A program made the translations under genes and the position numbers. The notes under the pieces are model-generated. The model did not search any database and was not told the DNA's origin. It saw only the letters and a program-made list of their open reading frames with translations. From contig JAFSLL010000203.1 in NCBI GenBank assembly GCA_017448455.1, positions 1-62,816 on the forward strand: DNA of 62,816 nt, read 5' to 3'. The DNA is from Oscillospiraceae bacterium (GTDB lineage: Bacteria; Bacillota; Clostridia; Oscillospirales; Oscillospiraceae). Below, one piece after another: positions 1-62,816 of the stretch; the first letter of the stretch is position 1, and the number at the start of each line of letters is the position of its first letter.

Positions 1-1
1 C

Positions 2-133
2 GACACCTACGCCGATCCCGCCGAGTGGGACGCGAAGGCGAAAGACCTCGCCGGCCGCTTTATCAAAAACTTTGTCAAGTACGAGAGCAACGAAGCCGGC
101 AAAGCCCTTGTCGCCGCAGGCCCGCAGCTTTAA
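2..133 (+). CDS. pckA: Phosphoenolpyruvate carboxykinase (ATP), C-terminal end
   Basis: Only the last 43 residues are in the window; the gene begins upstream. The visible tail ([11 protein letters not shown], then a final AAGPQL before TAA) matches the C-terminal helix and ending usual in ATP-dependent PEP carboxykinases, which interconvert oxaloacetate + ATP with PEP + CO2 + ADP in the cytoplasm. The oxaloacetate decarboxylase operon starts 29 bases downstream on the same strand with a strong SD. Both gene products act on oxaloacetate, which supports the call. In gut anaerobes PckA often runs toward oxaloacetate to save ATP. The direction here is inference, and the catalytic core is not visible. 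Confidence 0.8.
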
Positions 134-162
134 GACAAAAACCGATTCTTGGAGGATAAGGA

Positions 163-1551
163 ATGAAAAAAGTACAGTTTACCGAGACTGTTCTGCGTGA
201 CGCAAGCCAGTCCCTGGTAGCGACGCGCATGTCCTATGACCAGTTTGAAGGCATTCTTGACACCATTGATCAGGCCGGCTTTTACTCTGTAGAATGCTGG
301 GGCGGCGCCACATTCGACGTCTGCCTCCGCTTCCTGAACGAAGATCCCTGGGAACGGCTGCGCAAGATCAAGGCCCGCATGCCCAACACCAAGCTGCAGA
401 TGCTCCTCCGCGGTCAGAACATCCTCGGCTACAAGCACTACAGCGACGATATCGTCCGCCGTTTTGTCAGGGCCGCGGTCCGCAACGGCATTGACATCAT
501 CCGCATCTTCGACGCGCTGAACGACGTCGACAACCTGAAGGTCGCCATTGAGGAGACCGTCAAGTCCGGCGCCATCGCCTCCGGTGCAATCTCCTACACG
601 ACGAGCCCGGTGCACACGCTGGAGAAGTATGTGCAGATCGTCAAGGAGATGCAGCAGATGGGCGTATCCACCATCTGCATCAAAGACATGGCCGGTATCC
701 TCTCTCCGAAGGCCGCCTATGATCTGGTTTCCGCCATCAAGGATGCCGTAGACCTGCCGGTCGTCATGCACACCCACTGCACCACCGGTCTTGCCTTCAT
801 GACCTACCTGAAGTCTGTCGAGGCCGGCGCCGATGTCATTGACACCGCCATCTCCCCCTTCTCCGGCGGCACCAGCCAGCCCGCGACCGAGACGCTGGCC
901 TTCGCGCTGAAGGAGCTGGGCTATGAGGTTGATCTGGACGAGGACAAGCTGCTGAAGATGGCCTCTTACTTCAAGCCGATCCGCGCCGAGTTCCTGGAGA
1001 AGGGCACGCTGAACCCGATCTCCATGGCGACCGACACCCAGTGCCTGACCTATCAGATTCCGGGCGGCATGCTCTCGAACCTGCTGAGCCAGCTGAAGAT
1101 GATGAACGCCCTCGACAAGTTCGACGAGGCGCTGCTGGAGACCCCGCGTGTCCGCAAGGACATGGGCTATCCTCCTCTGGTCACCCCGACCAGCCAGCTG
1201 GTCGGCACCCAGGCCGTGCAGAACGTACTGGCCGGCGAGCGCTACAAGAACGTCGGCGCTGAGATCAAGGCATACTGCCGCGGTGAATACGGCAAGACGC
1301 CGGCTCCCATCGATCCGGACATCCGCGCGAAGATCCTCAACGGCGAAGAGCCGATCAAGGGCCGCTACGCGGACAGCCTCCCCACCGACGTGTATGAGAA
1401 GACCGCCGAGCAGCTCGGGGATACCGCGCGCTGCGAAGAGGACGTGCTGAGCTACATTGCCTTCCCGCAGGTCGCCGAAAAGTTCTTTGCCGAGCGCAAG
1501 GCCAGGGAAGAGAATATAGTCAAGTACAGCATTCAGGCAATGGAGGAGTAA
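163..1551 (+). CDS. oadA: Oxaloacetate decarboxylase alpha subunit (carboxyltransferase)
   Basis: This 462-residue cytoplasmic carboxyltransferase has the HMGL-like TIM barrel shared by OadA and pyruvate carboxylase subunit B. It moves the carboxyl group of oxaloacetate to biotin, releasing pyruvate. Visible motifs are RDASQS (residues 12-17), the active-site lysine in ICIKDMAG (K174) and the metal histidines in MHTHC (H203, H205). The sequence stops after the conserved PYC_OADA extension (to about 460) and has no biotinyl domain. The carrier is a separate gene two frames downstream. The start is set by GGAGGATAAGG before ATG at 163. It is first in an oadA-oadG-carrier-oadB operon 29 bases after pckA. 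The HMGL-type barrel argues against glutaconyl-CoA or methylmalonyl-CoA decarboxylase, whose alpha subunits have another fold. Confidence 0.9.
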   Translation: MKKVQFTETVLRDASQSLVATRMSYDQFEGILDTIDQAGFYSVECWGGATFDVCLRFLNEDPWERLRKIKARMPNTKLQMLLRGQNILGYKHYSDDIVRRFVRAAVRNGIDIIRIFDALNDVDNLKVAIEETVKSGAIASGAISYTTSPVHTLEKYVQIVKEMQQMGVSTICIKDMAGILSPKAAYDLVSAIKDAVDLPVVMHTHCTTGLAFMTYLKSVEAGADVIDTAISPFSGGTSQPATETLAFALKELGYEVDLDEDKLLKMASYFKPIRAEFLEKGTLNPISMATDTQCLTYQIPGGMLSNLLSQLKMMNALDKFDEALLETPRVRKDMGYPPLVTPTSQLVGTQAVQNVLAGERYKNVGAEIKAYCRGEYGKTPAPIDPDIRAKILNGEEPIKGRYADSLPTDVYEKTAEQLGDTARCEEDVLSYIAFPQVAEKFFAERKAREENIVKYSIQAMEE

Positions 1552-1554
1552 ACC

Positions 1555-1908
1555 ATGAGTTTTGGAGATGCCTGCCTGTACTCGGTAACCGGTCTGCTGG
1601 TTGTCTTCTTCGCCCTGTTTCTGCTGATGTGCATCATCAAGGTCATGACTGCCGTCGGCGACGCCAGGGAAAAGAAGCTCGCCATGGCCGCGGCAGCACC
1701 GGCAGCGGCACCGGCGGAAGCGCCTGCCGCGGAACCTGCCGAGCCGGTGAAAGCCGCGCCCAAATACAAGCGCGAGCTGATGCTTTACGATACCGATCCG
1801 CGCGACGCCGCCATGATCATGGCAATCGTTGCGGACGCCACACAGATTCCGCTGAACGAGCTGCAGTTTCTGTCTATTAAAGAAATCAAGGGGGATAACC
1901 AGGAATGA
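1555..1908 (+). CDS. oadG: Oxaloacetate decarboxylase gamma-like subunit
   Basis: A 117-residue protein with one N-terminal membrane helix (about residues 8-32), an Ala/Pro/Glu-rich stretch (about 43-66) and a small C-terminal region. This is the OadG layout, in which the subunit anchors the peripheral alpha subunit and carrier to the membrane beta subunit. The gene starts 3 bases after the oadA stop and its stop overlaps the carrier start by 4 bases (ATGA at 1905). OadG proteins diverge strongly outside the helix, so the call rests on topology and operon position more than on motifs. The C-terminal part (ELMLYDTDPRDAAMIMAIV) is not the short zinc-binding tail of the Klebsiella protein. Confidence 0.7.
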   Translation: MSFGDACLYSVTGLLVVFFALFLLMCIIKVMTAVGDAREKKLAMAAAAPAAAPAEAPAAEPAEPVKAAPKYKRELMLYDTDPRDAAMIMAIVADATQIPLNELQFLSIKEIKGDNQE

Positions 1909-2300
1909 AGTATAAAGTCACACTCAAGGGCAAAACCTATGAAGTAGTCGTAGAACAGGGCGAAGCTGTCATTGAAGCCGAATACGATTATGTTCCCCCC
2001 GCAGCTCCGGTCGCCGCGGCGCCTGTCGCAGCACCTGCTGCCGCAGCTCCCGCCCCGGCCGCCGCGCCTGCCGCCGCCGCGGTTACCGCCGGCACCCGTG
2101 TAGACGCGCCTCTGCCCGGCAACATTCTGGAAGTCAAGGTCTCTGTCGGCCAGGCTGTCAAAGCCGGCGATGTGCTCGTGCTCATCGAGGCCATGAAGAT
2201 GGAGAACGAAGTCGCCGCCCCCTGTGACGGCGTCGTGAAGCAGGTTATCGCCGCCAAGGGCGCGGTTGTAGCCACCGGCGACGCGCTGCTCGTCATTTAA
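1905..2300 (+). CDS. Biotin carboxyl carrier subunit of the decarboxylase
   Basis: A 131-residue carrier. The N-terminal about 28 residues form a small conserved segment, followed by an Ala/Pro-rich flexible linker (about 31-62) and a biotinyl domain with the biotinylation motif EAMKMENEV, the acceptor lysine being K98. The carrier shuttles carboxyl groups from OadA to the membrane beta subunit. In many bacteria this domain is the C-terminus of OadA; here it is a free protein, as in glutaconyl-CoA and methylmalonyl-CoA decarboxylases. It overlaps oadG by 4 bases, and oadB follows after 10 bases with a GGAG SD. The domain call is very secure. The assignment to oxaloacetate decarboxylase comes from the neighbouring oadA. 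Confidence 0.9.
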   Translation: MKYKVTLKGKTYEVVVEQGEAVIEAEYDYVPPAAPVAAAPVAAPAAAAPAPAAAPAAAAVTAGTRVDAPLPGNILEVKVSVGQAVKAGDVLVLIEAMKMENEVAAPCDGVVKQVIAAKGAVVATGDALLVI

Positions 2301-2310
2301 GGAGCTGCCC

Positions 2311-3579
2311 ATGAGTATACTCGGAACACTGGGCCGTCTCGCCCAGACATCGGGCTTTTATATGCTCTTTGCCGACTGGCGCCAGATCGTGATGATCGTC
2401 GTCGCCTGTGTGCTGCTGTATATGGGCCTGGTCAAGAAGTTTGAGCCGCTCCTGCTGATCGGTATCGCCTTCGGCATGCTGCTGACCAACCTCCCCGGCT
2501 CCAACATGTACCATCCCGAGCTGTGGGATCTGTATATCGCCAACGGCACCCCGGTCGCGGAGCTGACGAAGGAGCTGCAGAACTACGTTGCCGCCAACGG
2601 CTACGTGTTTGCCAACGATATCGTCCACATGAGCTTTACCGAGATCATCCATTCCGGCGGCCTACTGGACATCCTGTACATCGGTGTCAAGTCCGGCCTC
2701 TATCCCTCTCTGATCTTCATGGGCGTCGGCGCGATGACGGACTTTGGTCCGCTTCTGGCCAACCCCAAGAGCCTGCTGCTCGGTGCGGCCGCGCAATTCG
2801 GCATCTTCGCCGCTTTCCTGATGGCGATCGGTCTCTTCGGCTTCGCACCGAATGTGGCCGCCTCCATCGGTATCATCGGCGGTGCGGACGGTCCTACCGC
2901 CATCTGGCTCACCTCCAAGCTGGCGCCTGACTATCTCGCCCCGATTGCCATTGCGGCGTATTCCTACATGGCCCTGATCCCGCTGATTCAGCCCCCGGTC
3001 ATGCGCCTGCTTACCACGAAGGAAGAGCGCGAGATCAAGATGGAGCAGCTCCGTCCCGTCTCCAAGACCCAGAAGGTTCTCTTCCCGATCGTTGTCACCG
3101 TTTTCGTCTGCCTGCTGCTTCCGTCTGTCGCTCCGCTGCTCGGCTGCCTGATGCTTGGCAACCTCTTCAAGGAGTGCGGTCTGACCGACCGTCTGAGCGA
3201 TACCGCGCAGAACGCGCTGATGAACATCGTGACGATCTTCCTCTCCACCTCCGTCGGCGCGACAGCGGTCTACTACCGCTTCCTCACCCCGCAGACCCTG
3301 TTCATCATTGTGCTCGGTCTGATCGCCTTTGAGTTCGCAACGGTCGGCGGTCTGCTGCTGGGCAAGCTGATGTGCAAGCTCTCCGGCGGCAAGATCAATC
3401 CGCTGATCGGTTCCGCCGGTGTCTCGGCCGTTCCGATGGCGGCGCGCGTCAGCCAGAAGGAAGGCGCGCGGGCGAATCCTTCGAACTTCCTGCTCATGCA
3501 CGCCATGGGCCCGAACGTGGCCGGCGTCATCGGCTCCGCCGTCGCGGCAGGTTTCCTGCTCGCTGTTTTCGGCGGCTGA
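2311..3579 (+). CDS. oadB: Sodium-translocating decarboxylase beta subunit
   Basis: A 422-residue polytopic membrane protein of the OadB/GcdB/MmdB family. It decarboxylates carboxybiotin and couples this to export of Na+. The family signature GGADGPTAIW is present (about residues 189-198), along with many hydrophobic helices. An N-terminal extension (GTLGRLAQTSGFYMLF) precedes the first conserved helix, as often seen in clostridial members. It closes the operon, and a rho-independent terminator follows at 3592. The Na+ gradient could serve the Na+-coupled transporters in the window (Na/Pi at 10.8 kb, GPH symporter at 9 kb); that link is inference. Beta subunits are shared between substrate classes, so the substrate is assigned from oadA. 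Confidence 0.9.
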   Translation: MSILGTLGRLAQTSGFYMLFADWRQIVMIVVACVLLYMGLVKKFEPLLLIGIAFGMLLTNLPGSNMYHPELWDLYIANGTPVAELTKELQNYVAANGYVFANDIVHMSFTEIIHSGGLLDILYIGVKSGLYPSLIFMGVGAMTDFGPLLANPKSLLLGAAAQFGIFAAFLMAIGLFGFAPNVAASIGIIGGADGPTAIWLTSKLAPDYLAPIAIAAYSYMALIPLIQPPVMRLLTTKEEREIKMEQLRPVSKTQKVLFPIVVTVFVCLLLPSVAPLLGCLMLGNLFKECGLTDRLSDTAQNALMNIVTIFLSTSVGATAVYYRFLTPQTLFIIVLGLIAFEFATVGGLLLGKLMCKLSGGKINPLIGSAGVSAVPMAARVSQKEGARANPSNFLLMHAMGPNVAGVIGSAVAAGFLLAVFGG

Positions 3580-3591
3580 TTGCCATTCCAG

Positions 3592-3621
3592 AAAAAGAGC
3601 TGTTTCGGCAGCTCTTTTTTT
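3592..3621 (+). terminator. Rho-independent terminator of the oad operon
   Basis: An 11-bp stem (AAAAAGAGCTG with CAGCTCTTTTT) closes a 6-base loop and runs into a seven-T tract. It lies 12 bases after the oadB stop. Confidence 0.9.
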
Positions 3622-3705
3622 ATTCCCTTCTGGTATTCTCAATCGAATTGTTGTACAATAAGAAAAACAACCGCCTTCCCGGCGGAACAGGCTGGAGGAC
3701 TTCCC

Positions 3706-5013
3706 ATGACAGACTATCAGGCAATCTATGAATCAAAAAAGATGAGTGCCGATGACGTTGCCGCCCGTGTGGAAAACGGCTGGCTGATCGGCATGGACGC
3801 CGCCATTGCGCAGACCCCCGCGATCATGGACGCGATCAGCAGACGCGCGGAAAGCAGCGGGCTGCAGGGGGTGCGCGTGCAGTTCCTTCTTGACAGCTAT
3901 CCCTTCCCGTTTCTTGCCGACGATCATCTCTCCGGCAGGGTAACAGGCGAAGCCTGGTTTGCCAGCGGCGGCGCCAGAAAGGCGCTGGCAGGCGGCTGGG
4001 CTGACTATATCCCGAACTATTACCGGGACTGCCCGCGTCACATCCGTGCCAATTTCGACTATGACGCTTTCTGCGTCTCCGTCTCTCCGATGGATAAGCA
4101 CGGCTATTTCAGCCTCGGCACCGTGAGCTCCTACTCCCCTGCCATGATTGACAAGGCCCGGCACATCTTCGTCGAGGTCAACGCCAACACCCCCCGCGCC
4201 GTCTGCGGGACGCAGCTGCATATCAGTCAGATCGACGGCCTCGTGGAAAACACCTTCGAGCTGCCGACGCTGCCGTCTCCCAAGCTGGATGATGTCAGCA
4301 TCACCATCGGAAACCTGATCGCGGAGCAGATCCAGGACGGCTCCTGCATCCAGCTCGGCATCGGGGCCATCCCGGACGCGGTCGGCATGGCGCTGAAATT
4401 CAAACATGACCTGGGCATCCATACCGAGATGTTCACCAGCTCCATGGTGGACCTCATCGAATGCGGCGCCGTCAACAACAGCAGAAAGCAGATCCACCGC
4501 GGGATCAGCGTGACGACCTTCGCCTTCGGCTCCAAGGCAATCAACGATTTTATCGATGACAACCCCGCCATCGCCATCATGCCGGTCGATTACGTCAACA
4601 ATCCGGAGGTCATCTGCCGGAACGACAATATGATCTCCATCAACGCCGCGCTGGAGGTTGACCTCTTCGGTCAGGTCTGCGCGGAAAGCATCGGCACGAA
4701 GATCATGTCCGGGTCCGGCGGCCAGGTGGACTATGTCCGCGGCGCCTGCCAGTCCAAAGGCGGAAAGAGCTTCATTGCCTTTTCTTCTACGGCCAAAGGC
4801 GGAACCATCAGCAAGATCAAACCCATTCTGACGCCCGGCGCTGTCGTCACCACGAGCAAGAACGACGTAGATTATATCGTGACTGAGTATGGCATGGCGC
4901 ACCTGCGCGGCGAGACGCTCTCCTCCCGGGTAAAACAGCTGATCGCCATCGCGCACCCTGATTTCCGCGACGAACTGCGCTTTGAGGCAAAGAAGCGCGG
5001 GATCCTGATCTGA
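3706..5013 (+). CDS. Acyl-CoA:carboxylate CoA-transferase (acetyl-CoA hydrolase/transferase family)
   Basis: This 435-residue family I CoA-transferase is related to 4-hydroxybutyrate and butyryl-CoA:acetate CoA-transferases. The conserved IQLGIGAIPDAV loop is at about 216-226 and the glutamate expected to form the glutamyl-CoA thioester is in GIHTEMF (E241). The C-terminal part carries GSGGQVDYVRGA and EYGMAHLRG. The open frame extends further upstream, but ATG 3706 has a good SD (GGAGG) and matches the family N-terminus. It follows the oad terminator and so probably has its own promoter; TACAAT at 3654-3659 is a possible -10 with a poor -35. Likely roles are butyrate formation or succinate/propionate CoA exchange. 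The acceptor cannot be told from sequence alone. Confidence 0.85.
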   Translation: MTDYQAIYESKKMSADDVAARVENGWLIGMDAAIAQTPAIMDAISRRAESSGLQGVRVQFLLDSYPFPFLADDHLSGRVTGEAWFASGGARKALAGGWADYIPNYYRDCPRHIRANFDYDAFCVSVSPMDKHGYFSLGTVSSYSPAMIDKARHIFVEVNANTPRAVCGTQLHISQIDGLVENTFELPTLPSPKLDDVSITIGNLIAEQIQDGSCIQLGIGAIPDAVGMALKFKHDLGIHTEMFTSSMVDLIECGAVNNSRKQIHRGISVTTFAFGSKAINDFIDDNPAIAIMPVDYVNNPEVICRNDNMISINAALEVDLFGQVCAESIGTKIMSGSGGQVDYVRGACQSKGGKSFIAFSSTAKGGTISKIKPILTPGAVVTTSKNDVDYIVTEYGMAHLRGETLSSRVKQLIAIAHPDFRDELRFEAKKRGILI

Positions 5014-5031
5014 ATTCATTTCTGTAAGTGC

Positions 5032-5064
5032 AAAAGCCCGCCCCGATTATGCAGGCGGACTTTT
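5032..5064 (+). terminator. Probable terminator after the CoA-transferase gene
   Basis: The stem AAAAGCCCGCC / GGCGGACTTTT has one mismatch, closes an 11-base loop and ends in TTTT. It lies between the CoA-transferase stop and the HAD gene. Confidence 0.6.
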
Positions 5065-5080
5065 CGGAAAGGAGGCCATC

Positions 5081-5734
5081 ATGGCCTGTCAGGCTGTCCT
5101 CTTTGACATGGACGGCACCGTGCTGGATACGCTGGATGATCTGACCAACGCGGTCAACGCCAGTCTTCGGCACTTCTCTCTGCCCCCGGTCTCCCGCGAG
5201 ACAGTACGGCAGTCTCTCGGCAACGGCGCAAAGTATCTGATCGAGCACTGTGTTCCGGAAGGGGTTTCCGAAGAGGACCGCGACCGGATCCTCACCTGGT
5301 ACAAGCCCTGGTACGACGCGCACTGCCGGATCGAAACCCGTCCCTATCCGGGGATTCTGCCGATGATGGAGCGCCTGAAGGCAAAAGGGCTCCGGCTTGC
5401 CATCATCTCCAACAAGCCGGATCCCGCCGTACAGGAGCTCGCCGCCGCTTTCTTTCCCGGCCTGCTGGAGACGGCCGTGGGCGAGCGGGCATCGGTCCGC
5501 AGAAAGCCCAGTCCGGACGCCGTGCTGACAGCGGCCGCGGAAATGGGGGTTTCCGTCTCGGACTGCGTCTATGTCGGTGATTCGGAAGTGGATATTCAAA
5601 CCGCGCGAAATGCCGGGATGGACTGCCTGTCCGTCTGCTGGGGTTTCCGCGATCCGGATCAGCTTGCGGAAGCCGGCGCCGCGCATCCGGTCTACACGCC
5701 GGAAGAACTGGAAGAAAGGATCCTGAACCTATGA
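5081..5734 (+). CDS. HAD-superfamily phosphatase, phosphoglycolate phosphatase-like
   Basis: A 217-residue cytoplasmic HAD hydrolase of the Gph/PGMB type. Motif I is LFDMDGTVLDT, with nucleophile D9 and acid/base D11. A helical cap follows (about 17-80). Motif II is the serine in LAIISNKP, motif III the lysine in RRKPSPD, and motif IV YVGDSEVDIQTA. Phosphoglycolate is the usual annotated substrate for this length and cap, but specificity in the family is broad. The SD GGAAAGGAGG precedes ATG 5081. Its stop overlaps the proC start by 4 bases (ATGA), so the two are translationally coupled. No functional tie to proline synthesis is evident. Confidence 0.85.
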   Translation: MACQAVLFDMDGTVLDTLDDLTNAVNASLRHFSLPPVSRETVRQSLGNGAKYLIEHCVPEGVSEEDRDRILTWYKPWYDAHCRIETRPYPGILPMMERLKAKGLRLAIISNKPDPAVQELAAAFFPGLLETAVGERASVRRKPSPDAVLTAAAEMGVSVSDCVYVGDSEVDIQTARNAGMDCLSVCWGFRDPDQLAEAGAAHPVYTPEELEERILNL

Positions 5735-6516
5735 GAACACTCGGCTTTATCGGAACCGGAAACATGGGCGGCGCGCTCGCCAGAGCCGCTTCCCGCCAGG
5801 AGGATAACCGTCTCCTGCTGTTTAACCGCCACCCGGAGAAGGCGGAAGCGCTGCGCGCGCAGATCGGCGGAACCGTGACCGACCAGAAAGGCGCGGTCGA
5901 CGGCGCAGACTACCTCTTCCTCGGGGTCAAGCCCATCATGCTCCCGACCCTGGCGGAGACGCTCCGTCCGCAGCTCAAGGACAGGCAAAGCCGCGTCATC
6001 CTCGTCTCCATGATCGCGGGGATCGAAATCGCGAAGCTGCAGGAAATCCTCGGCGGAAGCTACCCTGTGATCCGCATTATGCCGAACACCCCTGTTTCCG
6101 TCGGAGAAGGGATGATCCTCTACTGCTGCAGCGCGGAGGTCACGCCGGACGAAGAAAAAGGCTTTCTCAGCGCCATGACGGCATCCGGCCGCTTCCTCCG
6201 GCTGGAAGAGCGCCTGATCGATGCCGGGATGGGCGTCTCCGGCTGCGGGCCCGCCTTTGTGGACCTGTTTGTGGAAGCGCTCTCTGACGCGGCCGTGGCC
6301 TGCGGCATGCCGCGCGCGGACGCCATCACGCTGGCCGCGCAGATGACCATGGGCTCGGCAAAGCTCATTCTGGAGAGCGGGAAACACCCCGCCGAACTCA
6401 AGGACGCCGTCTGTTCCCCCGGCGGCACCACGATCCAGGGGGTTCGAAAACTGGAAGAGAAGGGCTTCCGTTCCGCTGTCTTTGAAGCGGTTCTCGCAAC
6501 CTGCGGCAAACTGTAA
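5731..6516 (+). CDS. proC: Pyrroline-5-carboxylate reductase
   Basis: A 261-residue enzyme that reduces 1-pyrroline-5-carboxylate to proline with NAD(P)H, the last step of proline synthesis. The N-terminal Rossmann motif is GFIGTGNMGGALA (residues 5-17), VKPIMLP is at about 69, and the family signature region IRIMPNTPVSVGEG is at about 112-125. The C-terminal dimerisation domain ends in the conserved PGGTTIQGVRKLEEKG. The length is normal for ProC. It overlaps the upstream phosphatase gene by 4 bases and is followed by a strong bidirectional terminator. Confidence 0.95.
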   Translation: MRTLGFIGTGNMGGALARAASRQEDNRLLLFNRHPEKAEALRAQIGGTVTDQKGAVDGADYLFLGVKPIMLPTLAETLRPQLKDRQSRVILVSMIAGIEIAKLQEILGGSYPVIRIMPNTPVSVGEGMILYCCSAEVTPDEEKGFLSAMTASGRFLRLEERLIDAGMGVSGCGPAFVDLFVEALSDAAVACGMPRADAITLAAQMTMGSAKLILESGKHPAELKDAVCSPGGTTIQGVRKLEEKGFRSAVFEAVLATCGKL

Positions 6517-6551
6517 TCCTGATCTCCCGCGGAGATCGTTCGCTCCACAAA

Positions 6552-6592
6552 AAAACAGGGCCTTCCTGATTCCATCAGGAGGGTCCTGTTTT
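6552..6592. terminator. Bidirectional terminator between proC and the GH2 gene
   Basis: A long imperfect stem of about 19 bp (AAAACAGGGCCTTCCTGAT with ATCAGGAGGGTCCTGTTTT) closes a 3-base loop. An A tract on one side and a T tract on the other let it end both convergent transcripts. Confidence 0.85.
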
Positions 6593-6613
6593 ACTCTGTC
6601 CTGTGTTTCTGCT

Positions 6614-8992
6614 TTACCGGCAGGGCAGTTCTGCCGTCGCGGTGCGCGTTCCGTCGGTGACGGTGACGCGGAGCACACCGGCCTCGCCTGCCTGGACAAC
6701 CGTCTGCGCCTCGCCGAAATAAGTGGGAACTTCCGTCTGCGCGTAGTTGCCTTCAAAGTAGGTATTGGCGGTTGCCGTGCCCATGACCGTGCCGTTTTCC
6801 GCTTCCACGCGGATCCGGTGCCGTTCAAGCGGTTTGATCTCGCCCTTTGCATCGGTATAACGCATCCGGAAGTAGACCATCTCTCCGGGCCGGCAGACTT
6901 CGGTTTCCGGCTCGAGGCGCAGTTCCAGCTCTTCCCCGGCGGTGAACAGGCTGTCTCTGCCGAGCTCCCGCCCTGCCGCGTCAAAGGATACCGCCGTCAG
7001 TTCACCCGGTTCATAGGGCACACGGAAGACCGCGCAGGCCTTTTTCGGTTTCTTTTTCCCGGCAGACCTGCCGTTGACAAAAAGCTCCACGCTCGCGGCC
7101 CGGGCAAAGACTTCCACCTGCGCGCTTTTCCCTTCGCAGCCCGGCCAGGACCAGCTTCGCTGGGCACGGGTCAGGTTCCATCCGGTCATATTCAGGCGGC
7201 TTTCCTGATTAACCGGAGTCACTGCCAGCTTCGGACCATTTTCCAGCTCAAAGCAGACGCGGGTGTACATCGCCTCGGGCGTCAGCTTGCCGGTGACATC
7301 CACCCGGCCGGGGCCTCCGCGGATCGGGTCAAAGCAGCAGTCCGTCCTGTATTCGTCAAATTCCGGTCCGCCGTCTCCGCACTCCCCGATGTAGTCCCAG
7401 GCAACCCAGACAAAGTCGCCGACCAGCTGCGGCACTTCCTTCGCGACCTCCCAGAAGTCATACGCGTCACCGATCAGGGTTTCGGAGCCGAGGATCAGGC
7501 GCTCAGGATACTTCCTCGCGTCCCTGCGATAGCGCCAGTTGCCGTAGTTGTAACCGGCGATGTCCATCGCGGCGAACGCGTCTCTGGTTTTCCAGTCGCA
7601 GGGAGGCAGCGTAGCCCCGAACTTCATAAAATCACAGCCGATGGTGGCAGCGAGGATATTGTAGAATTCCGAGCCGACCGCTTTCTTTTTGGGCTTTTTC
7701 GCCGCGGCGTCCTGGGCAGCCTTTTTCGCGGCCTCCGCCTGCTGCTGCGCCTTCTCATCGCTGTAGACGCCCATGCCCATCGAGCTCAGGAAGTTGAAGA
7801 AGATGTTGATGCCGCAGGTCACCGGCCGCGTCGCATCCAGGCTGTGCAGGTAGTCCGTGAATTCCCGCTGCAGGGCGATCCCCTTCTCCTGTGCGCTCTC
7901 CGCCACCTCATTGCCGGTGGAGTACATAATGACGCAGGGGTGGTTGAAGTCCTTGTCCACCATGTCCTTCATGTCCTGCTTCCACCACTCGCTCACATAG
8001 GAGGCGTAATCGTACTGCGTTTTGTGCATGTACCAGCAGTCCACGTATTCATCCATCATCAGCATGCCCAGTTTATCGCAGGCATCCAGCAGGTATCTGG
8101 AGCAGGGGTTGTGGGCAGAGCGGACAGCGTTGTAGCCCGCCTCCTTGAGAATGCGGATACGGCGCTCCTCAACCTCGGGATAGGTGCAGGCACCCAGCAG
8201 GCCGTTGTCGTGGTGGATGCAGCCGCCGCGGATGACGACGCGTTCTCCGTTGATAGCAACACCCTTCTCCGGCGTCCAGCTCAGCGTGCGGATGCCGAAG
8301 CGCTCTTCCACCACGTCCCCGCCAAAGCAGATCCGGGCCGTATACAGATTCGGCGTATCCACGTCCCAGAGTTTCGCGTCGGGAATCTCCAGTTCAAAGG
8401 ATTTTTCACCCCTCGCCTCCGCAACCGTCTTTTCGCCGTCCAGGATCTGCAGCCGCACTTCTCCGGGAATGGAGGTCTCTGCCTGTACGCGGATCTTTGC
8501 CGGGTTGATACTCAGAGTCTCAATGCGGACACCGTTGACGGGGATATACTTTTCCCCTGCCGCCCACAGCCATACAGGGCGGAACATACCGGTACCGGGA
8601 TACCAGCGGGAGTTGGGCTGGTCGGCATTGCGGGCGATCACGCGGATCTCGTTTTCGCCGTCCTGAAGAAAGCCGTTGAGCTCCACATAGAAATTGGTGT
8701 AGCCGTAAGGGCGATATGCCGCCTTCTCTCCGTTGAGCCAGACTTCGGCGTTATGATAAACGCTTTCAAACTCCAGAATCAGATGTTTGTCTTTCAGTTC
8801 TTCCGGCAGCGTAAAGACTTTCCGGTATTCGTAATCGCCGCCTTCAAACCAGGCGATATTCCCCTCGCCGTGGCTTTTGTCCGTACGCGCTTCGGTGCGC
8901 ATGGCGTCGTGGGGCAGGGTGACGGGGAGCTTCTCTCCCTCCCGGCTCAGCGGTCTGCAGGTCCAGCCCCGGTTGAAATCGTATTTTTTCAT
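6614..8992 (-). CDS. Glycoside hydrolase family 2 (beta-galactosidase/glucuronidase-like)
   Basis: This 792-residue enzyme has no signal peptide and so is predicted cytoplasmic. It has the GH2 order: jelly-roll sugar-binding domain (about 1-145), Ig-like domain (about 150-240), TIM barrel (about 245-530) and C-terminal beta domains. The acid/base is E362 in STGNEVAESA and the likely nucleophile is E504 in ILGSETLIG. A Lys/Ala-rich stretch (about 413-440, with AAKKAAQDAAAKKPKKK) interrupts the barrel and looks like a low-complexity insertion. It lies 9 bases downstream of a GPH-type sugar symporter gene in one operon, so imported oligosaccharides or glycosides are probably cut inside the cell. 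The exact sugar (galactose, glucuronic acid or mannose) cannot be fixed from the sequence. Confidence 0.87.
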   Translation of the reverse strand: MKKYDFNRGWTCRPLSREGEKLPVTLPHDAMRTEARTDKSHGEGNIAWFEGGDYEYRKVFTLPEELKDKHLILEFESVYHNAEVWLNGEKAAYRPYGYTNFYVELNGFLQDGENEIRVIARNADQPNSRWYPGTGMFRPVWLWAAGEKYIPVNGVRIETLSINPAKIRVQAETSIPGEVRLQILDGEKTVAEARGEKSFELEIPDAKLWDVDTPNLYTARICFGGDVVEERFGIRTLSWTPEKGVAINGERVVIRGGCIHHDNGLLGACTYPEVEERRIRILKEAGYNAVRSAHNPCSRYLLDACDKLGMLMMDEYVDCWYMHKTQYDYASYVSEWWKQDMKDMVDKDFNHPCVIMYSTGNEVAESAQEKGIALQREFTDYLHSLDATRPVTCGINIFFNFLSSMGMGVYSDEKAQQQAEAAKKAAQDAAAKKPKKKAVGSEFYNILAATIGCDFMKFGATLPPCDWKTRDAFAAMDIAGYNYGNWRYRRDARKYPERLILGSETLIGDAYDFWEVAKEVPQLVGDFVWVAWDYIGECGDGGPEFDEYRTDCCFDPIRGGPGRVDVTGKLTPEAMYTRVCFELENGPKLAVTPVNQESRLNMTGWNLTRAQRSWSWPGCEGKSAQVEVFARAASVELFVNGRSAGKKKPKKACAVFRVPYEPGELTAVSFDAAGRELGRDSLFTAGEELELRLEPETEVCRPGEMVYFRMRYTDAKGEIKPLERHRIRVEAENGTVMGTATANTYFEGNYAQTEVPTYFGEAQTVVQAGEAGVLRVTVTDGTRTATAELPCR

Positions 8993-9001
8993 GGCGCCTC
9001 C

Positions 9002-10660
9002 TTACACATGAAGTTCCGGTTTTCCGTTCTTCCGACGCTGCTCATTAAACGCCTTGAGCGTGTCGTCATCGGCAAACGGCTCAACCTCCGCCTGGGGATC
9101 GTGATCCAGCCGGATCGCGGCGTGGTCGAGTTTGGAATACCGCTCCACGCCCAGGAAGAGGAACATCACGAAAATCAAAACATAGCAGATCGTCTCGCCG
9201 CCGATGAAGAGCCAGGGCATTGCCGCACGAATCGCGGGAGAGGAGATATTCGAAGCGGAATAATCCAGCGCAGAGAGGACGCTGTTCATGATGCCGGTCG
9301 CAAGACCGGTCATGCCTGCCATGATCGCGCCGTAGATCATCATGGAAAAACCGTCGGTGCGGAAACCGTTGAGCGCCTCCTGATGATCATACACATCGGC
9401 AAGCAGCGCAAGCCCCAGATACATGGCCGGTGTGGAGCCGAGCGCTTTGATTGCGAAGGATGCCACGACAATGGGGTAGTTTGCCGGGAACAGCATGCCG
9501 AGCACGCCGCCGCACACCGCCAGGAGCGCGCCGCACATGATCGCGCGGGCCTTGCCGATTTTGTTGGCCAGCGGCACCGCGATCAGCATGCCCAGCGCCG
9601 TGGGAATCGCGCCGATGATGGCGAGGGTTCCCTGCAGTGCGCCGCCGTAGGCCACCGTGTAGTTCCCGCTGGCATCCGGGAACATCGCCTGACAGAAATA
9701 GAGCTGGGAGACGTTCTTAATCATACCGCCCATCTGGAAGCAGAAGAAAAAACCGATCATAATCAGCCAGAAGCGGTCATGCAGACACACGGAGGCCTGC
9801 TGCCGGACCGGCATGGCGGCTTTGGTCTCTTCGGCAGTCCCGCTGAAGCCTTCCTCCGTGACGCGCTCTCTGGTGAAGAGATATTCGGTGACCGCGCCGA
9901 CGACGGTGACGATCATCAGCGCAATGACAAAGACTTTCCAATGCTGATAGGAGGCCAGGCCGTCATAGAGCACCGCGCCGGAGGCGTCCGTGTAATACTC
10001 GATCACGCCGGCATCGCTGTACACCGGCGTCCCCGCCGCGGGATTCATGTCGTAGACGAAGAGCAGCCGCAGGAAGAAAGGAAGAACCATGCTGGCAATG
10101 CCCATCGCGCCCATCGCGCAGGCCATGGATGCGGTCGCGAGCAGGCCGCGGTCCTTGCTGTTGCGTGTGGAGAGGCTGACAATTGCCGCGTGCGGCGTGG
10201 AATACATGGGGTAGGCAACAGCAAACCAGAGGATGTAGCCGATCGCGAGAAGAATGAGCGCCGCGGTCTGCTTTTCCGGGATGGTCTCGTTGACGAAAGG
10301 CGAGAGGACAAACAGAACGATCAGCGCCAGGATGCTGATGGGAATCGACAGCAGGATCAGGGGCCTCGCCTTTCCGGCGCGGGTGACATTCCTGTCCATC
10401 AGGCGTCCGACCAGAATGTTGCCCATCACAACAAACACCACCGAGATGACGGGGATCCAGGCAAAGAACCAGCTTGCCCAGCGGTTGATGTTGAGGACAT
10501 TGGACATGTAGGCGTTGAAGTAGTTGGCGAGCACCGCGTTGGCTGTGGCGGCCAGAGTTGGTCCGATCAGGTAGCCCAGCGCGGCTTCCGGGAAAATCGT
10601 AACCTGATCGCCCTTGATCATCGACCCCGGCAGCCGGGGCCCTTTGGAATCCTGTTTCAT
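9002..10660 (-). CDS. GPH-family glycoside:cation symporter (MFS)
   Basis: A 552-residue polytopic membrane protein of the glycoside-pentoside-hexuronide:cation symporter family (MelB/GusB/LacS type). Hydrophobic helices run through the protein. The N-terminal family features are GYLIGPTLAATANAVLANYFNAY and the cytoplasmic loop GRLMDR with nearby basic residues. At 552 residues it is longer than the usual 450-500, through extra loop sequence (about 165-200) and a charged C-terminal tail. It is transcribed first, 9 bases before the GH2 gene. AGGAGGAGAT precedes its ATG, and a promoter lies at 10694-10722. Na+ or H+ coupling is expected for the family; the sugar is unknown but probably a beta-linked disaccharide or glycoside. 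Confidence 0.85.
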   Translation of the reverse strand: MKQDSKGPRLPGSMIKGDQVTIFPEAALGYLIGPTLAATANAVLANYFNAYMSNVLNINRWASWFFAWIPVISVVFVVMGNILVGRLMDRNVTRAGKARPLILLSIPISILALIVLFVLSPFVNETIPEKQTAALILLAIGYILWFAVAYPMYSTPHAAIVSLSTRNSKDRGLLATASMACAMGAMGIASMVLPFFLRLLFVYDMNPAAGTPVYSDAGVIEYYTDASGAVLYDGLASYQHWKVFVIALMIVTVVGAVTEYLFTRERVTEEGFSGTAEETKAAMPVRQQASVCLHDRFWLIMIGFFFCFQMGGMIKNVSQLYFCQAMFPDASGNYTVAYGGALQGTLAIIGAIPTALGMLIAVPLANKIGKARAIMCGALLAVCGGVLGMLFPANYPIVVASFAIKALGSTPAMYLGLALLADVYDHQEALNGFRTDGFSMMIYGAIMAGMTGLATGIMNSVLSALDYSASNISSPAIRAAMPWLFIGGETICYVLIFVMFLFLGVERYSKLDHAAIRLDHDPQAEVEPFADDDTLKAFNEQRRKNGKPELHV

Positions 10661-10693
10661 ATCTCCTCCTGTTATTCATAAAGCTTATAATTC

Positions 10694-10722
10694 ATCATAT
10701 AATAATTATTCTGTTTTGACAA
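10694..10722 (-). promoter_or_regulatory. Sigma-A promoter of the symporter-GH2 operon
   Basis: Minus-strand TTGTCA, a 17-base spacer and TATGAT, about 34 bases before the symporter ATG. Confidence 0.65.
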
Positions 10723-10795
10723 GGCGTTTTCCGGCATCGCTGTCCCCCGCGGCGGAAAACTTCCGCATCCCGGCGGTCCCGGCTCTCTGTCTGAC

Positions 10796-10826
10796 AAAAA
10801 AGGAAATCCCGGGCTGAGCCCGGGAC
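10796..10826 (-). terminator. Terminator of the Na/Pi cotransporter gene
   Basis: On the minus strand, TCCCGGGCT and AGCCCGGGA pair around a one-base loop core and are followed by TTTCCTTTTTT, just after the stop codon at 10833. Confidence 0.8.
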
Positions 10827-10832
10827 CTTCGG

Positions 10833-12584
10833 TTAAAGCGCGTATTCTTTTCGGTACTGCAGGAAGAGCGGAGAGAACTCCGGATCCGCGCCTTCCTGGA
10901 GGGATTCCTGATACTGGTGGGTCTCAAAATCCCCCTCATCCATCCGCACCACCGCCAGCCCAAGGTTGGAGCAGTGGTCGGCGATACGCTCGAGATTGGT
11001 GATCAGGTCGTTGAACACGAAGTTCTGCAGGATATTCCCCTGACCGTGCTGCAGCCGTTCAACCTGCCGCATTTTGATCTCATCGCAGAGGAAGTCTATC
11101 ACCTCTTCCAGCGGCTCCACCTTCTCGGCGAGGGCGGCGTCGTCCGTGCGGTAGGCTTCCACCGCAAGCTTCAGGATATCCGTCACGGCGCGGATCAGCA
11201 CGCTCAGATCGTGCGTGCCGCCCGCGGAGAAGAAGAGGAGCTTCTGGTGGAGCTCGGCGCTGCTCTCGGCGATGTTGCGCGCGTGGTCGGAGATGCGCTC
11301 AAAATCGGAGAGGGTGCGGAGGCATTTGGAGACTTCCTCGCTCTGTTTTTCCGTCAGCTTCTGCCCGCTGAGCTGGAGCATATAGGACCCGAGCAGGTCC
11401 TCATAGCGGTCAACCTCTTCCTCCAGCTGCCTGACGCGCTGGAAAGTCTCCTCATCGTATTCCCTCAAAAGCCGGACAGCGAGACGAAAAGAGGTCTGCG
11501 CCTTGGAGGCCATCTCGTTGATCTGGATTCTGCTCTGCTCCAGCGCCAGCGCAGGGTGCGCGAGGAAGCGCTCTTCCAGCTGCAGCTCCGGCGCCTGCTC
11601 TTTGGTTTCCGTCTCGGGGATAGCCCGCGTTACCACCGCCTCGACCACATCGGCCAGCGGCGCGATCAGCAGGAGGTTGGCAAGGCGGAAGAGCGTATTC
11701 AGCATCGCCGTGGAGAAGGGATTCATCACGTTTTCCATCATTTTGAAATGGAAGAGAGCGTTGGCCACATAGAACAGCGCCGCGCAGCCGAGAACACCGA
11801 GAATCGCCTCGACCAGATAGACGGAAGCCGCCCGCTTCCCCTTGGTCGTCGCGCCGACGGCCGAGAGCAGCACCGGGAGCGCCGCGCCGATGTTGATCCC
11901 CATCAGAAGCGGCAGCGCCGCGTCAAACTGCAGCGCGCCCGTAACCGAGAGGGCCTGCAGAATGCCGACCGCGGCAGAAGCCGACTGCAGAACCGCGGTG
12001 ATCGCCGTCCCGACCAGAATGCCCAGCAGCGGGTGGCTCATGGAGAGCATCATGTTGGTAAACCAGGGCTGTTCCCCGAGCCCGCTCACCGCGCCGCTCA
12101 TGGTGTGCATGCCGAACATCAGGATCGCGAACCCCATCAGGATATCCCCGATGTGCATATTCCGCTCGTTTTTCCGGTTCATCCGGAAAACCATGCCGGC
12201 AAAGGCGACAATGCCGGTCAGGGTGCTTGTGGAAAGGATGCTGCTGATACCGCTGCCGCCCTCCAGATAACTCAGGCAGATCACCCAGCCCGTAATGCTG
12301 GTGCCGAGGATCGCCCCGAGGATGACGTGCACGGACTGCCGTACGGTCATCATGCCGGAGTTGACAAAACCGACCGCCATGACGGAAGTCGCCGAGGAGG
12401 ACTGAATCACCGCCGTCACGCCGGTGCCGAGCAGCAGCGCCTTCATCGGCGTCCCGCTCAGCCGGTAGAGAATCGGCTCCAGACTGCTGCCCGAGAGTTT
12501 GGTCAGGCCGTCCCCCATCTTTGTCATGCCGAACAGAAACAGGGCAACGCCGCCCAATAATGTTACAATTTCCAAAATACTCAT
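10833..12584 (-). CDS. Na/Pi cotransporter family protein with PhoU-like C-terminal domain
   Basis: A 583-residue membrane protein of the NptA/YjbB type. The N-terminal two thirds carries two copies of the Na/Pi cotransporter repeat; GTGVTAVIQSSSATSVMAVGF and GTAITAVLQSASAAVG show the paired QSS/QSA motifs. The C-terminal about 220 residues form a helical PhoU-like bundle. I chose ATG 12584 because GGGAGA lies 6 bases before it; longer in-frame starts lack an SD. It moves phosphate with Na+; YjbB-like proteins have been linked to phosphate export. It is divergent from a PhoP/PhoR-like pair, and the 150-base gap holds PhoP-box-like repeats, which suggests phosphate control (inference). Confidence 0.87.
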   Translation of the reverse strand: MSILEIVTLLGGVALFLFGMTKMGDGLTKLSGSSLEPILYRLSGTPMKALLLGTGVTAVIQSSSATSVMAVGFVNSGMMTVRQSVHVILGAILGTSITGWVICLSYLEGGSGISSILSTSTLTGIVAFAGMVFRMNRKNERNMHIGDILMGFAILMFGMHTMSGAVSGLGEQPWFTNMMLSMSHPLLGILVGTAITAVLQSASAAVGILQALSVTGALQFDAALPLLMGINIGAALPVLLSAVGATTKGKRAASVYLVEAILGVLGCAALFYVANALFHFKMMENVMNPFSTAMLNTLFRLANLLLIAPLADVVEAVVTRAIPETETKEQAPELQLEERFLAHPALALEQSRIQINEMASKAQTSFRLAVRLLREYDEETFQRVRQLEEEVDRYEDLLGSYMLQLSGQKLTEKQSEEVSKCLRTLSDFERISDHARNIAESSAELHQKLLFFSAGGTHDLSVLIRAVTDILKLAVEAYRTDDAALAEKVEPLEEVIDFLCDEIKMRQVERLQHGQGNILQNFVFNDLITNLERIADHCSNLGLAVVRMDEGDFETHQYQESLQEGADPEFSPLFLQYRKEYAL

Positions 12585-12633
12585 CATGATCTCCCAACCG
12601 GTTTCAAAACCGCGCACAGCATAGCCGAGTCAG

Positions 12634-12674
12634 GTTAAATCGGCAACCGTTTCTCTGTTAAATCCATGTTAAGT
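12634..12674. promoter_or_regulatory. Candidate PhoP-type direct repeats
   Basis: GTTAAAT at 12634, TGTTAAAT at 12656 and TGTTAAGT at 12667 share one orientation. The last two are 11 bp apart and the first is about two helical turns away. Bacillus PhoP boxes are TTAACA-like repeats with 11-bp period, so this may be an operator shared by the divergent transporter and regulator genes. A -10-like TATGAT lies downstream at 12713-12718. Confidence 0.4.
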
Positions 12675-12735
12675 CAAAAAGAATCATACTGTTCAGAATG
12701 CCGGGAATATGATATGATGCTTGGGAGGTGAGCAT

Positions 12736-13416
12736 ATGATCTACCTGATTGAAGATGATGACAGCATCCGCAAGCTGGTCGTTTACGCGCTGCAGAGTCA
12801 GGGCTTTCAGGCGGAAGGCTTTTCCCACCCGGGCCCCTTTCGGCAGGCGCTGAACCGGGAACTGCCCGAGCTGATCCTGATGGATATCATGCTGCCGGAG
12901 GAAGACGGCATCTCCATTCTGAAAAAACTCCGCGCCGATCCGCGCACCGCGGCGATTCCCGTGATCATGCTGACCGCGAGAAACACGGAATACGACCGTG
13001 TGGAGGGCCTTGACGCCGGCGCGGACGACTATATCTCCAAACCCTTCGGGATGATGGAGCTTGTCGCGCGGATCCGCGCCGTCCTCCGCCGCCTGTCCCC
13101 CGGCGGCGCGAAAATCACGGAATATCACGTGGGAGCGCTCTCGGTCTGTCCGGAGCGGCATGAGGTGAAAGTGGACGGGGCGCCCGTCCCCCTGACCTAC
13201 AAGGAATTCCTGCTGCTGCAGATCCTGCTGGAAAACCGCGGACTGGTCATGAGCCGCGAGGTCCTTCTGGACCGCGTCTGGGGCCTCGGCACGGAGCGGG
13301 AAAACCGGACGCTGGACGTCCATATCCGGACGCTGCGCATGAAGCTCGGCCCTGCCGGTGAATGCATCCAGACCGTCCGCGGCATCGGATACTGCCTGAA
13401 AGGAGAAGAAGCATGA
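12736..13416 (+). CDS. OmpR/PhoB-family response regulator (PhoP-like)
   Basis: A 226-residue regulator. The receiver domain (1-118) has the acidic pocket EDDDS (residues 6-10), phospho-acceptor D50 in LILMDIMLP, T78 in MLTAR and K100 in YISKPFG. The winged-helix DNA-binding domain (about 130-226) ends in the OmpR-type RTVRGIGYCL. ATG 12736 is preceded by GGGAGGTG, while an earlier in-frame TTG lies inside that SD. The stop overlaps the histidine-kinase start by 4 bases. Its position divergent from a Na/Pi cotransporter makes phosphate response the best guess. It could instead be a general PhoB-fold regulator with another signal. Confidence 0.9.
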   Translation: MIYLIEDDDSIRKLVVYALQSQGFQAEGFSHPGPFRQALNRELPELILMDIMLPEEDGISILKKLRADPRTAAIPVIMLTARNTEYDRVEGLDAGADDYISKPFGMMELVARIRAVLRRLSPGGAKITEYHVGALSVCPERHEVKVDGAPVPLTYKEFLLLQILLENRGLVMSREVLLDRVWGLGTERENRTLDVHIRTLRMKLGPAGECIQTVRGIGYCLKGEEA

Positions 13417-14726
13417 CCAGGGCCGTTTTCCGCTCCTCCTTTCTGATCGGAGGCATCGCGCTGCTGCTGGCCGCCATCCTGTTCTTTTCCCTGCAGTACC
13501 GGCAGACGCTGGACGAAACCTATCTGGCGCTGCAGCAGGAGGCCGTCTATGCCGAACACGGGCTGCTGATCGGCGGGCAGGAATACCTCGAGTCGCTCGG
13601 AGAGATTAACCGCGTTACCTGGATCACCCGCGACGGGGACGTCCTCTTCGACAGTCAGTACGCCCTCCCGATCGCCAATCAGATGCACTGCCCGGAGGTC
13701 ACCGCCGCGGTCAGCAGCGGGGAAGGACAGGGGATCCGCCGCTCGGAGAGCAGCGGGACCGAGACCATGTACTACGCGCTGGTCTGTGACGACGGCACCA
13801 TTCTGCGCCTCTCCCGCCCCCTGGACGCCTTCCGGCAGGCCCTCCAGACCGTCAGTCCCATCCTCTGGGTGCTTCTGCTGGTCCTGCTGATCGCGGCCCT
13901 GCTCTCCTTCCGCACCGCGCGGCGCATCGTAAAGCCCATCAACGAGCTGGATCTGGACGATCTGTCCGCCAGCCCCTACCCGGAGCTCAGCCCCCTGGTC
14001 AGCCGCATTCACGAGCAGAAAGAGACCATCCTGGAGCAGCGAACCGAGCAGGAGCGTCTGCGCCGCGAGTTTTCGGCCAATGTCTCGCATGAGCTGAAGA
14101 CGCCGCTCACCTCCATCTCCGGCTTCGCGGAGCTCATGTCGACAGACGGCTTCCCGCAGGAGAAGGTAAAGGAGTTCTCCCAGGACATCTACCGGGAATC
14201 CCAGCGCATGATCACGCTGGTCGATGACATCATCCGCCTCTCCCGTCTGGACGAGGGCGGCGTACAGCTCAGGAGCGAGCCGGTCGATCTCTTCAGCCTC
14301 GCCGCCGATACGCTGGACAGCCTGCGCAGTGTTGCCGAAAAGCAGAACATCACGCTGGAGCTGAGCGGCGGAAGCGCGGAAATCTTCGGCGTCTGGCAGC
14401 TGCTGAGCGAAGCGGTCTACAACCTCTGCGACAACGCCATCAAGTATAACAAACCCGGCGGCACCGTCCGGGTCAGCGTTTCGGAGGATGAGAAGAGCTG
14501 CATCCTGCGGGTCGAGGACACGGGCATCGGGATCCCGGCGGAACACCAGGGGCGCGTGTTTGAGCGCTTCTACCGGGTGGACAAGAGCCACTCCAAGGCC
14601 ATCGGCGGCACCGGCCTCGGCCTCTCCATCGTCAAGCACGTCGCGCAGTATCACCGTGCGGGCCTGGAGCTGGAAAGCATCCCCGGCGAAGGCACCGCGA
14701 TCAGCATGATCTTCCCAAAAGCCTAA
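13413..14726 (+). CDS. Sensor histidine kinase (PhoR/ResE-like)
   Basis: A 437-residue membrane kinase. Transmembrane helices at about 9-28 and 147-166 flank an extracytoplasmic sensor of about 118 residues that lacks a recognisable fold. A short linker leads to the H-box SANVSHELKTPLTS (phospho-acceptor H226). The ATPase has the N-box NLCDNAIKYN, G1 DTGIGIP, the F-box and G2 GGTGLGLSIVKH. It is the cognate partner of the upstream response regulator (ATGA overlap at 13413). The start is chosen at that overlap, because longer open frame upstream lies inside the regulator gene. A strong terminator follows. Confidence 0.9.
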   Translation: MTRAVFRSSFLIGGIALLLAAILFFSLQYRQTLDETYLALQQEAVYAEHGLLIGGQEYLESLGEINRVTWITRDGDVLFDSQYALPIANQMHCPEVTAAVSSGEGQGIRRSESSGTETMYYALVCDDGTILRLSRPLDAFRQALQTVSPILWVLLLVLLIAALLSFRTARRIVKPINELDLDDLSASPYPELSPLVSRIHEQKETILEQRTEQERLRREFSANVSHELKTPLTSISGFAELMSTDGFPQEKVKEFSQDIYRESQRMITLVDDIIRLSRLDEGGVQLRSEPVDLFSLAADTLDSLRSVAEKQNITLELSGGSAEIFGVWQLLSEAVYNLCDNAIKYNKPGGTVRVSVSEDEKSCILRVEDTGIGIPAEHQGRVFERFYRVDKSHSKAIGGTGLGLSIVKHVAQYHRAGLELESIPGEGTAISMIFPKA

Positions 14727-14735
14727 ACGGCAAAA

Positions 14736-14776
14736 AACGGCCTCTCCCGCGCAAAGGGAGAGGCCGTTCTGTTTTT
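14736..14776. terminator. Terminator between the kinase and cytochrome c biogenesis genes
   Basis: The stem AACGGCCTCTCCC / GGGAGAGGCCGTT (13 bp) closes a 6-base loop. Five T follow on the plus strand and an A run precedes it, so it can act on both converging transcripts. Confidence 0.85.
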
Positions 14777-14785
14777 CAGGGAAGA

Positions 14786-15577
14786 TCAGCCGTAGCTGTG
14801 CAGGCCGGACATCAGGGTATTGACGCCGGCGAATGTAAAGAGGACAACCGGGACAGAGATCAGCGCGTACCAGGCCATGAACAGGCCTTTTTTCTTTCCC
14901 CGCAGCCGCAGGTGCAGGTAAACGACATAGATAATCCAGGTAATCAGCGCCCAGACCTCTTTCGGATCCCAGGTCCAGAAAGCGCCCCAGGCCTGCTCCG
15001 CCCAGAAGGCGCCGGTCAGAATCGTCACCGTCAGCATCAGAATGCCGAGGGCAATCATCCGATAACTGAGGAAGTCCATCTGCTCCAGCTTGAAGGCGTC
15101 TTCTTTCCGGTTCTTTCTGCTGATGAGGAGATACCGCAGCGCGACGCAGCCGGCGACCACAAAAGCGGCGTAGGAGATGACCGCGGACCCGATATGGAAG
15201 CCGAACCAGCCGCTTCTCAGTGCGGGCATCAGGTCCGTCACTGTTCTCGGCTGCAGCGCGGCGTAGGAGAGGATGAAGAAGGACATCGGCATGACGACCG
15301 CGCTCAGCCAGTCCGCCTTCAGCCGGATCCGGAGGATGACCAGCAGCAGCGACACGCCCCAGGAGAAGGCCGTGGCAAACTCAAACTGGTTGGACAGCGG
15401 GAGCCGGTGCGCAACCACCCCGCGGATGACGATGTAGAGCGTGTGCGCACAGAAGGCGGCCAGGAAGGCCAGCCACGCGATCCTGCCCAGTCCTTCCTTT
15501 TTGAAAACAAGCGCGGCGAACTGGAGTACCGTCGCAAGAAAATAAACGATCAGGCTTCCGAAAAACAGGGCATTCAT
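14786..15577 (-). CDS. ccsA: Cytochrome c biogenesis protein CcsA (ResC)
   Basis: A 263-residue polytopic membrane protein with about eight helices. Near the C-terminus is the tryptophan-rich WWD-like segment WGAFWTWDPKEVWALITW, which defines the CcsA/CcmC/CcmF heme-handling family. With ResB it forms the system II heme lyase, which exports heme and joins it to CxxCH motifs outside the membrane. ATG 15577 has AGGAGG upstream and overlaps the resB stop by 4 bases. The pair sits directly downstream of the pentaheme nitrite reductase gene, its evident client. NrfA heme 1 uses CxxCK, which in some bacteria needs a special lyase. Whether this pair handles it is unknown. Confidence 0.9.
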   Translation of the reverse strand: MNALFFGSLIVYFLATVLQFAALVFKKEGLGRIAWLAFLAAFCAHTLYIVIRGVVAHRLPLSNQFEFATAFSWGVSLLLVILRIRLKADWLSAVVMPMSFFILSYAALQPRTVTDLMPALRSGWFGFHIGSAVISYAAFVVAGCVALRYLLISRKNRKEDAFKLEQMDFLSYRMIALGILMLTVTILTGAFWAEQAWGAFWTWDPKEVWALITWIIYVVYLHLRLRGKKKGLFMAWYALISVPVVLFTFAGVNTLMSGLHSYG

Positions 15578-16824
15578 ACTGTTTCCTCCTTTTGGTCTGC
15601 TGCCTCCATCCACTCCCGGACCCGAATCCGCATTCCTTCCGGTTTCGGTCCGCCCACCGCGCAGCCGTCGGGGTCAACCCGCAGCAGAACCGGCTGGCAG
15701 AAGAAGGTGATGTAGAAACCGGCTATCATCAGCAGAAAAGCCGCGCAGAGCAGCACGTTGACAAGCGTCGGCGTATATTTGATCCGCAGCCCGGGGTATT
15801 CGACCGGTTCCTCAAAACGGAAGCGGAGATCCCCCACCTGCAGCTCATCCCCCACAAAGGCCAGGATCGGCGTATAGACGCCGTCCGAGGCCGTCTCCAC
15901 CTTATACACCGGGTTCGGGTAGCTCCCGGAGGTGTTCGTTACGAGCGTGACATTGCCGCTGGGATCCTGGATCAGATCCGGATAGAGCGCCTCATACCAG
16001 AGTCCGTTCACACCGTCGAGGGAGAGAAACACCAGCTCTGTCAGGGTCAGGGTATCCTCCCCGCCGGTCTCAAGATTCTGAACCGTAACCGAACCGGCCG
16101 TCCCGTAGGTCTGCTGGTAGACCTTATAGGGGCCGAAGGTCAGCGGATGGTTCACGCTGATCTCCCGGATGCCGCTCTCCCGTCCGTCCGGCAGCCGGAC
16201 AGAAATCTCGCTGGTGAAATCCAGGCGCCCGGAGGCGTCCTCAATGCGGAAGCTCTCCACGGCGATCTCGGTTCCGTCGTCCATCCAGAGCGCCTCGCCG
16301 GGCAGACAGGTCTGATCTGTCGAGGTCGGCAGATAGATGGCCCCCGCGCCGAACAGGATCGTCAGCAGGATGGAGAGGTGGGTAATGAAGCTGCCGTAGC
16401 GGCCGAAGCCGTTCTTCCGAAAGAAGATGGATTCCCCCTCCGCAGTTTCGCGGCAGCGCATGGCGCGGAGAGACGAGAGCACCCGATCCCGCTGTGCGGA
16501 ATCCAGCGGAAAGTTCACCGGAAGATTCCGGAGTGTCTCCGTTTCCCTCTTCCTCGCGGCAGAAACAGAGCGGATCCGCACCAGGGAACACAGCGTCAGA
16601 TTCAGACAGAGCATCACCAGCAGCAGCTGAAAATACCAGCTTTTAAACACGTCGTGCAGCTTCAGCATCAGGATTACGCCGTGGAAGCTGCGGTAGGTCT
16701 GGGCATACCAGGCGATCTCCCTCCCCTGCGGAATCACGGTTCCGACGACGGAGAGCGCGGCGATCAGGAGCAGCAGGATAATGCCAAAACGCATGGAGCG
16801 GAGAAACGAGATCAGTTTTTTCAT
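15574..16824 (-). CDS. resB: Cytochrome c biogenesis protein ResB
   Basis: A 416-residue membrane protein. N-terminal helices include SMRFGIILLLLIAALSVVGT (about 10-29), there is a large extracytoplasmic beta-rich domain, and a final helix lies at about 365-385. This is the ResB/Ccs1 layout of cytochrome c maturation system II. It partners CcsA, whose gene overlaps it by 4 bases. It lies 71 bases downstream of nrfA, with a hairpin in the gap that could lower read-through. A basic tail follows the last helix. Confidence 0.88.
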   Translation of the reverse strand: MKKLISFLRSMRFGIILLLLIAALSVVGTVIPQGREIAWYAQTYRSFHGVILMLKLHDVFKSWYFQLLLVMLCLNLTLCSLVRIRSVSAARKRETETLRNLPVNFPLDSAQRDRVLSSLRAMRCRETAEGESIFFRKNGFGRYGSFITHLSILLTILFGAGAIYLPTSTDQTCLPGEALWMDDGTEIAVESFRIEDASGRLDFTSEISVRLPDGRESGIREISVNHPLTFGPYKVYQQTYGTAGSVTVQNLETGGEDTLTLTELVFLSLDGVNGLWYEALYPDLIQDPSGNVTLVTNTSGSYPNPVYKVETASDGVYTPILAFVGDELQVGDLRFRFEEPVEYPGLRIKYTPTLVNVLLCAAFLLMIAGFYITFFCQPVLLRVDPDGCAVGGPKPEGMRIRVREWMEAADQKEETV

Positions 16825-16841
16825 GAGCAGGCCCTCATAAA

Positions 16842-16875
16842 GAACACCGCCCGCCCTTTGGGCGAGCGGTGTTCC
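16842..16875 (-). terminator. Hairpin between nrfA and resB
   Basis: On the minus strand, GAACACCGCTCGCCC pairs with GGGCGGGCGGTGTTC (15 bp, one wobble/mismatch) and only TTTAT follows. It may be a leaky terminator or mRNA-processing element setting nrfA above resB-ccsA expression. Confidence 0.55.
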
Positions 16876-16895
16876 CTGACTGTAATCTATTCGGT

Positions 16896-18197
16896 TCAGG
16901 CTGACTTGAACATGCCAAGCGCCTGGGCTGTCAGTGTTTCCGCCTTGTCCAGGCAGTCATGGGTCAGCTTCGGGTTATGCGCGCCGTTGCTGTTCTCCAC
17001 GAACACGAAGTCCCAGTAGAACTGCGCGTCACGGGCCACCGCGCGGATCGCGTTGAGCTCTTCTTCCGTATACTCCCCGCTCTCCACCGCCTTTGCCAGC
17101 GTCTCTGTCAGTTCGACCAGCTGATCGGCGATCTCCCGCGTGCGGGCATCCGCCTTCTCCTGAACATCGCGCACTTCCGACACGAGGTCGGCATGGCACT
17201 TGGAGCACTCATCCGCGATGAGCTGCTCATTGTCCAGCGGGCTGGTCAGGTAATGGTTCGGATAGGTGCTCCTGCCATCCTCACCGACCACCATGCCCAT
17301 ATGGCAGTCGGCGCAGGTGAACTGGCCGCCGTGAATGCTCCCCTCACCAAGGAAAGTCTCAAACTCCGGATGCTGAACTTTGATCTGCCGGACGCCGGTC
17401 CGCGGGTTGGTATAGTCGGCAAACGGCTCCCCGTCCACCAGCAGGTCGTTGTTGTAATAGCTCAGGATCGCGTCCGGACTCATGTCCGAAAGGCTGGTGC
17501 GCGGAAGGCTGGTCACGCCGGTGCCGGGATAGAAGTAATACTCCACATGGCACTGTCCGCAGGCGAGATCGGCCGCCGGGACCTTCTCAAAATCTTCCCC
17601 GAGCGCGTCAATCACATAGGTATGGGTAACCGTAATCTCCCCCGGGGTGTTGGCATGGCAGCTGTAGCAGCTGATCCCCTCGGATACCAGCTCTCTGACT
17701 TCGTCAAAGGACAGCGTATAGGCCTCCGGCCCCATCTCATTCACAAGGTTGGTAAAGTCCGGCGTTTTGCAGGTCCAGCACTGCGCGAGCGCGTGCGGAC
17801 GGCCGGTTTCGAGGATGTCATCCACATCGTAGAAGTGGCCGCGGGCGCTGCCGTAGGACTTGGAGAAGCCGTACGGCTCATACAGCGTCACGAGCTGTGG
17901 ATACTCCTCCAGATAATTGACGATCTCGCTGTTCTCCTGATTGCGCATGAGGCTGGCATAGATCTCCGGGTATTCCTCTTCCCAGTCCGCCGCGTGGAGC
18001 ACTGTCACGCCGGACATGGTCTCCACCTGTTTGGCGACATTCCTGCCCGTATGGGAGGCATTCGCCAGGGCTGTTGCCCTGTCCAGCGGCGCGTTTGACG
18101 CGATGATGCCGCTGATAATCCCGATGACCAGCACAGCGACGCCGCATCCGATGCCGATGAGATCATGGAGCTTCCGCTTCTGTTCCTTCTTGTCCAT
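16896..18197 (-). CDS. nrfA: Ammonia-forming cytochrome c nitrite reductase
   Basis: A 433-residue pentaheme cytochrome that reduces nitrite to ammonium with six electrons. Heme 1 is the diagnostic CWTCK (C140, C143, K144). The other four are CYSCH (177-181), CGQCH (213-217), CADCH (295-299) and CSKCH (331-335). HVEYYF follows heme 3 and supplies the conserved active-site tyrosine, and YPNHYLTSPL carries the conserved histidine. A hydrophobic segment (about 12-34) is a signal or uncleaved anchor. ATG 18197 has the SD GAAGGAG. No nrfH-type membrane quinol dehydrogenase gene is within reach on either side, so the electron donor is not encoded here. resB-ccsA follow in the same direction. Confidence 0.95.
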   Translation of the reverse strand: MDKKEQKRKLHDLIGIGCGVAVLVIGIISGIIASNAPLDRATALANASHTGRNVAKQVETMSGVTVLHAADWEEEYPEIYASLMRNQENSEIVNYLEEYPQLVTLYEPYGFSKSYGSARGHFYDVDDILETGRPHALAQCWTCKTPDFTNLVNEMGPEAYTLSFDEVRELVSEGISCYSCHANTPGEITVTHTYVIDALGEDFEKVPAADLACGQCHVEYYFYPGTGVTSLPRTSLSDMSPDAILSYYNNDLLVDGEPFADYTNPRTGVRQIKVQHPEFETFLGEGSIHGGQFTCADCHMGMVVGEDGRSTYPNHYLTSPLDNEQLIADECSKCHADLVSEVRDVQEKADARTREIADQLVELTETLAKAVESGEYTEEELNAIRAVARDAQFYWDFVFVENSNGAHNPKLTHDCLDKAETLTAQALGMFKSA

Positions 18198-18265
18198 TTC
18201 GTTCTCCTTCCGTTCATGGACGGAATCCTGCGCACAGTTATGAATCAATACGCATACTTAGTAAT

Positions 18266-18294
18266 ATTATATCGTAAGCGGCCGCTTTCGTCAA
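18266..18294 (-). promoter_or_regulatory. nrfA promoter with a palindrome in the spacer
   Basis: Minus-strand TTGACG, a 17-base spacer and TATAAT. The spacer holds a perfect 12-bp palindrome, AAGCGGCCGCTT (18276-18287), a plausible regulator site between -35 and -10. Confidence 0.7.
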
Positions 18295-18371
18295 GCTTAT
18301 TGTTCCTGTCCGGCAGGCTTGTTCCGTCACGGTTTTTTCCCGCCGGAATTCCGGTTTACGTTCAGTTTTTC

Positions 18372-18400
18372 TTGCAATGAACAACCTGAAATGCTATACT
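18372..18400 (+). promoter_or_regulatory. Promoter of the leucine-rich-repeat genes
   Basis: TTGCAA, a 17-base spacer and TATACT, about 50 bases before ATG 18451. Confidence 0.65.
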
Positions 18401-18450
18401 GACAAGGATCATTATCTGCTCAGTATTTGTTTCGAAAGGCTGGAACAGAC

Positions 18451-20199
18451 ATGAAAGTACTTCGTGTTCTGAAAAAAATCATTCTTCTCGCATGGCTTGT
18501 ATTTCTCGTGCTCTGCACACATTCTCTGGTCATGCAGCTCCATTCCTCCACGGGTGATGAGGCTTCCCCGGAAGTGAACACACCCGCTTTGAGTGTTCCC
18601 TTTGTTCAACCCTCAGGCGTCACGCTCTCTTCCGGCACGTATGCGGAAACAACGGAAGACCTGACCGCGGTGGTCACCGCGGAAGATCTGGCGCTTCTGG
18701 ACACCTTCCCCGCGCTCCGTTCCGCCGACTTCTCCGGCAGCACCTGCTATGAGGACATCATCGCCTGGGCGGAGGCACATCCGGCTGTCAGCGTCCGCTA
18801 TACCGTTTCGCTGCCGGACGGCCAGACTGCGGACAATGCTGTGACAACGTTGGATCTCTCCGAAATGAACGCCGCGGACGCCGGCGCGGCTGCCGCGCTC
18901 CTGCGGTACCTGCCCAAGCTGACACTGGTCGATCTCGGTGTCGGAACGGCGGAGAACACGATCGCCGGTGAGGACCTCGCCGCCATCGCCGAAGCCTGTC
19001 CGAACGCGGAGCTGCGCTACGCGCTGTCCCTGCTCGGCAATGAGGTCAGCCTCGACGCCAAAGAGCTGGATCTCAGCTCCCTGCAGAGCAGTCAGGCCGC
19101 GGAAGCCGCCGCGGTGCTCAGCAGCATGACGAATCTGGAGCGCATCACCCTCGGCAGTCAGGAGAACGGCCTGAGCTGGGCCGACGTCAACCGCATCCAT
19201 GAGGCCGCGCCGAACGCCGTGCTGGATTACAGTTTCAGCATCTGGGGTGTGGACGCGAACCTGCAGGACGAAGTCCTCAACCTCAGCCATGTGAAGATGA
19301 ACGACGAGGGCGCCGCCGTGCGGGAGGTGCTCCCGTGCATGACCAGACTGCAGACCCTGGACATGGACTTCTGTGAGGTCTCAAACGACGCCATGGCCCA
19401 GATCCGCGCGGACTACCCCGATGTGGACGTGATCTGGCGCATCTGGTTTGCCGGATACAGCGTCCGGACCGATGTGGAGCGCATTCTGGCCTCCTCCACC
19501 GCCCGCGGCGGACAGGTCACGGATCAGGAAGCAAAATGCCTTCAGTACTGCAATAAGGTCAAATATCTTGATCTCGGCCACAATCAGGTGCTGACGGACA
19601 TCTCCTTCGTCCGCGGCATGCCGGATCTGGAAGTGCTGATCCTCGCGATCAATGACGTCGAGGACATCTCTCCCCTCGCCGACTGCCCGAAGCTGGAATA
19701 CCTGGAGATTAACTCCACCAATGTAACGGATCTGAGCCCGCTCTCCAATTCGCAGGCGCTTCGCCATCTGAACATCGGCCGGACGGCGCACATGGACGGC
19801 AATTACGGAGAAGACCTGCTCCGCCCTCGTGTCACCGACCTCACCCCGCTTTACGGGCTCTCGGATCTGGAGCGCCTCTGGATCGGATCCGTGGTCGCGG
19901 AAGGCATTCCCATGGAGCAGATCCTGAAGATGTGCGAGGTCATGGGCGTCGATAACCTATACAACGAAGACGGCACGCTCAACGAATACTGCGAGCGCAT
20001 CAACATCACTTCCGGCGACCCCTCTCAGGGTACCTGGCGCACAACCGGGTCCCGCCCCGACTGGGTCTGGGCCGAATGGGAAAGAACCGGCGTCTTCAAC
20101 GATCCGCTGAATGAGCGCTATCTGCTTCTGCGCGAACAGTTCGGCTATGACAACGCCAACCAGAACTACTCTCTCCCGCAGAACGATCCTCTCTATTAA
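18451..20199 (+). CDS. Membrane-anchored leucine-rich-repeat protein
   Basis: A 582-residue protein with an N-terminal hydrophobic helix (about 10-28) that reads as a signal anchor. The cysteine at its end (VLC) lacks a proper lipobox. The body is built of leucine-rich repeats: irregular ones (about 70-300) with LDLSEMN and LDLSSLQ segments, then a more regular internalin-like run (about 360-440) with LDLGHNQVLTDISF and LEINSTNVTDLSPL. A Trp-rich segment lies near the C-terminus (TGSRPDWVWAEWERTG). It is exposed outside the cell and its role is unknown; such proteins usually bind protein or glycan partners. The next gene, 21 bases on, encodes a shorter paralogue whose C-terminal half is clearly related. 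Confidence 0.75.
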   Translation: MKVLRVLKKIILLAWLVFLVLCTHSLVMQLHSSTGDEASPEVNTPALSVPFVQPSGVTLSSGTYAETTEDLTAVVTAEDLALLDTFPALRSADFSGSTCYEDIIAWAEAHPAVSVRYTVSLPDGQTADNAVTTLDLSEMNAADAGAAAALLRYLPKLTLVDLGVGTAENTIAGEDLAAIAEACPNAELRYALSLLGNEVSLDAKELDLSSLQSSQAAEAAAVLSSMTNLERITLGSQENGLSWADVNRIHEAAPNAVLDYSFSIWGVDANLQDEVLNLSHVKMNDEGAAVREVLPCMTRLQTLDMDFCEVSNDAMAQIRADYPDVDVIWRIWFAGYSVRTDVERILASSTARGGQVTDQEAKCLQYCNKVKYLDLGHNQVLTDISFVRGMPDLEVLILAINDVEDISPLADCPKLEYLEINSTNVTDLSPLSNSQALRHLNIGRTAHMDGNYGEDLLRPRVTDLTPLYGLSDLERLWIGSVVAEGIPMEQILKMCEVMGVDNLYNEDGTLNEYCERINITSGDPSQGTWRTTGSRPDWVWAEWERTGVFNDPLNERYLLLREQFGYDNANQNYSLPQNDPLY

Positions 20200-20220
20200 T
20201 CAGGAGCGCACCCACATACC

Positions 20221-21489
20221 ATGAAAAGATTATTCGCAAAGCTTGCCGCGGTCCTTCTCGCGCTCTGTATGCTGGCGGGATGCGGCGGCGCCGACCACGC
20301 AGGCTCCATCGCGCCGGAGGCTGTCCCCTCCGCCCCCGCGGAAGCCGCGTCTCCGGAACCGACGCCGGAACCGACGCCGGAGCCGACCCCCACATATGAC
20401 CTGAACTTCTCCGTCGGCGGTCAGCCGCTCTCCGAGGCGGTCGAGAGCCTGGACCTCACACAGGCCAGCCCGGAGGAGATCGACCGGCTGATCTCGGTTC
20501 TGCCGGCTCTTCCCAATCTGAAGACCCTGGAGCTCGGCTCCGCTGCCGCGGAAAATCCCGCGGTTTCCTGGGACCAGGTTTACGCGCTGGAGCAGGGGGC
20601 GCCGCAGGCGGTGCTCAACTACCGCTTTACGGTCCAGGGCTATCCCTTCTCCCTCTCGGATGAGATTCTGAATCTGAACCATATCGTGTTTACCGACGAA
20701 GGCGCCCTGGCCTCCAGAATCGCCGGCTGCATGCCGAACCTGCGCATTCTGGACATGGACAGCTGCGGCGTCTCGAACAGCAGCATGGCAGCGATCCGGG
20801 ACTTCTACCCCGATGTGGAAGTTGTCTGGCGTGTCTGGATCGGAACGGGCTACAGCGTGCGCACCAATGTCGAGCGGATCCTGATCTCGAACCCCGACCG
20901 CGGCGGAGAGCTGAACACCCCCGAATCCGTCGAAGGCCTGTATTACTGCACCAAAACCAAGTACCTGGACATGGGCCACAACGCCTATCTGCGGGACATC
21001 TCCTTCCTCGCGAACATGCCCGATCTGGAAGTCCTGATCGTCGCCATGTCCGAAGTGAAGGACCTCACGCCGCTGGCGAGCTGCCCAAAGCTCAACTATC
21101 TGGAGCTGCAGAACACGGCCGCCTGTGACCTCCGCCCGCTCGCCGGGCTGAAGGAGCTGCGGGATCTGAACATCTGCTACAACTTCGCGCTCTGGGACAT
21201 CTCGCCCCTGTATGAGCTGGACCTCGACCGGCTGTACATCGGCTGCTTTACGCCCGTCTCTCAGGATCAGGTTACGGAGTTCCGAAAGCTCCACCCCAAC
21301 TGCGTCATCAACACCACGACGGAAAACCCGACGGAAGAAGGCTGGCGCGCCGGCTGGGTCGCGGAGGGCGTCTGGGAGACCATGCCCCGCTATGTGCAGC
21401 TCTACGATGAGTTCCAGTACGGGAACTTCCCCTACTGCTACTCCTACACGGAGAACGACCCCCGCGTTTACAACCGGTTTGAATACTGA
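20221..21489 (+). CDS. Leucine-rich-repeat lipoprotein
   Basis: A 422-residue lipoprotein with a signal peptide ending in the lipobox LAGC (C21). A Pro/Glu/Thr spacer (PEPTPEPTPEPTP, about 46-58) follows, as used to lift domains through the wall, then leucine-rich repeats. The conserved block MDSCGVSNSSMAAIRDFYP through NVERIL and YLDMGHNAYLRDISFLA parallels the same block of the upstream protein, so the pair arose by duplication. The C-terminal aromatic part (GWRAGWVAEGVWE) also has a counterpart there. It is surface-exposed and its function is unknown. The two genes share one promoter and end at a strong terminator. Confidence 0.8.
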   Translation: MKRLFAKLAAVLLALCMLAGCGGADHAGSIAPEAVPSAPAEAASPEPTPEPTPEPTPTYDLNFSVGGQPLSEAVESLDLTQASPEEIDRLISVLPALPNLKTLELGSAAAENPAVSWDQVYALEQGAPQAVLNYRFTVQGYPFSLSDEILNLNHIVFTDEGALASRIAGCMPNLRILDMDSCGVSNSSMAAIRDFYPDVEVVWRVWIGTGYSVRTNVERILISNPDRGGELNTPESVEGLYYCTKTKYLDMGHNAYLRDISFLANMPDLEVLIVAMSEVKDLTPLASCPKLNYLELQNTAACDLRPLAGLKELRDLNICYNFALWDISPLYELDLDRLYIGCFTPVSQDQVTEFRKLHPNCVINTTTENPTEEGWRAGWVAEGVWETMPRYVQLYDEFQYGNFPYCYSYTENDPRVYNRFEY

Positions 21490-21493
21490 AAAG

Positions 21494-21530
21494 CACACCC
21501 GCACGGACCGAACGATCCGCGCGGGTGTGT
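21494..21530. terminator. Terminator between the LRR lipoprotein gene and tsf
   Basis: CACACCCGC pairs with GCGGGTGTG, with an inner GGACCG / CGATCC-like arm. It sits between converging genes and lacks a long T tract. Confidence 0.6.
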
Positions 21531-21554
21531 TACTGTTATACTGTATGGATCGGC

Positions 21555-22487
21555 TTACTTGCCCATGTTCATCTGGGCAGCGACTTCCGCCGCGAAGTCT
21601 TCCTGCTTCTTCTCGATGCCTTCGCCCTTCACAAAGTGAACCGCGTTAACGAACCTGACCTTGCCGCCGAGCTTCTTGGCAGCGTCGGCAATGTAGCCTT
21701 CCACGGAACCGGTGAAGAGGTCGGAGCGGACAAACTCCTGCTGGAGCAGGCAGGTCTCTTTATAGAAGGCGTTCATCTTGCCGGCGGCGATCTTCTCTTT
21801 GATTGCAGCGGGCTTGGCAGCCATCTTCGGGTCGTTGTCCATCAGGGCAACCTGAACGGCCAGCTCATGGTCGAGGTCTTCCTGCGGAACCAGCGCCTTG
21901 TCCCAGAACTTCGGGTTCATGGCGGCAATCTGCATGGCGACGTTCTTGCCGATCTCGGTCGCGTCGATATCGCCCTCGACTTCGAGGTTCACGAGCACAC
22001 CGTGGGTGCCGCCGGCGTGGACATAGGCCACGTTGAACGGATTCGCGAAGCGCGCGAAGCGGCGGATCTGAAGATTCTCACCGATGGACATGACCTTCTC
22101 GGGGAGGATCTCGGCGACGGTCAGGTCACGCTCGGGATACTTGCACTGCAGCAGCGCGTCCACATCCGCGGGGGCATCGGTCAGGACGACCTTGCAGATG
22201 TCCTTTACAAACTGAACAAAAGCCTCGCTCTTGGCGCAGAAGTCGGTCTCGCAGTTGACTTCCACAACAGCGCCGACACCGCAGCGGGGGCAGACGCGGG
22301 CATAGGCCATGCCTTCCGCGGCAATGCGGCCGGCCTTTTTCGCTGCCTTCGCAAGGCCCTTCTCACGCAGCCAGTCGACTGCCTTTTCCATATCGCCGTC
22401 CGTCGCCTGAAGGGCCTTCTTGCAGTCCATCATGCCGACGTTTGTCATCTCACGGAGTGTTTTTACATCCTGAGCGGTAAATGCCAT
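21555..22487 (-). CDS. tsf: Translation elongation factor Ts
   Basis: A 310-residue EF-Ts, which recycles EF-Tu by GDP/GTP exchange. The N-terminal UBA-like domain has LREMTNVGMMDCKKAL (about 11-26), followed by the core VEVNCETDF and the dimerisation/coiled region. The start is ATG 22487 with GGAGG upstream; the open frame extends further but without family similarity. The segment where relatives have a YxHGGGRxG-like turn reads ARVCPRCGVG, giving a CxxC plus two more cysteines (C66, C69, C79, C84). It lies downstream of rpsB, the classical order, with a terminator-like hairpin in the gap. Confidence 0.95.
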   Translation of the reverse strand: MAFTAQDVKTLREMTNVGMMDCKKALQATDGDMEKAVDWLREKGLAKAAKKAGRIAAEGMAYARVCPRCGVGAVVEVNCETDFCAKSEAFVQFVKDICKVVLTDAPADVDALLQCKYPERDLTVAEILPEKVMSIGENLQIRRFARFANPFNVAYVHAGGTHGVLVNLEVEGDIDATEIGKNVAMQIAAMNPKFWDKALVPQEDLDHELAVQVALMDNDPKMAAKPAAIKEKIAAGKMNAFYKETCLLQQEFVRSDLFTGSVEGYIADAAKKLGGKVRFVNAVHFVKGEGIEKKQEDFAAEVAAQMNMGK

Positions 22488-22529
22488 TCTTATTTCCTCC
22501 TTAATCAGTTCAGTGAGTACAGTTTCTTC

Positions 22530-22556
22530 AAAAATGGGGGCGCTCGAAACGCCCCC
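22530..22556 (-). terminator. Terminator-like hairpin between rpsB and tsf
   Basis: On the minus strand, GGGGGCG pairs with CGCCCCC around a 7-base loop and is followed by ATTTTTG. It could be an attenuator setting the S2:EF-Ts ratio. Confidence 0.6.
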
Positions 22557-22566
22557 CGTCACTTGC

Positions 22567-23289
22567 TTATTCTTCCGCAGCTTCGGCTTCGGCTTCTTCC
22601 ACGTCGGCGCCCTGATGGCCTTCCTGAACGGCATTGGCCATGGTGGCGGCAATCAGGCGAATCGCACGGATCGCGTCATCGTTTGCGGGGATGACATAGT
22701 CGACCTCGTCCGGATCGCAGTTGGTGTCAACGATCGCGACAATGGGAATGTGAAGCTTGCGGGCCTCGGCGATGGCATTGTGCTCCTTGCGCGGGTCAAC
22801 GACGAACAGAGCGCCGGGGAGCTTCTTCATGTCTTTTACGCCGCCGAGATACTTCTCGAGCTTTTCCATCTCGCCGAGGTGCTTCATGACTTCCTTCTTG
22901 GGAAGCATATCGAAGGTGCCGTCTTCCTGCATCTTCTTCAGCTGCGCGAGACGATCCACGCGGGTGCGCATGGTCTTGAAGTTGGTGAGCATGCCGCCGA
23001 GCCAGCGGGCATTGACGTAATACATGCCGACGCGAGAGGCTTCCTCGCGGACGGCGTCCGTCGCCTGCTTCTTGGTGCCGACGAAGAGGATCGTTTCTCC
23101 GTTTTCCGCCAGCTGGCGAACGAACTGATAAGCCTCTTCCAGTTTCTTGACCGTCTTCTGAAGGTCAATGATGTAGATGCCGTTACGCTCACAGTAGATG
23201 TACTCGGCCATCTTGGGGTTCCAGCGTCTGGTCTGATGTCCGAAATGAACACCGGCTTCCAGAAGCTGCTTCATGGATACAACTGCCAT
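22567..23289 (-). CDS. rpsB: 30S ribosomal protein S2
   Basis: A 240-residue ribosomal protein needed to bring S1 and other late proteins to the small subunit. Family blocks are [19 protein letters not shown] (about 9-27), [22 protein letters not shown] and [16 protein letters not shown]. The acidic Ala/Glu C-terminus is typical. ATG 23289 follows AGGAGA. Transcription likely starts near 23385, giving a leader of about 95 nt. S2 genes are often autoregulated through such leaders, but I cannot match a known motif here. Confidence 0.97.
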
Positions 23290-23391
23290 TTTCTTTCTCC
23301 TTTTTTTGTTCTGATCCTCCGGGTACCTCAACCCCTCCGCCAAGCCATTGGCCACATGGGGAAAGTCAGCGCCCGTGTGAATTGCCGATAT

Positions 23392-23420
23392 ATATTAACA
23401 GATCATTCTTTAAAAATCAA
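23392..23420 (-). promoter_or_regulatory. rpsB-tsf promoter
   Basis: Minus-strand TTGATT, a 17-base spacer and TAATAT. Its -35 lies only 18 bases from the -35 of the divergent cotH promoter. Confidence 0.7.
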
Positions 23421-23438
23421 GCGCTTTTTACAGGAAAG

Positions 23439-23467
23439 TTGACAGTTTTTCCGAAGCGGGTTATAAT
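23439..23467 (+). promoter_or_regulatory. Perfect-consensus sigma-A promoter of the CotH gene
   Basis: TTGACA (23439-23444), exactly 17 bases, then TATAAT (23462-23467). Both boxes match consensus, so strong vegetative expression is expected unless repressed. Confidence 0.85.
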
Positions 23468-23524
23468 GCCGTGTCGCGGTGATGACCGCCGCCGTTTTGA
23501 CCGTATCAGGAGGGTTCTGTAAAC

Positions 23525-25933
23525 ATGGCCGATCTGAAAAAAAGAATATGCGTCGGCGCTCTTTCCCTTCTGCTGTTTCTGCAGTGCGGCTGCGGTGTCG
23601 GAAAGACAGCCGACGACAGCGAAATCCCCCCGGCGGAAACCGCCGAAACCGCGGCAGCCGCGGAGACTCCCGTCACGCAGTCCGATCCCGCGGAGAATCC
23701 GGAGATCCGGATTACGGAGATCATGCTGCGCAATCACGCCACGCTGCGGGACGCGGACGGCGACTTCCCCGACTGGATCGAGCTGCGCAACGAGACCGAC
23801 CGCGATCTCAACCTCGAGGGCTGGAGTCTGACGGACAACGAGCGCCGGGATGGTCTGGTCTTTCCTGCGTTTCTCCTGCCTGCCGGCACCACCTTCGTGG
23901 TCTACGCCTCCGGGAAGAACCGTCCGGAGGAGCTGCATGCGCCGTTTGCCCTCTCAGAGGGTGAGACGCTGATCCTGCGAAACCCGGACGGCGAAACGGT
24001 CTGTCAGGTCCCCTGCACGGAGACGCTTCCGGACCGCAGTCTCGCCCTGCAGGAGGACGGAAGCTTCCGGGAGTGCAGATATCCCACCCCCTGGCAGGAA
24101 AACACCACTGCCGCCTATGACGAACTGCAGCGGGCTCAGGCCTCGGAAAGTCCGATCCTGATCAATGAAGTTCTCGTTTCCGACCCGAACAGCCGTTTCT
24201 CGGATTATCAGGGCAGCGACTGGGTGGAGCTGAAGAATGTCTCTTCCGCGCCGGTCAGCCTGGAAGGATGGTATCTCTCCGACGACGATGACAACTACTG
24301 GAAGGCAAAGCTCCCCTCTGTGACGCTGGAGCCGGGCCAGCTGACCGTCGTACGCTGCGACCAGCTTGGCATCGGGCTGGACTCCGAGCAGGACGCCCTG
24401 TTCCTGAGCCGGAGCACCTCCGGGCTGCAGGACTGGCTCGTGCTCCGGGACATTCCCTACGGCGGCAGTTACGGCAGGCTCTCCGGACAGAACGGCGGCT
24501 TCTTCTTCCCGACAGCCACACCCAATGAGGAAAACCGCGACGGAAAGCGGCGTGTCTCCGCTATGCCCGCCGCGCTGACCGCGGACGGCGTTTTTGAGGG
24601 GGATGAGCCGGTGGTCCTGGACCTTCAGGCGGAAGGACGCATCTACTATACCTATGACACTTCCTTGCCGACCGAACGCTCTGCCCCCTGGGTCGGCCCG
24701 ACGAGAATCCCCGCGACCTGTATCATCCGGGCAGTCGCCATCGAGGAGAACGCGCTGCCGAGCATCCCGCTTACCCTGAGCTACTTCATCAACGAAAAGC
24801 ACAGCCTCCCCATCGTCAGTCTCGTGACAGACAACAAGGAGGCGTTTCAGTCAATGTATAAAGTTGGCTGGAAAGGGCTGGAATGGCCCGGCAATCTCGC
24901 TTTCTATGAGGAAGGCGGGAGCTTTTCCCTCCCCTGCGGGATCAGCATGCACGGGGAAACCAGTCTGGTCCTGTTAAAGAAGGGCATGGGGATCCGTTTC
25001 CGGGGCGTCTACGGTGCGGAGAGCCTCCATTACGACATCTTCGGAGGAGGCGTGCAGGACTTCACCAATCTGATTCTGCGCAGCGGGCAGGATCAGACCA
25101 GCGCGATCATCCGCAACGAGCTGTGCGAGAACCTCGCCCTCGCCGCCTCGGACAGCATTGTCGGCTCCAGAGGCCGCTACTGCGTCCTGTACATCGACGG
25201 CGTCTATTCCGGCATCTACGCGCTCTCCGAAAAGATGAACGAGCAGCACTACGCGAATCTCGCCGGGGTCAGCCGCGACAGCGTAACGGTTGTGGACGCG
25301 GATGACGTCCGGAAAAACGACCTGTATGAGGAAGTCTTTCAGTTCTGTTCCGAGAACGACATGTCCGAGCAGAAGAATTACGAGCACTTCCTCACCCTGA
25401 TGGACCCGGACAGCCTGATCGACTGGATTTTTCTGGAGGGCTACTTCGCCAATTCTGACCTGACCTACGGGAACCTCCGTTTCTGTCGGTCCTCGGAGAA
25501 CGACGGGCGTTGGCGGCTGATGTTCTATGACCTGGACGCCACGCTCGCCTCTCCCTATATGAACCACAGCATTCTGCTGCACCGAAACTACATGCAGAGC
25601 ATCCTGGTCAGTCATCTGTTCGCGGACCTGATGGAAAACGAGGATTTCCGGGACCACTTTCTGACGCGCACAGCAGCGCTGCTGTCCGGTCCTCTGACAG
25701 AAAAGAAAGTCCTGGCGGAAATCGACCGGCTTGCCGGGCTGGTCGATCCGGAAGCGCGGCGCGACATGCACCTCCAGGCCAGGAGCTATGAGAGCTGGAA
25801 AATGAACGTGGACTACCTGCGGGCCTTCATCAAGGACAACAAATGGACCCTGCACAACATTGACGCCGTCTGCAAAGAGCTGAAGCTGAGCGCGGAGGAG
25901 CGCGAACACTACTTTGGGAGCCTTATTCCCTAG
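23525..25933 (+). CDS. CotH-family lipoprotein with two lamin-tail domains
   Basis: An 802-residue exported protein. The signal peptide ends in a cysteine-rich lipobox-like LQCGCG (about 20-25). Two lamin-tail domains follow: one at about 60-140, with ITEIML and LEGWSLTDNE, and one at about 210-290, with INEVLV and LEGWYLSDDDD. The CotH kinase-like domain is C-terminal (about 420-800), with LPIVSLVTDN, RSGQDQTSAIIRNEL and the metal-site motif MFYDLDATLA. CotH proteins are atypical protein kinases; the spore-coat member phosphorylates CotB and CotG. A lipoprotein with lamin tails more likely acts at the cell surface. The consensus vegetative promoter argues against a purely spore role. Its 3' end overlaps the convergent DUF951 gene by 11 bases. 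Confidence 0.85.
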   Translation: MADLKKRICVGALSLLLFLQCGCGVGKTADDSEIPPAETAETAAAAETPVTQSDPAENPEIRITEIMLRNHATLRDADGDFPDWIELRNETDRDLNLEGWSLTDNERRDGLVFPAFLLPAGTTFVVYASGKNRPEELHAPFALSEGETLILRNPDGETVCQVPCTETLPDRSLALQEDGSFRECRYPTPWQENTTAAYDELQRAQASESPILINEVLVSDPNSRFSDYQGSDWVELKNVSSAPVSLEGWYLSDDDDNYWKAKLPSVTLEPGQLTVVRCDQLGIGLDSEQDALFLSRSTSGLQDWLVLRDIPYGGSYGRLSGQNGGFFFPTATPNEENRDGKRRVSAMPAALTADGVFEGDEPVVLDLQAEGRIYYTYDTSLPTERSAPWVGPTRIPATCIIRAVAIEENALPSIPLTLSYFINEKHSLPIVSLVTDNKEAFQSMYKVGWKGLEWPGNLAFYEEGGSFSLPCGISMHGETSLVLLKKGMGIRFRGVYGAESLHYDIFGGGVQDFTNLILRSGQDQTSAIIRNELCENLALAASDSIVGSRGRYCVLYIDGVYSGIYALSEKMNEQHYANLAGVSRDSVTVVDADDVRKNDLYEEVFQFCSENDMSEQKNYEHFLTLMDPDSLIDWIFLEGYFANSDLTYGNLRFCRSSENDGRWRLMFYDLDATLASPYMNHSILLHRNYMQSILVSHLFADLMENEDFRDHFLTRTAALLSGPLTEKKVLAEIDRLAGLVDPEARRDMHLQARSYESWKMNVDYLRAFIKDNKWTLHNIDAVCKELKLSAEEREHYFGSLIP

Positions 25934-26117
25934 CCTCCCGCTCCACCGCCCGGATATTTTTTTCAAACTTGCTGCGCGGACCCTCTACCACGCGTCCGCA
26001 GCTGAGACAGCGAAGGCGGAAATCCGCCCCGCTTCGCAGAACCTGCCAGCGCATCCCCCCACAGGGATGCGCTTTTTTCATGGTGAGAATATCGTATTCC
26101 CGAATATCCATGCTCAC
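25923..26117 (-). CDS. DUF951 family protein
   Basis: A 64-residue protein with the DUF951 pattern: an N-terminal MDIREYDILTMKKAHPCG, then RLRCLSCGRVVEGPRSKFEK. It has three conserved cysteines (one in HPCG, two in CLSCG), suggesting a small metal-binding or nucleic-acid-binding fold. It is widespread in Firmicutes and its function is not established. It starts at the 3' end of rarA with a 4-base ATGA overlap, so it is translationally coupled to a replication-repair ATPase. It converges on cotH with an 11-base overlap. Confidence 0.85.
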   Translation of the reverse strand: MSMDIREYDILTMKKAHPCGGMRWQVLRSGADFRLRCLSCGRVVEGPRSKFEKNIRAVEREARE

Positions 26118-27373
26118 TTCTGAATCGCCTCCCAGTAATTGCGTGCCGCCTGCTCGGTTTTGTTGTCGCCGTAGCGGTAGTACTGCCGGTTCTTCAGCGC
26201 GTCGGGGAGATACTGCTGACGCACCCAGTGCCCGGGATAATCGTGGGGGTAGAGATAGCCCTGCTCCCGCTCAAAGCCCGTCCCGTCCGCGTGCACGTTC
26301 TGAAGCTCCCGGGGGATGGAGCCGACCTGCCCCGCCTTCACATCCGCGACGGCCTCATCGATGGCCATGACCACGCTGTTGGACTTCGGGGCGGTGGCCA
26401 GCAGAATGCAGGCCTCGGCGAGGGGCAGCCGGGCTTCCGGCAGGCCGAGCTGCAGCGCGCTGTCCACACAGCCCTTCACAATGGGCACGGCCTGCGGATA
26501 GGCAAGCCCGATGTCCTCACTGGCCGAGCAGAGGATCCGCCGGCAGATCCCGGCCAGATCTCCGACCTCAATCGCCCGCGCGAGGTAGTGCAGCGCCGCG
26601 TTGGGGTCTGAGCCGCGCAGCGATTTCATCATCGCCGAGAGGATGTCATAGTGCTCATCCCCGTCCCGGTCATAGCGCATCGCGCTCTTCTGCGAAATCA
26701 GCTCCGCGTCCGCAAGCGTAATCACGCTCCCGTCCGCAGCCGCGGAAAAGAGGAGTTCCACCGCGTTCATGGCCTTGCGCACATCGCCGCCGCAGGCCTG
26801 CGCGACGCGCCGCACGACGCCGTCCTCCACCCCGACGGGCACTTCCCGACGGGCATTGAGAATCTCAACGGCGCGCTGAACGGCCTTTTCGGCTTCCTGC
26901 GGCGGAACGGGCTTGAATTCAAACACCGTCGAGCGGCTCAGCACCGCCCCGAAGACACAGAAGTAGGGGTTTTCCGTCGTGGAGGCAATCAGGGTAATCC
27001 TGCCGTCTTCAATAAACTCCAGGAGGCTCTGCTGCTGCTTTTTGTTAAAATACTGAATCTCGTCCAGATAGAGCAGCACCCCGCCCGGCGTCAGGAAGGT
27101 GTCCAGCTCATCGATGATCCGGCGGATATCCGCGATCCCCGCGGTGGTGGCGTTGAGCTTCCGCAGGCTGCGCTGCGTGCGCTCGGCGATGATGCGGGCG
27201 ACGGTGGTCTTGCCGGTTCCGGACGGGCCGTAAAAGATCATGTTGGGAATGCTCCCGCTGTCGACGATCCGCTTCAGCAGGCCGTCCCGGCCGAGAATAT
27301 GCTGCTGCCCGACCACCTCCGACAGGCTGCGCGGGCGGATCTCATCCGCGAGCGGTTTGTATGCAGTTTCCAT
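26114..27373 (-). CDS. rarA: Replication-associated recombination ATPase RarA (MgsA)
   Basis: A 419-residue AAA+ ATPase related to clamp loaders that acts at stalled replication forks. Walker A is GPSGTGKTT (about 49-57), Walker B LLYLDEIQYF with the family QQQSLLEFIEDG just after, and sensor 1 ASTTENPYF. The C-terminal tetramerisation domain includes YPQAVPIVKGCVDSALQLGLPEARLP. ATG 27373 is chosen for the AGGAGGG 8 bases upstream; a nearby ATG at 27380 is out of frame. Length is normal for the family. The DUF951 gene overlaps its stop. Confidence 0.95.
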   Translation of the reverse strand: METAYKPLADEIRPRSLSEVVGQQHILGRDGLLKRIVDSGSIPNMIFYGPSGTGKTTVARIIAERTQRSLRKLNATTAGIADIRRIIDELDTFLTPGGVLLYLDEIQYFNKKQQQSLLEFIEDGRITLIASTTENPYFCVFGAVLSRSTVFEFKPVPPQEAEKAVQRAVEILNARREVPVGVEDGVVRRVAQACGGDVRKAMNAVELLFSAAADGSVITLADAELISQKSAMRYDRDGDEHYDILSAMMKSLRGSDPNAALHYLARAIEVGDLAGICRRILCSASEDIGLAYPQAVPIVKGCVDSALQLGLPEARLPLAEACILLATAPKSNSVVMAIDEAVADVKAGQVGSIPRELQNVHADGTGFEREQGYLYPHDYPGHWVRQQYLPDALKNRQYYRYGDNKTEQAARNYWEAIQK

Positions 27374-27394
27374 GTGCCATCCCTCCTGGCTGAG

Positions 27395-27427
27395 AAAAAA
27401 AGCTGCCTTTCCAAGGAGGCAGCTTTT
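27395..27427 (-). terminator. Terminator after the CD1247-type gene
   Basis: On the minus strand AAAAGCTGCCT pairs with AGGCAGCTTTT, followed by a seven-T run. It lies between the CD1247-type stop (27443) and the rarA start. Confidence 0.9.
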
Positions 27428-27442
27428 CAAATTGGTTTATTC

Positions 27443-27979
27443 TTATTCTTCGCCGCGGTCGAGATCAATGGGTTCGAGCGCTTCCCCGTCCTCATTTTCC
27501 CCGTCCTCGCCGTCTTCCGCGTCCGCGTCCTCGTCCGGCAGGGAGAACTCGAGCACCGCCCTGCAGACAGGGCAGATCACAGACCCCTCGTCCAGCGTCT
27601 CATCATCGAAGCTGATGCTCTCCCCGCAGTTCGGGCATTCCACCTCGTAATAAACGGTGTCGTCGTCCTCTTCGGCAACTGCGTCATAGACCCTGCCGGA
27701 GCCGAAGGGATAGTAGCCGTCATCGTCATCCTCATCGTCCGCGTCAAAATCGTCCGTGTCATCCTGGAACAGTTCCTCCAGATAGTCCAGGCTGACCTCG
27801 ACCTCTCTCAGGGAATCCTCCAGATCCTCATGCTGATCCTGGAGGTCCTGAATCTGCGAGGCCATATCCCCAACCAGGTCGGAAAGCACATGCCACAGCT
27901 TGCCCTCCCCGGCTTCGGGGTCCATCCCCTGGCCTTCCACAAGGCCCCTGAGATACGCTGCTTTTTCGGTAATCGTCAT
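27443..27979 (-). CDS. CD1247-type N-terminal domain / zinc-ribbon protein
   Basis: A 178-residue acidic protein. The N-terminal helical region has EKAAYLRGLVEGQGMD followed by a predicted coiled coil (about 40-75, QIQDLQDQHEDLEDSLREVE), as in proteins annotated CD1247 N-terminal domain in clostridia. The middle is highly acidic (DDTDDFDADDEDDDDG). The C-terminal third holds two CxxC pairs (CPNCGE and CPVC), a likely zinc ribbon. The function is unknown. The same neighbourhood with efp recurs in related clostridia as far as I recall. It follows efp by 45 bases on the same strand. Confidence 0.7.
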   Translation of the reverse strand: MTITEKAAYLRGLVEGQGMDPEAGEGKLWHVLSDLVGDMASQIQDLQDQHEDLEDSLREVEVSLDYLEELFQDDTDDFDADDEDDDDGYYPFGSGRVYDAVAEEDDDTVYYEVECPNCGESISFDDETLDEGSVICPVCRAVLEFSLPDEDADAEDGEDGENEDGEALEPIDLDRGEE

Positions 27980-28024
27980 ACTTTCCCTCCTCTCGGATAT
28001 CGGATCAGCGGAAAACGGAAACCA

Positions 28025-28582
28025 TCAGGCCCTGGACAGATACTCCCCGGTGCGGGTATCGACCCGGATCTTCTCACCCGGCTCAATAAACAGCGGGACT
28101 TTGATCTCCGCGCCGGTCTCCAGCGTGGCGGGCTTGGTCGCGTTGGTCGCCGTGTTGCCGGCAAAGCCCGGATCGGTCTCGGTCACTTCCAGCTCTACAA
28201 AGAAGGGCGGCTCCACATTGAAGACCTTCCCCTTGTAGGAATAGATGGTGCACTCCATGTTCTCTTTCACAAACTTGAAGTTGTCGCCCAGAACGGCCTC
28301 ATCAACCGGCTCGAGCTCATAGGTCTCCGGGTTCATGAAATAGTACAGGTTGCCGTCGGCATAGCTGTATTCCATGCTCATGCGGTCGACGGTCGCGTTC
28401 TCAAACTTCGCGGTCGGGTTGAACGAAGTCTCTGTCACAGCACCGGTAATAACATTCTTCATCTTCGTGCGGACAAAGGCCGCGCCCTTGCCGGGCTTGA
28501 CATGCTGAAACTCAACGACCTGCATAACCTGGCCGTCCATCTCAAAGGTGACGCCGTTTCTGAAATCGCCTGCTGTGATCAT
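28025..28582 (-). CDS. efp: Elongation factor P
   Basis: A 185-residue factor that rescues ribosomes stalled at polyproline. It has the usual KOW-like domain I and two OB domains. The tip loop is VKPGKGAAF with K32 at the position that is modified in Bacillus (5-aminopentanol) and Escherichia (beta-lysine). No epmA/epmB-type genes are nearby. The C-terminal signature region is [26 protein letters not shown] promoter (TTGCAA-17-TAAAAT) lies at 28645-28673. The proline-rich linkers in several surface proteins of this window are plausible clients. Confidence 0.97.
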
Positions 28583-28644
28583 AATAAAAACCTCCGAATT
28601 GATTGAATAGACAGTAATAAGCTGCTGTACACAGTTACCTGCTT

Positions 28645-28673
28645 ATTTTATCGTATCTGCGCCCGTTTTGCAA
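28645..28673 (-). promoter_or_regulatory. efp promoter
   Basis: Minus-strand TTGCAA, a 17-base spacer and TAAAAT, about 63 bases before the efp ATG. Confidence 0.65.
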
Positions 28674-28742
28674 GCGCTTTTTCATTCCGTTTCCGCGGCG
28701 GCACCGTCCTGCTTTTTGGCCCCCGAACTGCGCAATTTCTGC

Positions 28743-28771
28743 TTGCACTTTTGCGCCTGTTCCTGTATAAT
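28743..28771 (+). promoter_or_regulatory. Promoter of the ABC ATPase gene
   Basis: TTGCAC, a 17-base spacer and TATAAT (28766-28771). It predicts a transcript start near 28778 and a leader of about 195 nt before ATG 28973. Confidence 0.7.
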
Positions 28772-28777
28772 ACTTTT

Positions 28778-28972
28778 TGGGTTTTTGCCCAATAATCTGA
28801 CTGCGTATGCGGCTCTCCATTCCTAAGCCGTATACAGCTTTAAAAAGGAGGAAAAGTTCAACCCCGGGCTCGGGGTGCGGCAGTGTGGAGACCTGTCGTA
28901 GCGCAATACGCTCCTGTGCGGGCGATTGTGAGAATGTCTCCGGCGGAGGCCGGACATTCAGAGCCGAGAATC
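28778..28972 (+). promoter_or_regulatory. Long structured 5' leader, candidate cis-regulatory RNA
   Basis: Four local hairpins are readable. H1 is 28805-28835 (GTATGCGGCT / AGCCGTATAC, 10 bp with one G-U). H2 is 28862-28875 (CCCCG / CGGGG). H3 is 28887-28914 (outer GGAG / CTCC, inner CGTA / TACG). H4 is 28932-28959 (GAATGTC / GACATTC enclosing CGGC / GCCG with loop GGAG). An AGGAGG at 28846 has no start codon after it. GAGCCGAG (28961-28968), just before the true ATG, can pair with GGCTC or CTCGG in H2, giving an alternative fold. No known riboswitch consensus is recognised. Actinobacteria have an msiK RNA motif before a similar ATPase gene, but I see no match. Confidence 0.5.
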
Positions 28973-30154
28973 ATGGCAACAGTACAGCTGAAGAACATCA
29001 AGAAAGTCTACCCCTTTGTCAGCGGCGAGCAGAAGAAAAGCAAGAAGAAGAAAGCGGATGAGCCTGAGAAGAAAAAGGTCAATCTGCAGATCACCGATGA
29101 AGGCGTTGTCGCGGTGCAGGAGTTCAACCTGGACATCGCGGATAAGGAATTCATCGTTCTGGTCGGCCCTTCCGGCTGCGGAAAATCCACGACGCTGCGC
29201 ATGGTCGCGGGTCTCGAAGAGATCTCCGGCGGTGAACTGATTATCGACGGCAAGGTCATGAATGATGTCGCGCCGAAGGACCGCGATATCGCCATGGTTT
29301 TCCAGAACTACGCCCTCTATCCCCACATGACGGTCTATGACAACATGGCCTTCTCCCTGAAGCTCCGGAAAGAGCCGAAGGATGTCATCGACAAGAAGGT
29401 CCGTGAGGCGGCCGAAATCCTCGACATCACCCAGTACCTCGAGCGCAAGCCCAAGGCGCTGTCCGGCGGCCAGCGCCAGCGTGTGGCCATCGGCCGCGCG
29501 ATCGTGCGTGACCCGAAGGTCATGCTGATGGACGAGCCTCTTAGTAACCTGGACGCGAAGCTGCGTAACGAGATGCGTGCCGAGATCATCAAGCTCCGTG
29601 AGCGCATCAACACCACCTTCATTTATGTTACCCATGACCAGACCGAGGCCATGACGCTGGGCGACCGGATCGTCATCATGAAGGACGGCTACATCCAGCA
29701 GATCGGCACCCCGCAGGAAGTCTTCAACCACCCGGCGAACCTCTTCGTCGCGGGCTTCATCGGCATGCCCGTCATGAACATGTTCGACGGCAGACTGACC
29801 CGCGAAGGCGACAAATACTTCGTCGAGGTCGGCGGCTACAAGACCGAGCTCGCCCCCGAGAAGGAAGCGCGCCTGCTGAAGAACGATGTCAAGAGCCAGG
29901 ATGTCATCCTCGGCGTCCGTCCGGAGCACACCGACATCTCCGCCGAAGGCGTCACCGCAAAGGTGGACGTGAGCGAAATGATGGGCTCCAGCGTGCATCT
30001 GCACGTCACCGCGGAGGGCCGCGATGTCATCATCATTGTCCCGACCATCGACATGAAGGGCAACTACGCGATGGGCGACACCGTCCACTTCTCCTTCAAG
30101 GGCAATGTGGCCCACGTCTTCTCCAAGGAGACCGAGAAGAACCTCGAGTTCTGA
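28973..30154 (+). CDS. MsmK/UgpC-type carbohydrate ABC transporter ATPase
   Basis: A 393-residue ATP-binding subunit of the CUT1 family, which powers import of oligosaccharides or glycerol-3-phosphate. Walker A is GPSGCGKST (about 63-71), the Q-loop [14 protein letters not shown], the signature [14 protein letters not shown], Walker [17 protein letters not shown] and the switch [15 protein letters not shown]. The C-terminal TOBE/regulatory domain has LGVRPEH. A Lys/Glu-rich insertion of about 30 residues ([15 protein letters not shown]) splits the first strand from the second. ATG 28973 fits the family start [14 protein letters not shown], but its SD is weak. No permease or binding protein is adjacent, so it may be a shared ATPase. 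The structured leader suggests special control. Confidence 0.9.
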
Positions 30155-30195
30155 TCTTCTCTCCCATTCTCTGAATCTGAGAATCCTCTGAATCC

Positions 30196-30226
30196 AAAGC
30201 CCCTCCGTGTCTGCGGGGGGGCTTTC
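30196..30226 (+). terminator. Terminator after the ABC ATPase gene
   Basis: AAAGCCCC pairs with GGGGGCTTT around a loop containing TCCGTGTCTGC. The T tract is short. Confidence 0.6.
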
Positions 30227-30260
30227 TGCAGAATGCAAAACAGAAAGGGACGACTGCAGC

Positions 30261-30818
30261 ATGAAAAAAATCGCCATCCTGTGCGCTGACGGCTTCGAAG
30301 AGATCGAGGGTCTGACCGTCGTCGATCTGCTTCGCAGAGCGGATGTTGTCTGTGACATCGTCGCGGTCGGCGACGCTTCCCCGATCGTCGGCTCTCACGC
30401 GATCCGTGTTCTCCCGGACCGTCTGTTCAAAGAGACGGACTTTTCCGAATATGACGGCATTGTGCTGCCCGGCGGGCTCCGCGGGACAGCCGCCCTGGCC
30501 GCGGACGGACGGGTGGAAACCCAGCTCCGTTCCTTCTGCGCGCAGGGCAAGCTCACCGCTGCCATCTGCGCCGCGCCGACCGTGCTGGCGCAGGCGGATC
30601 TCCTGCGGGGAAAGACGGCCGTCTGCTATCCCGGCATGGAGGACCGGCTGAGCGGTGCCGTGATCGGTGACAGCGATGTCGTGGAGGACGGAACCGTCAT
30701 CACCTCCCGCGGCGCGGGAACCGCCGTTCCTTTCGCCCTGCGGCTGGTCGCGTACCTCGTGTCCGAAGAGCGGGCAAAGCAGCTCGCCTCCGCGATCGTT
30801 TACGACCGGAAAGCATGA
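30261..30818 (+). CDS. DJ-1/PfpI family protein (YajL/ThiJ-like)
   Basis: A 185-residue cytoplasmic protein of the class I glutamine-amidotransferase-like DJ-1 group. The N-terminal strand ends in ADGFEEIEGLTVVDLLRRA, with the conserved Glu in GFEEIE. The nucleophile-elbow cysteine is in AAICAAPTVLA, and the C-terminal TSRGAGTAVPFALRLV is typical. Members have been reported as protein or nucleotide deglycases or as redox chaperones; the activity is debated. The deglycase idea is notable given the Amadori locus at 53-62 kb, but there is no positional link. It overlaps trmL by 4 bases. Confidence 0.87.
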   Translation: MKKIAILCADGFEEIEGLTVVDLLRRADVVCDIVAVGDASPIVGSHAIRVLPDRLFKETDFSEYDGIVLPGGLRGTAALAADGRVETQLRSFCAQGKLTAAICAAPTVLAQADLLRGKTAVCYPGMEDRLSGAVIGDSDVVEDGTVITSRGAGTAVPFALRLVAYLVSEERAKQLASAIVYDRKA

Positions 30819-31330
30819 GCTTCTCCGTTGTCCTGCACGAGCCGGAGCAGCCCGGGAACACCGGCGCGATCGGGCGCACGTGTATCTGCTCCGGTTCGAG
30901 CCTGCATCTGATCCATCCGCTCGGTTTCCTGACCGATGAGAAGTCTGTCAAACGGGCCGGCCTGGACTACTGGCCGCGGCTGGATGTCCGGGAATACTGG
31001 AACTACGCGGATTTCCTGGAGCGAAACCCCCGCGTGCGGATCTGGTTTGTGACCACCAAGGCACAGCGGACCATTGCGGAGGCGGACTTCCGGGACGGCG
31101 ACTTTCTCCTCTTTGGGAAAGAGAGCGCCGGCATCCCGGAGAGCATCCTCGCCACCGCCCAGGAACGCTGTGTCCGGATTCCGATGCGTGCCGGAGAGCG
31201 TTCTCTCAACCTCTCCAACGCCGTCGCCATCACCCTCTATGAGGCCCTGCGGCAGGCGGATTACACGGGCCTTGAAAAATACAGTCTCTCCCCTGTCCAC
31301 ACCGAAGCGGGCGATCTCTTTCTCCGCTGA
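30815..31330 (+). CDS. trmL: tRNA (cytidine/uridine-34 2'-O)-methyltransferase TrmL
   Basis: A 171-residue SPOUT methyltransferase that methylates the wobble ribose of tRNA-Leu isoacceptors. The three knot motifs are visible: EPEQPGNTGAIGRTC (about 9-23), LLFGKESAGIP (about 96-106) and MRAGERSLNLSNAVAITLYE (about 127-146). The length is close to other TrmL proteins. The start overlaps the DJ-1 gene stop by 4 bases. A strong terminator follows. Confidence 0.93.
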   Translation: MSFSVVLHEPEQPGNTGAIGRTCICSGSSLHLIHPLGFLTDEKSVKRAGLDYWPRLDVREYWNYADFLERNPRVRIWFVTTKAQRTIAEADFRDGDFLLFGKESAGIPESILATAQERCVRIPMRAGERSLNLSNAVAITLYEALRQADYTGLEKYSLSPVHTEAGDLFLR

Positions 31331-31338
31331 ATCACCAG

Positions 31339-31395
31339 AACAGGAACAGGCCACCGGCGCAGAATCTGTCTGCCGGCGGCCTGTTCCTGTTTTTT
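31339..31395 (+). terminator. Terminator after trmL
   Basis: AACAGGAACAGGCC pairs with GGCCTGTTCCTGTT (14 bp), with a second inner arm, and then a run of T. It is oriented for the plus strand. Confidence 0.9.
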
Positions 31396-31406
31396 GACCT
31401 CTTTGC

Positions 31407-32051
31407 TCAGTCTGTGATCACGATGCTCTCGATGACCGGCTGCTGATCCGCCGGAATGGTGCCGTTGTTGTCGATGGGCTGAGCGTCCTGCGCGATCTTC
31501 AGCACGACATCCAGCCCGTCCGTCACCCAGCCGAAGGCGGCATAGCTCCCGTCCAGGAATGTCGCGTCCGCAACCGTGATAAAAAACTGTGAGCTGGCGC
31601 TGTCCGGATTCTGGGCGCGCGCCATGGAGATCACGCCCTGGACGTGGCTGATGTTGTTTTCCACGCCGTTGGCAGCAAATTCCCCCTTGATTTTTTCATC
31701 GGAGCCGCCGCTGCCGTTTCCGTTGGGATCCCCGCCCTGAATCATGAAACCGTCCATGATCCGGTGAAAGGTCAGCCCGTCATAGAAGCCCGCCTGCGCG
31801 AGCTTCACAAAGTTCGCGACGGTGATCGGGGCGGTGCCGGCATCGAGCTCCAGTGTGATCACGCCATAGTCCCTGACGGTGATCTCCGCATGCCGCAGCT
31901 CCGCGCTGTCGGCATCTTCCTGTTCCGGCACCTGTGCCGGCGCTGGCTCCGCGGTTGCCGCTGTCGGGGCTGTCTCGGCGGTGCTGCTGCTGCAGGCGCA
32001 GAGCGTGAGCAGCAGCGCGGCCAGGATCAGAATGGCAATAGTTTTTTTCAT
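31407..32051 (-). CDS. Cyclophilin-type peptidyl-prolyl isomerase, lipoprotein
   Basis: A 214-residue exported isomerase. The signal peptide ends in a lipobox-like LCAC (about 17-20). An Ala/Thr/Glu/Pro linker follows, then a compact bacterial cyclophilin domain (about 54-214). Catalytic landmarks are FHRIMDGFMIQGGDP with its arginine, and SQFFITV. It probably assists folding of secreted proteins at the outer membrane face. It lies 24 bases after the SNF2 helicase gene and is probably co-transcribed with it, with no clear functional tie. Confidence 0.92.
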   Translation of the reverse strand: MKKTIAILILAALLLTLCACSSSTAETAPTAATAEPAPAQVPEQEDADSAELRHAEITVRDYGVITLELDAGTAPITVANFVKLAQAGFYDGLTFHRIMDGFMIQGGDPNGNGSGGSDEKIKGEFAANGVENNISHVQGVISMARAQNPDSASSQFFITVADATFLDGSYAAFGWVTDGLDVVLKIAQDAQPIDNNGTIPADQQPVIESIVITD

Positions 32052-32075
32052 GCTGTTTTCCTCTTTTCTTTACGA

Positions 32076-35000
32076 TTATGTCCCGATGAGTTCCAGCAGA
32101 TCCTCCCGCGACAGGGAAGAGAAGGAGAGCTGTTCCCCGCCGAGGATCTCCTCCGCGAGATCCTGCTTCTTCTCCTGCAGCTGCTGGATTTTTTCCTCAA
32201 TTGAGTCCTTCACGAGCAGTTTGAACACGGTGACCGGTTTCAGCTGGCCGATCCGGTGCGCGCGGTCCGTTGCCTGGTTCTGCGCGGCGGCGTTCCACCA
32301 GGGATCGTAATGGATGACGATATCGGCTCCGGTGAGATTCAGGCCGGTTCCGCCTGCCCGCAGGGAGATCAGGAAGAGCGGCGTATCGCCCTCGTTGAAG
32401 GCTTTGACGAGGCGGAGGCGCTCCTTCTTCGGTGTGGCGCCGGTAATCTCGTAGTACGCGATGCCCTCTTCGCCGAGCCGCGCTTTCAGAAGGTCCAGCA
32501 TGCTGGTAAACTGGGAGAATAGCAGGATGCGGTGCTCGCCTTCCATCGCGCTGCGCACCAGATCCATGCAGGCCTCCAGCTTGGCCGAGCCCCCCGTGTA
32601 ATTGGCAAACAGGAGCAAGGGATCGCAGCAGATCTGCCGGATCCGGGTCAGCTCCGCCAGGACTTGGATCTTGCTCTTTCGGAAGCTCTCGTCGGTCTCT
32701 TCCTCCAGCAGCTTTTTCATCCTGACCACCTGGGCGTCGTAGAGCTTCTGCTGCTCCGGCTCAAAGCGGACGACATACTGCTCCTCCACCTTCTCGGGCA
32801 GATCCTTCAGAACATCCGTTTTCAGGCGGCGAAGAACAAAGGGGGAGACCATACGCCGCAGCCGGAGTGATGTCAGTTCGTCCCCGTCTTTGATGATCGG
32901 CCGCTCCAGATCCCTCCGGAAGGTCTCATAGCTGTACAGGAAGCCCGGCATCAGAAAGTCGAAAATACTCCACAGCTCGCTGAGCCGATTCTCAATCGGC
33001 GTGCCCGTGAGCGCGAAGCGGTGTTTTGCCCGGACCACCTTCACGGATCTGGCGGAGGCGGTCGACTGGTTCTTGATAAACTGCGCCTCATCCAGGATTT
33101 CGTACAGGAAGACTCTGTCCTCATAGTACGGGATATCCCGCTTCAGGTGATCGTAGGAGCTGATCAGCACATCCCATTTCCCGGCGTGGGAGAGGATCTC
33201 CTGCCGCTCAGCCTGGCTGCCTTCCACCGGGCACACGGACAGGGAGGGGGCAAAGCGCCGAAACTCCTCCGCCCAGTTGTACACCAGCGATGCGGGGCAG
33301 ACCACCAGCGAGGTTCCGATCGCGCCTTCCTGCTTCTCCGCGAGAAGCACGGCGATGATCTGCAGGGTCTTTCCCAGCCCCATCTCATCCGCGAGGATGC
33401 CGCCGAATCCGCAGGCGGAGAGGGTGCGCAGCCATTTATAGCCATATACCTGATAGCCGCGCAGGACCCGGTTCAGCTCCTCCGGAATCTCATAGTCGGA
33501 GTCTTTCACCGTGTGGAAGTCCTTGACCAGCTGCCGGAAATGCCGGTCGCGGGTGGTATCCATCTTCCGGGTGTTCTGCAGCATCTGATCCAGATACAGC
33601 GCGCGGTAGGCCGGAACGCTGGCGCCTCCGGCAAGCAGCTCTTTCCTGCTCAGCTGCAGGGTATCCGTCAGCTCCGCAAGCTCGCCGATGCTGTCGTCCA
33701 GATCCACAAAGTCCCCGTTCTTCAGCCGGTGGTACTTCTTTTTCAGGCGGTAGCTCTTCAGCAGCTGCGCCAGTTCTTCCAGACTGACATCCTCGGACGT
33801 GATCTGCAGCTCCATCATGCTGCTCTCCACCGAAATGCCGACCTGGATCTTCACACTGCGCCGGATCTGCAGGGCGTCAAAGCGGCTCGTGCTCATCACT
33901 TCGCCCATCTCGCAGAGCGCGTCCAGCCCCTCTGTCAGAATCCGGTAGATGCTGTCCTCATCCGGCTCCGAAGCGAGTTCGCCGTTTTCCCGCGGCTGGG
34001 GGAAAAACGCCTGCGTCCGCATCAGAACCGCGGTTTCCTGCATCTGGTCCCGGAACCCGAAGCCGGGCGTGTCGTCCCGCAGCCAGTCGGTCAACGCGTA
34101 ATCGGTCTCGTCTCCGTACTGGGCCGTCGGCCTGCAGACCGGAACCCCGTCCTCCACATCCAGAAAGAAGCGGAAGCCCGCCTCTGGCGGAAGATACTGC
34201 GCGATCAGCTCCCGGTCCGCGTCGGAAACCGCGATCTGCTCCGCGAGCCCCGGCAGGATATGATAATAGAAATCGGTCAGGTAGCGTCTGCCGACATGAA
34301 TCGTCAGCCTGCCGTCATTCGCCTGATTCAGCAGCGGCCCGAACGCGTTCTGTTTTTCCCCGTCCATCCGGCTGAGGCGCTGCGCCTCGAGACAGTAGCG
34401 GGCGCGGGCGCCCTCAAGCAGGCGGGGCACGTCCCCTTCCAGCAGCACGCCATGAAACACCCCGTCATCCGACACATCCCTGCGGAGCGTCAGCTGAAAG
34501 CCCGGGGAATCCGGACAGATCTCCATATGCTTCTTCGCGCCGCCCATTGTTTTGTATTCCAGTGCCGTGCCGCAGGCCAGATCAAAGAAGTCGTCGAGCA
34601 GCACCCCGTAGAGCGGGACACCGGCGAGCTTGCCGCGCCGCAGATCAGCATCCTCATGATGCTGTTTTTCGAGAACGGCCTGCCGGATCAGCACGTACCA
34701 CTTCCGGTCCCGCTCTCCGAAGCAGTCGACGGCGAAGTTCAGGCTGTTCCTGCTGCCGAGCGCGAAGCTCCCCTCTTCCTGGACCGCCTCCACCAGCGCC
34801 TCCAGGTTTTTGAGCACATACTGCTTCTCCTCCGTTCCGACGCGAAAACAGAGATCCAGGCCCGTCTCCGACTCCTCCAGCCTTGGGCTCAGACACACGG
34901 TTTTCCTCTGCCCGGCGGTCTCCTCTTCCGCGTTGGGCCGCTCCGTCCGCGCACCGCTGCGATAGCGCTCCCAGTAACTTCTGAGGAGCTGCTGCGCGGG

Positions 35001-35714
35001 CAGATCCGTGGAGTCCCACCAGCTGTGGCTCTCCAGTTCCCCAACCGTCAGCATCAGCAGCGCCAGGCAGTGTTCGCAGATCTCCATACGCTCCCGATCC
35101 GGACAGCTCCGGAAATAGGCGCCGCAGCTACTGACCGGGCAGGAGACGCGCAGCACGCGGTCGCGGTCCAGCACAAGCTGAAGCGGGTACGGCGCTCTCC
35201 CCGGGTATGCCGAGGCCTGAATCACTTTTCCGGAGAGCGTGTCGGCGTAATACTCGTCCACGGAAACATCATGCAGCGTTCCGTCCTGGATCAGCTTCTG
35301 CGCTTTCTCATACGTGTCGCTGTAGATGAGAAGGTTGCGCGTAAACCGCTCCGGCGCGTAGTAGCGGTATTCGGTCCGGTCCTGCCTGTCCGTGAAAGGC
35401 TGAATGAGATCCCGCTCCGCGGCGAGCGCCTTTTTGTTTGCCCGGATCCCCGGAATCTCCCTGGCGCTGATCTCATAGAGCGTCGCCGCCATGTGTTTGC
35501 AGAAGCTGCCGTCCTGCGCGTAGGGGCAGCTGCATTCCATCTCCGCGACTTTGGTATCCCGGACCCGGATGATGACCTCATACTCCTCCGTCCCCTTGAC
35601 AGCGGCGTAATAGGTCTCCCCGTCCTGAATCAGGGAGCGGACTTTATTCATTTTATAATACTCTCTGCCCCGCTGCAGAATCGTCGGCGAAAACAGGTGC
35701 TGCCACTTCAGCAT
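32076..35714 (-). CDS. SNF2-family DEAD/DEAH helicase with SWIM zinc finger
   Basis: A 1212-residue Swi2/Snf2 ATPase. The N-terminal SWIM finger is CSCPYAQDGSFCKH (C61, C63, C72, H74). A long bacterial SNF2-associated middle region follows (about 100-740). The motor core has Walker A ILADEMGLGKTLQ, the motif II variant DEAQ (in ILDEAQFIKN), motif III LTGTPIENR, and the helicase C motifs SLRAGGTGLNLTGAD and ATDRAHRIGQ. ATG 35714 is preceded by GGGAGT; the frame stays open upstream, but that part is antisense to a GH2 gene. These proteins translocate on DNA; bacterial members (RapA is distantly related) act in transcription recycling or are of unknown role. No restriction or defence genes flank it. 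Confidence 0.92.
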   Translation of the reverse strand: MLKWQHLFSPTILQRGREYYKMNKVRSLIQDGETYYAAVKGTEEYEVIIRVRDTKVAEMECSCPYAQDGSFCKHMAATLYEISAREIPGIRANKKALAAERDLIQPFTDRQDRTEYRYYAPERFTRNLLIYSDTYEKAQKLIQDGTLHDVSVDEYYADTLSGKVIQASAYPGRAPYPLQLVLDRDRVLRVSCPVSSCGAYFRSCPDRERMEICEHCLALLMLTVGELESHSWWDSTDLPAQQLLRSYWERYRSGARTERPNAEEETAGQRKTVCLSPRLEESETGLDLCFRVGTEEKQYVLKNLEALVEAVQEEGSFALGSRNSLNFAVDCFGERDRKWYVLIRQAVLEKQHHEDADLRRGKLAGVPLYGVLLDDFFDLACGTALEYKTMGGAKKHMEICPDSPGFQLTLRRDVSDDGVFHGVLLEGDVPRLLEGARARYCLEAQRLSRMDGEKQNAFGPLLNQANDGRLTIHVGRRYLTDFYYHILPGLAEQIAVSDADRELIAQYLPPEAGFRFFLDVEDGVPVCRPTAQYGDETDYALTDWLRDDTPGFGFRDQMQETAVLMRTQAFFPQPRENGELASEPDEDSIYRILTEGLDALCEMGEVMSTSRFDALQIRRSVKIQVGISVESSMMELQITSEDVSLEELAQLLKSYRLKKKYHRLKNGDFVDLDDSIGELAELTDTLQLSRKELLAGGASVPAYRALYLDQMLQNTRKMDTTRDRHFRQLVKDFHTVKDSDYEIPEELNRVLRGYQVYGYKWLRTLSACGFGGILADEMGLGKTLQIIAVLLAEKQEGAIGTSLVVCPASLVYNWAEEFRRFAPSLSVCPVEGSQAERQEILSHAGKWDVLISSYDHLKRDIPYYEDRVFLYEILDEAQFIKNQSTASARSVKVVRAKHRFALTGTPIENRLSELWSIFDFLMPGFLYSYETFRRDLERPIIKDGDELTSLRLRRMVSPFVLRRLKTDVLKDLPEKVEEQYVVRFEPEQQKLYDAQVVRMKKLLEEETDESFRKSKIQVLAELTRIRQICCDPLLLFANYTGGSAKLEACMDLVRSAMEGEHRILLFSQFTSMLDLLKARLGEEGIAYYEITGATPKKERLRLVKAFNEGDTPLFLISLRAGGTGLNLTGADIVIHYDPWWNAAAQNQATDRAHRIGQLKPVTVFKLLVKDSIEEKIQQLQEKKQDLAEEILGGEQLSFSSLSREDLLELIGT

Positions 35715-35748
35715 TTCCGTACTCCCTTTCCTTACCGCGTTAAATTTC

Positions 35749-35777
35749 AGTATATCACAGTCCACAGTTTTTGTAAA
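35749..35777 (-). promoter_or_regulatory. Promoter of the SNF2 helicase gene
   Basis: Minus-strand TTTACA, a 17-base spacer and TATACT, about 35 bases before ATG 35714. Confidence 0.7.
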
Positions 35778-35814
35778 ATGACAGAAAAAAACCGGAGAAT
35801 GGGTTTTCCTGTCA

Positions 35815-35843
35815 TTGACATCAATTCCGCAAGCGTCTACAAT
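35815..35843 (+). promoter_or_regulatory. Promoter of the second GH2 gene
   Basis: TTGACA, a 17-base spacer and TACAAT, about 42 bases before ATG 35886. It is back to back with the SNF2 promoter. Confidence 0.75.
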
Positions 35844-35885
35844 AGGGCGGAAAAACTGTAATTGCTGAGGACAGGAGAAAAGAAT

Positions 35886-38234
35886 ATGAACAAGCGCTTT
35901 CAGATCAGTCTCTGCAACAGCTGGGAGTTTGTCCCGGAATGGTCGGAGGCTTTCCTGCGGGGAGAAGGCAGCGCCGAAGCCGTCCGGATTCCGCATACGG
36001 TCCGGGAACAGCCGCTGCACTACGCGCTTCCCTCGCAGTACGAATGCGTCTGCGGCTACCGCAGAAAAATCCGCATACCGGAAGACGCCGCCGGAAACTG
36101 CGTCAGCCTCCGCTTTGACGGCGCCGCGCACATTGCCACCGTCTATCTGAACGGGAAAGAGCTGTGCACGCACCACGGCGGATATACCGCCTTCCGTGTC
36201 GAGATCGGCAGCCTGTTGAAGCCCGGAGAAGAGGGTCTTCTCGCCGTCAGGCTGGACTGCACCGAAAACCCCTCGATTCCGCCCTTCGGCTTTGTGATCG
36301 ACTATCTGACCTATGGCGGGCTCTACCGGGAGGTCTGGATGGAAGGCTGCCCGCGGGATCACATTGAAGACCTCTATCTGACGACCCCCGCTTCCAACCA
36401 GCTGAACGCGGAGGTGACCGTCTCCGGCGACTGCACGGACATCCGCCTGCAGGTGCTCGACGGGGAGACCTGCCTCTGGACCGAAACCGGCAGAGAGAAG
36501 TTTTCCTTCCGCGTCCCGAACGTAAAGAACTGGAGCCCGGAGAACCCCCAGCTCTATACCTGCCGGGCAGAGCTCCTCTCCCCGGAGGGGGACGTCCTGG
36601 ACGTATACGAGCAGCGCTTTGGTTTCCGCACGGCGGAGTTTCGCGCGGACGGCTTTTACCTCAACGGTCGGAAAACCTTCCTGCGGGGTCTCAACCGGCA
36701 CCAGAGCTTCCCCTATATCGGCTATGCGGCCCCGGCCTCTCTCCAGCGGGAAGACGCGCGGATCCTTAAAAAAGAGCTGGGCTGCAACGCGGTGCGCACC
36801 TCGCACTACCCGCAGAGCCAGCATTTCCTGGACGCCTGCGATGAACTCGGTCTGCTGGTCTTCACCGAGCTCCCCGGCTGGCAGCACATCGGCGGCGCGG
36901 ACTGGAAGGACCGGGCCATCGCCATGGTGAAGGAGATGATCCTGCAGTACCGCCGGCACTGCAGCATCGTGCTCTGGGGCGTGCGCATCAACGAGAGCCA
37001 GGACGATGACGAATTCTACGCCCGCACCAACGCCCTCGCCCACCGGCTCGATCCGAGCAGGCCCACCTCCGGCGTGCGCTATCTGAAGAAGAGCCATCTG
37101 CTGGAGGACGTCTACGCCTTCAACGACTTTTCGCATACCGGCGACAACCCCGGTGTGCTCCCCAAGAAAGATGTCACCCCGGACATGGGCAAAGCGCTGC
37201 TGGTTTCCGAGTGCAACGGACACATGTTCCCCACCAAGCCCTTCGACACCTTCGAGAAGCGCCAGGAACACGCCCTGCGCCACGCCCGGGTCCAGAACGC
37301 GGCCGCCGCGGACGGCGAGCATGCCGGCTGCTTCGGCTGGTGCATGTTTGACTACGCCACGCACAAGGACTTCGGCTCCGGCGACCGGATCTGCTACCAC
37401 GGCGTGCTGGACTCCTTCCGCAACCCGAAGCTGGCCGCCGCGGTCTACGCATCGCAGGGAGAAGCTCCCGTGCTGGAGATCGGCTCCTCTCTGGACATCG
37501 GGGACTATCCCGGCGGAAACATCGGGAAGATCTACGCCTTCACCAACGCAGACGAGGTCCGGCTGTACCGCAATGACCACTTTGTTGCGAGCTTCCGCTC
37601 CGAAGGCTGGAACGGCCTGAAGCACGGTCCTGTTCTCATCGATGATATGATCGGCGCCCTGCTGGAAACCGAAGAAGGCTACCCGCCGGAGGAGGCGAAG
37701 CAGCTGCGCGTGATGCTGAATGCCCTGAAGGTGACCGGCCCCTCCAACATTACACCGGCGATGATGCTGCGCATGGGCTACTGCGCGCTGCGCTACCGCC
37801 TGACGACCGCGGAAGTCACCCGCCTGTACGGGAAATATGTCGGCAACTGGGGCGGCGAGGCGACGCGCTGGCGTTTTGACGCCGTCCGGGACGGGATCGT
37901 GATCGCGAGCAGCACCCGCGGCCCCGTGGAACAGCTCCGTCTGGAAACCCGCTGCAGCGCCTCTGTGCTGACCGAGGGCGACACCTACGACATGGCCGCC
38001 GTGCGCATCCGCATCGTCGATGAATACGGCAACCTGACGCCCTACGCCCAGCTCCCGCTGACCCTTGAAGCCGAGGGCGCGGTCGCGCTGGTCGGGCCTT
38101 CCTGCGTCACTGCGGAGGGCGGCAGCAGCGGCTGCTATCTGCGCAGCACCGGCAGACCGGGCACCGGCAGCCTGACGGTCTCCGCGCCGGGACTCGAGCC
38201 GGTCAGGCTCTGCTTTGAGGTGCGGGAGGCCTGA
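35886..38234 (+). CDS. Glycoside hydrolase family 2 enzyme
   Basis: A 782-residue GH2 protein with no signal peptide. The jelly-roll (about 1-165), Ig-like (about 170-255) and TIM-barrel (about 260-545) domains are in the usual order. The C-terminal domains resemble those of clostridial beta-galactosidases of the DUF4982 type. The acid/base glutamate is in INESQDDDEF, replacing the common GNES with INES. The nucleophile is in LLVSECNGHM. RTSHYPQSQHFLDACDELGLLVFTE is the family barrel block. It is monocistronic, with its own promoter and terminator. It is only distantly related to the 6.6-kb GH2 enzyme, which suggests a different substrate. No transporter gene is adjacent. Confidence 0.87.
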   Translation: MNKRFQISLCNSWEFVPEWSEAFLRGEGSAEAVRIPHTVREQPLHYALPSQYECVCGYRRKIRIPEDAAGNCVSLRFDGAAHIATVYLNGKELCTHHGGYTAFRVEIGSLLKPGEEGLLAVRLDCTENPSIPPFGFVIDYLTYGGLYREVWMEGCPRDHIEDLYLTTPASNQLNAEVTVSGDCTDIRLQVLDGETCLWTETGREKFSFRVPNVKNWSPENPQLYTCRAELLSPEGDVLDVYEQRFGFRTAEFRADGFYLNGRKTFLRGLNRHQSFPYIGYAAPASLQREDARILKKELGCNAVRTSHYPQSQHFLDACDELGLLVFTELPGWQHIGGADWKDRAIAMVKEMILQYRRHCSIVLWGVRINESQDDDEFYARTNALAHRLDPSRPTSGVRYLKKSHLLEDVYAFNDFSHTGDNPGVLPKKDVTPDMGKALLVSECNGHMFPTKPFDTFEKRQEHALRHARVQNAAAADGEHAGCFGWCMFDYATHKDFGSGDRICYHGVLDSFRNPKLAAAVYASQGEAPVLEIGSSLDIGDYPGGNIGKIYAFTNADEVRLYRNDHFVASFRSEGWNGLKHGPVLIDDMIGALLETEEGYPPEEAKQLRVMLNALKVTGPSNITPAMMLRMGYCALRYRLTTAEVTRLYGKYVGNWGGEATRWRFDAVRDGIVIASSTRGPVEQLRLETRCSASVLTEGDTYDMAAVRIRIVDEYGNLTPYAQLPLTLEAEGAVALVGPSCVTAEGGSSGCYLRSTGRPGTGSLTVSAPGLEPVRLCFEVREA

Positions 38235-38275
38235 GCGGGAAACAAGCCCGGGAGCAGCCTCTTCCCATAAAACCG

Positions 38276-38318
38276 AAAAGGAGAACGCAGTCGGCCCGGC
38301 CGTCTGCGTTCTCCTTTT
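38276..38318. terminator. Bidirectional terminator between GH2 and rdgB
   Basis: A perfect 15-bp stem, AAAAGGAGAACGCAG / CTGCGTTCTCCTTTT, closes a 13-base loop between convergent genes. Confidence 0.9.
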
Positions 38319-38339
38319 CTCTTCTGTTTCTCTTTTCGC

Positions 38340-38921
38340 TTACCGGTTTTCCAGCTGACGGACCAGCGCGTGCAGCGCATTCGCGCGGTGGCTGATCGCG
38401 TTCTTCTCCTCCGGGCTCAGCTGCGCCGTGGTGCAGCCCCGCTCCGGCAGGAAAAACAGCGGATCGTAGCCGAAGCCGTTGGTCCCGGCGCGCTCGCGCG
38501 TGATCTCGCCGTACAGATAGCCCTCGGCGGTCAGCATGCGCCCGTCGGGATAGACCAGCGCCATCGCGCAGGTGTAGTGCGCGCCGCGGTCCTCCGTGTT
38601 CTCAAGCTTTTTGAGCAGCAGGTCGTTGTTCGCCTCGTCATCCCCGTGTACGCCGGAAAAGCGCGCGGAATAAATCCCCGGTCCGCCGTCCAGTGCGTCC
38701 ACACAGAGCCCGCTGTCGTCGGCCAGCGCGCAGCAGCCGGAAATCTCGGCCATCTCCTTTGCCTTCTTGACCGCGTTCTCCATAAAGGTCTGGCCATCCT
38801 CCACGGTCTCGTGCTCAATGCCGGCCTCCCGCATGGAGAGAATCTCACCAAAATGCGCGCCGAGGATATCCCGGATCTCGGAAATCTTATGCGCGTTGTT
38901 GCTCGCGATGATCAGTTTCAA
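38340..38921 (-). CDS. rdgB: XTP/dITP diphosphatase (RdgB/HAM1)
   Basis: A 193-residue house-cleaning pyrophosphatase that removes dITP, XTP and other deaminated purines. The N-terminal substrate loop is IIASNNAHKISEI (about 4-16). ENAVKKAKEMAE, the DDSGLCVDAL metal/substrate motif (about 68-77) and GFGYDPLFF (about 149-157) are all present, as is the C-terminal SHRANAL. It is 24 bases downstream of a small hypothetical gene on the same strand. Confidence 0.95.
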   Translation of the reverse strand: MKLIIASNNAHKISEIRDILGAHFGEILSMREAGIEHETVEDGQTFMENAVKKAKEMAEISGCCALADDSGLCVDALDGGPGIYSARFSGVHGDDEANNDLLLKKLENTEDRGAHYTCAMALVYPDGRMLTAEGYLYGEITRERAGTNGFGYDPLFFLPERGCTTAQLSPEEKNAISHRANALHALVRQLENR

Positions 38922-38945
38922 GCCTGTCTTCCTCCCAGTGTCGGT

Positions 38946-39317
38946 TCAGCCAGCGGCCTCTTCGCCGATAAAGCCGGTCGGCACCCCGTGCGCGGCGATC
39001 TGCGCCAGGGCGGCGTCCGTCGCCTTCTCGTTCTCGCTGATCACATCGGCGATTTCCTTCCCGTCCCGCACAAAGACAATCCGGTAATACTCATAGTGCG
39101 CCTGGCCGCAGCACAGCCGCCCGCGAACCCCGTGAACACGGATGAACGCGCGGTCCATCTCTTCAAACGCGATATACCGGGTCTTGAACCCGTCCCGATA
39201 ATAGACGCCCAGCTCGCCGACGCGGACTTTGTCATAGACCGCGGCAGCCTCATAATCGGCAGTCACGGCCGCGCTCTCCACCGGCCCGCTGACGCCTGCA
39301 AATTTTCTCTCCGCCAT
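38946..39317 (-). CDS. Small hypothetical protein upstream of rdgB
   Basis: A 123-residue soluble protein with no signal peptide and no membrane helix. AGGAGA lies 9 bases before ATG 39317, and the codon usage is like that of its neighbours, so it is a real gene. The middle reads as alternating beta strands (VGELGVYYRDGFKTRYIAFEE, YEYYRIVFVRDGKEIADVI) followed by a helix with ENEKATDAALAQIAAHG. That is compatible with a PH-like or DUF-type small beta domain, but I do not recognise the family. It is first in a likely two-gene operon with rdgB. Confidence 0.7.
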   Translation of the reverse strand: MAERKFAGVSGPVESAAVTADYEAAAVYDKVRVGELGVYYRDGFKTRYIAFEEMDRAFIRVHGVRGRLCCGQAHYEYYRIVFVRDGKEIADVISENEKATDAALAQIAAHGVPTGFIGEEAAG

Positions 39318-39358
39318 GATGATGATCTCCTTTCTGCAGAAATAATATTTCTGCCTGA

Positions 39359-39387
39359 ATTTTAACAGAAAACAATTGCATGTACAA
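39359..39387 (-). promoter_or_regulatory. Promoter of the hypothetical-rdgB operon
   Basis: Minus-strand TTGTAC, a 17-base spacer and TAAAAT. It overlaps the divergent flavodiiron promoter by 12 bases, so the two probably compete for polymerase. Confidence 0.55.
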
Positions 39388-39404
39388 CAAAAATTTTCTA
39401 TAAT
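39376..39404 (+). promoter_or_regulatory. Promoter of the flavodiiron fusion gene
   Basis: TTGCAT, a 17-base spacer and TATAAT. The start site is expected near 39411, leaving a leader of about 78 nt. Confidence 0.75.
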
Positions 39405-39415
39405 AGAAAAGCTGT

Positions 39416-39475
39416 GGAAAGGTCCGGCCTTTCCGCGCCAAAATCACTGGATCGCACAGTCCGCCTGCCGCGGAC
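39416..39475 (+). promoter_or_regulatory. Two hairpins in the flavodiiron leader
   Basis: GGAAAGG / CCTTTCC (39416-39434) lies right at the predicted 5' end. GTCCGC / GCGGAC (39459-39475) is followed at once by the SD GGAAAGGAG. The first may protect the mRNA 5' end and the second could tune translation. No T tract, so not terminators. Confidence 0.5.
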
Positions 39476-39488
39476 GGAAAGGAGCCTT

Positions 39489-41492
39489 ATGCATTGCACA
39501 AGAAAGGTGCATGACGACCTGATCTGGGTCGGTGCCGATGACCGCCGCCTCGCCTGCTTTGAGGGCGTTTACGGAGTTCCTGACGGCGTCAGTTACAACT
39601 CCTATCTTCTCCTGGATGAGAAAACCGTTCTCTTCGATACCGTGGACAAGGCCGTCTACGAAGTCTTTTTTGAAAATGTCGCCTACGCGCTCGGTGGCCG
39701 GAAGCTGGACTATCTCCTGATCTCCCATATGGAGCCGGACCACGCCGCCACCATTGAAAGCCTGCTTCTCCGCTATCCGGAGGCCCGCATCCTCGGCAAC
39801 GCCAAAATCAAGACCATGCTGGCGCAGTTCTTCCCCACAGACCTCTCCGGAAAAGTGGACCTGGTCAAAGAGGGCGATGTCTTCTCCGTCGGAAAGCATC
39901 AGCTCACCTTCGTCATGGCCCCGATGGTCCACTGGCCGGAAGTCATGATGACCTACGACCTGACCGACAAGACGCTCTTCACCGCCGATGCCTTCGGCAC
40001 CTTCGGCGCGCTGAACGGCCGCCTCTTCAACGATGAGGCGGACTTCTTCGTCGAGAACATCGACGAAGCCCGCCGCTACTACACCAACATCGTCGGCAAG
40101 TACGGCCCGCAGGTTCAGGCAGTGCTGAAGAAGGCCGCGGCGCTGGAAATCGCCACCGTCTGCCCGCTGCACGGCTTTGTCTGGCGCAGCCACTTCGGCG
40201 ATTTCCTGGAGAAGTATCTGCTCTGGAGCAGCTACACCCCCGAAGAGCAGAGCGTCATGCTCGCCTACGCCTCGGTCTACGGCCACACCGAGAATGCCGC
40301 CAACATCCTCGCCGCCAAACTTGTCGAGCGCGGCGTCAAGGTCCGCATGTATGACACCTCCGTCACCCCGGCCAGCTATATCGTCTCGGATGCCTTCCGC
40401 TGCAGCCACCTCGTCTTCGCCGCCACCACCTATAACGCCGGCGTGTTTGTCACGATGGAGAACCTGCTGCACGACCTCGCCGCGCACAACCTGCAGAAGC
40501 GCAAGGTCGCCATCATCGAAAACGGCAGCTGGGCCCCGATGAGCGGCAAGGTTATGCGCGAGCTCATCTCCCCCATGAAGAACATCGAGTTCCTTGGTGA
40601 AAATGTCACCCTGAAATCCGCCCTGACCGAAGGCCAGCTGGGCCAGCTTGACGCGCTGGCGGACCTGATCGCCGAAGAGCTCGCCCCGAAGCCGGCAGCC
40701 GTGGAAGCCGCGCCCGCGCAGGCGCCTGTCGCGCTCGATGTGGACAACGGTGTCTTCCACAAGTTCTCCTACGGCGTGGAAGTACTGACCACCCGGGTCG
40801 ACGGGGTCGACTACGGCTGCATCATCAACACCGCCGGTCAGGTTGCCGCCGGTGACCCGAAGAAGATCACCATCTCCTGCATCAAGAAGAACAACACCTG
40901 TGACATGGTCGGCAAAGCCGGCAAATTCAACATCTCCATCGTCACCGAGGACGCCCCCTACGCGCTCTTCCAGCGCTTCGGCTTCCAGAGCGGCCGGGAT
41001 GTGGACAAGTTCTCCGATGTCGCCTACTCCGACCGCATGTCCAACGGCATCCGCTACATCCCCGAATACACCAACGCGGTTCTCTCCTGCGAGGTGATCG
41101 GCACGGAGGATCTCGACACCCAGGTGCTTTATATCGCCAACGTCGTTGAGGCGAAGGTCCTTTCCAAAGCACCGTCCTGCACCTACGCCTACTACCACGC
41201 CCATATCAAGCCCAAGAAGAATCCCGCACCCGAGCAGAAGGAATGCTGGGTCTGCCGGGTCTGCGGCTATGTCTACGAAGGCAGCGAGCTGCCGGACGAC
41301 TTTGTCTGCCCGCTCTGCAAGCACGGCAAAGAGGAGTTCGAGCACGTCGTGCCGGTTGTCAAGCAGAAGCAGAAAGGCTATGTCTGCACCATCTGCGGCC
41401 ATTTCGAGCCCTGCGACGGAGAACTGCCGGAGGACTACACCTGCCCGCTCTGCAAACACAGCCGCGAAGACTTCGAACCCGCAGAACAATAA
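39489..41492 (+). CDS. Flavodiiron protein fused to flavin reductase and two rubredoxin domains
   Basis: A 667-residue cytoplasmic O2/NO reductase. The metallo-beta-lactamase diiron domain (about 1-250) has ligands H80, E82, D84 and H85 (SHMEPDH), H148, D167 and H228. The FMN-binding flavodoxin domain follows (about 255-395, with ASVYGHTENAA). After an Ala/Pro linker comes a flavin-reductase-like split barrel (about 422-575). Two rubredoxin-like modules end the chain: one with C589/C592/C607/C610, one with C633/C636/C652/C655. Moorella FprA receives electrons from the separate protein Hrb (flavin reductase + rubredoxin). This chain looks like FprA and Hrb in one polypeptide plus an extra rubredoxin. 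The partner reductase is not encoded nearby. An oxidative or nitrosative defence role is expected. Confidence 0.9.
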   Translation: MHCTRKVHDDLIWVGADDRRLACFEGVYGVPDGVSYNSYLLLDEKTVLFDTVDKAVYEVFFENVAYALGGRKLDYLLISHMEPDHAATIESLLLRYPEARILGNAKIKTMLAQFFPTDLSGKVDLVKEGDVFSVGKHQLTFVMAPMVHWPEVMMTYDLTDKTLFTADAFGTFGALNGRLFNDEADFFVENIDEARRYYTNIVGKYGPQVQAVLKKAAALEIATVCPLHGFVWRSHFGDFLEKYLLWSSYTPEEQSVMLAYASVYGHTENAANILAAKLVERGVKVRMYDTSVTPASYIVSDAFRCSHLVFAATTYNAGVFVTMENLLHDLAAHNLQKRKVAIIENGSWAPMSGKVMRELISPMKNIEFLGENVTLKSALTEGQLGQLDALADLIAEELAPKPAAVEAAPAQAPVALDVDNGVFHKFSYGVEVLTTRVDGVDYGCIINTAGQVAAGDPKKITISCIKKNNTCDMVGKAGKFNISIVTEDAPYALFQRFGFQSGRDVDKFSDVAYSDRMSNGIRYIPEYTNAVLSCEVIGTEDLDTQVLYIANVVEAKVLSKAPSCTYAYYHAHIKPKKNPAPEQKECWVCRVCGYVYEGSELPDDFVCPLCKHGKEEFEHVVPVVKQKQKGYVCTICGHFEPCDGELPEDYTCPLCKHSREDFEPAEQ

Positions 41493-41554
41493 ACATTCCA
41501 CGTATAGCAAACACCCTCCATTCAGAGGGTGCAGTATAGAGATTTCATAATCCT

Positions 41555-41596
41555 GGAAATACGGCATAGTCATGACGTGTGACTATGCCGTATTCC
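41555..41596. repeat. Long perfect-arm inverted repeat between convergent genes
   Basis: GGAAATACGGCATAGTCA pairs with TGACTATGCCGTATTCC, about 17 bp with one bulged A, around a 7-base loop. A smaller CACCCTC / GAGGGTG hairpin lies just upstream (about 41510-41531). It is probably a bidirectional terminator without T tracts; a mobile-element remnant is possible. Confidence 0.55.
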
Positions 41597-41641
41597 TTAT
41601 CTTTCCGGTGTCTCCGAAGAGCAAATTCACCGATTTCTGTT

Positions 41642-42001
41642 TTATACTCTTACATACACGGTGAGGCCGCAGTTGACCACGATGATCTGGTCTCCTTCTC
41701 CGAACTCATCGGCATGGACACCCGGCAGCGTCATGCCGCCTTTCATGACTTCCACGTCCACATTGTCAGTAATCAGGAGTTTTTTCAACTCTTCCGCGTC
41801 CACATTATCAGGGTCCGGCGCGGCAATCTTCATTTTGATGTACATATCTTTGTTCCGGTCTGTGATGCCGAGGATTTCCACGGTGCCGGACATGCAGCAG
41901 TGCGATACCGCATCTCTGACGGCGCGCGATGCCGCTTCCATAACGTCCATGCCATGCAGATCAGCGCCGGTGCCGAGTTCAATCAGATATCTTTTCCACA
42001 T
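41642..42001 (-). CDS. Lin0512 family protein
   Basis: A 119-residue cytoplasmic protein with the N-terminal pattern RYLIELGTGADLHGMDVMEAASRAVRDAVS, which I recognise as the Lin0512 family. This is a small conserved family of unknown role, found in clostridia and some archaea. Two adjacent cysteines (HCCMSG) lie about one third of the way along and could bind metal or thiol. The C-terminus is a beta-rich VNCGLTVYVRV. The SD GGAAAGGAAG lies upstream, inside a possible 37-codon frame that stops immediately before this ATG. Confidence 0.75.
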   Translation of the reverse strand: MWKRYLIELGTGADLHGMDVMEAASRAVRDAVSHCCMSGTVEILGITDRNKDMYIKMKIAAPDPDNVDAEELKKLLITDNVDVEVMKGGMTLPGVHADEFGEGDQIIVVNCGLTVYVRV

Positions 42002-42115
42002 TCAACTACACTTCCTTTCCTGTATTTCCGGCGCAACAGTCACCGTCACGCCGAAGAGCCTCTGTTCCTCTTTCAAATACTTTTCAATATGGTCTGGCGA
42101 AGCCGACTTCTTCAT
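42002..42115 (-). CDS. Possible small protein, 37 residues
   Basis: A short minus-strand frame, ATG 42115 to TGA 42002, abuts the Lin0512 start with no spacer. It encodes KKSASPDHIEKYLKEEQRLF, then GVTVTVAPEIQERKCS, with balanced, protein-like composition and an amphipathic helix. No SD precedes it and a stop lies eight codons upstream, so it may be a coupled leader peptide, a decayed gene end, or chance. The rest of the 42.1-42.39 kb gap holds only a hairpin at 42272-42309. Confidence 0.3.
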   Translation of the reverse strand: MKKSASPDHIEKYLKEEQRLFGVTVTVAPEIQERKCS

Positions 42116-42271
42116 TGGTGCGGAATGCCGGCACAGTCACAGGGGAACCCGTAATACGTTCTCTCCTTTTTGAGAAAATTTTATCATATCCGATCTGCAA
42201 AGAAAAGAAGTATTTGCGGGAATGTGACTTACATTTCTTATTACCCGATATGAGAATTGTACATAGAGAAA

Positions 42272-42309
42272 GCGGCTTCACAGGAGCAGTCTGCTCCCGT
42301 GAAGCCGTT
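42272..42309 (-). terminator. Hairpin terminator downstream of nifU
   Basis: CGGCTTCAC / GTGAAGCCG with inner GGAGCAG / CTGCTCC. On the minus strand it is followed by a weak CTTTCTCT tract. It probably ends the iscR-nifS-nifU transcript. Confidence 0.6.
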
Positions 42310-42394
42310 CTTCCCTGGTTCCCGTCAGAATAATCCTGTCTCAAACCAACTTGCTGTTGAAATCATTCAATTCAATCGTCCCGGAGGCTGGCTT

Positions 42395-42832
42395 TTACAC
42401 CTCACAGCTCTCGCTGTGCGGATCTTCACTTTCTTTAAACATCTCCGGATCGTAGGCAATCCCGTTTTTGTCATAATAATCTTTTACCGCAGCACGGACG
42501 GCTTCCTCCGCCAGAACGCTGCAATGAATCTTGTGGGTGGGCAGGCCGTCCAGCGCCTCAACCACCGCTTTGTTGGAGAGCTCCAGCGCCTCCTCGATGG
42601 GCTTGCCTTTGATGAGCTCCGTCGCCATGGAGCTTGTGGCAATCGCACTGCCGCACCCGAAGGTGTTAAACTTCACATCGGAAATGACGCCGTCGTCCAC
42701 CTTGATGTACATCCGCATAATATCGCCGCACTTGGCGTTGCCGACTTCACCGATCCCGTCTGCATCATCCAGCTTGCCCAGATTGCGGGGATTGCGGAAA
42801 TGGTCCATTACCTTATCACTGTAGAGTGCCAT
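42395..42832 (-). CDS. nifU: Iron-sulfur cluster scaffold NifU/IscU
   Basis: A 145-residue scaffold on which Fe-S clusters are built before transfer. The N-terminus is YSDKVMDHFRNPRNLGKLDD. The cluster ligands are in GNAKCGDIMRMYI (first Cys), FNTFGCGSAIATSSM (second) and KIHCSVLAEEAV (third). The C-terminal tail after about residue 125 is a short acidic extension ending in SESCEV, with an extra cysteine. It follows nifS in the same operon, and this NifS/NifU pair is the standard minimal clostridial assembly set. Confidence 0.93.
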   Translation of the reverse strand: MALYSDKVMDHFRNPRNLGKLDDADGIGEVGNAKCGDIMRMYIKVDDGVISDVKFNTFGCGSAIATSSMATELIKGKPIEEALELSNKAVVEALDGLPTHKIHCSVLAEEAVRAAVKDYYDKNGIAYDPEMFKESEDPHSESCEV

Positions 42833-42895
42833 ATTTTTCCCTCCGAACTATTTGTATAACTTCGTTTTTAATATTTGTGACTCTGTATTGACAGA

Positions 42896-44083
42896 TCAGA
42901 TCAAGTGCTTCAGCTCGCCTTTTTCGAGCTCGTCCCAGACCGGGCTGATGCTGCGCAGATACTCCACGACCTTCGGGACAACTGCGCAGATGTGGTCAAT
43001 CTGCTCCATGTCATTGTACTCCCCGATCGACAGACGCAGACTCCCGTGGGCAACTTCATGCGGCAGGCCAATGGACAGCAGCACATGGCTCGGATCCAGC
43101 GAGCCGGAAGTGCAGGCGCTGCCGGAAGATGCGCAGATCCCCTGATCATCGAGCATCAGCAGCAGACTCTCTCCCTCAATCCCCTCAAAGCACATATTCA
43201 CCGTACCGGGAACATGGTGTTCCAGACTGCCGTTAATCTTGCTGTGAGGAATCTTGCTCAGCTCTCTGAAGAGCTTGTCGCGCATGGGGATGATCTTTGC
43301 CGTATTCGCTTCCATGTTGTCGCAGCTTTCCTTCAATGCGGCAGCCATTGCCACAATCCCGGCAACGTTCTCCGTTCCCGCGCGTTTGCCGCGTTCCTGA
43401 GCGCCGCCTTCAATGATGTTTGTCAGGACCATGCCGCGCCGTGCGAACAGCACGCCAACGCCTTTCGGCGCATGGAACTTGTGTCCGGACATGGAGAGCA
43501 TGTCGATGTTCATCGCCTTCACATCGATCGGCATATGTCCGGCTGCCTGAACGGCATCTGTGTGGAACGGGATCTTCTTCTCGCGGCACAGAGCGCCGAT
43601 CTCCGCAATGGGCTGAACCGTACCAATCTCATTGTTTGCGAACATGATGGTAACCAGTGCCGTATCCTCACGGATCGCGTTCTCTACATCTTCTACCCGG
43701 ATGACACCATCGCTGTGCGGGTCAAGCAGTGTCACTTCAAAGCCTTCCTTCTCGAGCTTTGCGAGTGTATGCAGCACCGCATGGTGTTCAAACTGGGTAG
43801 AGATCAAATGCTTTTTCCCTTTGCGCGCACCGAGCCTTGCGGCAGATACAATTGCCTGGTTGTCCGCTTCACTGCCGCCGGAGGTAAAATAGATCTCCTT
43901 GGGATCGGCATTGATGCAGGCAGCTATTGTCTCACGTGCTTCTGTGAGCGCTTCGGTTGCCTTCTGACCGAAAGAATACAGGCTGGACGGATTACCGTAG
44001 TTTTCCGTCAGATACGGCAGCATGGCATCCAGAGCGGCTTTGCTGACACTCGTAGTAGCCGCATTATCCGCATAAACAAACAT
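42896..44083 (-). CDS. nifS: Cysteine desulfurase (NifS/IscS family)
   Basis: A 395-residue PLP enzyme that takes sulfur from cysteine for Fe-S assembly. Motifs are [15 protein letters not shown] (4-18), [22 protein letters not shown], the PLP lysine in [13 protein letters not shown], and the mobile active-site loop [17 protein letters not shown] with the catalytic cysteine. ATG 44083 has the SD AAGGAAG; the upstream in-frame stretch is promoter DNA. It lies between iscR and nifU and has its own consensus promoter inside the 3' end of iscR. Confidence 0.95.
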
Positions 44084-44129
44084 AATGGTCTTCCTTTCCG
44101 ATAATTTATTTCCTATTATCTCACTGGGA

Positions 44130-44157
44130 ATTATAACACGTCCTTTTGTTTTGTCAA
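44130..44157 (-). promoter_or_regulatory. Consensus promoter of nifS-nifU
   Basis: Minus-strand TTGACA (44152-44157), a 16-base spacer and TATAAT (44130-44135), overlapping the last codons of iscR. GATAATAGGAAAT lies downstream of the -10 (about 44106-44120). A related AATAGGAATT, in opposite sense, overlaps the iscR promoter, so both may be IscR sites. Confidence 0.75.
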
Positions 44158-44589
44158 GGGTGATTCTTCCGGCGCTTTCCACCGTTCGCCGGTCAGCAGA
44201 TCCAGCAGACTGACGGAACTCAGATAGGCATTGGTGATGTCATCCAGTTCCTTCCACATGGGAATCGTCAGACAGGCGTCTGCATGTTCACACTGAACCG
44301 CACCGGACTGAATGCAGGATACCGGAGCCAGATTATCTTCAATGCAGTTGAGGATCTCATGGATGGTGTACTTTTCCGGCGATCGCGTAAGACGGTAACC
44401 ACCCTCTTTTCCGCGCGTGCTCTCCACAAGTTCCGCCTTTTTCAGATGGGAAATGATCATCTCCAGATATTTCATGGAAATCTGCTGTCTGTCCGCCACC
44501 ACTTTCAGAGAGATAAAACCATCTTCCGGATGTTGCGCCAGATCCATCATCACCCGCAGCGCGTAACGTCCCTTGCTTGTAATATTCAT
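44131..44589 (-). CDS. iscR: Rrf2-family regulator IscR
   Basis: A 152-residue winged-helix regulator. [18 protein letters not shown] is the family N-terminus, and the recognition region is [18 protein letters not shown] with RGKEGGYRL in the wing. Three cysteines ([18 protein letters not shown]) are spaced as the [2Fe-2S] ligands of IscR, so it should sense Fe-S status. It heads the iscR-nifS-nifU operon and most likely represses it when its cluster is present. The alternative, CymR-type sulfur control, is less likely because the cysteine triad is intact. Confidence 0.9.
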
Positions 44590-44644
44590 CTGCGCCTCCC
44601 ACTGCCTGTTCCGAGCTGAAAGCTCACGAATTCCGATTGGTTTT

Positions 44645-44673
44645 AATATACCACAAATTTAATAGGAATTAAA
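44645..44673 (-). promoter_or_regulatory. iscR promoter
   Basis: Minus-strand TTTAAT, a 17-base spacer and TATATT. The spacer contains CCTATTAAATTTG, the reverse complement of which shares AATAGGA with the nifS promoter region. Confidence 0.5.
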
Positions 44674-44681
44674 GTCCTTTT

Positions 44682-46391
44682 TTAAGAACTGCCAAATATT
44701 TCTATCTGATGCAGGATTTCCTCCGGCAGATCGAGTTCCGGCTGATCCTGAATCATCCATCCCAGAGTCGACGTCCCTCTGAGGACTTCTTCTATCTTCT
44801 GAGGCAGCGCCCGAATTCGCTCCTTGCAGGCTGCCGCACCGATCCGCTCTCCTCTCCCCCGACAGGTATCATATGATGCCTGAAGCAAATCGAGATAATC
44901 CAGATACTCCTCCCGGTTATAGCGGGAGAGCATAAGCGCCTTTTCTTTCTCTTCAACAGCGAAGGGAAGATCTCCCTCCGCGAACGCCGCTGCCGCTTTT
45001 GCGTCATGCGCCAGCGCGATGTCATCGTTTAGCTGAAGGATTCGATCAGCCAATAGTCTCTGTGCTTTCGGGTCATCCTCCGAAGCCAGGCACTGGGTCA
45101 GCGCCTCCGTATAGAAAGGGTAAACCACTGCCGCACTTCCGGCATTTCCGAGCCACAGCAGGAAAGAGGCGGCTCCGATCCAGATCACGAGCATTCCCGC
45201 CGTCACAGACGCGAGCGGCAGCACGAGAGCGGGAACTTTTTTATCCTCATGCAATTCCGTTGACATGCAGGTCACGAGCAGCAGCGCAAGCGACACAAAC
45301 TGCATGTCAAAGTCAAACAGCGCGTGCAGACACAGGAAGAAAAGCATCTCCCTCCGCCCTGCATAGCCGTCCTCTCTCCGAAACGCGCGAACCAGCGTCC
45401 ACAGAAACAGCAGTCCCGGAATCCATCCCGCATCCAGCAGAAGCTGTAAAAAATCGTTATGAACATGCAGAACCGAGTAGACCCCGGTCTGAAAACTTCC
45501 CTGCAGTGCCTGGTAACCGCCGTACCCAAGGCCGAGCGGGTGCTGCAGAATCACCGGAACCGCATCCTGCGCATACAGAAGCCGTCCCAGCAATTGTGAG
45601 GAATACAGAGAAATGTCCAGCAACCGTTCCGGAGCCTGATCCCGAAAAAGCAGAGCGGATAGCCAGGGGCACAGGCAGAAGAGAAGGGTGACACAAAGCG
45701 TGAGGAATTGCTGCTTACGGTTTCGCAGAAGAAGAATGTGGCGGAAGAGAACCGTCAGCATCAGCACGAAGACCGCCCGGCTCCCCGTCAGGATCATACC
45801 AAGCATCAGAATCAGCGCGACAGCAGCTTCTTTCCTGCATTTTGGAAACTCTCTTCCCCGCATCTCATTCAGGCACAGGATCAGAGATGCCAGCAGCCAC
45901 GCAGCGAAACTGTTTGGATACTGAAAGAAGCCGGAAAGCCTCCCGTTAATCAGGAAAACCCGGGAGAGTGTCGAGATGCCGCTGAAAAGCAGTGACAGGA
46001 GAACCATGATTGCGGCTGAATAAGGCACTTTCCGAAGGAGACGTCCCCTTCTCTCCAGAGTCTCCTGCTCCAGTACCAGAACGTAGAGCGGAAGCGGGAG
46101 GAACTTGACTGCGCCAACGACTGCCATCCCGCGGTCAGTCCCCCAGACGACACCGAGCAGCAGCGACAGGACCAGACTGCCGGTTGCCCACAGCAGAGGG
46201 CTGCAGGAAACTCGCGCATCTTCTTTCTGCCGCTGCCACAGGATTCCGAGCAGAACAAGGCTCACCATCGCGGACGTCCACGGATAATACAGGCCAATCA
46301 GATACGGTGAAAGAAGCAGAACCCACTCCAGCGGTTCTGCTCTCTCCGATTTCTTCTTCTGTTTTTCCTGGTCTTTTTTTCTCGCCCTCAC
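44682..46391 (-). CDS. O-antigen ligase/polymerase-like membrane protein
   Basis: A 569-residue polytopic membrane protein with about 11-12 helices. It has the Wzy_C-type central region with LTGSRAVFVLML and, before the last helices, HVHNDFLQLLLDAGWIPGLLF, the His-containing periplasmic motif of O-antigen ligases. A soluble C-terminal part (about 440-569) is helical and TPR-like. The start is GTG 46391 with GGAGGAGA; the longer frame upstream lacks an SD. In Firmicutes such proteins join or polymerise surface glycans or teichuronic-type polymers. No glycosyltransferase genes are adjacent, so the substrate is unknown. Confidence 0.75.
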   Translation of the reverse strand: MRARKKDQEKQKKKSERAEPLEWVLLLSPYLIGLYYPWTSAMVSLVLLGILWQRQKEDARVSCSPLLWATGSLVLSLLLGVVWGTDRGMAVVGAVKFLPLPLYVLVLEQETLERRGRLLRKVPYSAAIMVLLSLLFSGISTLSRVFLINGRLSGFFQYPNSFAAWLLASLILCLNEMRGREFPKCRKEAAVALILMLGMILTGSRAVFVLMLTVLFRHILLLRNRKQQFLTLCVTLLFCLCPWLSALLFRDQAPERLLDISLYSSQLLGRLLYAQDAVPVILQHPLGLGYGGYQALQGSFQTGVYSVLHVHNDFLQLLLDAGWIPGLLFLWTLVRAFRREDGYAGRREMLFFLCLHALFDFDMQFVSLALLLVTCMSTELHEDKKVPALVLPLASVTAGMLVIWIGAASFLLWLGNAGSAAVVYPFYTEALTQCLASEDDPKAQRLLADRILQLNDDIALAHDAKAAAAFAEGDLPFAVEEKEKALMLSRYNREEYLDYLDLLQASYDTCRGRGERIGAAACKERIRALPQKIEEVLRGTSTLGWMIQDQPELDLPEEILHQIEIFGSS

Positions 46392-46455
46392 TGTTTTCTC
46401 CTCCAGAAAAGCGATTCCGAAGCGGTCACCCTGTCCCGGTTGATTCCGTGTGTTG

Positions 46456-47772
46456 TTATGCCTGTTTCCGTATTCTCCGGAACAGCTGTACCGGCTCATA
46501 GCAATCACCAAGCGCATACAGCACCTGCATGGCATCCTGTTCCGAGCGATAAGGCGTTTTCAGCCGGATCTCCACCGGCGTGAGGCTGCTGTCCTCCCGA
46601 TGAAGCATCTGCATCAGGCGTTTCTCTGCCTGTTCCATGGTAGCGGTATGCGCGTAGATATACAGAGCGCTGATTCCTTCGCATCCCGCCTGAGCCCGAC
46701 GAACCGCCCTGAGTTTTCCCTTCGGCAACACCTTACGCAGGTGATACTCGATATCGGCAATTTTGCCGTCCTCGTCAATGATCTTGAAGTAGACGATCTC
46801 TTCGGGGGCATAGATCTCCCCTTCCAGATAGTCCCGGTAGAGGGATCGCTTCATCCGGTCATAGACCTGCTTCTCCGCTTCCGTCATCTCTCCTCGATGG
46901 AAGATGCTGGTCTTGTTGTTGTGCACCGTATAGACGAAGTGGCTGATCCCCAGGGCGTTCAGCCGCTCGGTCAGACGTTCCGAATCTTCCGGAGCGATGT
47001 TTTCTATCTCCAGATAGGTGTTTGTGTTTGCGTCATAGATCGCCGCGCCATCCATCACAACCAACGGCACATTGAGCTTGGTGGCATTCATCTGCGCGAG
47101 GAAAAAGGCAGGCGCATGTTCAGACATGAGGCAGATCTTCGCACCGTCATCATAGAGATAGTTCAGCCGGAACAGCGCCGCCGCCGGGATCTGGGAAAAA
47201 CGGTCCGGAACCAGATCCTTCGTACGCACAAAGAACACCCTGTCGCGCAGCTTCACACGCGGAAGGCGGAAGACGTTTACAGCAATGGCGATGGCGGTGC
47301 CGATAAAGACATCCAGGAAACGGTTGAACGCCTGCCAGAGCGGACGGTCAATATCCGGAAAGGCAATCACCACACAGAGAAAAACAATCGCCGCCAGGCT
47401 GGCGGTGTCCGGTCTCCGAACCAGCACCGCAGTATAGAGTGTTACCAGCACACCCAGTGACATCAGCGCGTAGAGGAGCGGCATCACCTTCCCAAGTGCG
47501 GGAAATACCAGCAGCATCAGGAGGAACAGAAGTCCCCAGAACGCGCCGATCAGTGTCCCGAGGAACCGGTTGACCGAATAGTCACGTGTGTCACGCACAT
47601 AGGGCTGCATGCAGATAATTGCGGTAATTGCAGACTCTGTCGGCATGTTCTGGCCGAAGTATCCGCGGATATAATATACCATCAGGCAGAGAAAAACGGC
47701 AATGGTGGTCTTGGTAATCCGCTGACCGACACGTGGCAAGTGCCATCCTTCTGCCTGTTCAGAATGTGTCAT
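46456..47772 (-). CDS. FUSC/aromatic acid exporter fused to a HAD-like domain
   Basis: A 438-residue protein. Residues about 20-170 are membrane helices of the FUSC/ArAE type (VFLCLMVYYIRGYFG, ESAITAIICMQPYVRDT, NRFLGTLIGAFWG). After residue 177 the chain is soluble and reads like a Cof-type HAD phosphatase body (PLVVMDGAAIYDANTN is the motif after the cap entry). The expected N-terminal DxDGT is replaced by FVRTKDLV, so catalysis by the usual route is unlikely. FUSC proteins export aromatic acids or other organic anions. ATG 47772 is preceded by AGGAG 13 bases away, a long spacing, so translation may be weak. It is transcribed just before the O-antigen-ligase-like gene. Confidence 0.7.
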   Translation of the reverse strand: MTHSEQAEGWHLPRVGQRITKTTIAVFLCLMVYYIRGYFGQNMPTESAITAIICMQPYVRDTRDYSVNRFLGTLIGAFWGLLFLLMLLVFPALGKVMPLLYALMSLGVLVTLYTAVLVRRPDTASLAAIVFLCVVIAFPDIDRPLWQAFNRFLDVFIGTAIAIAVNVFRLPRVKLRDRVFFVRTKDLVPDRFSQIPAAALFRLNYLYDDGAKICLMSEHAPAFFLAQMNATKLNVPLVVMDGAAIYDANTNTYLEIENIAPEDSERLTERLNALGISHFVYTVHNNKTSIFHRGEMTEAEKQVYDRMKRSLYRDYLEGEIYAPEEIVYFKIIDEDGKIADIEYHLRKVLPKGKLRAVRRAQAGCEGISALYIYAHTATMEQAEKRLMQMLHREDSSLTPVEIRLKTPYRSEQDAMQVLYALGDCYEPVQLFRRIRKQA

Positions 47773-47877
47773 GAAAAATAAAAACTCCTGTCGTTTCGGA
47801 TTTCTTCCATCCTTTTGAAAGTTCGCGTAAGAGTACCACAAGTACACGATGAATTCAAGTCAAAAATAAAAAAACTG

Positions 47878-47906
47878 TTGACAAGCTCCCTTGATTCTGT
47901 TAGAAT
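47878..47906 (+). promoter_or_regulatory. tRNA operon promoter
   Basis: TTGACA, a 17-base spacer and TAGAAT, ending 18 bases before tRNA-Met. Confidence 0.75.
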
Positions 47907-47924
47907 TCACTCTGCTATTCAGAT

Positions 47925-48001
47925 GGCGGCATAGCTCAGCTGGCTAGAGCATGCGGTTCATACCCGCAGTGTCCCCGGTTCAAATCCAGGTGCCGCTACC
48001 A
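47925..48001 (+). tRNA. tRNA-Met (CAU), elongator
   Basis: A 77-nt cloverleaf with encoded CCA. The acceptor is GGCGGCA / TGCCGCT, the D arm GCTC / GAGC, and the anticodon stem TGCGG / CCGCA around TTCATAC. It resembles the Bacillus elongator tRNA-Met and lacks the three G-C pairs of an initiator. The T stem CCCGG / CCAGG has a C-A mismatch (47976 with 47988). Confidence 0.93.
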
Positions 48002-48031
48002 TCGGCGCAGCCAATCCTGCGCCATTTCTAT

Positions 48032-48106
48032 GGCCCGTTGGTCAAGTGGTTAAGACACCGCCCTTTCACGGCGGTAACATGGGTTCAAATCCCGTACGGG
48101 TCACCA
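48032..48106 (+). tRNA. tRNA-Glu (UUC)
   Basis: A 75-nt cloverleaf with encoded CCA. Acceptor GGCCCGT / ACGGGTC; anticodon stem CCGCC / GGCGG around CTTTCAC gives UUC. It is close to Bacillus tRNA-Glu and 30 bases after tRNA-Met in the same transcript. Confidence 0.96.
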
Positions 48107-48150
48107 TATCAGGACGTTAATTTGGATAGAATTAGCGTCCTGATATTTTT
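48107..48150 (+). terminator. Terminator of the tRNA operon
   Basis: TATCAGGACG / CGTCCTGATA with an inner TTAATT / AATTAG arm, followed by TTTTT, directly after tRNA-Glu. Confidence 0.9.
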
Positions 48151-48279
48151 GTCTGAAAAGCATTTTTCCATCATCACTTTTGCGGTGATCTGAACATTAT
48201 TCGTTAAATCGCAAACCCGGCTATCCAAAGCATTTGCTTTCTGACGGCCGGGTCGGTTTAAAGTATATTATTTCTATTC

Positions 48280-48305
48280 AGGAGCCCGGTTTCTCCCAGG
48301 CTCCT
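48280..48305 (-). terminator. Probable metK terminator
   Basis: AGGAGCC / GGCTCCT stem (7 bp) 30 bases after the metK stop, with an AT-rich tail on the minus strand. A second hairpin (ACCCGGC / GCCGGGT, 48215-48253) lies beyond it. The 48151-48335 gap holds no gene. Confidence 0.45.
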
Positions 48306-48335
48306 AAAATCATTTTACACGCGCTTTTCTGTAAT

Positions 48336-49487
48336 TTACAGTCCGACCGCCGCCAGCAGCTCTTCTGTGCGGTTACAGTCCTCCCAGCGTACGCCGAGGT
48401 CTTCTCTTCCCATATGTCCATAGGCGGCAAGACGGCGATAGATCGGCTTGCGCAGGTCAAGATCACGGATGATGGCGCCGGGGCGAAAATCAAAAACCTT
48501 TGAGACTGCTTCACTCAGCACACCGTCGGGGATTCTTCCGGTACCAAAGGTTTCAACCAGAATGCTGACCGGCTGTGCTACGCCGATGGCATAGGCGAGC
48601 TGAATCTGGCAGCGCTTCGCGAGACCGGCGGCGACTACGTTCTTAGCCGCCCAGCGTGCGGCATAGGCAGCAGAGCGGTCTACCTTGGTAGGGTCTTTGC
48701 CCGAAAAGGCACCGCCGCCATGAGGAGCGCTCCCGCCGTAAGTGTCAACAATGATCTTTCTTCCGGTAAGACCGGAGTCCCCCTGCGGGCCTCCGATCAC
48801 GAATCGACCAGTCGGATTGACAAAGATCTTCGTATGTTCATCAAGAAGTCCTGCAGGAACGGTCGGCTGGACCACGAGCCGGATCATGTCGTCCCGGATG
48901 CGTTCCAGACTCACATCCGGAGCATGCTGGGTGGAGAGAACAATGGTGTCCACCCGAACCGGATTTCGATTCTCATCATATTCCACCGTAACCTGCGTCT
49001 TTCCATCAGGACGCAGATAGTCCACCTGGCTGGTTTTGCGGACTTCTGTCAGACGGCGGGCAAGCTTGTGTGAGAGAGAGATTGCCAGCGGCATCAGTTC
49101 AGGTGTCTCATCACAGGCATAACCGAACATCATTCCCTGGTCACCTGCCCCGCCTACCTCGTCGTTTGTCCCGAGCGCAATGTCCGAGGACTGTTCGTCG
49201 ATATTGACGATGATCCCGCAGGTATCGCAGTCAAAGCCATATTTGGCGCGGTCATATCCGATCTCCCGAATGACCTCGCGGGCAATCTTCTGGATATCCA
49301 CATAACAGCTGGTGCTGATTTCACCCATAATGTGGACAAGACCGGTAGATGCCGTTGTCTCGCAGGCAACCCGTCCCATGGGATCCTGCTCCAGGATCGC
49401 GTCGAGGATGGCATCGGAGATCTGGTCACAGATCTTATCCGGATGTCCTTCCGTAACCGATTCGGACGTAAAGAAATAATGGCTCAT
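48336..49487 (-). CDS. metK: S-adenosylmethionine synthetase
   Basis: A 383-residue enzyme making SAM from methionine and ATP. Family motifs are [20 protein letters not shown] (6-25), [12 protein letters not shown], and the P-loop-like [19 protein letters not shown]. Length is normal. It is controlled by a SAM-I riboswitch in its leader with an intrinsic terminator 17 bases before the ATG, so excess SAM stops transcription. It is monocistronic. Confidence 0.98.
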
Positions 49488-49503
49488 AATAATCCTTTCT
49501 GAG

Positions 49504-49532
49504 AAAAACGCGCCCCGAATTCCGGGGCGCGT
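49504..49532 (-). terminator. Riboswitch terminator before metK
   Basis: Minus-strand ACGCGCCCCG / CGGGGCGCGT with a short loop and TTTTT: the expression platform of the SAM-I riboswitch. Confidence 0.92.
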
Positions 49533-49549
49533 AAAAGCATGCTGTCAAA

Positions 49550-49645
49550 GCCTCATCTTTCGTTCACCGCCGGATTTGGCACCTTGCCTGAAACGCAGGT
49601 TGCCGGGCTTCACAGGGCCGTTCCCTCCACCACTCTTGATAAGGT
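49550..49645 (-). ncRNA. SAM-I riboswitch (S box) aptamer
   Basis: On the minus strand the leader shows the S-box core in order: CTTATCAAGAG and GGTGGAGGGAAC, then CCCTGTGAAGCCCGGCAACC, GGTGCCAAATCCGGC and GATGAGG, which closes P1 against CTTATC. Binding SAM favours the terminator at 49504-49532. The position before metK is classical. Confidence 0.96.
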
Positions 49646-49664
49646 GTTCAATTTTGTAAACCGG

Positions 49665-49692
49665 ATTATAGCAGGTTTTTCCGGTTTGTCAA
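49665..49692 (-). promoter_or_regulatory. metK promoter
   Basis: Minus-strand TTGACA, a 16-base spacer and TATAAT, placed so that transcription starts just before the S box. Confidence 0.85.
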
Positions 49693-49715
49693 GGGCTTAT
49701 CCTCTCTTCTCACCG

Positions 49716-51632
49716 TCAGGGGCGAAAACTCATGCCCCCCCAGTTCATAAAGCCGCCAAAGTTCTCGCTCTGGGCATCACCGAAGGCAGCGGACACTTCC
49801 GTGAGGGTAATCTCCTCAGCAAAATCGCCGATTACGAGTGTATAGGTCTCGCCAAGCTGCATTTCCGGGCAGCTGAGCGCAACAGAAGAAAAGCTGCAGG
49901 GCACTTCATACTCCAGCAGAGCATTTCCCTTGCTGTCTTCGAGCCTCATCAGCGTTCCGGCTGCGGCGCCCCGCTTATAGCCGTAGAGGATGGAGCACTG
50001 TGTGGAAGAAGAGTCAAAGCCCTCCGCCATGGCGTAGCTTCCGCAGGCAATAACACTGCCCCCCGTAATCTCCATTCTGCCGCCGCTCTCGCTGCCGTAA
50101 TCCAGCGCGCTGTTGCTGCCGCTGTTAACCAGGCTGACACGAACTGTCCCTCCGCTGATGATGATGTCCCCGTTGGAGTCGAGGCCGTCGGCATCCCGGG
50201 CAGTCTCATTAATCACCGTCACGCTGCCGCCGCTGATATGAATCCAGGTTTCGGAGGCAGTCGTTTCTTCTCCGCCGACAAAAGCCGGTGTGTCCATGTC
50301 CGGAAGGCTAAACTCGCCTTCTGCGGGAAAGTCCGGTCTCCCCATTTCTCCGTCCGGCATTGCGGGTCTTTCACCGTCAGGCATTGCGGGCGGATTTCCG
50401 TCCGGTCTTTCCGGCAGCTCCCCGTCGGGCAGCGCAGGTCTTTCTCCCCCGGGCATTGCCGGGAATGCCGACTGCTCCCCTGCCTCAGAACTCTCCGGCT
50501 CTCCGCCTGCCTGCATGGCTGGCATCCCACCGCCGGGCATTCCGCCACCAAAGGAAAAACCGCCGCCATTGGCATTCAGGCCATCATCTTCAGGATAAAT
50601 CGTGATATCCCCGCCGGAAATATCAATGGTGACCGCCTCGATGCCTTCATAGCAGGCCGGTATTTCCACTTTTCCGCCGGAAATTGCAACCGAGGCATCG
50701 GCATGGATCCCATCGTCCGCGGCACTGACCGTCAGATCGCCGCCGCTCATCAAAACGCTGCCGGAGGCGGAGATGCCGTCCTTTTCCGCTTCTACCGAGA
50801 TGCTGCCGCCGGCGAGTGTCAGGTTGAACCCGGCAGAAATACCGTCATCCGCGGCGGATATGTTCAGTTTACCGGACTCGATATAAAGCTCGCTTTCCGG
50901 TCCGTTCAGATCCACGCCGTCATCGGCTGCTGTCAAATCCAGATCCGCTGCCATGATGCGCAGTCCGTCATTGGCATGGAGAGCATCACGCGCAGCATTC
51001 ACGCGGATCGTCCCGCCAGTGATGACGAGGTCATCGTTCGCCGCAATCCCATGTCCGGCAGGGGATTCAATACGAAGAGTCCCGCTTCCGTTCACCGTCA
51101 GATCATCACGCGCAAAGAGCGCCGCATCGACGCCGGTGTTCTGCAGTTCTTCCGAGAGAGCAGTCGAGCACAGGAGGTTATCTGTTCCTTCCGCAAGTGT
51201 CAGGAAAACCTTGTCCGCCTGCTCCACCCGGATGCAGGCATCCCTTGTACTGTGCAGTTCCGCTCCGTTGAGCTGAATCCATACTTTGGCAGTGTTGTCG
51301 GTATCCACGAGAATGCTGCCGTCATCCAGCGTACCGGAAACCACATATTTCCCGGCACTGCTGATCACGACATTCCCGTCATAAGCGTAGGCTCCGCCTC
51401 CGGAGACCGCAGCCCGATCTCCGCGAAGAAGAATCTGTGTCGCGCCGGCAGTATCCCAGCTTCCTTTGCGGTCATTGGCCGTAAAATAGGCATTGCCCTC
51501 ATTCGCCTCTGCATCCTCGTCCACAATGATCTGAATTCCATAGGCTTCCCCGTTCATAAAGAGGACCGTCAGCAGGACCGTGAGAATCAGGACAAGAATG
51601 CAGATGAGATCAATATGTCGGTTTGTGGACAT
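49716..51632 (-). CDS. Cthe_2159-type carbohydrate-binding surface protein
   Basis: A 638-residue protein with an N-terminal signal anchor (about 8-27). A long parallel beta-helix (about 85-355 and 450-560) is made of repeats such as ISGGKVEI, AADDGI and AEKDGIS. The carbohydrate-binding Cthe_2159 family, whose Clostridium thermocellum member binds cellulose-like and pectic polymers with Ca2+, has this look. The two halves are separated by a Gly/Pro/Met-rich low-complexity insert (about 356-445) of PAMPDGE-like units. A beta sandwich ends the chain. It is third in a VTC-DUF4956-Cthe_2159 operon, 14 bases after DUF4956. A role in surface attachment or polymer binding is inferred. Confidence 0.8.
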   Translation of the reverse strand: MSTNRHIDLICILVLILTVLLTVLFMNGEAYGIQIIVDEDAEANEGNAYFTANDRKGSWDTAGATQILLRGDRAAVSGGGAYAYDGNVVISSAGKYVVSGTLDDGSILVDTDNTAKVWIQLNGAELHSTRDACIRVEQADKVFLTLAEGTDNLLCSTALSEELQNTGVDAALFARDDLTVNGSGTLRIESPAGHGIAANDDLVITGGTIRVNAARDALHANDGLRIMAADLDLTAADDGVDLNGPESELYIESGKLNISAADDGISAGFNLTLAGGSISVEAEKDGISASGSVLMSGGDLTVSAADDGIHADASVAISGGKVEIPACYEGIEAVTIDISGGDITIYPEDDGLNANGGGFSFGGGMPGGGMPAMQAGGEPESSEAGEQSAFPAMPGGERPALPDGELPERPDGNPPAMPDGERPAMPDGEMGRPDFPAEGEFSLPDMDTPAFVGGEETTASETWIHISGGSVTVINETARDADGLDSNGDIIISGGTVRVSLVNSGSNSALDYGSESGGRMEITGGSVIACGSYAMAEGFDSSSTQCSILYGYKRGAAAGTLMRLEDSKGNALLEYEVPCSFSSVALSCPEMQLGETYTLVIGDFAEEITLTEVSAAFGDAQSENFGGFMNWGGMSFRP

Positions 51633-51646
51633 CTGATCCGGCCTCC

Positions 51647-52318
51647 TCAGCCCATATAGTCTCCGTTATAGCTGACCAGGACAGCAGACTGTACACCTTC
51701 AATTTCCGCAAGCTCATTGATAAAATCGGTATTGTCATCTCTCAGGCGCACTTCAAGATTCAGCTCCACCGCACCGCGTCGGGCTGTTTTGCTCTTCACG
51801 GCACAGCGTTTTGTATGCTGAAGGAGGAAAGACATGGCATCTTCTTCGCTCTGGGTCCCGTCACAGCTGAGAACAACAATATAGGGATTGGCATGGGACT
51901 TGCGGTTGACAAAAATCAGCAGGATGACGCCGATAAAGAGGCTTCCGAAAACCGCAAGCGGAATCATGCCGGCAGCCAGAACGATACCGACGGCAATCGC
52001 CCAGAACAGAAAGGCGATATCCAGAGGCTCCTTGATCGCCGTGCGAAAACGCACAATGGACAGGGCACCGACCATACCGAGGGAGAGAACAACGTTGGAG
52101 GTGACCGCCAGAATGACCAGCGTGGTAATCATCGTCAGGGCAACCAGCGTAACGCCGAAGCCGGAGGAATACATGACGCCGGAATACGTTCTCTTATAGA
52201 CGAAAAAGATAAACAGGCCGACACCGAAGGCCAACAGCATGGCAATGGCCATATCCAGGATGCTGATGCTGGTCACATTTTCCAGAAAGCTGGATTTGAA
52301 AATGTCCTGAAAGTTCAT
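51647..52318 (-). CDS. DUF4956 membrane protein
   Basis: A 223-residue membrane protein with three or four helices near the N-terminus (about 20-40, 47-68, 70-88, 101-130). The conserved block SLGMVGALSIVRFRTAIKEP follows within the membrane region, and then a cytoplasmic domain with ferredoxin-like alternation (about 140-223). This matches DUF4956. The function is unknown. The family is routinely next to VTC-type polyphosphate polymerase and CotH genes, which suggests one membrane machine. It is 21 bases after the VTC gene. Confidence 0.85.
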   Translation of the reverse strand: MNFQDIFKSSFLENVTSISILDMAIAMLLAFGVGLFIFFVYKRTYSGVMYSSGFGVTLVALTMITTLVILAVTSNVVLSLGMVGALSIVRFRTAIKEPLDIAFLFWAIAVGIVLAAGMIPLAVFGSLFIGVILLIFVNRKSHANPYIVVLSCDGTQSEEDAMSFLLQHTKRCAVKSKTARRGAVELNLEVRLRDDNTDFINELAEIEGVQSAVLVSYNGDYMG

Positions 52319-52339
52319 AAACGGAATTCCTTTCTCGTA

Positions 52340-53026
52340 TCAGTCATAAATGCGGCATTGGGCGTACTTCGAAAACGCCGCTGCGCGACGGTTGGGAACC
52401 TGAACGGCCAACCGGATGATATCCGGCAGATAGGCGCCCCATTTCACTTCCATAATCATGGGAGCGTCGCCGGCAGGGACGGTTATGCAGTCCGGGTTCA
52501 GAAAGTCCGTGCTGCCGAGGCCTGTTCGGATATTGTAGTCAAAGGTTACACGGACATGACCGGGATGGTAAACAAAGGGCTCGCGGGTGTAGTCGACAAT
52601 GGTCTTCGGGCGGAGCGACTGTGAACGCATCTTACAGTAAAGTTCCTGCACCAGCGGTCGTCCGCTCTCCATCATCCAGTCGAGCTCTCCGTCCACAATC
52701 TTCTGCGCTTCCTCCGCCGTCAGATCGGCAACGGCTTTGGTTCCAAGCCCGTTTCGGCGGGACTTCTTCTCCAGATGAATAACGGAGGTATCCCCGTTAT
52801 AATAACGGATCCGAAACTTTTCCCGCATGTTGACACCGTCGATTTTTTCACGCAGCGCTTTGTCCCCGGGGGTATCAAAATAGAGACTGCGGATGGTATA
52901 TTTTCCGTTTACCGCATGCGGATCGGGTTCCGCGACCGCACGCAGGCGCGGCCAGATACACAGATAGTCGGAATAATTGATTTCATGTTTCCATTCGTGC
53001 CGGTAGGGAATATCGATTGTACTCAC
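52340..53026 (-). CDS. Polyphosphate polymerase (VTC) domain protein
   Basis: A 228-residue cytoplasmic protein with the CYTH/VTC tunnel fold. The strand motifs RHEWKHEI, RSLYFDTPG, KFRIRYYNG, HLEKKSR, VDYTREPF and MEVKWG carry the basic and acidic residues that bind triphosphate and metal in Vtc4. Yeast Vtc4 makes polyphosphate from ATP; activity of short bacterial relatives is not established. The start is GTG 53026 with AGAGAAG before it, since a nearby ATG is out of frame. It is first in the operon behind a TTGCAA-17-TAAAAT promoter. Confidence 0.87.
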   Translation of the reverse strand: MSTIDIPYRHEWKHEINYSDYLCIWPRLRAVAEPDPHAVNGKYTIRSLYFDTPGDKALREKIDGVNMREKFRIRYYNGDTSVIHLEKKSRRNGLGTKAVADLTAEEAQKIVDGELDWMMESGRPLVQELYCKMRSQSLRPKTIVDYTREPFVYHPGHVRVTFDYNIRTGLGSTDFLNPDCITVPAGDAPMIMEVKWGAYLPDIIRLAVQVPNRRAAAFSKYAQCRIYD

Positions 53027-53057
53027 CTTCTCTGTCTGTCATAATACAGACTGAAGA

Positions 53058-53086
53058 ATTTTATCCTATTTCCCCAGTGATTGCAA
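53058..53086 (-). promoter_or_regulatory. Promoter of the VTC-DUF4956-Cthe_2159 operon
   Basis: Minus-strand TTGCAA, a 17-base spacer and TAAAAT, about 31 bases before the GTG start. Confidence 0.65.
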
Positions 53087-53174
53087 GAAAAAACTATGAA
53101 CAATCCGTTGATTCAGGCGCAATGCGGGTAAACTGCTTGATACCTGCAACAAAGAAATATCATTCCTGTAAATC

Positions 53175-53203
53175 AAAAAATCCGCCTTTCGGCGGATTTT
53201 TCT
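53175..53203. terminator. Bidirectional-type terminator ending the Amadori locus
   Basis: AAAAATCCGCC / GGCGGATTTTT around a TTTC tetraloop. It sits 22 bases past the stop of the last gene in the 53-62 kb minus-strand locus. Confidence 0.9.
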
Positions 53204-53224
53204 TTTGATTCTTTTGAGCATTCT

Positions 53225-54124
53225 TCAGGAATCCAGGGCTTCCTGTATCAGATCCCACGCCTCGCGGGCATAACGGTCCGCTTCCAGCCAATACGGTTTT
53301 TGACAGATTTCTATTGTGACATACTGTTCATAACCCGCCTCTGCAAGATCCTTGAGATACTGTATCAGCGGCAGATTTCCCTCTCGAAATCCTATGTGCC
53401 CGCTGACACTGCGGCCAAGACTGTAGATTCCCGGCATGTGTTTTTCATTTTGGGTTTTCTCCCGAAGAACGGTATTACCCAGGTGTACATGCCTGATGTT
53501 TTCAAGTCCGAGAACGCAAATGTCTTTCTCAATGCTCTCATCAAACTGGGCCATCTGCACAGTATCCAACATCACTTTAAAATTCGGATGATCCACGAGT
53601 CCCAGAACTTCACGCTGCTGAAATGCGGTATTCATAAAGAGTGCGTCCGTTTGCGCCTGTGTCTCCAGAGCGAGCGTAACGCCGTTATCTGCCGCGGTTC
53701 GGGAAAGCTCTTCTGCGGATGCTACAAAACGGTCCCGGATTGCCTCCGGGTTTTCTTCCATGGTACCATTCCCGGGGCACAGGAGCATTGTCGGCGCGCC
53801 AAGCATGGCTGCTGCCTCTAAGGCCCGTTTCATATGTTCGACGCTCCAGTGTCGAAGAGAAGCTTCGGCAGAACTGATGTTGACAGGATAGTTGTTCTGT
53901 TCCGGGCAGAAGCATACAACGTTGAGCCCGGCATCCTTGATCTTTCTCCCTGTCTCTCTCAGGTAGTCCGAACTTTGAATTCCTACCAGGAAATGCGGTT
54001 TCGCGCCCCAAATCTCTATATTGGCAATCTCCAATTCCCGAACAGAATTGAGAAAATGGTCGAAGGACCAAGCGGTATAATGGTAGTTCCCAATGGCGAT
54101 CTGTTTTCGTTTCAGCTTGTGCAT
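53225..54124 (-). CDS. Sugar-phosphate isomerase/epimerase-like TIM barrel protein
   Basis: A 300-residue xylose-isomerase-like TIM barrel. Metal-site residues lie on the expected strands: LALETQAQT (E), MLDTVQM (D), HVHLGN (H) and VTIEICQKPYW (E). IWGAKPHFLVG near the N-terminus and PEQNNYPVNI resemble FrlC (IWGGRPH, PETNGYPYN), the fructoselysine 3-epimerase. It is the last gene of the locus and the most divergent of its three epimerase-like proteins. ATG 54124 has the SD AAAGGAG; the longer frame has none. The 112-base gap before it holds no other gene. Confidence 0.8.
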   Translation of the reverse strand: MHKLKRKQIAIGNYHYTAWSFDHFLNSVRELEIANIEIWGAKPHFLVGIQSSDYLRETGRKIKDAGLNVVCFCPEQNNYPVNISSAEASLRHWSVEHMKRALEAAAMLGAPTMLLCPGNGTMEENPEAIRDRFVASAEELSRTAADNGVTLALETQAQTDALFMNTAFQQREVLGLVDHPNFKVMLDTVQMAQFDESIEKDICVLGLENIRHVHLGNTVLREKTQNEKHMPGIYSLGRSVSGHIGFREGNLPLIQYLKDLAEAGYEQYVTIEICQKPYWLEADRYAREAWDLIQEALDS

Positions 54125-54236
54125 ATGATTCTCCTTTGAAGCAAACGGAGTCTCTGGCAAATCTCTTTGGACCAGCAGTCTATCCATTTGTTCTGCCCGC
54201 TGTTATTTGACGAATCTTTCGATCCGCTGGATGGAA

Positions 54237-54653
54237 TCAGAGGGCAAGCAGCTTTTTAGCCTCTTCCTGAACGGCTTTGACCTGTGCCGGCGTCATATAT
54301 TTGATTTCACTGTTGTCCATGGAACAGTCAGCACGCTGAACATAGACAATTTTGGAATCCTTCTGAGTAATGGAGTAAAACCACTGCTCTTTCCCCACAT
54401 GGGCAACTTTTCCGATTTCCATGGGAGTAAGTTCAATATTGACAAAAACGCCATCTTTCTCGTCAGCAGTGATCAGAAGCGCTTTCCCCGCAACCAGCAC
54501 AAATTGCTCATCGCTTGTGTGATGGATTTCCAGTTTTTCAACACCGGCAATATCATTATCCGGCTTCCAGTTCTTAATACTTACGCTCCACTCGTCGTTT
54601 TTGTAGACAACTTTGATGCCTTCGGCATTGTTTTCAAAGATTTCAGGTTTCAT
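54237..54653 (-). CDS. Small cupin-like protein of the Amadori locus
   Basis: A 138-residue soluble protein. The core (VEKLEIHHTSDEQFVLVAGK, then ALLIT and a second strand pair with KEQWFYSI) resembles a single cupin barrel, with HH and E as possible metal ligands. The C-terminus is helical (TPAQVKAVQEEAKKLLAL). ATG 54653 has the SD AGGAAAAG. It lies 17 bases after the second kinase gene. It might be a sugar mutarotase or isomerase helper, but the family is not recognised, so the function is open. Confidence 0.55.
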   Translation of the reverse strand: MKPEIFENNAEGIKVVYKNDEWSVSIKNWKPDNDIAGVEKLEIHHTSDEQFVLVAGKALLITADEKDGVFVNIELTPMEIGKVAHVGKEQWFYSITQKDSKIVYVQRADCSMDNSEIKYMTPAQVKAVQEEAKKLLAL

Positions 54654-54670
54654 TTGTCTTTTCCTTTCAT

Positions 54671-55459
54671 TCATTCATACGGATTAAAAATCTGAATAAT
54701 TCTGGTAGCCTGCGCTTTGCCGCGCGCCATGCACCGCGGCACGCTTTCACCGAGGCTGAGCCCATAAGTGAAGCCCGCGATATACGAATCGCCTGCGCCG
54801 ACGGTGTTGCAAACTTCCACCTTCTCTGCACCTTCGCGGAAGAACTCTTTTCCATCCCACGCGAGGCTTCCGCTCTCTCCAAGCATTGCGATCACACAGC
54901 CGGCACCTTTTGCCTGTGTTTTGACAAGAAATTCCCGGATATAGTCGTCATCGCTCTCATAAGAGAAGAAAGCATAATCAATATAGGGCAGAACCAGATC
55001 ATTGGTTTCCAAAGTCAGCCGTTTGGAAAAATCGTAAACCCAGACTTGCCCGGGGCGCTTGATCGCAGGAAGATAACGATGAACTTTACACCAGCGCTCA
55101 CAATAAACGATGTCAAACTCGCCCACAAAAGCCTGATCTTCTTCAGAAAGCTCGATCTCTTCCATGGCGTTTCCGACAAATTCAAGATGAACGCGGTCGC
55201 CGTCTACAATGGCCATTTTTGCCATTCCGGTCGGTTTCTCCGACTGCTTGAGAATGCGCAGGGGGATCCCACGTTCAGCAAGCTTTTCCTTTAACGCGTC
55301 GGCAAAAAAGTCATTGCCTAAAATGGTCATCTCCGTGATCTCTCCGCCCAGCGCCCGATAATTAAACGCAAAGTCAATGCTGTTTCCCGTTGTATAAAAC
55401 CGGTCCTGCTTATAATAGACATCTATGCAGTTATCCGCCATGGCAATGGTTCTTTTCAT
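54671..55459 (-). CDS. PfkB-family sugar kinase, FrlD-like (second copy)
   Basis: A 262-residue ribokinase-fold kinase. The start MADNCIDVYYK resembles the FrlD/FraD N-terminus (AIGDNCVD). Motif 1 is the variant TTGNSIDFAFNYRALGG, and motif 2 is CNTVGAGDSYIAGF with catalytic base D224. At 262 residues it matches FrlD, which phosphorylates fructoselysine on C6. A second, 298-residue kinase is in the same locus, so the two may act on different glycated amines. It follows YjbQ by 11 bases. Confidence 0.85.
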   Translation of the reverse strand: MKRTIAMADNCIDVYYKQDRFYTTGNSIDFAFNYRALGGEITEMTILGNDFFADALKEKLAERGIPLRILKQSEKPTGMAKMAIVDGDRVHLEFVGNAMEEIELSEEDQAFVGEFDIVYCERWCKVHRYLPAIKRPGQVWVYDFSKRLTLETNDLVLPYIDYAFFSYESDDDYIREFLVKTQAKGAGCVIAMLGESGSLAWDGKEFFREGAEKVEVCNTVGAGDSYIAGFTYGLSLGESVPRCMARGKAQATRIIQIFNPYE

Positions 55460-55470
55460 GTATTTCCCCC

Positions 55471-55902
55471 TTATTCACCCATCACATAGACGAGATATCT
55501 GCGACGCTTAATCCCGTCAAATTCACAGAAATAGAGATCTGCGGCGCTGCCAAGCACCACTTTGCCATCCACCAGAGGAAGCACGCAATGATTTCCCGTG
55601 AGAAGAGATTTGAGATGACCGGGTGTATTTCCACCTATGGTTCCATAGCTTGGCAGGTAGTGGTTATGATTGAAAGGATAGTCAGACGGAATCAACCGTT
55701 CCAGCTGTTCCTCAATATCCTTTTCAACACAGGGCAGACTCTCATTGATGGTAATACCGGTCGTTGTGTGCAGTGTGATGACAAAAACTATACCGTTTTT
55801 TATTCCGCTGCCCTCGGCAAAGCGTTTCACCTGCTCTGTTATTTTCACCATCTGGAACTCAGCATCTGCAATGACTGTGAAGTATTCCAGGCACGTATTC
55901 AC
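55471..55902 (-). CDS. YjbQ family protein (UPF0047)
   Basis: A 143-residue trimer-forming YjbQ protein. Conserved blocks are TLHTTTGITINES, GHLKSLLTGNHCVLPLVDG, VLGSAADLYFCEFDG and the ending RRRYLVYVMGE. The family has been given a weak thiamine-phosphate synthase activity, but its real role is not settled. The start is GTG 55902, overlapping the amidohydrolase stop by 4 bases, so it is translationally coupled inside the locus. Its conserved His/Glu pocket could serve chemistry on sugar-amine adducts (speculation). Confidence 0.85.
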   Translation of the reverse strand: MNTCLEYFTVIADAEFQMVKITEQVKRFAEGSGIKNGIVFVITLHTTTGITINESLPCVEKDIEEQLERLIPSDYPFNHNHYLPSYGTIGGNTPGHLKSLLTGNHCVLPLVDGKVVLGSAADLYFCEFDGIKRRRYLVYVMGE

Positions 55903-56762
55903 AGCAGCACCTCTTTCCCGAGAAAGCGCAAAGCATTCCTGCAGCAGATCTTTTCCATAACATCTGCGCGAAGATTCAACCCATCAAGACCCCTTTTCGC
56001 ACGAACCGGGCGAATACGCGGACTGTCGGATCCGAACATCAGTTTATCAGCAAGGTTGTGCTCCACCCAGAATTCACCCATATCTTCTTTGTATACTTTG
56101 TGATAAAGCTGGAGCGGTCCGTCAAAGCTCATCAGGGCTGTATTGGCAAAGGCATTCGGATATTTGATTAACAGTGCTGCTGTTTCCTGTACCCAGGGCC
56201 AACCGGTATGCGTAAGGCAGAAATTGATCCCGGAAAAGGCAGCTATCACCTCTTCAAAATCCGCCGGTCGAGAATAACGGGAGAACGCATCCCTTTCCAG
56301 ACAAATACCACTGTGGAAAATAACCGGCTTCGCGTATTCTCCGCATATCTCACAAAGCCGGAAAACCCTTTCATCATAGGGGAAAAGCCTGCATTTTGCG
56401 GTATTCAGCGCCATACCCGCAAGTCCTTGTTCCGTAAAGGCAAAACGGAGTTTTTCTTCTGCATCGGGACTGCGGGGATCTACCGATGCAAAGCCGATAA
56501 ACATCTCCGGTTCCAGTTCTGTCAAATGCGCAATCTCATCGTTGCTGATTGCAGCCTGCCCTTTCTCAAAGGAGCAATCTTCCCCCAAAAGGAAAACGCA
56601 GCGGATATCTGCCAAAGCCAGCTGTTTTTTCAGCAAATCCAGGTCAATCGGTGACATGAGATGATAGTTCATCTCATTACAGCGAAATCGAAAACGGTCC
56701 CCGTCTTCGCAGATCGGTGCAAATAATGCAGGATGGATATGCGTATCAATTACCGTGCTCAT
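55899..56762 (-). CDS. Amidohydrolase-family metal hydrolase
   Basis: A 287-residue amidohydrolase-2/TatD-like TIM barrel. The metal motif is DTHIHPA (HxH at about 8-10), with further histidines in VIFHSGI and CLTHTGWPW and the acidic residue in MFGSDSPRIRP. The likely reaction is hydrolysis of an amide or lactone, or decarboxylation; the substrate is unknown. Overlaps by 4 bases on both sides, with epimerase B upstream and yjbQ downstream, put it firmly in the pathway. The known frl and fra loci as I remember them do not carry such an enzyme. Confidence 0.8.
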   Translation of the reverse strand: MSTVIDTHIHPALFAPICEDGDRFRFRCNEMNYHLMSPIDLDLLKKQLALADIRCVFLLGEDCSFEKGQAAISNDEIAHLTELEPEMFIGFASVDPRSPDAEEKLRFAFTEQGLAGMALNTAKCRLFPYDERVFRLCEICGEYAKPVIFHSGICLERDAFSRYSRPADFEEVIAAFSGINFCLTHTGWPWVQETAALLIKYPNAFANTALMSFDGPLQLYHKVYKEDMGEFWVEHNLADKLMFGSDSPRIRPVRAKRGLDGLNLRADVMEKICCRNALRFLGKEVLL

Positions 56763-57586
56763 GCCCGATAATCCTTCCACTCCTCGGTATTGGCCACGAG
56801 CCACGCAATGCACTGATCAACAGCTTTGTCAGGGTCAATATAATACTGACGGTCGGTCAGTTCAAAGCAGCAGACCCCCTGATAATTCAACCGGCGGAGG
56901 TCATCGTAATACTTCTTCATGGGAAAAGTACCGTGGCCCGGAACTGTATGGCCCCGATCGTTAAAGTGAACATAGCCCATCTTTTCACCGAGACTGTTAA
57001 AATAATCGTCGATACTTTGTCCGGCAAAGGTCATCTGATCCGTATCCACCATGCCGAGGACATTCTCATACCTCAGCTCCTGAATCATCCGGGCGATATC
57101 GTCACTGGTATTCAGCACCTGGGTTGTAGTATCTTTGCACTCCTCTAAAAACAGCGTCACTCCTTTGCGGGAGCTGTATTCCGCCAACTGAAAAAGGCTG
57201 TCCCGCGTATTCTCCCATGCCTCTTCAGGCGGCGCATCAAAATAGCCAAAACCGATGCTGATCTGTACATTCGGGCATTCCAGATATTCCGCTGTGTCGA
57301 TTGCGCGCTGGTAATAGCGAAGAGAAGAATTGCGGGTCTCTCGGTTCTGGGTGGCAAAGTTGCAAGGATAGGTACAATTTTCCGGTGTAATGGCATAAAC
57401 TTTGAGGTTGCGGCGGCGAATCTCTTTGTCCAGCTCGATCAGATCCTTCAGCGCGTAGTCAAATGGATTCAGCTGCGGAGCACTCATGTAGAGGTCAAAG
57501 GTATCAAAAGGAGACCTCTCCAGTTTGTCCAGATACTTTTGAGGACTGTAGCGCAGATAGTGAAGTGTCATCGGGATAAATTTCAT
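56759..57586 (-). CDS. FrlC-like sugar isomerase/epimerase (B)
   Basis: A 275-residue xylose-isomerase-like TIM barrel, close paralogue of the gene just upstream (shared MKF..M..HYLRY and APQLNPFDY blocks). The FrlC-like block AITPENCTYPCNFATQNRE is present. Metal residues are in FLEECKDTT (E), MVDTDQM (D), YVHFND (H) and CFELTDRQYY (E). FrlC converts psicoselysine to fructoselysine; a second specificity may explain the duplicate. It overlaps both neighbours by 4 bases. Confidence 0.85.
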   Translation of the reverse strand: MKFIPMTLHYLRYSPQKYLDKLERSPFDTFDLYMSAPQLNPFDYALKDLIELDKEIRRRNLKVYAITPENCTYPCNFATQNRETRNSSLRYYQRAIDTAEYLECPNVQISIGFGYFDAPPEEAWENTRDSLFQLAEYSSRKGVTLFLEECKDTTTQVLNTSDDIARMIQELRYENVLGMVDTDQMTFAGQSIDDYFNSLGEKMGYVHFNDRGHTVPGHGTFPMKKYYDDLRRLNYQGVCCFELTDRQYYIDPDKAVDQCIAWLVANTEEWKDYRA

Positions 57587-58398
57587 TTTACCGCCTCCAA
57601 TACAGTCGTAAGATAGTTGATATAAGCATCTGTCGCCTTGTCCGGATCAATGTAATACTCGCGGCTGCAAAGCTCGCAGGAACACCATCCGTTGTAGCCT
57701 CTCGCTTTCAGGGTGTCATAATACTCTTTCATCGGCAGACCGCCGGTGCCCGGGATCGTGTGTGCTGCATCACTGAAGTGCACGAAGCCATAGCGTGTAC
57801 CCAGATTATCCATATAGTCATTGATATTCTCCCCCGCAAGCGACATCTGGTCGGTATCGGAAAGGCCCAAAAGGTTGTCCGCGCCAACGTCATCCAGGAA
57901 TCGGCGAAGTTCTTTGCTTGTCACGATCAGATTGGTCGTTGTCGTTTTGCAGGTCTCCAGAAAAATCGTTACACCTTTTCTCTTGGCATAGGTGCACAGC
58001 TGTTGAAAGGCGTCAACCTGTCGCGCCCATCCTTCACTCCGATCACCATCAAAGTAACTGGAGCCGGGGCACATTTGAATATGGGGGAAGCCAAGGAAGG
58101 ATGCCGTATCAATCATGCGCTGATAATAGCGAATGGTCGATTCCCACATAATCTGATTGGATGTGCCGAGATTGACCGGATATGCGCAGTTTTCCGCTGT
58201 GAGCACATAGGGTGTCAAATGCCGGTCTTTGATGTCCCGGTCAAGCTGAATCAGATCACTGAGATTGTAATCAAAGGGATTAAGCTGCGGCGCGGTGCAA
58301 TAGATATCCAGCCCGTCAAGCGGCGAACGCTCCATCTTGTCCAAATACTTGCGAATCGGATAACGCAAATAATGGTAGCTCATTAATGTAAATTTCAT
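57583..58398 (-). CDS. FrlC-like sugar isomerase/epimerase (A)
   Basis: A 271-residue TIM barrel with LTAENCAYPVNLGTSNQ, the FrlC-like substrate block, and metal residues in FLETCKTTT (E), LSDTDQM (D), FVHFSD (H) and CELCSREYY (E). ATG 58398 is chosen over a 24-base longer frame because AAGGGAACC precedes it and the paralogue also starts at MKF. Its stop overlaps the next paralogue by 4 bases. The two copies have diverged well beyond a recent duplication. Confidence 0.85.
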   Translation of the reverse strand: MKFTLMSYHYLRYPIRKYLDKMERSPLDGLDIYCTAPQLNPFDYNLSDLIQLDRDIKDRHLTPYVLTAENCAYPVNLGTSNQIMWESTIRYYQRMIDTASFLGFPHIQMCPGSSYFDGDRSEGWARQVDAFQQLCTYAKRKGVTIFLETCKTTTTNLIVTSKELRRFLDDVGADNLLGLSDTDQMSLAGENINDYMDNLGTRYGFVHFSDAAHTIPGTGGLPMKEYYDTLKARGYNGWCSCELCSREYYIDPDKATDAYINYLTTVLEAVK

Positions 58399-58442
58399 AG
58401 CGGTTCCCTTCTCCCGCCTCATAGACGGGGATTAGAATTGAC

Positions 58443-58504
58443 GTGTCTGCGGATCTGCCGGCAGGCAAGGACCGCAGACACGCCGTTTCCCGTTGAGCAA
58501 CGGG
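58443..58504 (-). promoter_or_regulatory. Two hairpins in the transporter-epimerase gap
   Basis: GTGTCTGCGG / CCGCAGACAC (58443-58481, 10 bp, with an inner CTGCCGGCAG palindrome) and CCCGTTG / CAACGGG (58489-58504). Neither has a T tract. They may stabilise or process the mRNA so transporter and enzymes are made at different levels. Confidence 0.5.
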
Positions 58505-58532
58505 GTTGTCATAGTCTGGATTTTTAAAAGCT

Positions 58533-59861
58533 TTAGAAGACCAGGGAGCCAAGCAGATAAGCCGCCAGAGCGTCTACAACGGCCATTACAAGTCCGGGAA
58601 GGAGATAACTGGTGTTGAATACGAACTTGCCGATCTTGGTGGTGCCAGCCGTGTCAAAGGCGATGGCAGCAAGGCTCTCAGATGCGGCCGGAATCAGGAA
58701 GTGGGAACCGATGGTAGCCCAGCCTGCAAGCAGAACGGGAGTGCTGATGCCAAGTGCAATACCCAGAGGAACAACGATCGCGGTGGTGGATGCCTGGGAG
58801 GTGGTGATGTTGCCTACCAGATAACATGCGATAATAAAGATCCAGGGATACTTGTTTGTAAAGCCGGAGACAACTTCAGTCAGATAGGAGGACTGGGAGC
58901 CGATGAAGATGTTGACCATCCAGCAGAGGCCGATAACGATAACAGCAGCAAACACTCCGGAGCGGAAGACCTGGGTGCTTAGAATGTCGTCAGGCTTCTG
59001 ATCCTTCATCATAAGAGCAATAACGGCTGCAGCAACCAGCATGAAGATCTGAATGATGTCTGTCATTCCAAGTTTATTGCCGTTTCCGAGCACTGGGCGG
59101 AGAGCGGGAATCGCACCGAGCAGTACGACGCAGACCATGGCGCCCATGAAAACGGCCACGGAAGCCTTGCTGACTTTGCTGAATCTTGAAAAATCAATGA
59201 CCTTCTCTTCGTGCTTCTCTTCAATCTTCAGCGTACCGTCGGCAACACGGCGCTGGAACTCAGGATCATCTGCCAGCTCCTTGCCTTTCTTGAGCATAAC
59301 GACACCGGCGGCGATGGAACCGAGAAGAGTGGCAGGGATCATAACCAGGAGAATCTGCACCAGACCGACACCGGCGGACTCTTCCATGAAGCCGATCAGC
59401 GCAGCCATCGCGGCTGCGAGCGGCGTGGCGCAGACTGCGTTCTGAGAGGACACGATGGATGCCGCGATCGGGCGTTCAGGACGGATGCCGTTTTCAATGG
59501 CAAGTTCGTTCACGATGGGCAGGATGCTCCAAACGATATGGCCGGTGCCACAGCAGAATACAAAGATCCACGACACGATCGGAGCCAGAACGGTGACAGA
59601 TTTCGGATGCTTGCGGAGGATTTTTTCCGCTATCGCGACAAGATAATCGATACCGCCGATAGCCTGCATGGCTCCGCCCGCCAGAACGACACAGAGAATG
59701 ATACGCAAAACCGTGAGAGGAGGATCGGACATCTGCGCGCGGAAGATAAAGGTGAAGATAAACACACCAATACCACCGGCAAGCGTGAGGAAGACGCCAC
59801 CTTTACGGACACCCCAGAAAATCAGGGCGAGCAGAACAATCAGTTCAATCCAGAATAGCAT
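58533..59861 (-). CDS. Dcu-family anion transporter of the Amadori locus
   Basis: A 442-residue polytopic membrane protein with the pattern of DcuA/DcuB anaerobic C4-dicarboxylate carriers: N-terminal MLFWIELIVLLALIFWGVRK, then GGIDYLVAIAEKILRKHPK, VLAPIVSWIFVFCCGTGHI and RPIAASIVSSQNAVCATPL. Length fits the family. Within a fructosamine locus it is more likely to import a glycated amino acid with a carboxylate than succinate or fumarate. From memory, the Salmonella fructose-asparagine locus also relies on a transporter of this general type; this is not verified here. AAAGGAG precedes the ATG. No ABC or AAT permease, the usual frl carriers, is present. Confidence 0.8.
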   Translation of the reverse strand: MLFWIELIVLLALIFWGVRKGGVFLTLAGGIGVFIFTFIFRAQMSDPPLTVLRIILCVVLAGGAMQAIGGIDYLVAIAEKILRKHPKSVTVLAPIVSWIFVFCCGTGHIVWSILPIVNELAIENGIRPERPIAASIVSSQNAVCATPLAAAMAALIGFMEESAGVGLVQILLVMIPATLLGSIAAGVVMLKKGKELADDPEFQRRVADGTLKIEEKHEEKVIDFSRFSKVSKASVAVFMGAMVCVVLLGAIPALRPVLGNGNKLGMTDIIQIFMLVAAAVIALMMKDQKPDDILSTQVFRSGVFAAVIVIGLCWMVNIFIGSQSSYLTEVVSGFTNKYPWIFIIACYLVGNITTSQASTTAIVVPLGIALGISTPVLLAGWATIGSHFLIPAASESLAAIAFDTAGTTKIGKFVFNTSYLLPGLVMAVVDALAAYLLGSLVF

Positions 59862-59952
59862 GCTTTTTACTCCTTTCGTTTTTCAGGGCAGTCTTTCTGC
59901 CTCTCTGAATCTCCCGCCTGTTATATCCCTGGACGGGGCAGGGAATTTCACC

Positions 59953-60849
59953 TTATTTTCTGTTGTCTATGATGCGGCCGTCAATCGGTACGCCGTAACC
60001 GAAGGCACCTTCCATACTGCAGACTTTTGCGGCGAATGCCGCGCCTTCCTTCATGGCTGGAACCAGATCCTCCGAGAGATCCATGCTGCCATCCAGAGCT
60101 AATTCGCCGGCAGCCTGCTTTTTCAGCAGATAACTCAGGAACGTCGCAAAGTAAGAATCTCCCGCACCCATCGTATCAAATACATCGTCTGAGAGAACCG
60201 CCGGCGCATAATAAAAGCGGTTCCGATAGAGAAGATAGGAGCCCTCCTCACCGATCGTCCCCAGGACCAGTGGTACACCGTAGGAAGCTGTTTTTTTCAT
60301 CTCCCGTTCACGCTCTTCGTCGCTGAGATGCGCACAGGAAAGGAGTGCAACCTGAATATAAGGACAGATTTTTGCCAGATACTCGTCTGTCCAGCGCAGG
60401 GAGAAGTCATAGGCAATGGGAACACCCGCAGAGGCTACCAGAGGGAGTTCATCTTCGATATAGGCATTCAGATCGGAATAGATCAGATCAAAGCTTTTGA
60501 TATAAGTCAAATCTTCTTCGGTGAAGGCATAGGGATTGACCGCCGCAACGCCTCCCTTGTTGGAACCGATGAATACACGGTCGCTTCCCGCAAGGGTGAC
60601 ACAGGCGAAGCCATTCTCTCCTTCATAATTTCTGCAGTGACTGAAATCGATCTTCAAATCCGCCAGTGTTCTGCGCAGGCAGTCAGCAACCTCATCAGAA
60701 CCGAATTTTCCCAGGAACGCTGCATCTACGCCGTTCATGACTGCATAAGCGCAGGTATTAACGGCCTGACCGCCGGGATACATCTTCCCTCGGGAGAGAT
60801 ACTTGTCACAAACGTCATCGCCGATGGCTAAGAGTCTGGCCTTTCTCAT
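59953..60849 (-). CDS. PfkB-family kinase, FrlD/FraD-like
   Basis: A 298-residue ribokinase-fold kinase. LLAIGDDVCDKYL (6-18) and KMYPGGQAVNTCAYA (22-36) match FrlD (YPGGNAVNVA). Motif 2 is DTMGAGDSYFATF with base D231. It should phosphorylate C6 of the imported fructosamine, giving the substrate of the adjacent FrlB-like deglycase, whose gene ends 21 bases upstream. The 91-base gap to the transporter gene holds only an SD. It differs clearly from the second kinase at 54.7 kb. Confidence 0.85.
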   Translation of the reverse strand: MRKARLLAIGDDVCDKYLSRGKMYPGGQAVNTCAYAVMNGVDAAFLGKFGSDEVADCLRRTLADLKIDFSHCRNYEGENGFACVTLAGSDRVFIGSNKGGVAAVNPYAFTEEDLTYIKSFDLIYSDLNAYIEDELPLVASAGVPIAYDFSLRWTDEYLAKICPYIQVALLSCAHLSDEEREREMKKTASYGVPLVLGTIGEEGSYLLYRNRFYYAPAVLSDDVFDTMGAGDSYFATFLSYLLKKQAAGELALDGSMDLSEDLVPAMKEGAAFAAKVCSMEGAFGYGVPIDGRIIDNRK

Positions 60850-60870
60850 CGTACTGCTCCTTCTCCGTAA

Positions 60871-61881
60871 TCAGTATGCAACCTTCCACATGTAGCGGCG
60901 GGTGCTGAGCGGATGACAACGGGCTTCGGCAAGTGCATGGTTGTAGATGGGATAAACATTGTTAAACAGCGAGTGATTGAAATAATCCACAACAGAGGCG
61001 TCGATGACGGACAATCCCAGTTCTTTGGCATCCAGGACTTCCAGCCGTTTGCCATAGGTGCGAAGGAACCGCAGCGCGCGTTCATCGAGTTCGCGGGTTG
61101 TCCCTTCGTTAACCTGAATGACGAAAGGAACGTTGGCATCGGTCACTTCAAACGGGCCATGGAAGAATTCTCCCGTGTGAATGCAGGCGGACTGGATCCA
61201 CTGCATCTCCATGAATATGCAGATGCTTTCCATATAAGCGGCACCCCAAGCCGCTCCACTTCCCATGGTGTAGAGGAAGCTGTCATTTTTGTACTCCTGC
61301 GCAAAGGCAACAGCGCGGTCGGCAACCTGCGCGCGGGCTTTCCGGATCACGCTTGTAATGAGTTCCAGACCACGGTAGTACGCCTCGTAGTGTGCATAGC
61401 CCTCGCTGCGCTCGACAGTCTCTACAGCGAGCGTAAGTGCGCAGAGCGTTTTCTCTCCGGCGTAGTCGATATCACCCGCCAGATGATCCGGACTGGCATC
61501 AAATTCATACCGGACAACATAATCCCCATAGGGTATAATCTCAGAGTCTTCCAGCCATGTCAGAAGAATAACTGCCGCGCCCTTTTCCTTCCCGAGACGC
61601 GCTGCCGCGATCGTCTCCGGCGTATTGCCTTTATGGCAGGAAAGGCATATAATGGAATTGACTCCAAAATCCTTTGGTGTGCTGTGCAGAAACTCGTTAC
61701 TGCTGATGACAGCGCTGCGAAGAACCGTGCTCTCACGCTGCATAAAGTTTGCTGCAGGTACCAGAGCTCCGAAAGAGCCGCCGCATCCTACATAGTACAG
61801 AGATTTGACGCCGCCTACGGCTTTCTTGTCTTCGAAGATTTTCGCGGTAATCTCCCGAATTTGTTCAGCCTGCTTAACCAT
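60871..61881 (-). CDS. SIS-domain fructosamine-6-phosphate deglycase, FrlB/FraB-like
   Basis: A 336-residue protein with two SIS domains (about 20-150 and 190-320), related to the glucosamine-6-phosphate synthase isomerase domain. The first has YYVGCGGSFGALVPA. The second carries MEMQWIQSACIHTGEFFHGPFE; E225 and H241 are 16 apart, matching the E214/H230 pair reported for Salmonella FraB (from memory). FrlB and FraB split the 6-phosphate Amadori compound into glucose-6-phosphate and free amino acid. The gene is first in the minus-strand locus, with AGGAGGAG before ATG and a good promoter at 61946. Confidence 0.87.
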   Translation of the reverse strand: MVKQAEQIREITAKIFEDKKAVGGVKSLYYVGCGGSFGALVPAANFMQRESTVLRSAVISSNEFLHSTPKDFGVNSIICLSCHKGNTPETIAAARLGKEKGAAVILLTWLEDSEIIPYGDYVVRYEFDASPDHLAGDIDYAGEKTLCALTLAVETVERSEGYAHYEAYYRGLELITSVIRKARAQVADRAVAFAQEYKNDSFLYTMGSGAAWGAAYMESICIFMEMQWIQSACIHTGEFFHGPFEVTDANVPFVIQVNEGTTRELDERALRFLRTYGKRLEVLDAKELGLSVIDASVVDYFNHSLFNNVYPIYNHALAEARCHPLSTRRYMWKVAY

Positions 61882-61945
61882 TTTTCTCTCCTCCTAATTC
61901 ATCGCTTTTGAATTTGTATTATATTATCTTGCTTTGTATGGCTTT

Positions 61946-61974
61946 ATATTAAGCACGGTCAATACAATTGTCAA
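61946..61974 (-). promoter_or_regulatory. Promoter of the Amadori operon
   Basis: Minus-strand TTGACA (61969-61974), a 17-base spacer and TAATAT (61946-61951). The leader to ATG 61881 is about 60 nt and has no obvious hairpin. Confidence 0.75.
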
Positions 61975-62127
61975 CAGTTTTTATCTCTCTTTTTTGTTTT
62001 CAGCGTTTTCAACAAAGAGAGAGTTTGATAGTTGGTGGTTTTGACGAATTCATTCTTCCTGATATCACTCGACAATTGGTAACACAACTGTTCTGTTTTG
62101 TAATTGTATTATTCAGAAGGTTTTTCC

Positions 62128-62156
62128 TTTACAACTTGAAAGGGATTTGCTATAAT
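62128..62156 (+). promoter_or_regulatory. Promoter of the GntR regulator gene
   Basis: TTTACA, a 17-base spacer and TATAAT, about 43 bases before ATG 62199. Confidence 0.75.
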
Positions 62157-62198
62157 TTGTATCATATTTCTACAGCGCCAAATGAAAAGGATGTTATT

Positions 62199-62816
62199 AT
62201 GGATCAGATCAACAAGACCAGCTCTGTGCCTCTTTACGAACAACTGTATGAAAAACTGAAAGACGCCATTGACAACGGCAGTTATCCTGCCGGCAGCAGG
62301 CTGCCAACCGAAGCGGAGATCAGCGAAGAATACCAGGTCAGTCGGGTTACCGTCCGTAAGGCAATGGAGATTCTGGAAAAGGAAGAATACCTGGTTCGCA
62401 AGGTTGGAAAAGGTACCTTTGTGAAAGAGAACAAGCTTTCGCGCACAATGTCGTCGACTGTTATGGGCTTCTCTGAAATGTGCCGGAGCATGGGATTCAC
62501 GCCAGGAGCAAAGACCGTTAAGATTGATTTTGAAGATCCCTCCGTCAAGGATGCCGCAAGGCTGGGCATTCCGGAGGACAGCAAAATCCTCGTAATCGAA
62601 CGGATTCGATACGCCGATGAGATGCCCGTTGTCTTGGAGACAACCAAATTTACGGAGGATTTCTTCTTTCTTTTTAATGAAGATCTGAACAACTGCTCCC
62701 TCTATGAGACCATTTTTAAACATATGGGAATAAGATTTACGGGATCTGCCAAACGGCTTGAGGTTGTGTTCGCAAACTATCAGGAATCCCGTTACCTTGG
62801 GATTTCTGTTGGCTAC
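62199..62816 (+). CDS. GntR-family regulator with UTRA domain (3' end outside window)
   Basis: The first 206 residues of a HutC-subfamily regulator. The N-terminal winged helix (about 8-75) has PLYEQLYEKLKDAIDNGSYP, LPTEAEISEEYQVSRVTVRK and GKGTFV. The UTRA ligand domain begins at about 80 (MGFSEMCRSMGFTPGAKT) and contains ERIRYADEMPVVLETTKF, then SLYETIFKHMGIRFTG. Only the last about 40 residues are missing. It is divergent from the deglycase operon, and FrlR and FraR are GntR/UTRA regulators, so it likely represses the locus until a phosphorylated sugar-amine binds UTRA. ATG 62199 has AAAAGGATG as SD; ATG 62191 is out of frame. Confidence 0.9.
   Translation, partial: MDQINKTSSVPLYEQLYEKLKDAIDNGSYPAGSRLPTEAEISEEYQVSRVTVRKAMEILEKEEYLVRKVGKGTFVKENKLSRTMSSTVMGFSEMCRSMGFTPGAKTVKIDFEDPSVKDAARLGIPEDSKILVIERIRYADEMPVVLETTKFTEDFFFLFNEDLNNCSLYETIFKHMGIRFTGSAKRLEVVFANYQESRYLGISVGY

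Follow-up and report, generated by a model that had tools for sequence, protein, structure and literature searches.

The window analysed here is a whole contig of 62,816 nucleotides (G000:C182). An earlier note on this DNA had described ten minus-strand genes diverging from a GntR/UTRA regulator gene; all ten ORFs were recovered between 53225 and 61881 in the ORF listing of the window, with neighbouring listed ORFs spaced by -55 to +110, and the regulator gene starts at 62199 on the plus strand. Pfam and NCBIfam models confirmed the families claimed (a SIS protein, two PfkB kinases, a DcuA_DcuB carrier, three AP_endonuc_2 barrels, an Amidohydro_2 protein and a UPF0047 protein), and the shared terminator was likewise found, as a perfect stem flanked by A and T runs. 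The features are as follows, with coordinates, strand and Pfam E values where they apply.

62199..62816, plus strand: GntR/UTRA regulator, divergent, truncated at its 3' end by the contig boundary (Pfam GntR 3.6e-21, UTRA 1.6e-21)
61882..62198, no strand: gap between regulator and operon, holding promoter-like sites in divergent orientation
60871..61881, minus strand: SIS, predicted FraB-type SIS deglycase (identity to FraB and tree)
59953..60849, minus strand: K1, predicted FraD-type PfkB kinase (identity to FraD and kinase trees)
58533..59861, minus strand: DCU, FraA-like Dcu-family carrier (Pfam DcuA_DcuB 3.9e-127)
57583..58398, minus strand: FC1, FrlC-like barrel 1 (AP_endonuc_2 1.1e-34; 21.6% identity to FrlC; listed ORF start 58422)
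56759..57586, minus strand: FC2, FrlC-like barrel 2 (AP_endonuc_2 2.5e-37; 22.9% to FrlC)
55899..56762, minus strand: AMH, amidohydrolase (Amidohydro_2 1.5e-25; listed ORF start 56813)
55471..55902, minus strand: YjbQ/UPF0047 protein (UPF0047 2.7e-31)
54671..55459, minus strand: K2, second PfkB kinase, FrlD-related (fructoselysine 6-kinase model; clade of AMH-adjacent kinases)
54237..54674, minus strand: CUP, CA_C3497-type protein (profile match to 3d0j)
53225..54124, minus strand: FC3, FrlC-like barrel 3 (AP_endonuc_2 3.3e-37; 24.2% to FrlC; listed ORF start 54187)
53176..53201, no strand: intrinsic terminator, a perfect symmetrical stem with an A run on one side and a T run on the other

Three listed starts look overlong compared with homologues, and the likely starts are 58398 for FC1, 56762 for AMH and 54124 for FC3; the revised AMH start creates a 4-base overlap with FC2. 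Promoter-like sequences at 61974-61946 (minus strand) and 62128-62156 (plus strand) are consensus matches only, and the repeats in the intergenic region, all short, included no clear operator near the regulator. In a sister contig (L037/L047), BtpA-family and FGGY-kinase genes lie downstream of the regulator. Three related loci (L047, L048 and L049) carry all ten genes in identical order with 79-94% protein identity, and a fourth (L050) carries nine of them, FC3 being absent. Because the same order recurs in these loci, the ten-gene arrangement is not due to chance.

A probable fra-type core

The first three genes very probably constitute a fra-type Amadori system, as judged from homology. The SIS protein is 54.8% identical to Enterobacter FraB, a 6-phosphofructose-aspartate deglycase, and falls in the FraB clade of the tree. 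It matches the solved chain 9otj (E 1.6e-121), which is recorded as 'SIS domain protein' and which we take to be FraB, with a Glu and a His aligned, at an offset of 20, to what are presumably the FraB catalytic residues, Glu214 and His230. The earlier note had called this protein FrlB/FraB-like; only the FraB half of that label stands, as an FrlB-like enzyme was ruled out by the 24.5% identity to E. coli FrlB, the separate clade and a score of 78.3 bits with the NCBIfam FrlB model, whose cut-off is 430. Grouping with aminosugar isomerases, which the note had regarded as an argument against an Amadori role, was not found for GlmS, the sole aminosugar enzyme placed in the tree: it sits apart from the FraB clade on a very long branch, and the GlmS models gave 46 bits against 418.

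K1 is 38.5% identical to FraD and 31.5% to FrlD, and the kinase trees place it on the same side as FraD (100/100). The carrier is closest to FraA (42%, versus 38% to DcuB and 33% to DcuA), and among the listed plasmid records its four top-ranking matches also have fraB matches. The tree does not separate FraA from DcuA/DcuB (59/50); the carrier's family membership is clear by Pfam. At E 1e-40, such a Dcu carrier was absent from all 117 further genomes sampled from the class. We dropped the idea that the carrier is a novelty, since the known FraA itself belongs to the Dcu family. The GntR/UTRA protein would sense the compound, the carrier would take it up, K1 would add a phosphate at carbon 6, and the SIS protein would cleave the phosphorylated compound, releasing the amino acid and glucose 6-phosphate. 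Most likely, the substrates would be acidic fructosyl-amino acids, such as fructose-aspartate or fructose-asparagine.

The accessory branch and its neighbours

The sampled AMHs form one clade (39 rows against 3 distant controls, 100/100). We aligned the AMH of the window with 37 of 43 non-redundant AMHs and scored the His and Asp positions that we take to be the metal-site residues of the family: the first His is kept in 35/38 and the second in 34/38, and the position of the usual catalytic Asp holds Asp in 16, Asn in 17, Gly in 4 and Thr in 1. Because the usual Asp is present in only 16/38, AMH fits a hydrolase poorly, and its assignment as an ordinary metal hydrolase is doubtful. A lactonase is tempting, as sugar lactonases belong to the same Pfam family, but its relatives among solved structures are the uncharacterised 3irs and 3k4w, an 'amidohydrolase', and then decarboxylases. 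Distant relatives in Pseudomonas putida, Haloferax and Thermomicrobium lie outside the module clade, with neither YjbQ nor Amadori genes annotated near them, and a scan of viral_contigs yielded one pattern match, which was not confirmed.

The YjbQ proteins of the module also form a single clade (30 rows, 100/100; alignment of 29/39 plus the window), which leaves out 31 further YjbQs from the class. UPF0047 matches occur in 95/196 sampled genomes of the class. That YjbQ is only an accidental neighbour of AMH was rejected on a sample of this class: AMH was found within flanks of ≤1.5 kb in 0 of the 30 best-scoring UPF0047 loci, a set that excludes the lower-scoring module YjbQs of the window and of G567:C1:1005747. 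K2 scores 245.4 bits with the fructoselysine 6-kinase (FrlD) model, whose cut-off is 247, and belongs to a clade separate from E. coli FrlD and other FrlD-type kinases. The AMH-adjacent kinases make up that one clade (31 rows, 100/99) in a tree covering 32 of 80 loci. The kinases of L063 and L064 were classed as 'far' by the distance rule and lie inside the K2 clade. The three FrlC-like barrels are only 22-24% identical to FrlC. CUP (145 aa) had no Pfam or NCBIfam match; its profile matches 3d0j (Clostridium acetobutylicum CA_C3497) at E 2.8e-80 and acireductone dioxygenase weakly (E 0.017).

An AMH-anchored genome scan kept 80 loci of 109 confirmed relatives. As all 80 were fetched with AMH, the co-occurrence counts are conditional on it, and many of the loci are close kin. 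YjbQ starts ≤300 bases from AMH in 75/80 loci, L049 being scored as non-adjacent solely through an overlong YjbQ ORF start. Within ≤9 kb of AMH lie a PfkB kinase (76/80), a FrlC-like barrel (73/80) and a SIS protein (53/80). Where both flanks reach 7 kb or more (42 loci), there is YjbQ in 42, a kinase in 41, a FrlC-like gene in 40 and SIS in 38, the last being absent nearby in the remaining 4; two or more kinases are found in 37, and SIS with a kinase and FrlA or Dcu in 36. The AMH-YjbQ pair occurs in Bacillota, Actinomycetota and Chloroflexota. No K2-type kinase was seen in the Chloroflexota loci; each Levilinea locus has a single kinase, and the Levilinea kinase included in the tree does not fall within the K2 clade. 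The SIS partners of the branch belong to several clades, its carriers are FrlA-like in 50/80 loci and Dcu in 12/80, and the translations indicate that it also neighbours ABC systems of amino-acid and oligopeptide type. The AMH-YjbQ part is therefore not peculiar to this locus: many loci of frl type, and others besides, contain it too.

These carriers bear on whether AMH stands in for FraE, hydrolysing the amide of fructose-asparagine or fructose-glutamine so that the acid form reaches the kinase and deglycase. Pfam families revealed no asparaginase among the ten genes, and in Salmonella FraE performs that step, converting fructose-asparagine to fructose-aspartate (PMC10100877). However, FrlA-like carriers predominate beside AMH, and fructoselysine would not be expected to have an amide to remove; in addition, the usual catalytic Asp of AMH is not conserved and the genome has an asparaginase gene elsewhere (G000:C266). 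We therefore regard this replacement as very improbable.

Amadori loci can also do without the branch. It is missing from the frl stretch of E. coli, the fra stretch of Enterobacter and the FraB-clade locus L019, and in L020 it was not found before the contig end, 1.8 kb past the kinase. Among 17 plasmid records with a FrlA relative, one, from Enterococcus faecium, matches the frl-type AMH at E 1e-35. Two FrlA loci were found in 375 genomes of the order, one of them with AMH-YjbQ within ≤1.5 kb, and E. coli FrlA gave no match at E 1e-90 in 391 genomes of the class. As the clades are conserved, the neighbours are Amadori genes, and carriers and SIS proteins vary, the AMH-YjbQ pair, in most cases joined by a second kinase and FrlC, is an extension of Amadori catabolism that is conserved yet optional.

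A different view is that two unrelated operons adjoin here, a fra core (SIS-K1-DCU) and a pathway for another sugar derivative (FC1-FC2-AMH-YjbQ-K2-CUP-FC3). The two parts may lie far apart: AMH-YjbQ-K2 lies beside its own GntR-type gene at about 1.0 Mb in Petroclostridium (L059), and in G567, whose YjbQ is at the same place, the SIS locus L021 is at about 1.86 Mb. Nevertheless, core and branch stay together across L047-L057 even though gene orders differ, and the identical branch accompanies FrlA, FrlD and SIS genes elsewhere, so that we give this view little credence. The branch probably belongs to the same physiology as the core.

The optional character of the branch and its association with many deglycase types are also what one would expect of repair. 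AMH, YjbQ and K2 might dispose of something toxic or dead-end that Amadori catabolism generates, for instance a dicarbonyl formed by spontaneous breakdown or a phospho-sugar amine that has stalled, without opening any new substrate; 6-phosphofructose-aspartate is indeed toxic in Salmonella fraB mutants (PMC12755824). We consider damage control unlikely, since a dedicated kinase, together with the finding that the nearest matched gene ahead of AMH is FrlC-like in 64/80 loci, looks more like a feeding route, and since the Petroclostridium branch genes have a GntR-type gene of their own.

A proposed role and comparison with known systems

The family identities, the fra-type core and the conservation of the branch as a unit are supported by homology, synteny and trees. 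Overall, the locus is probably a fra-type system for fructosyl-amino acids that carries a conserved accessory branch. The earlier note was thus right in kind in proposing an enlarged Amadori-type locus. It had also considered the combination undescribed; the core order and the Dcu carrier are already those of fra, but the parts of the literature searched contained no description of the AMH-YjbQ extension.

Because the SIS clades and carriers around the branch vary, its target is probably the shared sugar part. The branch (AMH, YjbQ, K2 and the FrlC-like barrels) might act on a variant sugar half which neither K1 nor SIS can use. AMH and YjbQ, together with a FrlC-like 3-epimerase, would convert this variant into a substrate for K2, and the SIS deglycase would then split the K2 product. 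That the K2 product goes to SIS is plausible, since in a Niallia run (L131) containing SIS, AMH, YjbQ and K2, the latter is the only kinase in 9 kb. We propose this role only tentatively, including the chemistry of AMH and YjbQ and the order of steps. The broader reading, to which we give somewhat less than an even chance, is that AMH and YjbQ, as a rule together with K2 and FrlC, may represent an undescribed enzymatic step that opens glycated compounds closed to frl, fra and gfr, such as sugar epimers, lactones or other sugar-side variants. Gut Bacillota, Actinomycetota and some Chloroflexota would have such a step in common, and it would provide the first physiological role for a UPF0047/YjbQ subfamily.

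Fructoselysine comes from heated food and is abundant in infant formula (PMC9749803), and gut microbes that degrade Amadori compounds would alter the supply of amino acids and the load of glycation products. With such a conserved addition, frl/fra annotation would overlook a portion of the pathway in several gut anaerobes. A 2021 review calls YjbQ a protein of 'unknown function' (PMC7954711), and a subfamily linked to a single pathway would offer a direct handle on a widespread family. The branch also touches the old puzzle of psicoselysine, the 3-epimer handled by FrlC, which had been listed among the dead-end metabolites of E. coli and was resolved by adding a transport reaction (PMC3781023).

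The fructoselysine cluster of Intestinimonas AF211, a butyrate-producing gut anaerobe, combines a fructosamine kinase and a deglycase with an ABC transporter, and the relevant passages name neither an amidohydrolase nor YjbQ (PMC4697335). Plasmid 2 of E. faecium DO (L130) carries an frl-type run annotated as amidohydrolase-YjbQ-amino acid permease-GntR-frlD-GntR-SIS. It differs from the window in SIS clade and carrier, its amidohydrolase is short at the start, and neither K2 nor FrlC was matched beside that gene; the run is followed by a beta-galactosidase gene. With the E. coli K-12 frl operon, the window has SIS, PfkB kinase, FrlC-like barrel and regulator families in common, at low identity for SIS (24.5% to FrlB) and the barrels (22-24% to FrlC); its carrier is of the Dcu (DcuA_DcuB) rather than the FrlA type, and AMH and YjbQ, present here, are not annotated in the E. 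coli stretch. The closest likeness is to the fra operon of Salmonella and enterobacterial plasmids, which similarly has a GntR regulator, a FraB-type SIS (55%), a FraD-type kinase (38.5%) and a Dcu carrier (42%), and fructose-asparagine use is reported for some Clostridia (PMC10100877). The regulator-SIS-kinase-carrier order is common to the window and the annotated Enterobacter plasmid fra operon (L028), in which the regulator is on the same strand instead of divergent. The window has no FraE in the locus, and L028, whose gene table is incomplete, lists none either. To this fra-type arrangement the window adds seven genes, FC1, FC2, AMH, YjbQ, K2, CUP and FC3.

The ten-gene locus and its fra-like core

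The window spans an entire contig of 62,816 bases. The source assembly (3.5 Mb in 308 contigs) has a completeness of 92% and a contamination of 7%. ORFs and family matches bore out the run of ten minus-strand genes claimed in an earlier note, which lies between the following features.

61881 to 53225, minus strand: SIS (deglycase-type protein), K1 (first PfkB kinase), Dcu-family carrier, FC1 and FC2 (FrlC-like barrels), AMH (amidohydrolase), YjbQ (UPF0047 protein), K2 (second PfkB kinase), CUP (small CA_C3497-type protein, 145 aa) and FC3 (FrlC-like barrel), in that order
53176 to 53201: symmetrical terminator at the end of the ten-gene run
from 62199 on: GntR/UTRA regulator gene, divergent from the ten genes and truncated at the contig end

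The locus is adjoined by three minus-strand ORFs (49716-53026) of 638, 223 and 228 aa, presumably resembling a carbohydrate-binding-domain protein, a DUF4956 membrane protein and a VTC-type polyphosphate polymerase. The window also holds a SAM riboswitch aptamer (49550-49645, minus strand, 78.1 bits) just upstream of the minus-strand ORF 48336-49487, and a malK-I cis-regulatory RNA (28797-28978, plus strand, 134.1 bits) that overlaps the listed start of ORF 28883-30154.

The ten genes were found in identical order, at 80-92% identity, in one sister contig of the same genus (L037/L047; Oscillospiraceae bacterium, goat omasum), where genes for a BtpA-family protein and an FGGY kinase follow past the regulator. 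Loci L048 and L049 carry the complete set as well, and in L050 FC3 alone was not found, the other nine genes being present.

Judged by sequence, the core of the locus is fra-like. The deglycase had been described as FrlB/FraB-like, of which the FraB part held and the FrlB part did not: the protein is 54.8% identical to an Enterobacter plasmid protein annotated as 6-phosphofructose-aspartate deglycase but only 24.5% identical to E. coli FrlB. In a 69-row tree it fell into a FraB-containing clade of 16 rows (support 91/86), separate from E. coli FrlB, the E. faecium-type SIS proteins and GlmS; the grouping with aminosugar isomerases, named earlier as evidence against an Amadori locus, was not seen for GlmS, the single aminosugar enzyme included. 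Its closest solved structures are 9otj and kin, which we take to be Salmonella FraB (the database entry reads 'SIS domain protein'). Two more solved chains, with single substitutions of the aligned Glu and of a Pro close to the His, resemble active-site mutants; in the alignment, the window protein retains the unmutated Glu and His. Two FraB-clade SIS genes occur within one locus of Clostridium oryzae (L051, 4481-5467 and 12133-13152).

The kinase trees put K1 on the FraD side (100/100). For the carrier, identity is highest to fra-locus carriers (42%, against 38% for DcuB and 33% for DcuA), without resolution in the carrier tree. A sample of 117 further genomes of the class gave no Dcu carrier at an E value of 1e-40. 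The locus contains no asparaginase; the genome encodes one on contig C266 and an aspartase-like protein (40%) on C104. Ali et al. 2014 (PMC4072780) already term FraA a Dcu homologue, and propose that the periplasmic asparaginase may make fructose-aspartate usable by the transporter and kinase.

A conserved block with changing partners

An AMH alignment was scanned against the genome_contigs collection, yielding 173 pattern-matching stretches, 109 confirmed relatives and 80 retained loci, which are anchored on AMH and include many close kin, and hence are not independent. The YjbQ start lay at most 300 bases from AMH in 75 of the 80, and 27 of the 76 loci having both genes show an overlap of exactly 4 bases between AMH stop and YjbQ start. 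Within 9 kb of AMH, a kinase was present in 76 of the 80 loci, a FrlC-like gene in 73, SIS in 53, BtpA in 53 and a FrlA-like gene in 50; FGGY kinase (35/80), Dcu (12/80) and CUP (12/80) were rarer. The 42 loci with at least 7 kb on each side of AMH had YjbQ (42), a kinase (41), a FrlC-like gene (40), SIS (38), at least two kinases (37), BtpA (31) and FGGY (18); SIS, a kinase and either FrlA or Dcu occurred together in 36, and SIS was absent from four (L059, L070, L073 and L086).

The hosts include Faecalibacterium, Gemmiger, Clostridium, Caproiciproducens, Olsenella, Collinsella, Enorma, Levilinea and many Erysipelotrichaceae. Within the genus of the window, 8 of the 61 genomes carry an AMH, which in two of them is of the fra type. 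The other six have an AMH 35-39% identical and a different gene run, on mostly short contigs, with a FrlC-like gene before AMH (6/6), a kinase (5/6), YjbQ (5/6) and, in three of four stretches searched, a FrlA-like permease (51-52% identical to E. coli FrlA).

The AMH, YjbQ and adjacent-kinase trees all three speak for one unit. Module AMHs formed a single clade against three distant controls (39 rows, 100/100), as did module YjbQs when set against 31 further YjbQs from the class (30 rows, 100/100). Block-adjacent kinases, drawn from 32 of the 80 loci, formed one clade of 31 rows (100/99), comprising all 29 labelled adjacent and two labelled far by the distance rule. It contains Bacillota and Actinomycetota rows, with Levilinea (Chloroflexota) not inside, and kinases of the FrlD and FraD types from the same loci were placed outside it. 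The Niallia run SIS-AMH-YjbQ-K2 has a single kinase in the 9 kb examined, in the K2 clade (12 rows, 100/99).

The deglycases beside the block differ, belonging to the FraB clade, a Clostridium pair (L060/L061), a Collinsella/Enorma pair, a large E. faecium-type clade or, in Levilinea, Caproiciproducens and Clostridium, the FrlB-like proteins. So do the carriers, which are Dcu or FrlA-like (39-67% identity with E. coli FrlA, in most cases over 50%); from the translations, we read an ABC amino-acid system in Niallia and an oligopeptide-type one in Petroclostridium.

Possible role of the block and comparison with known systems

As the block is constant while deglycase and carrier change, we infer that it acts on the part common to all Amadori compounds, the sugar half. 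Together with FrlC and K2, it would supply a sugar variant to the deglycase. The main rival is that the block serves in damage control. Hydrolysis by AMH is an unsafe guess because the usual Asp is not conserved, the other metal-site residues, assigned from family knowledge, being mostly so. YjbQ invariants (30/30) include H45, E54, C58, D62, H79, H96, E127, D129 and R134. For E. coli YjbQ, the literature consulted gave side activities only: reportedly thiamin phosphate synthase, and the rescue of a pdxB mutant upon overexpression (PMC7954711). A second UPF0047/YjbQ gene lies outside the locus in the window's genome (C105, 102690-103118).

BtpA/SgcQ-family and FGGY (xylulokinase-like) kinase genes recur beside Amadori genes (L037 16688-19054, L052, L053, L107 and others) and may be part of the same extension; BtpA has, as far as we know, no settled enzymatic role. 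On E. faecium DO plasmid 2 (L130, 9013-17757), a gene annotated as beta-galactosidase comes after a frl-type run that includes YjbQ, as would fit lactose-derived Amadori compounds such as lactulosyl-lysine.

Searches of the PMC library, which lacks most subscription papers, brought up no paper that we recognised as tying either an amidohydrolase or YjbQ/UPF0047 to the breakdown of Amadori compounds. The extension is an optional one, missing from the frl stretch of E. coli, the fra stretch of Enterobacter and the FraB-clade locus L019, and none was seen in L020, whose contig ends 1.8 kb past the kinase. A frl-type AMH was present in 1 of 17 plasmid FrlA records, and 375 genomes of the order yielded two FrlA loci, one of which has AMH-YjbQ within 1.5 kb.
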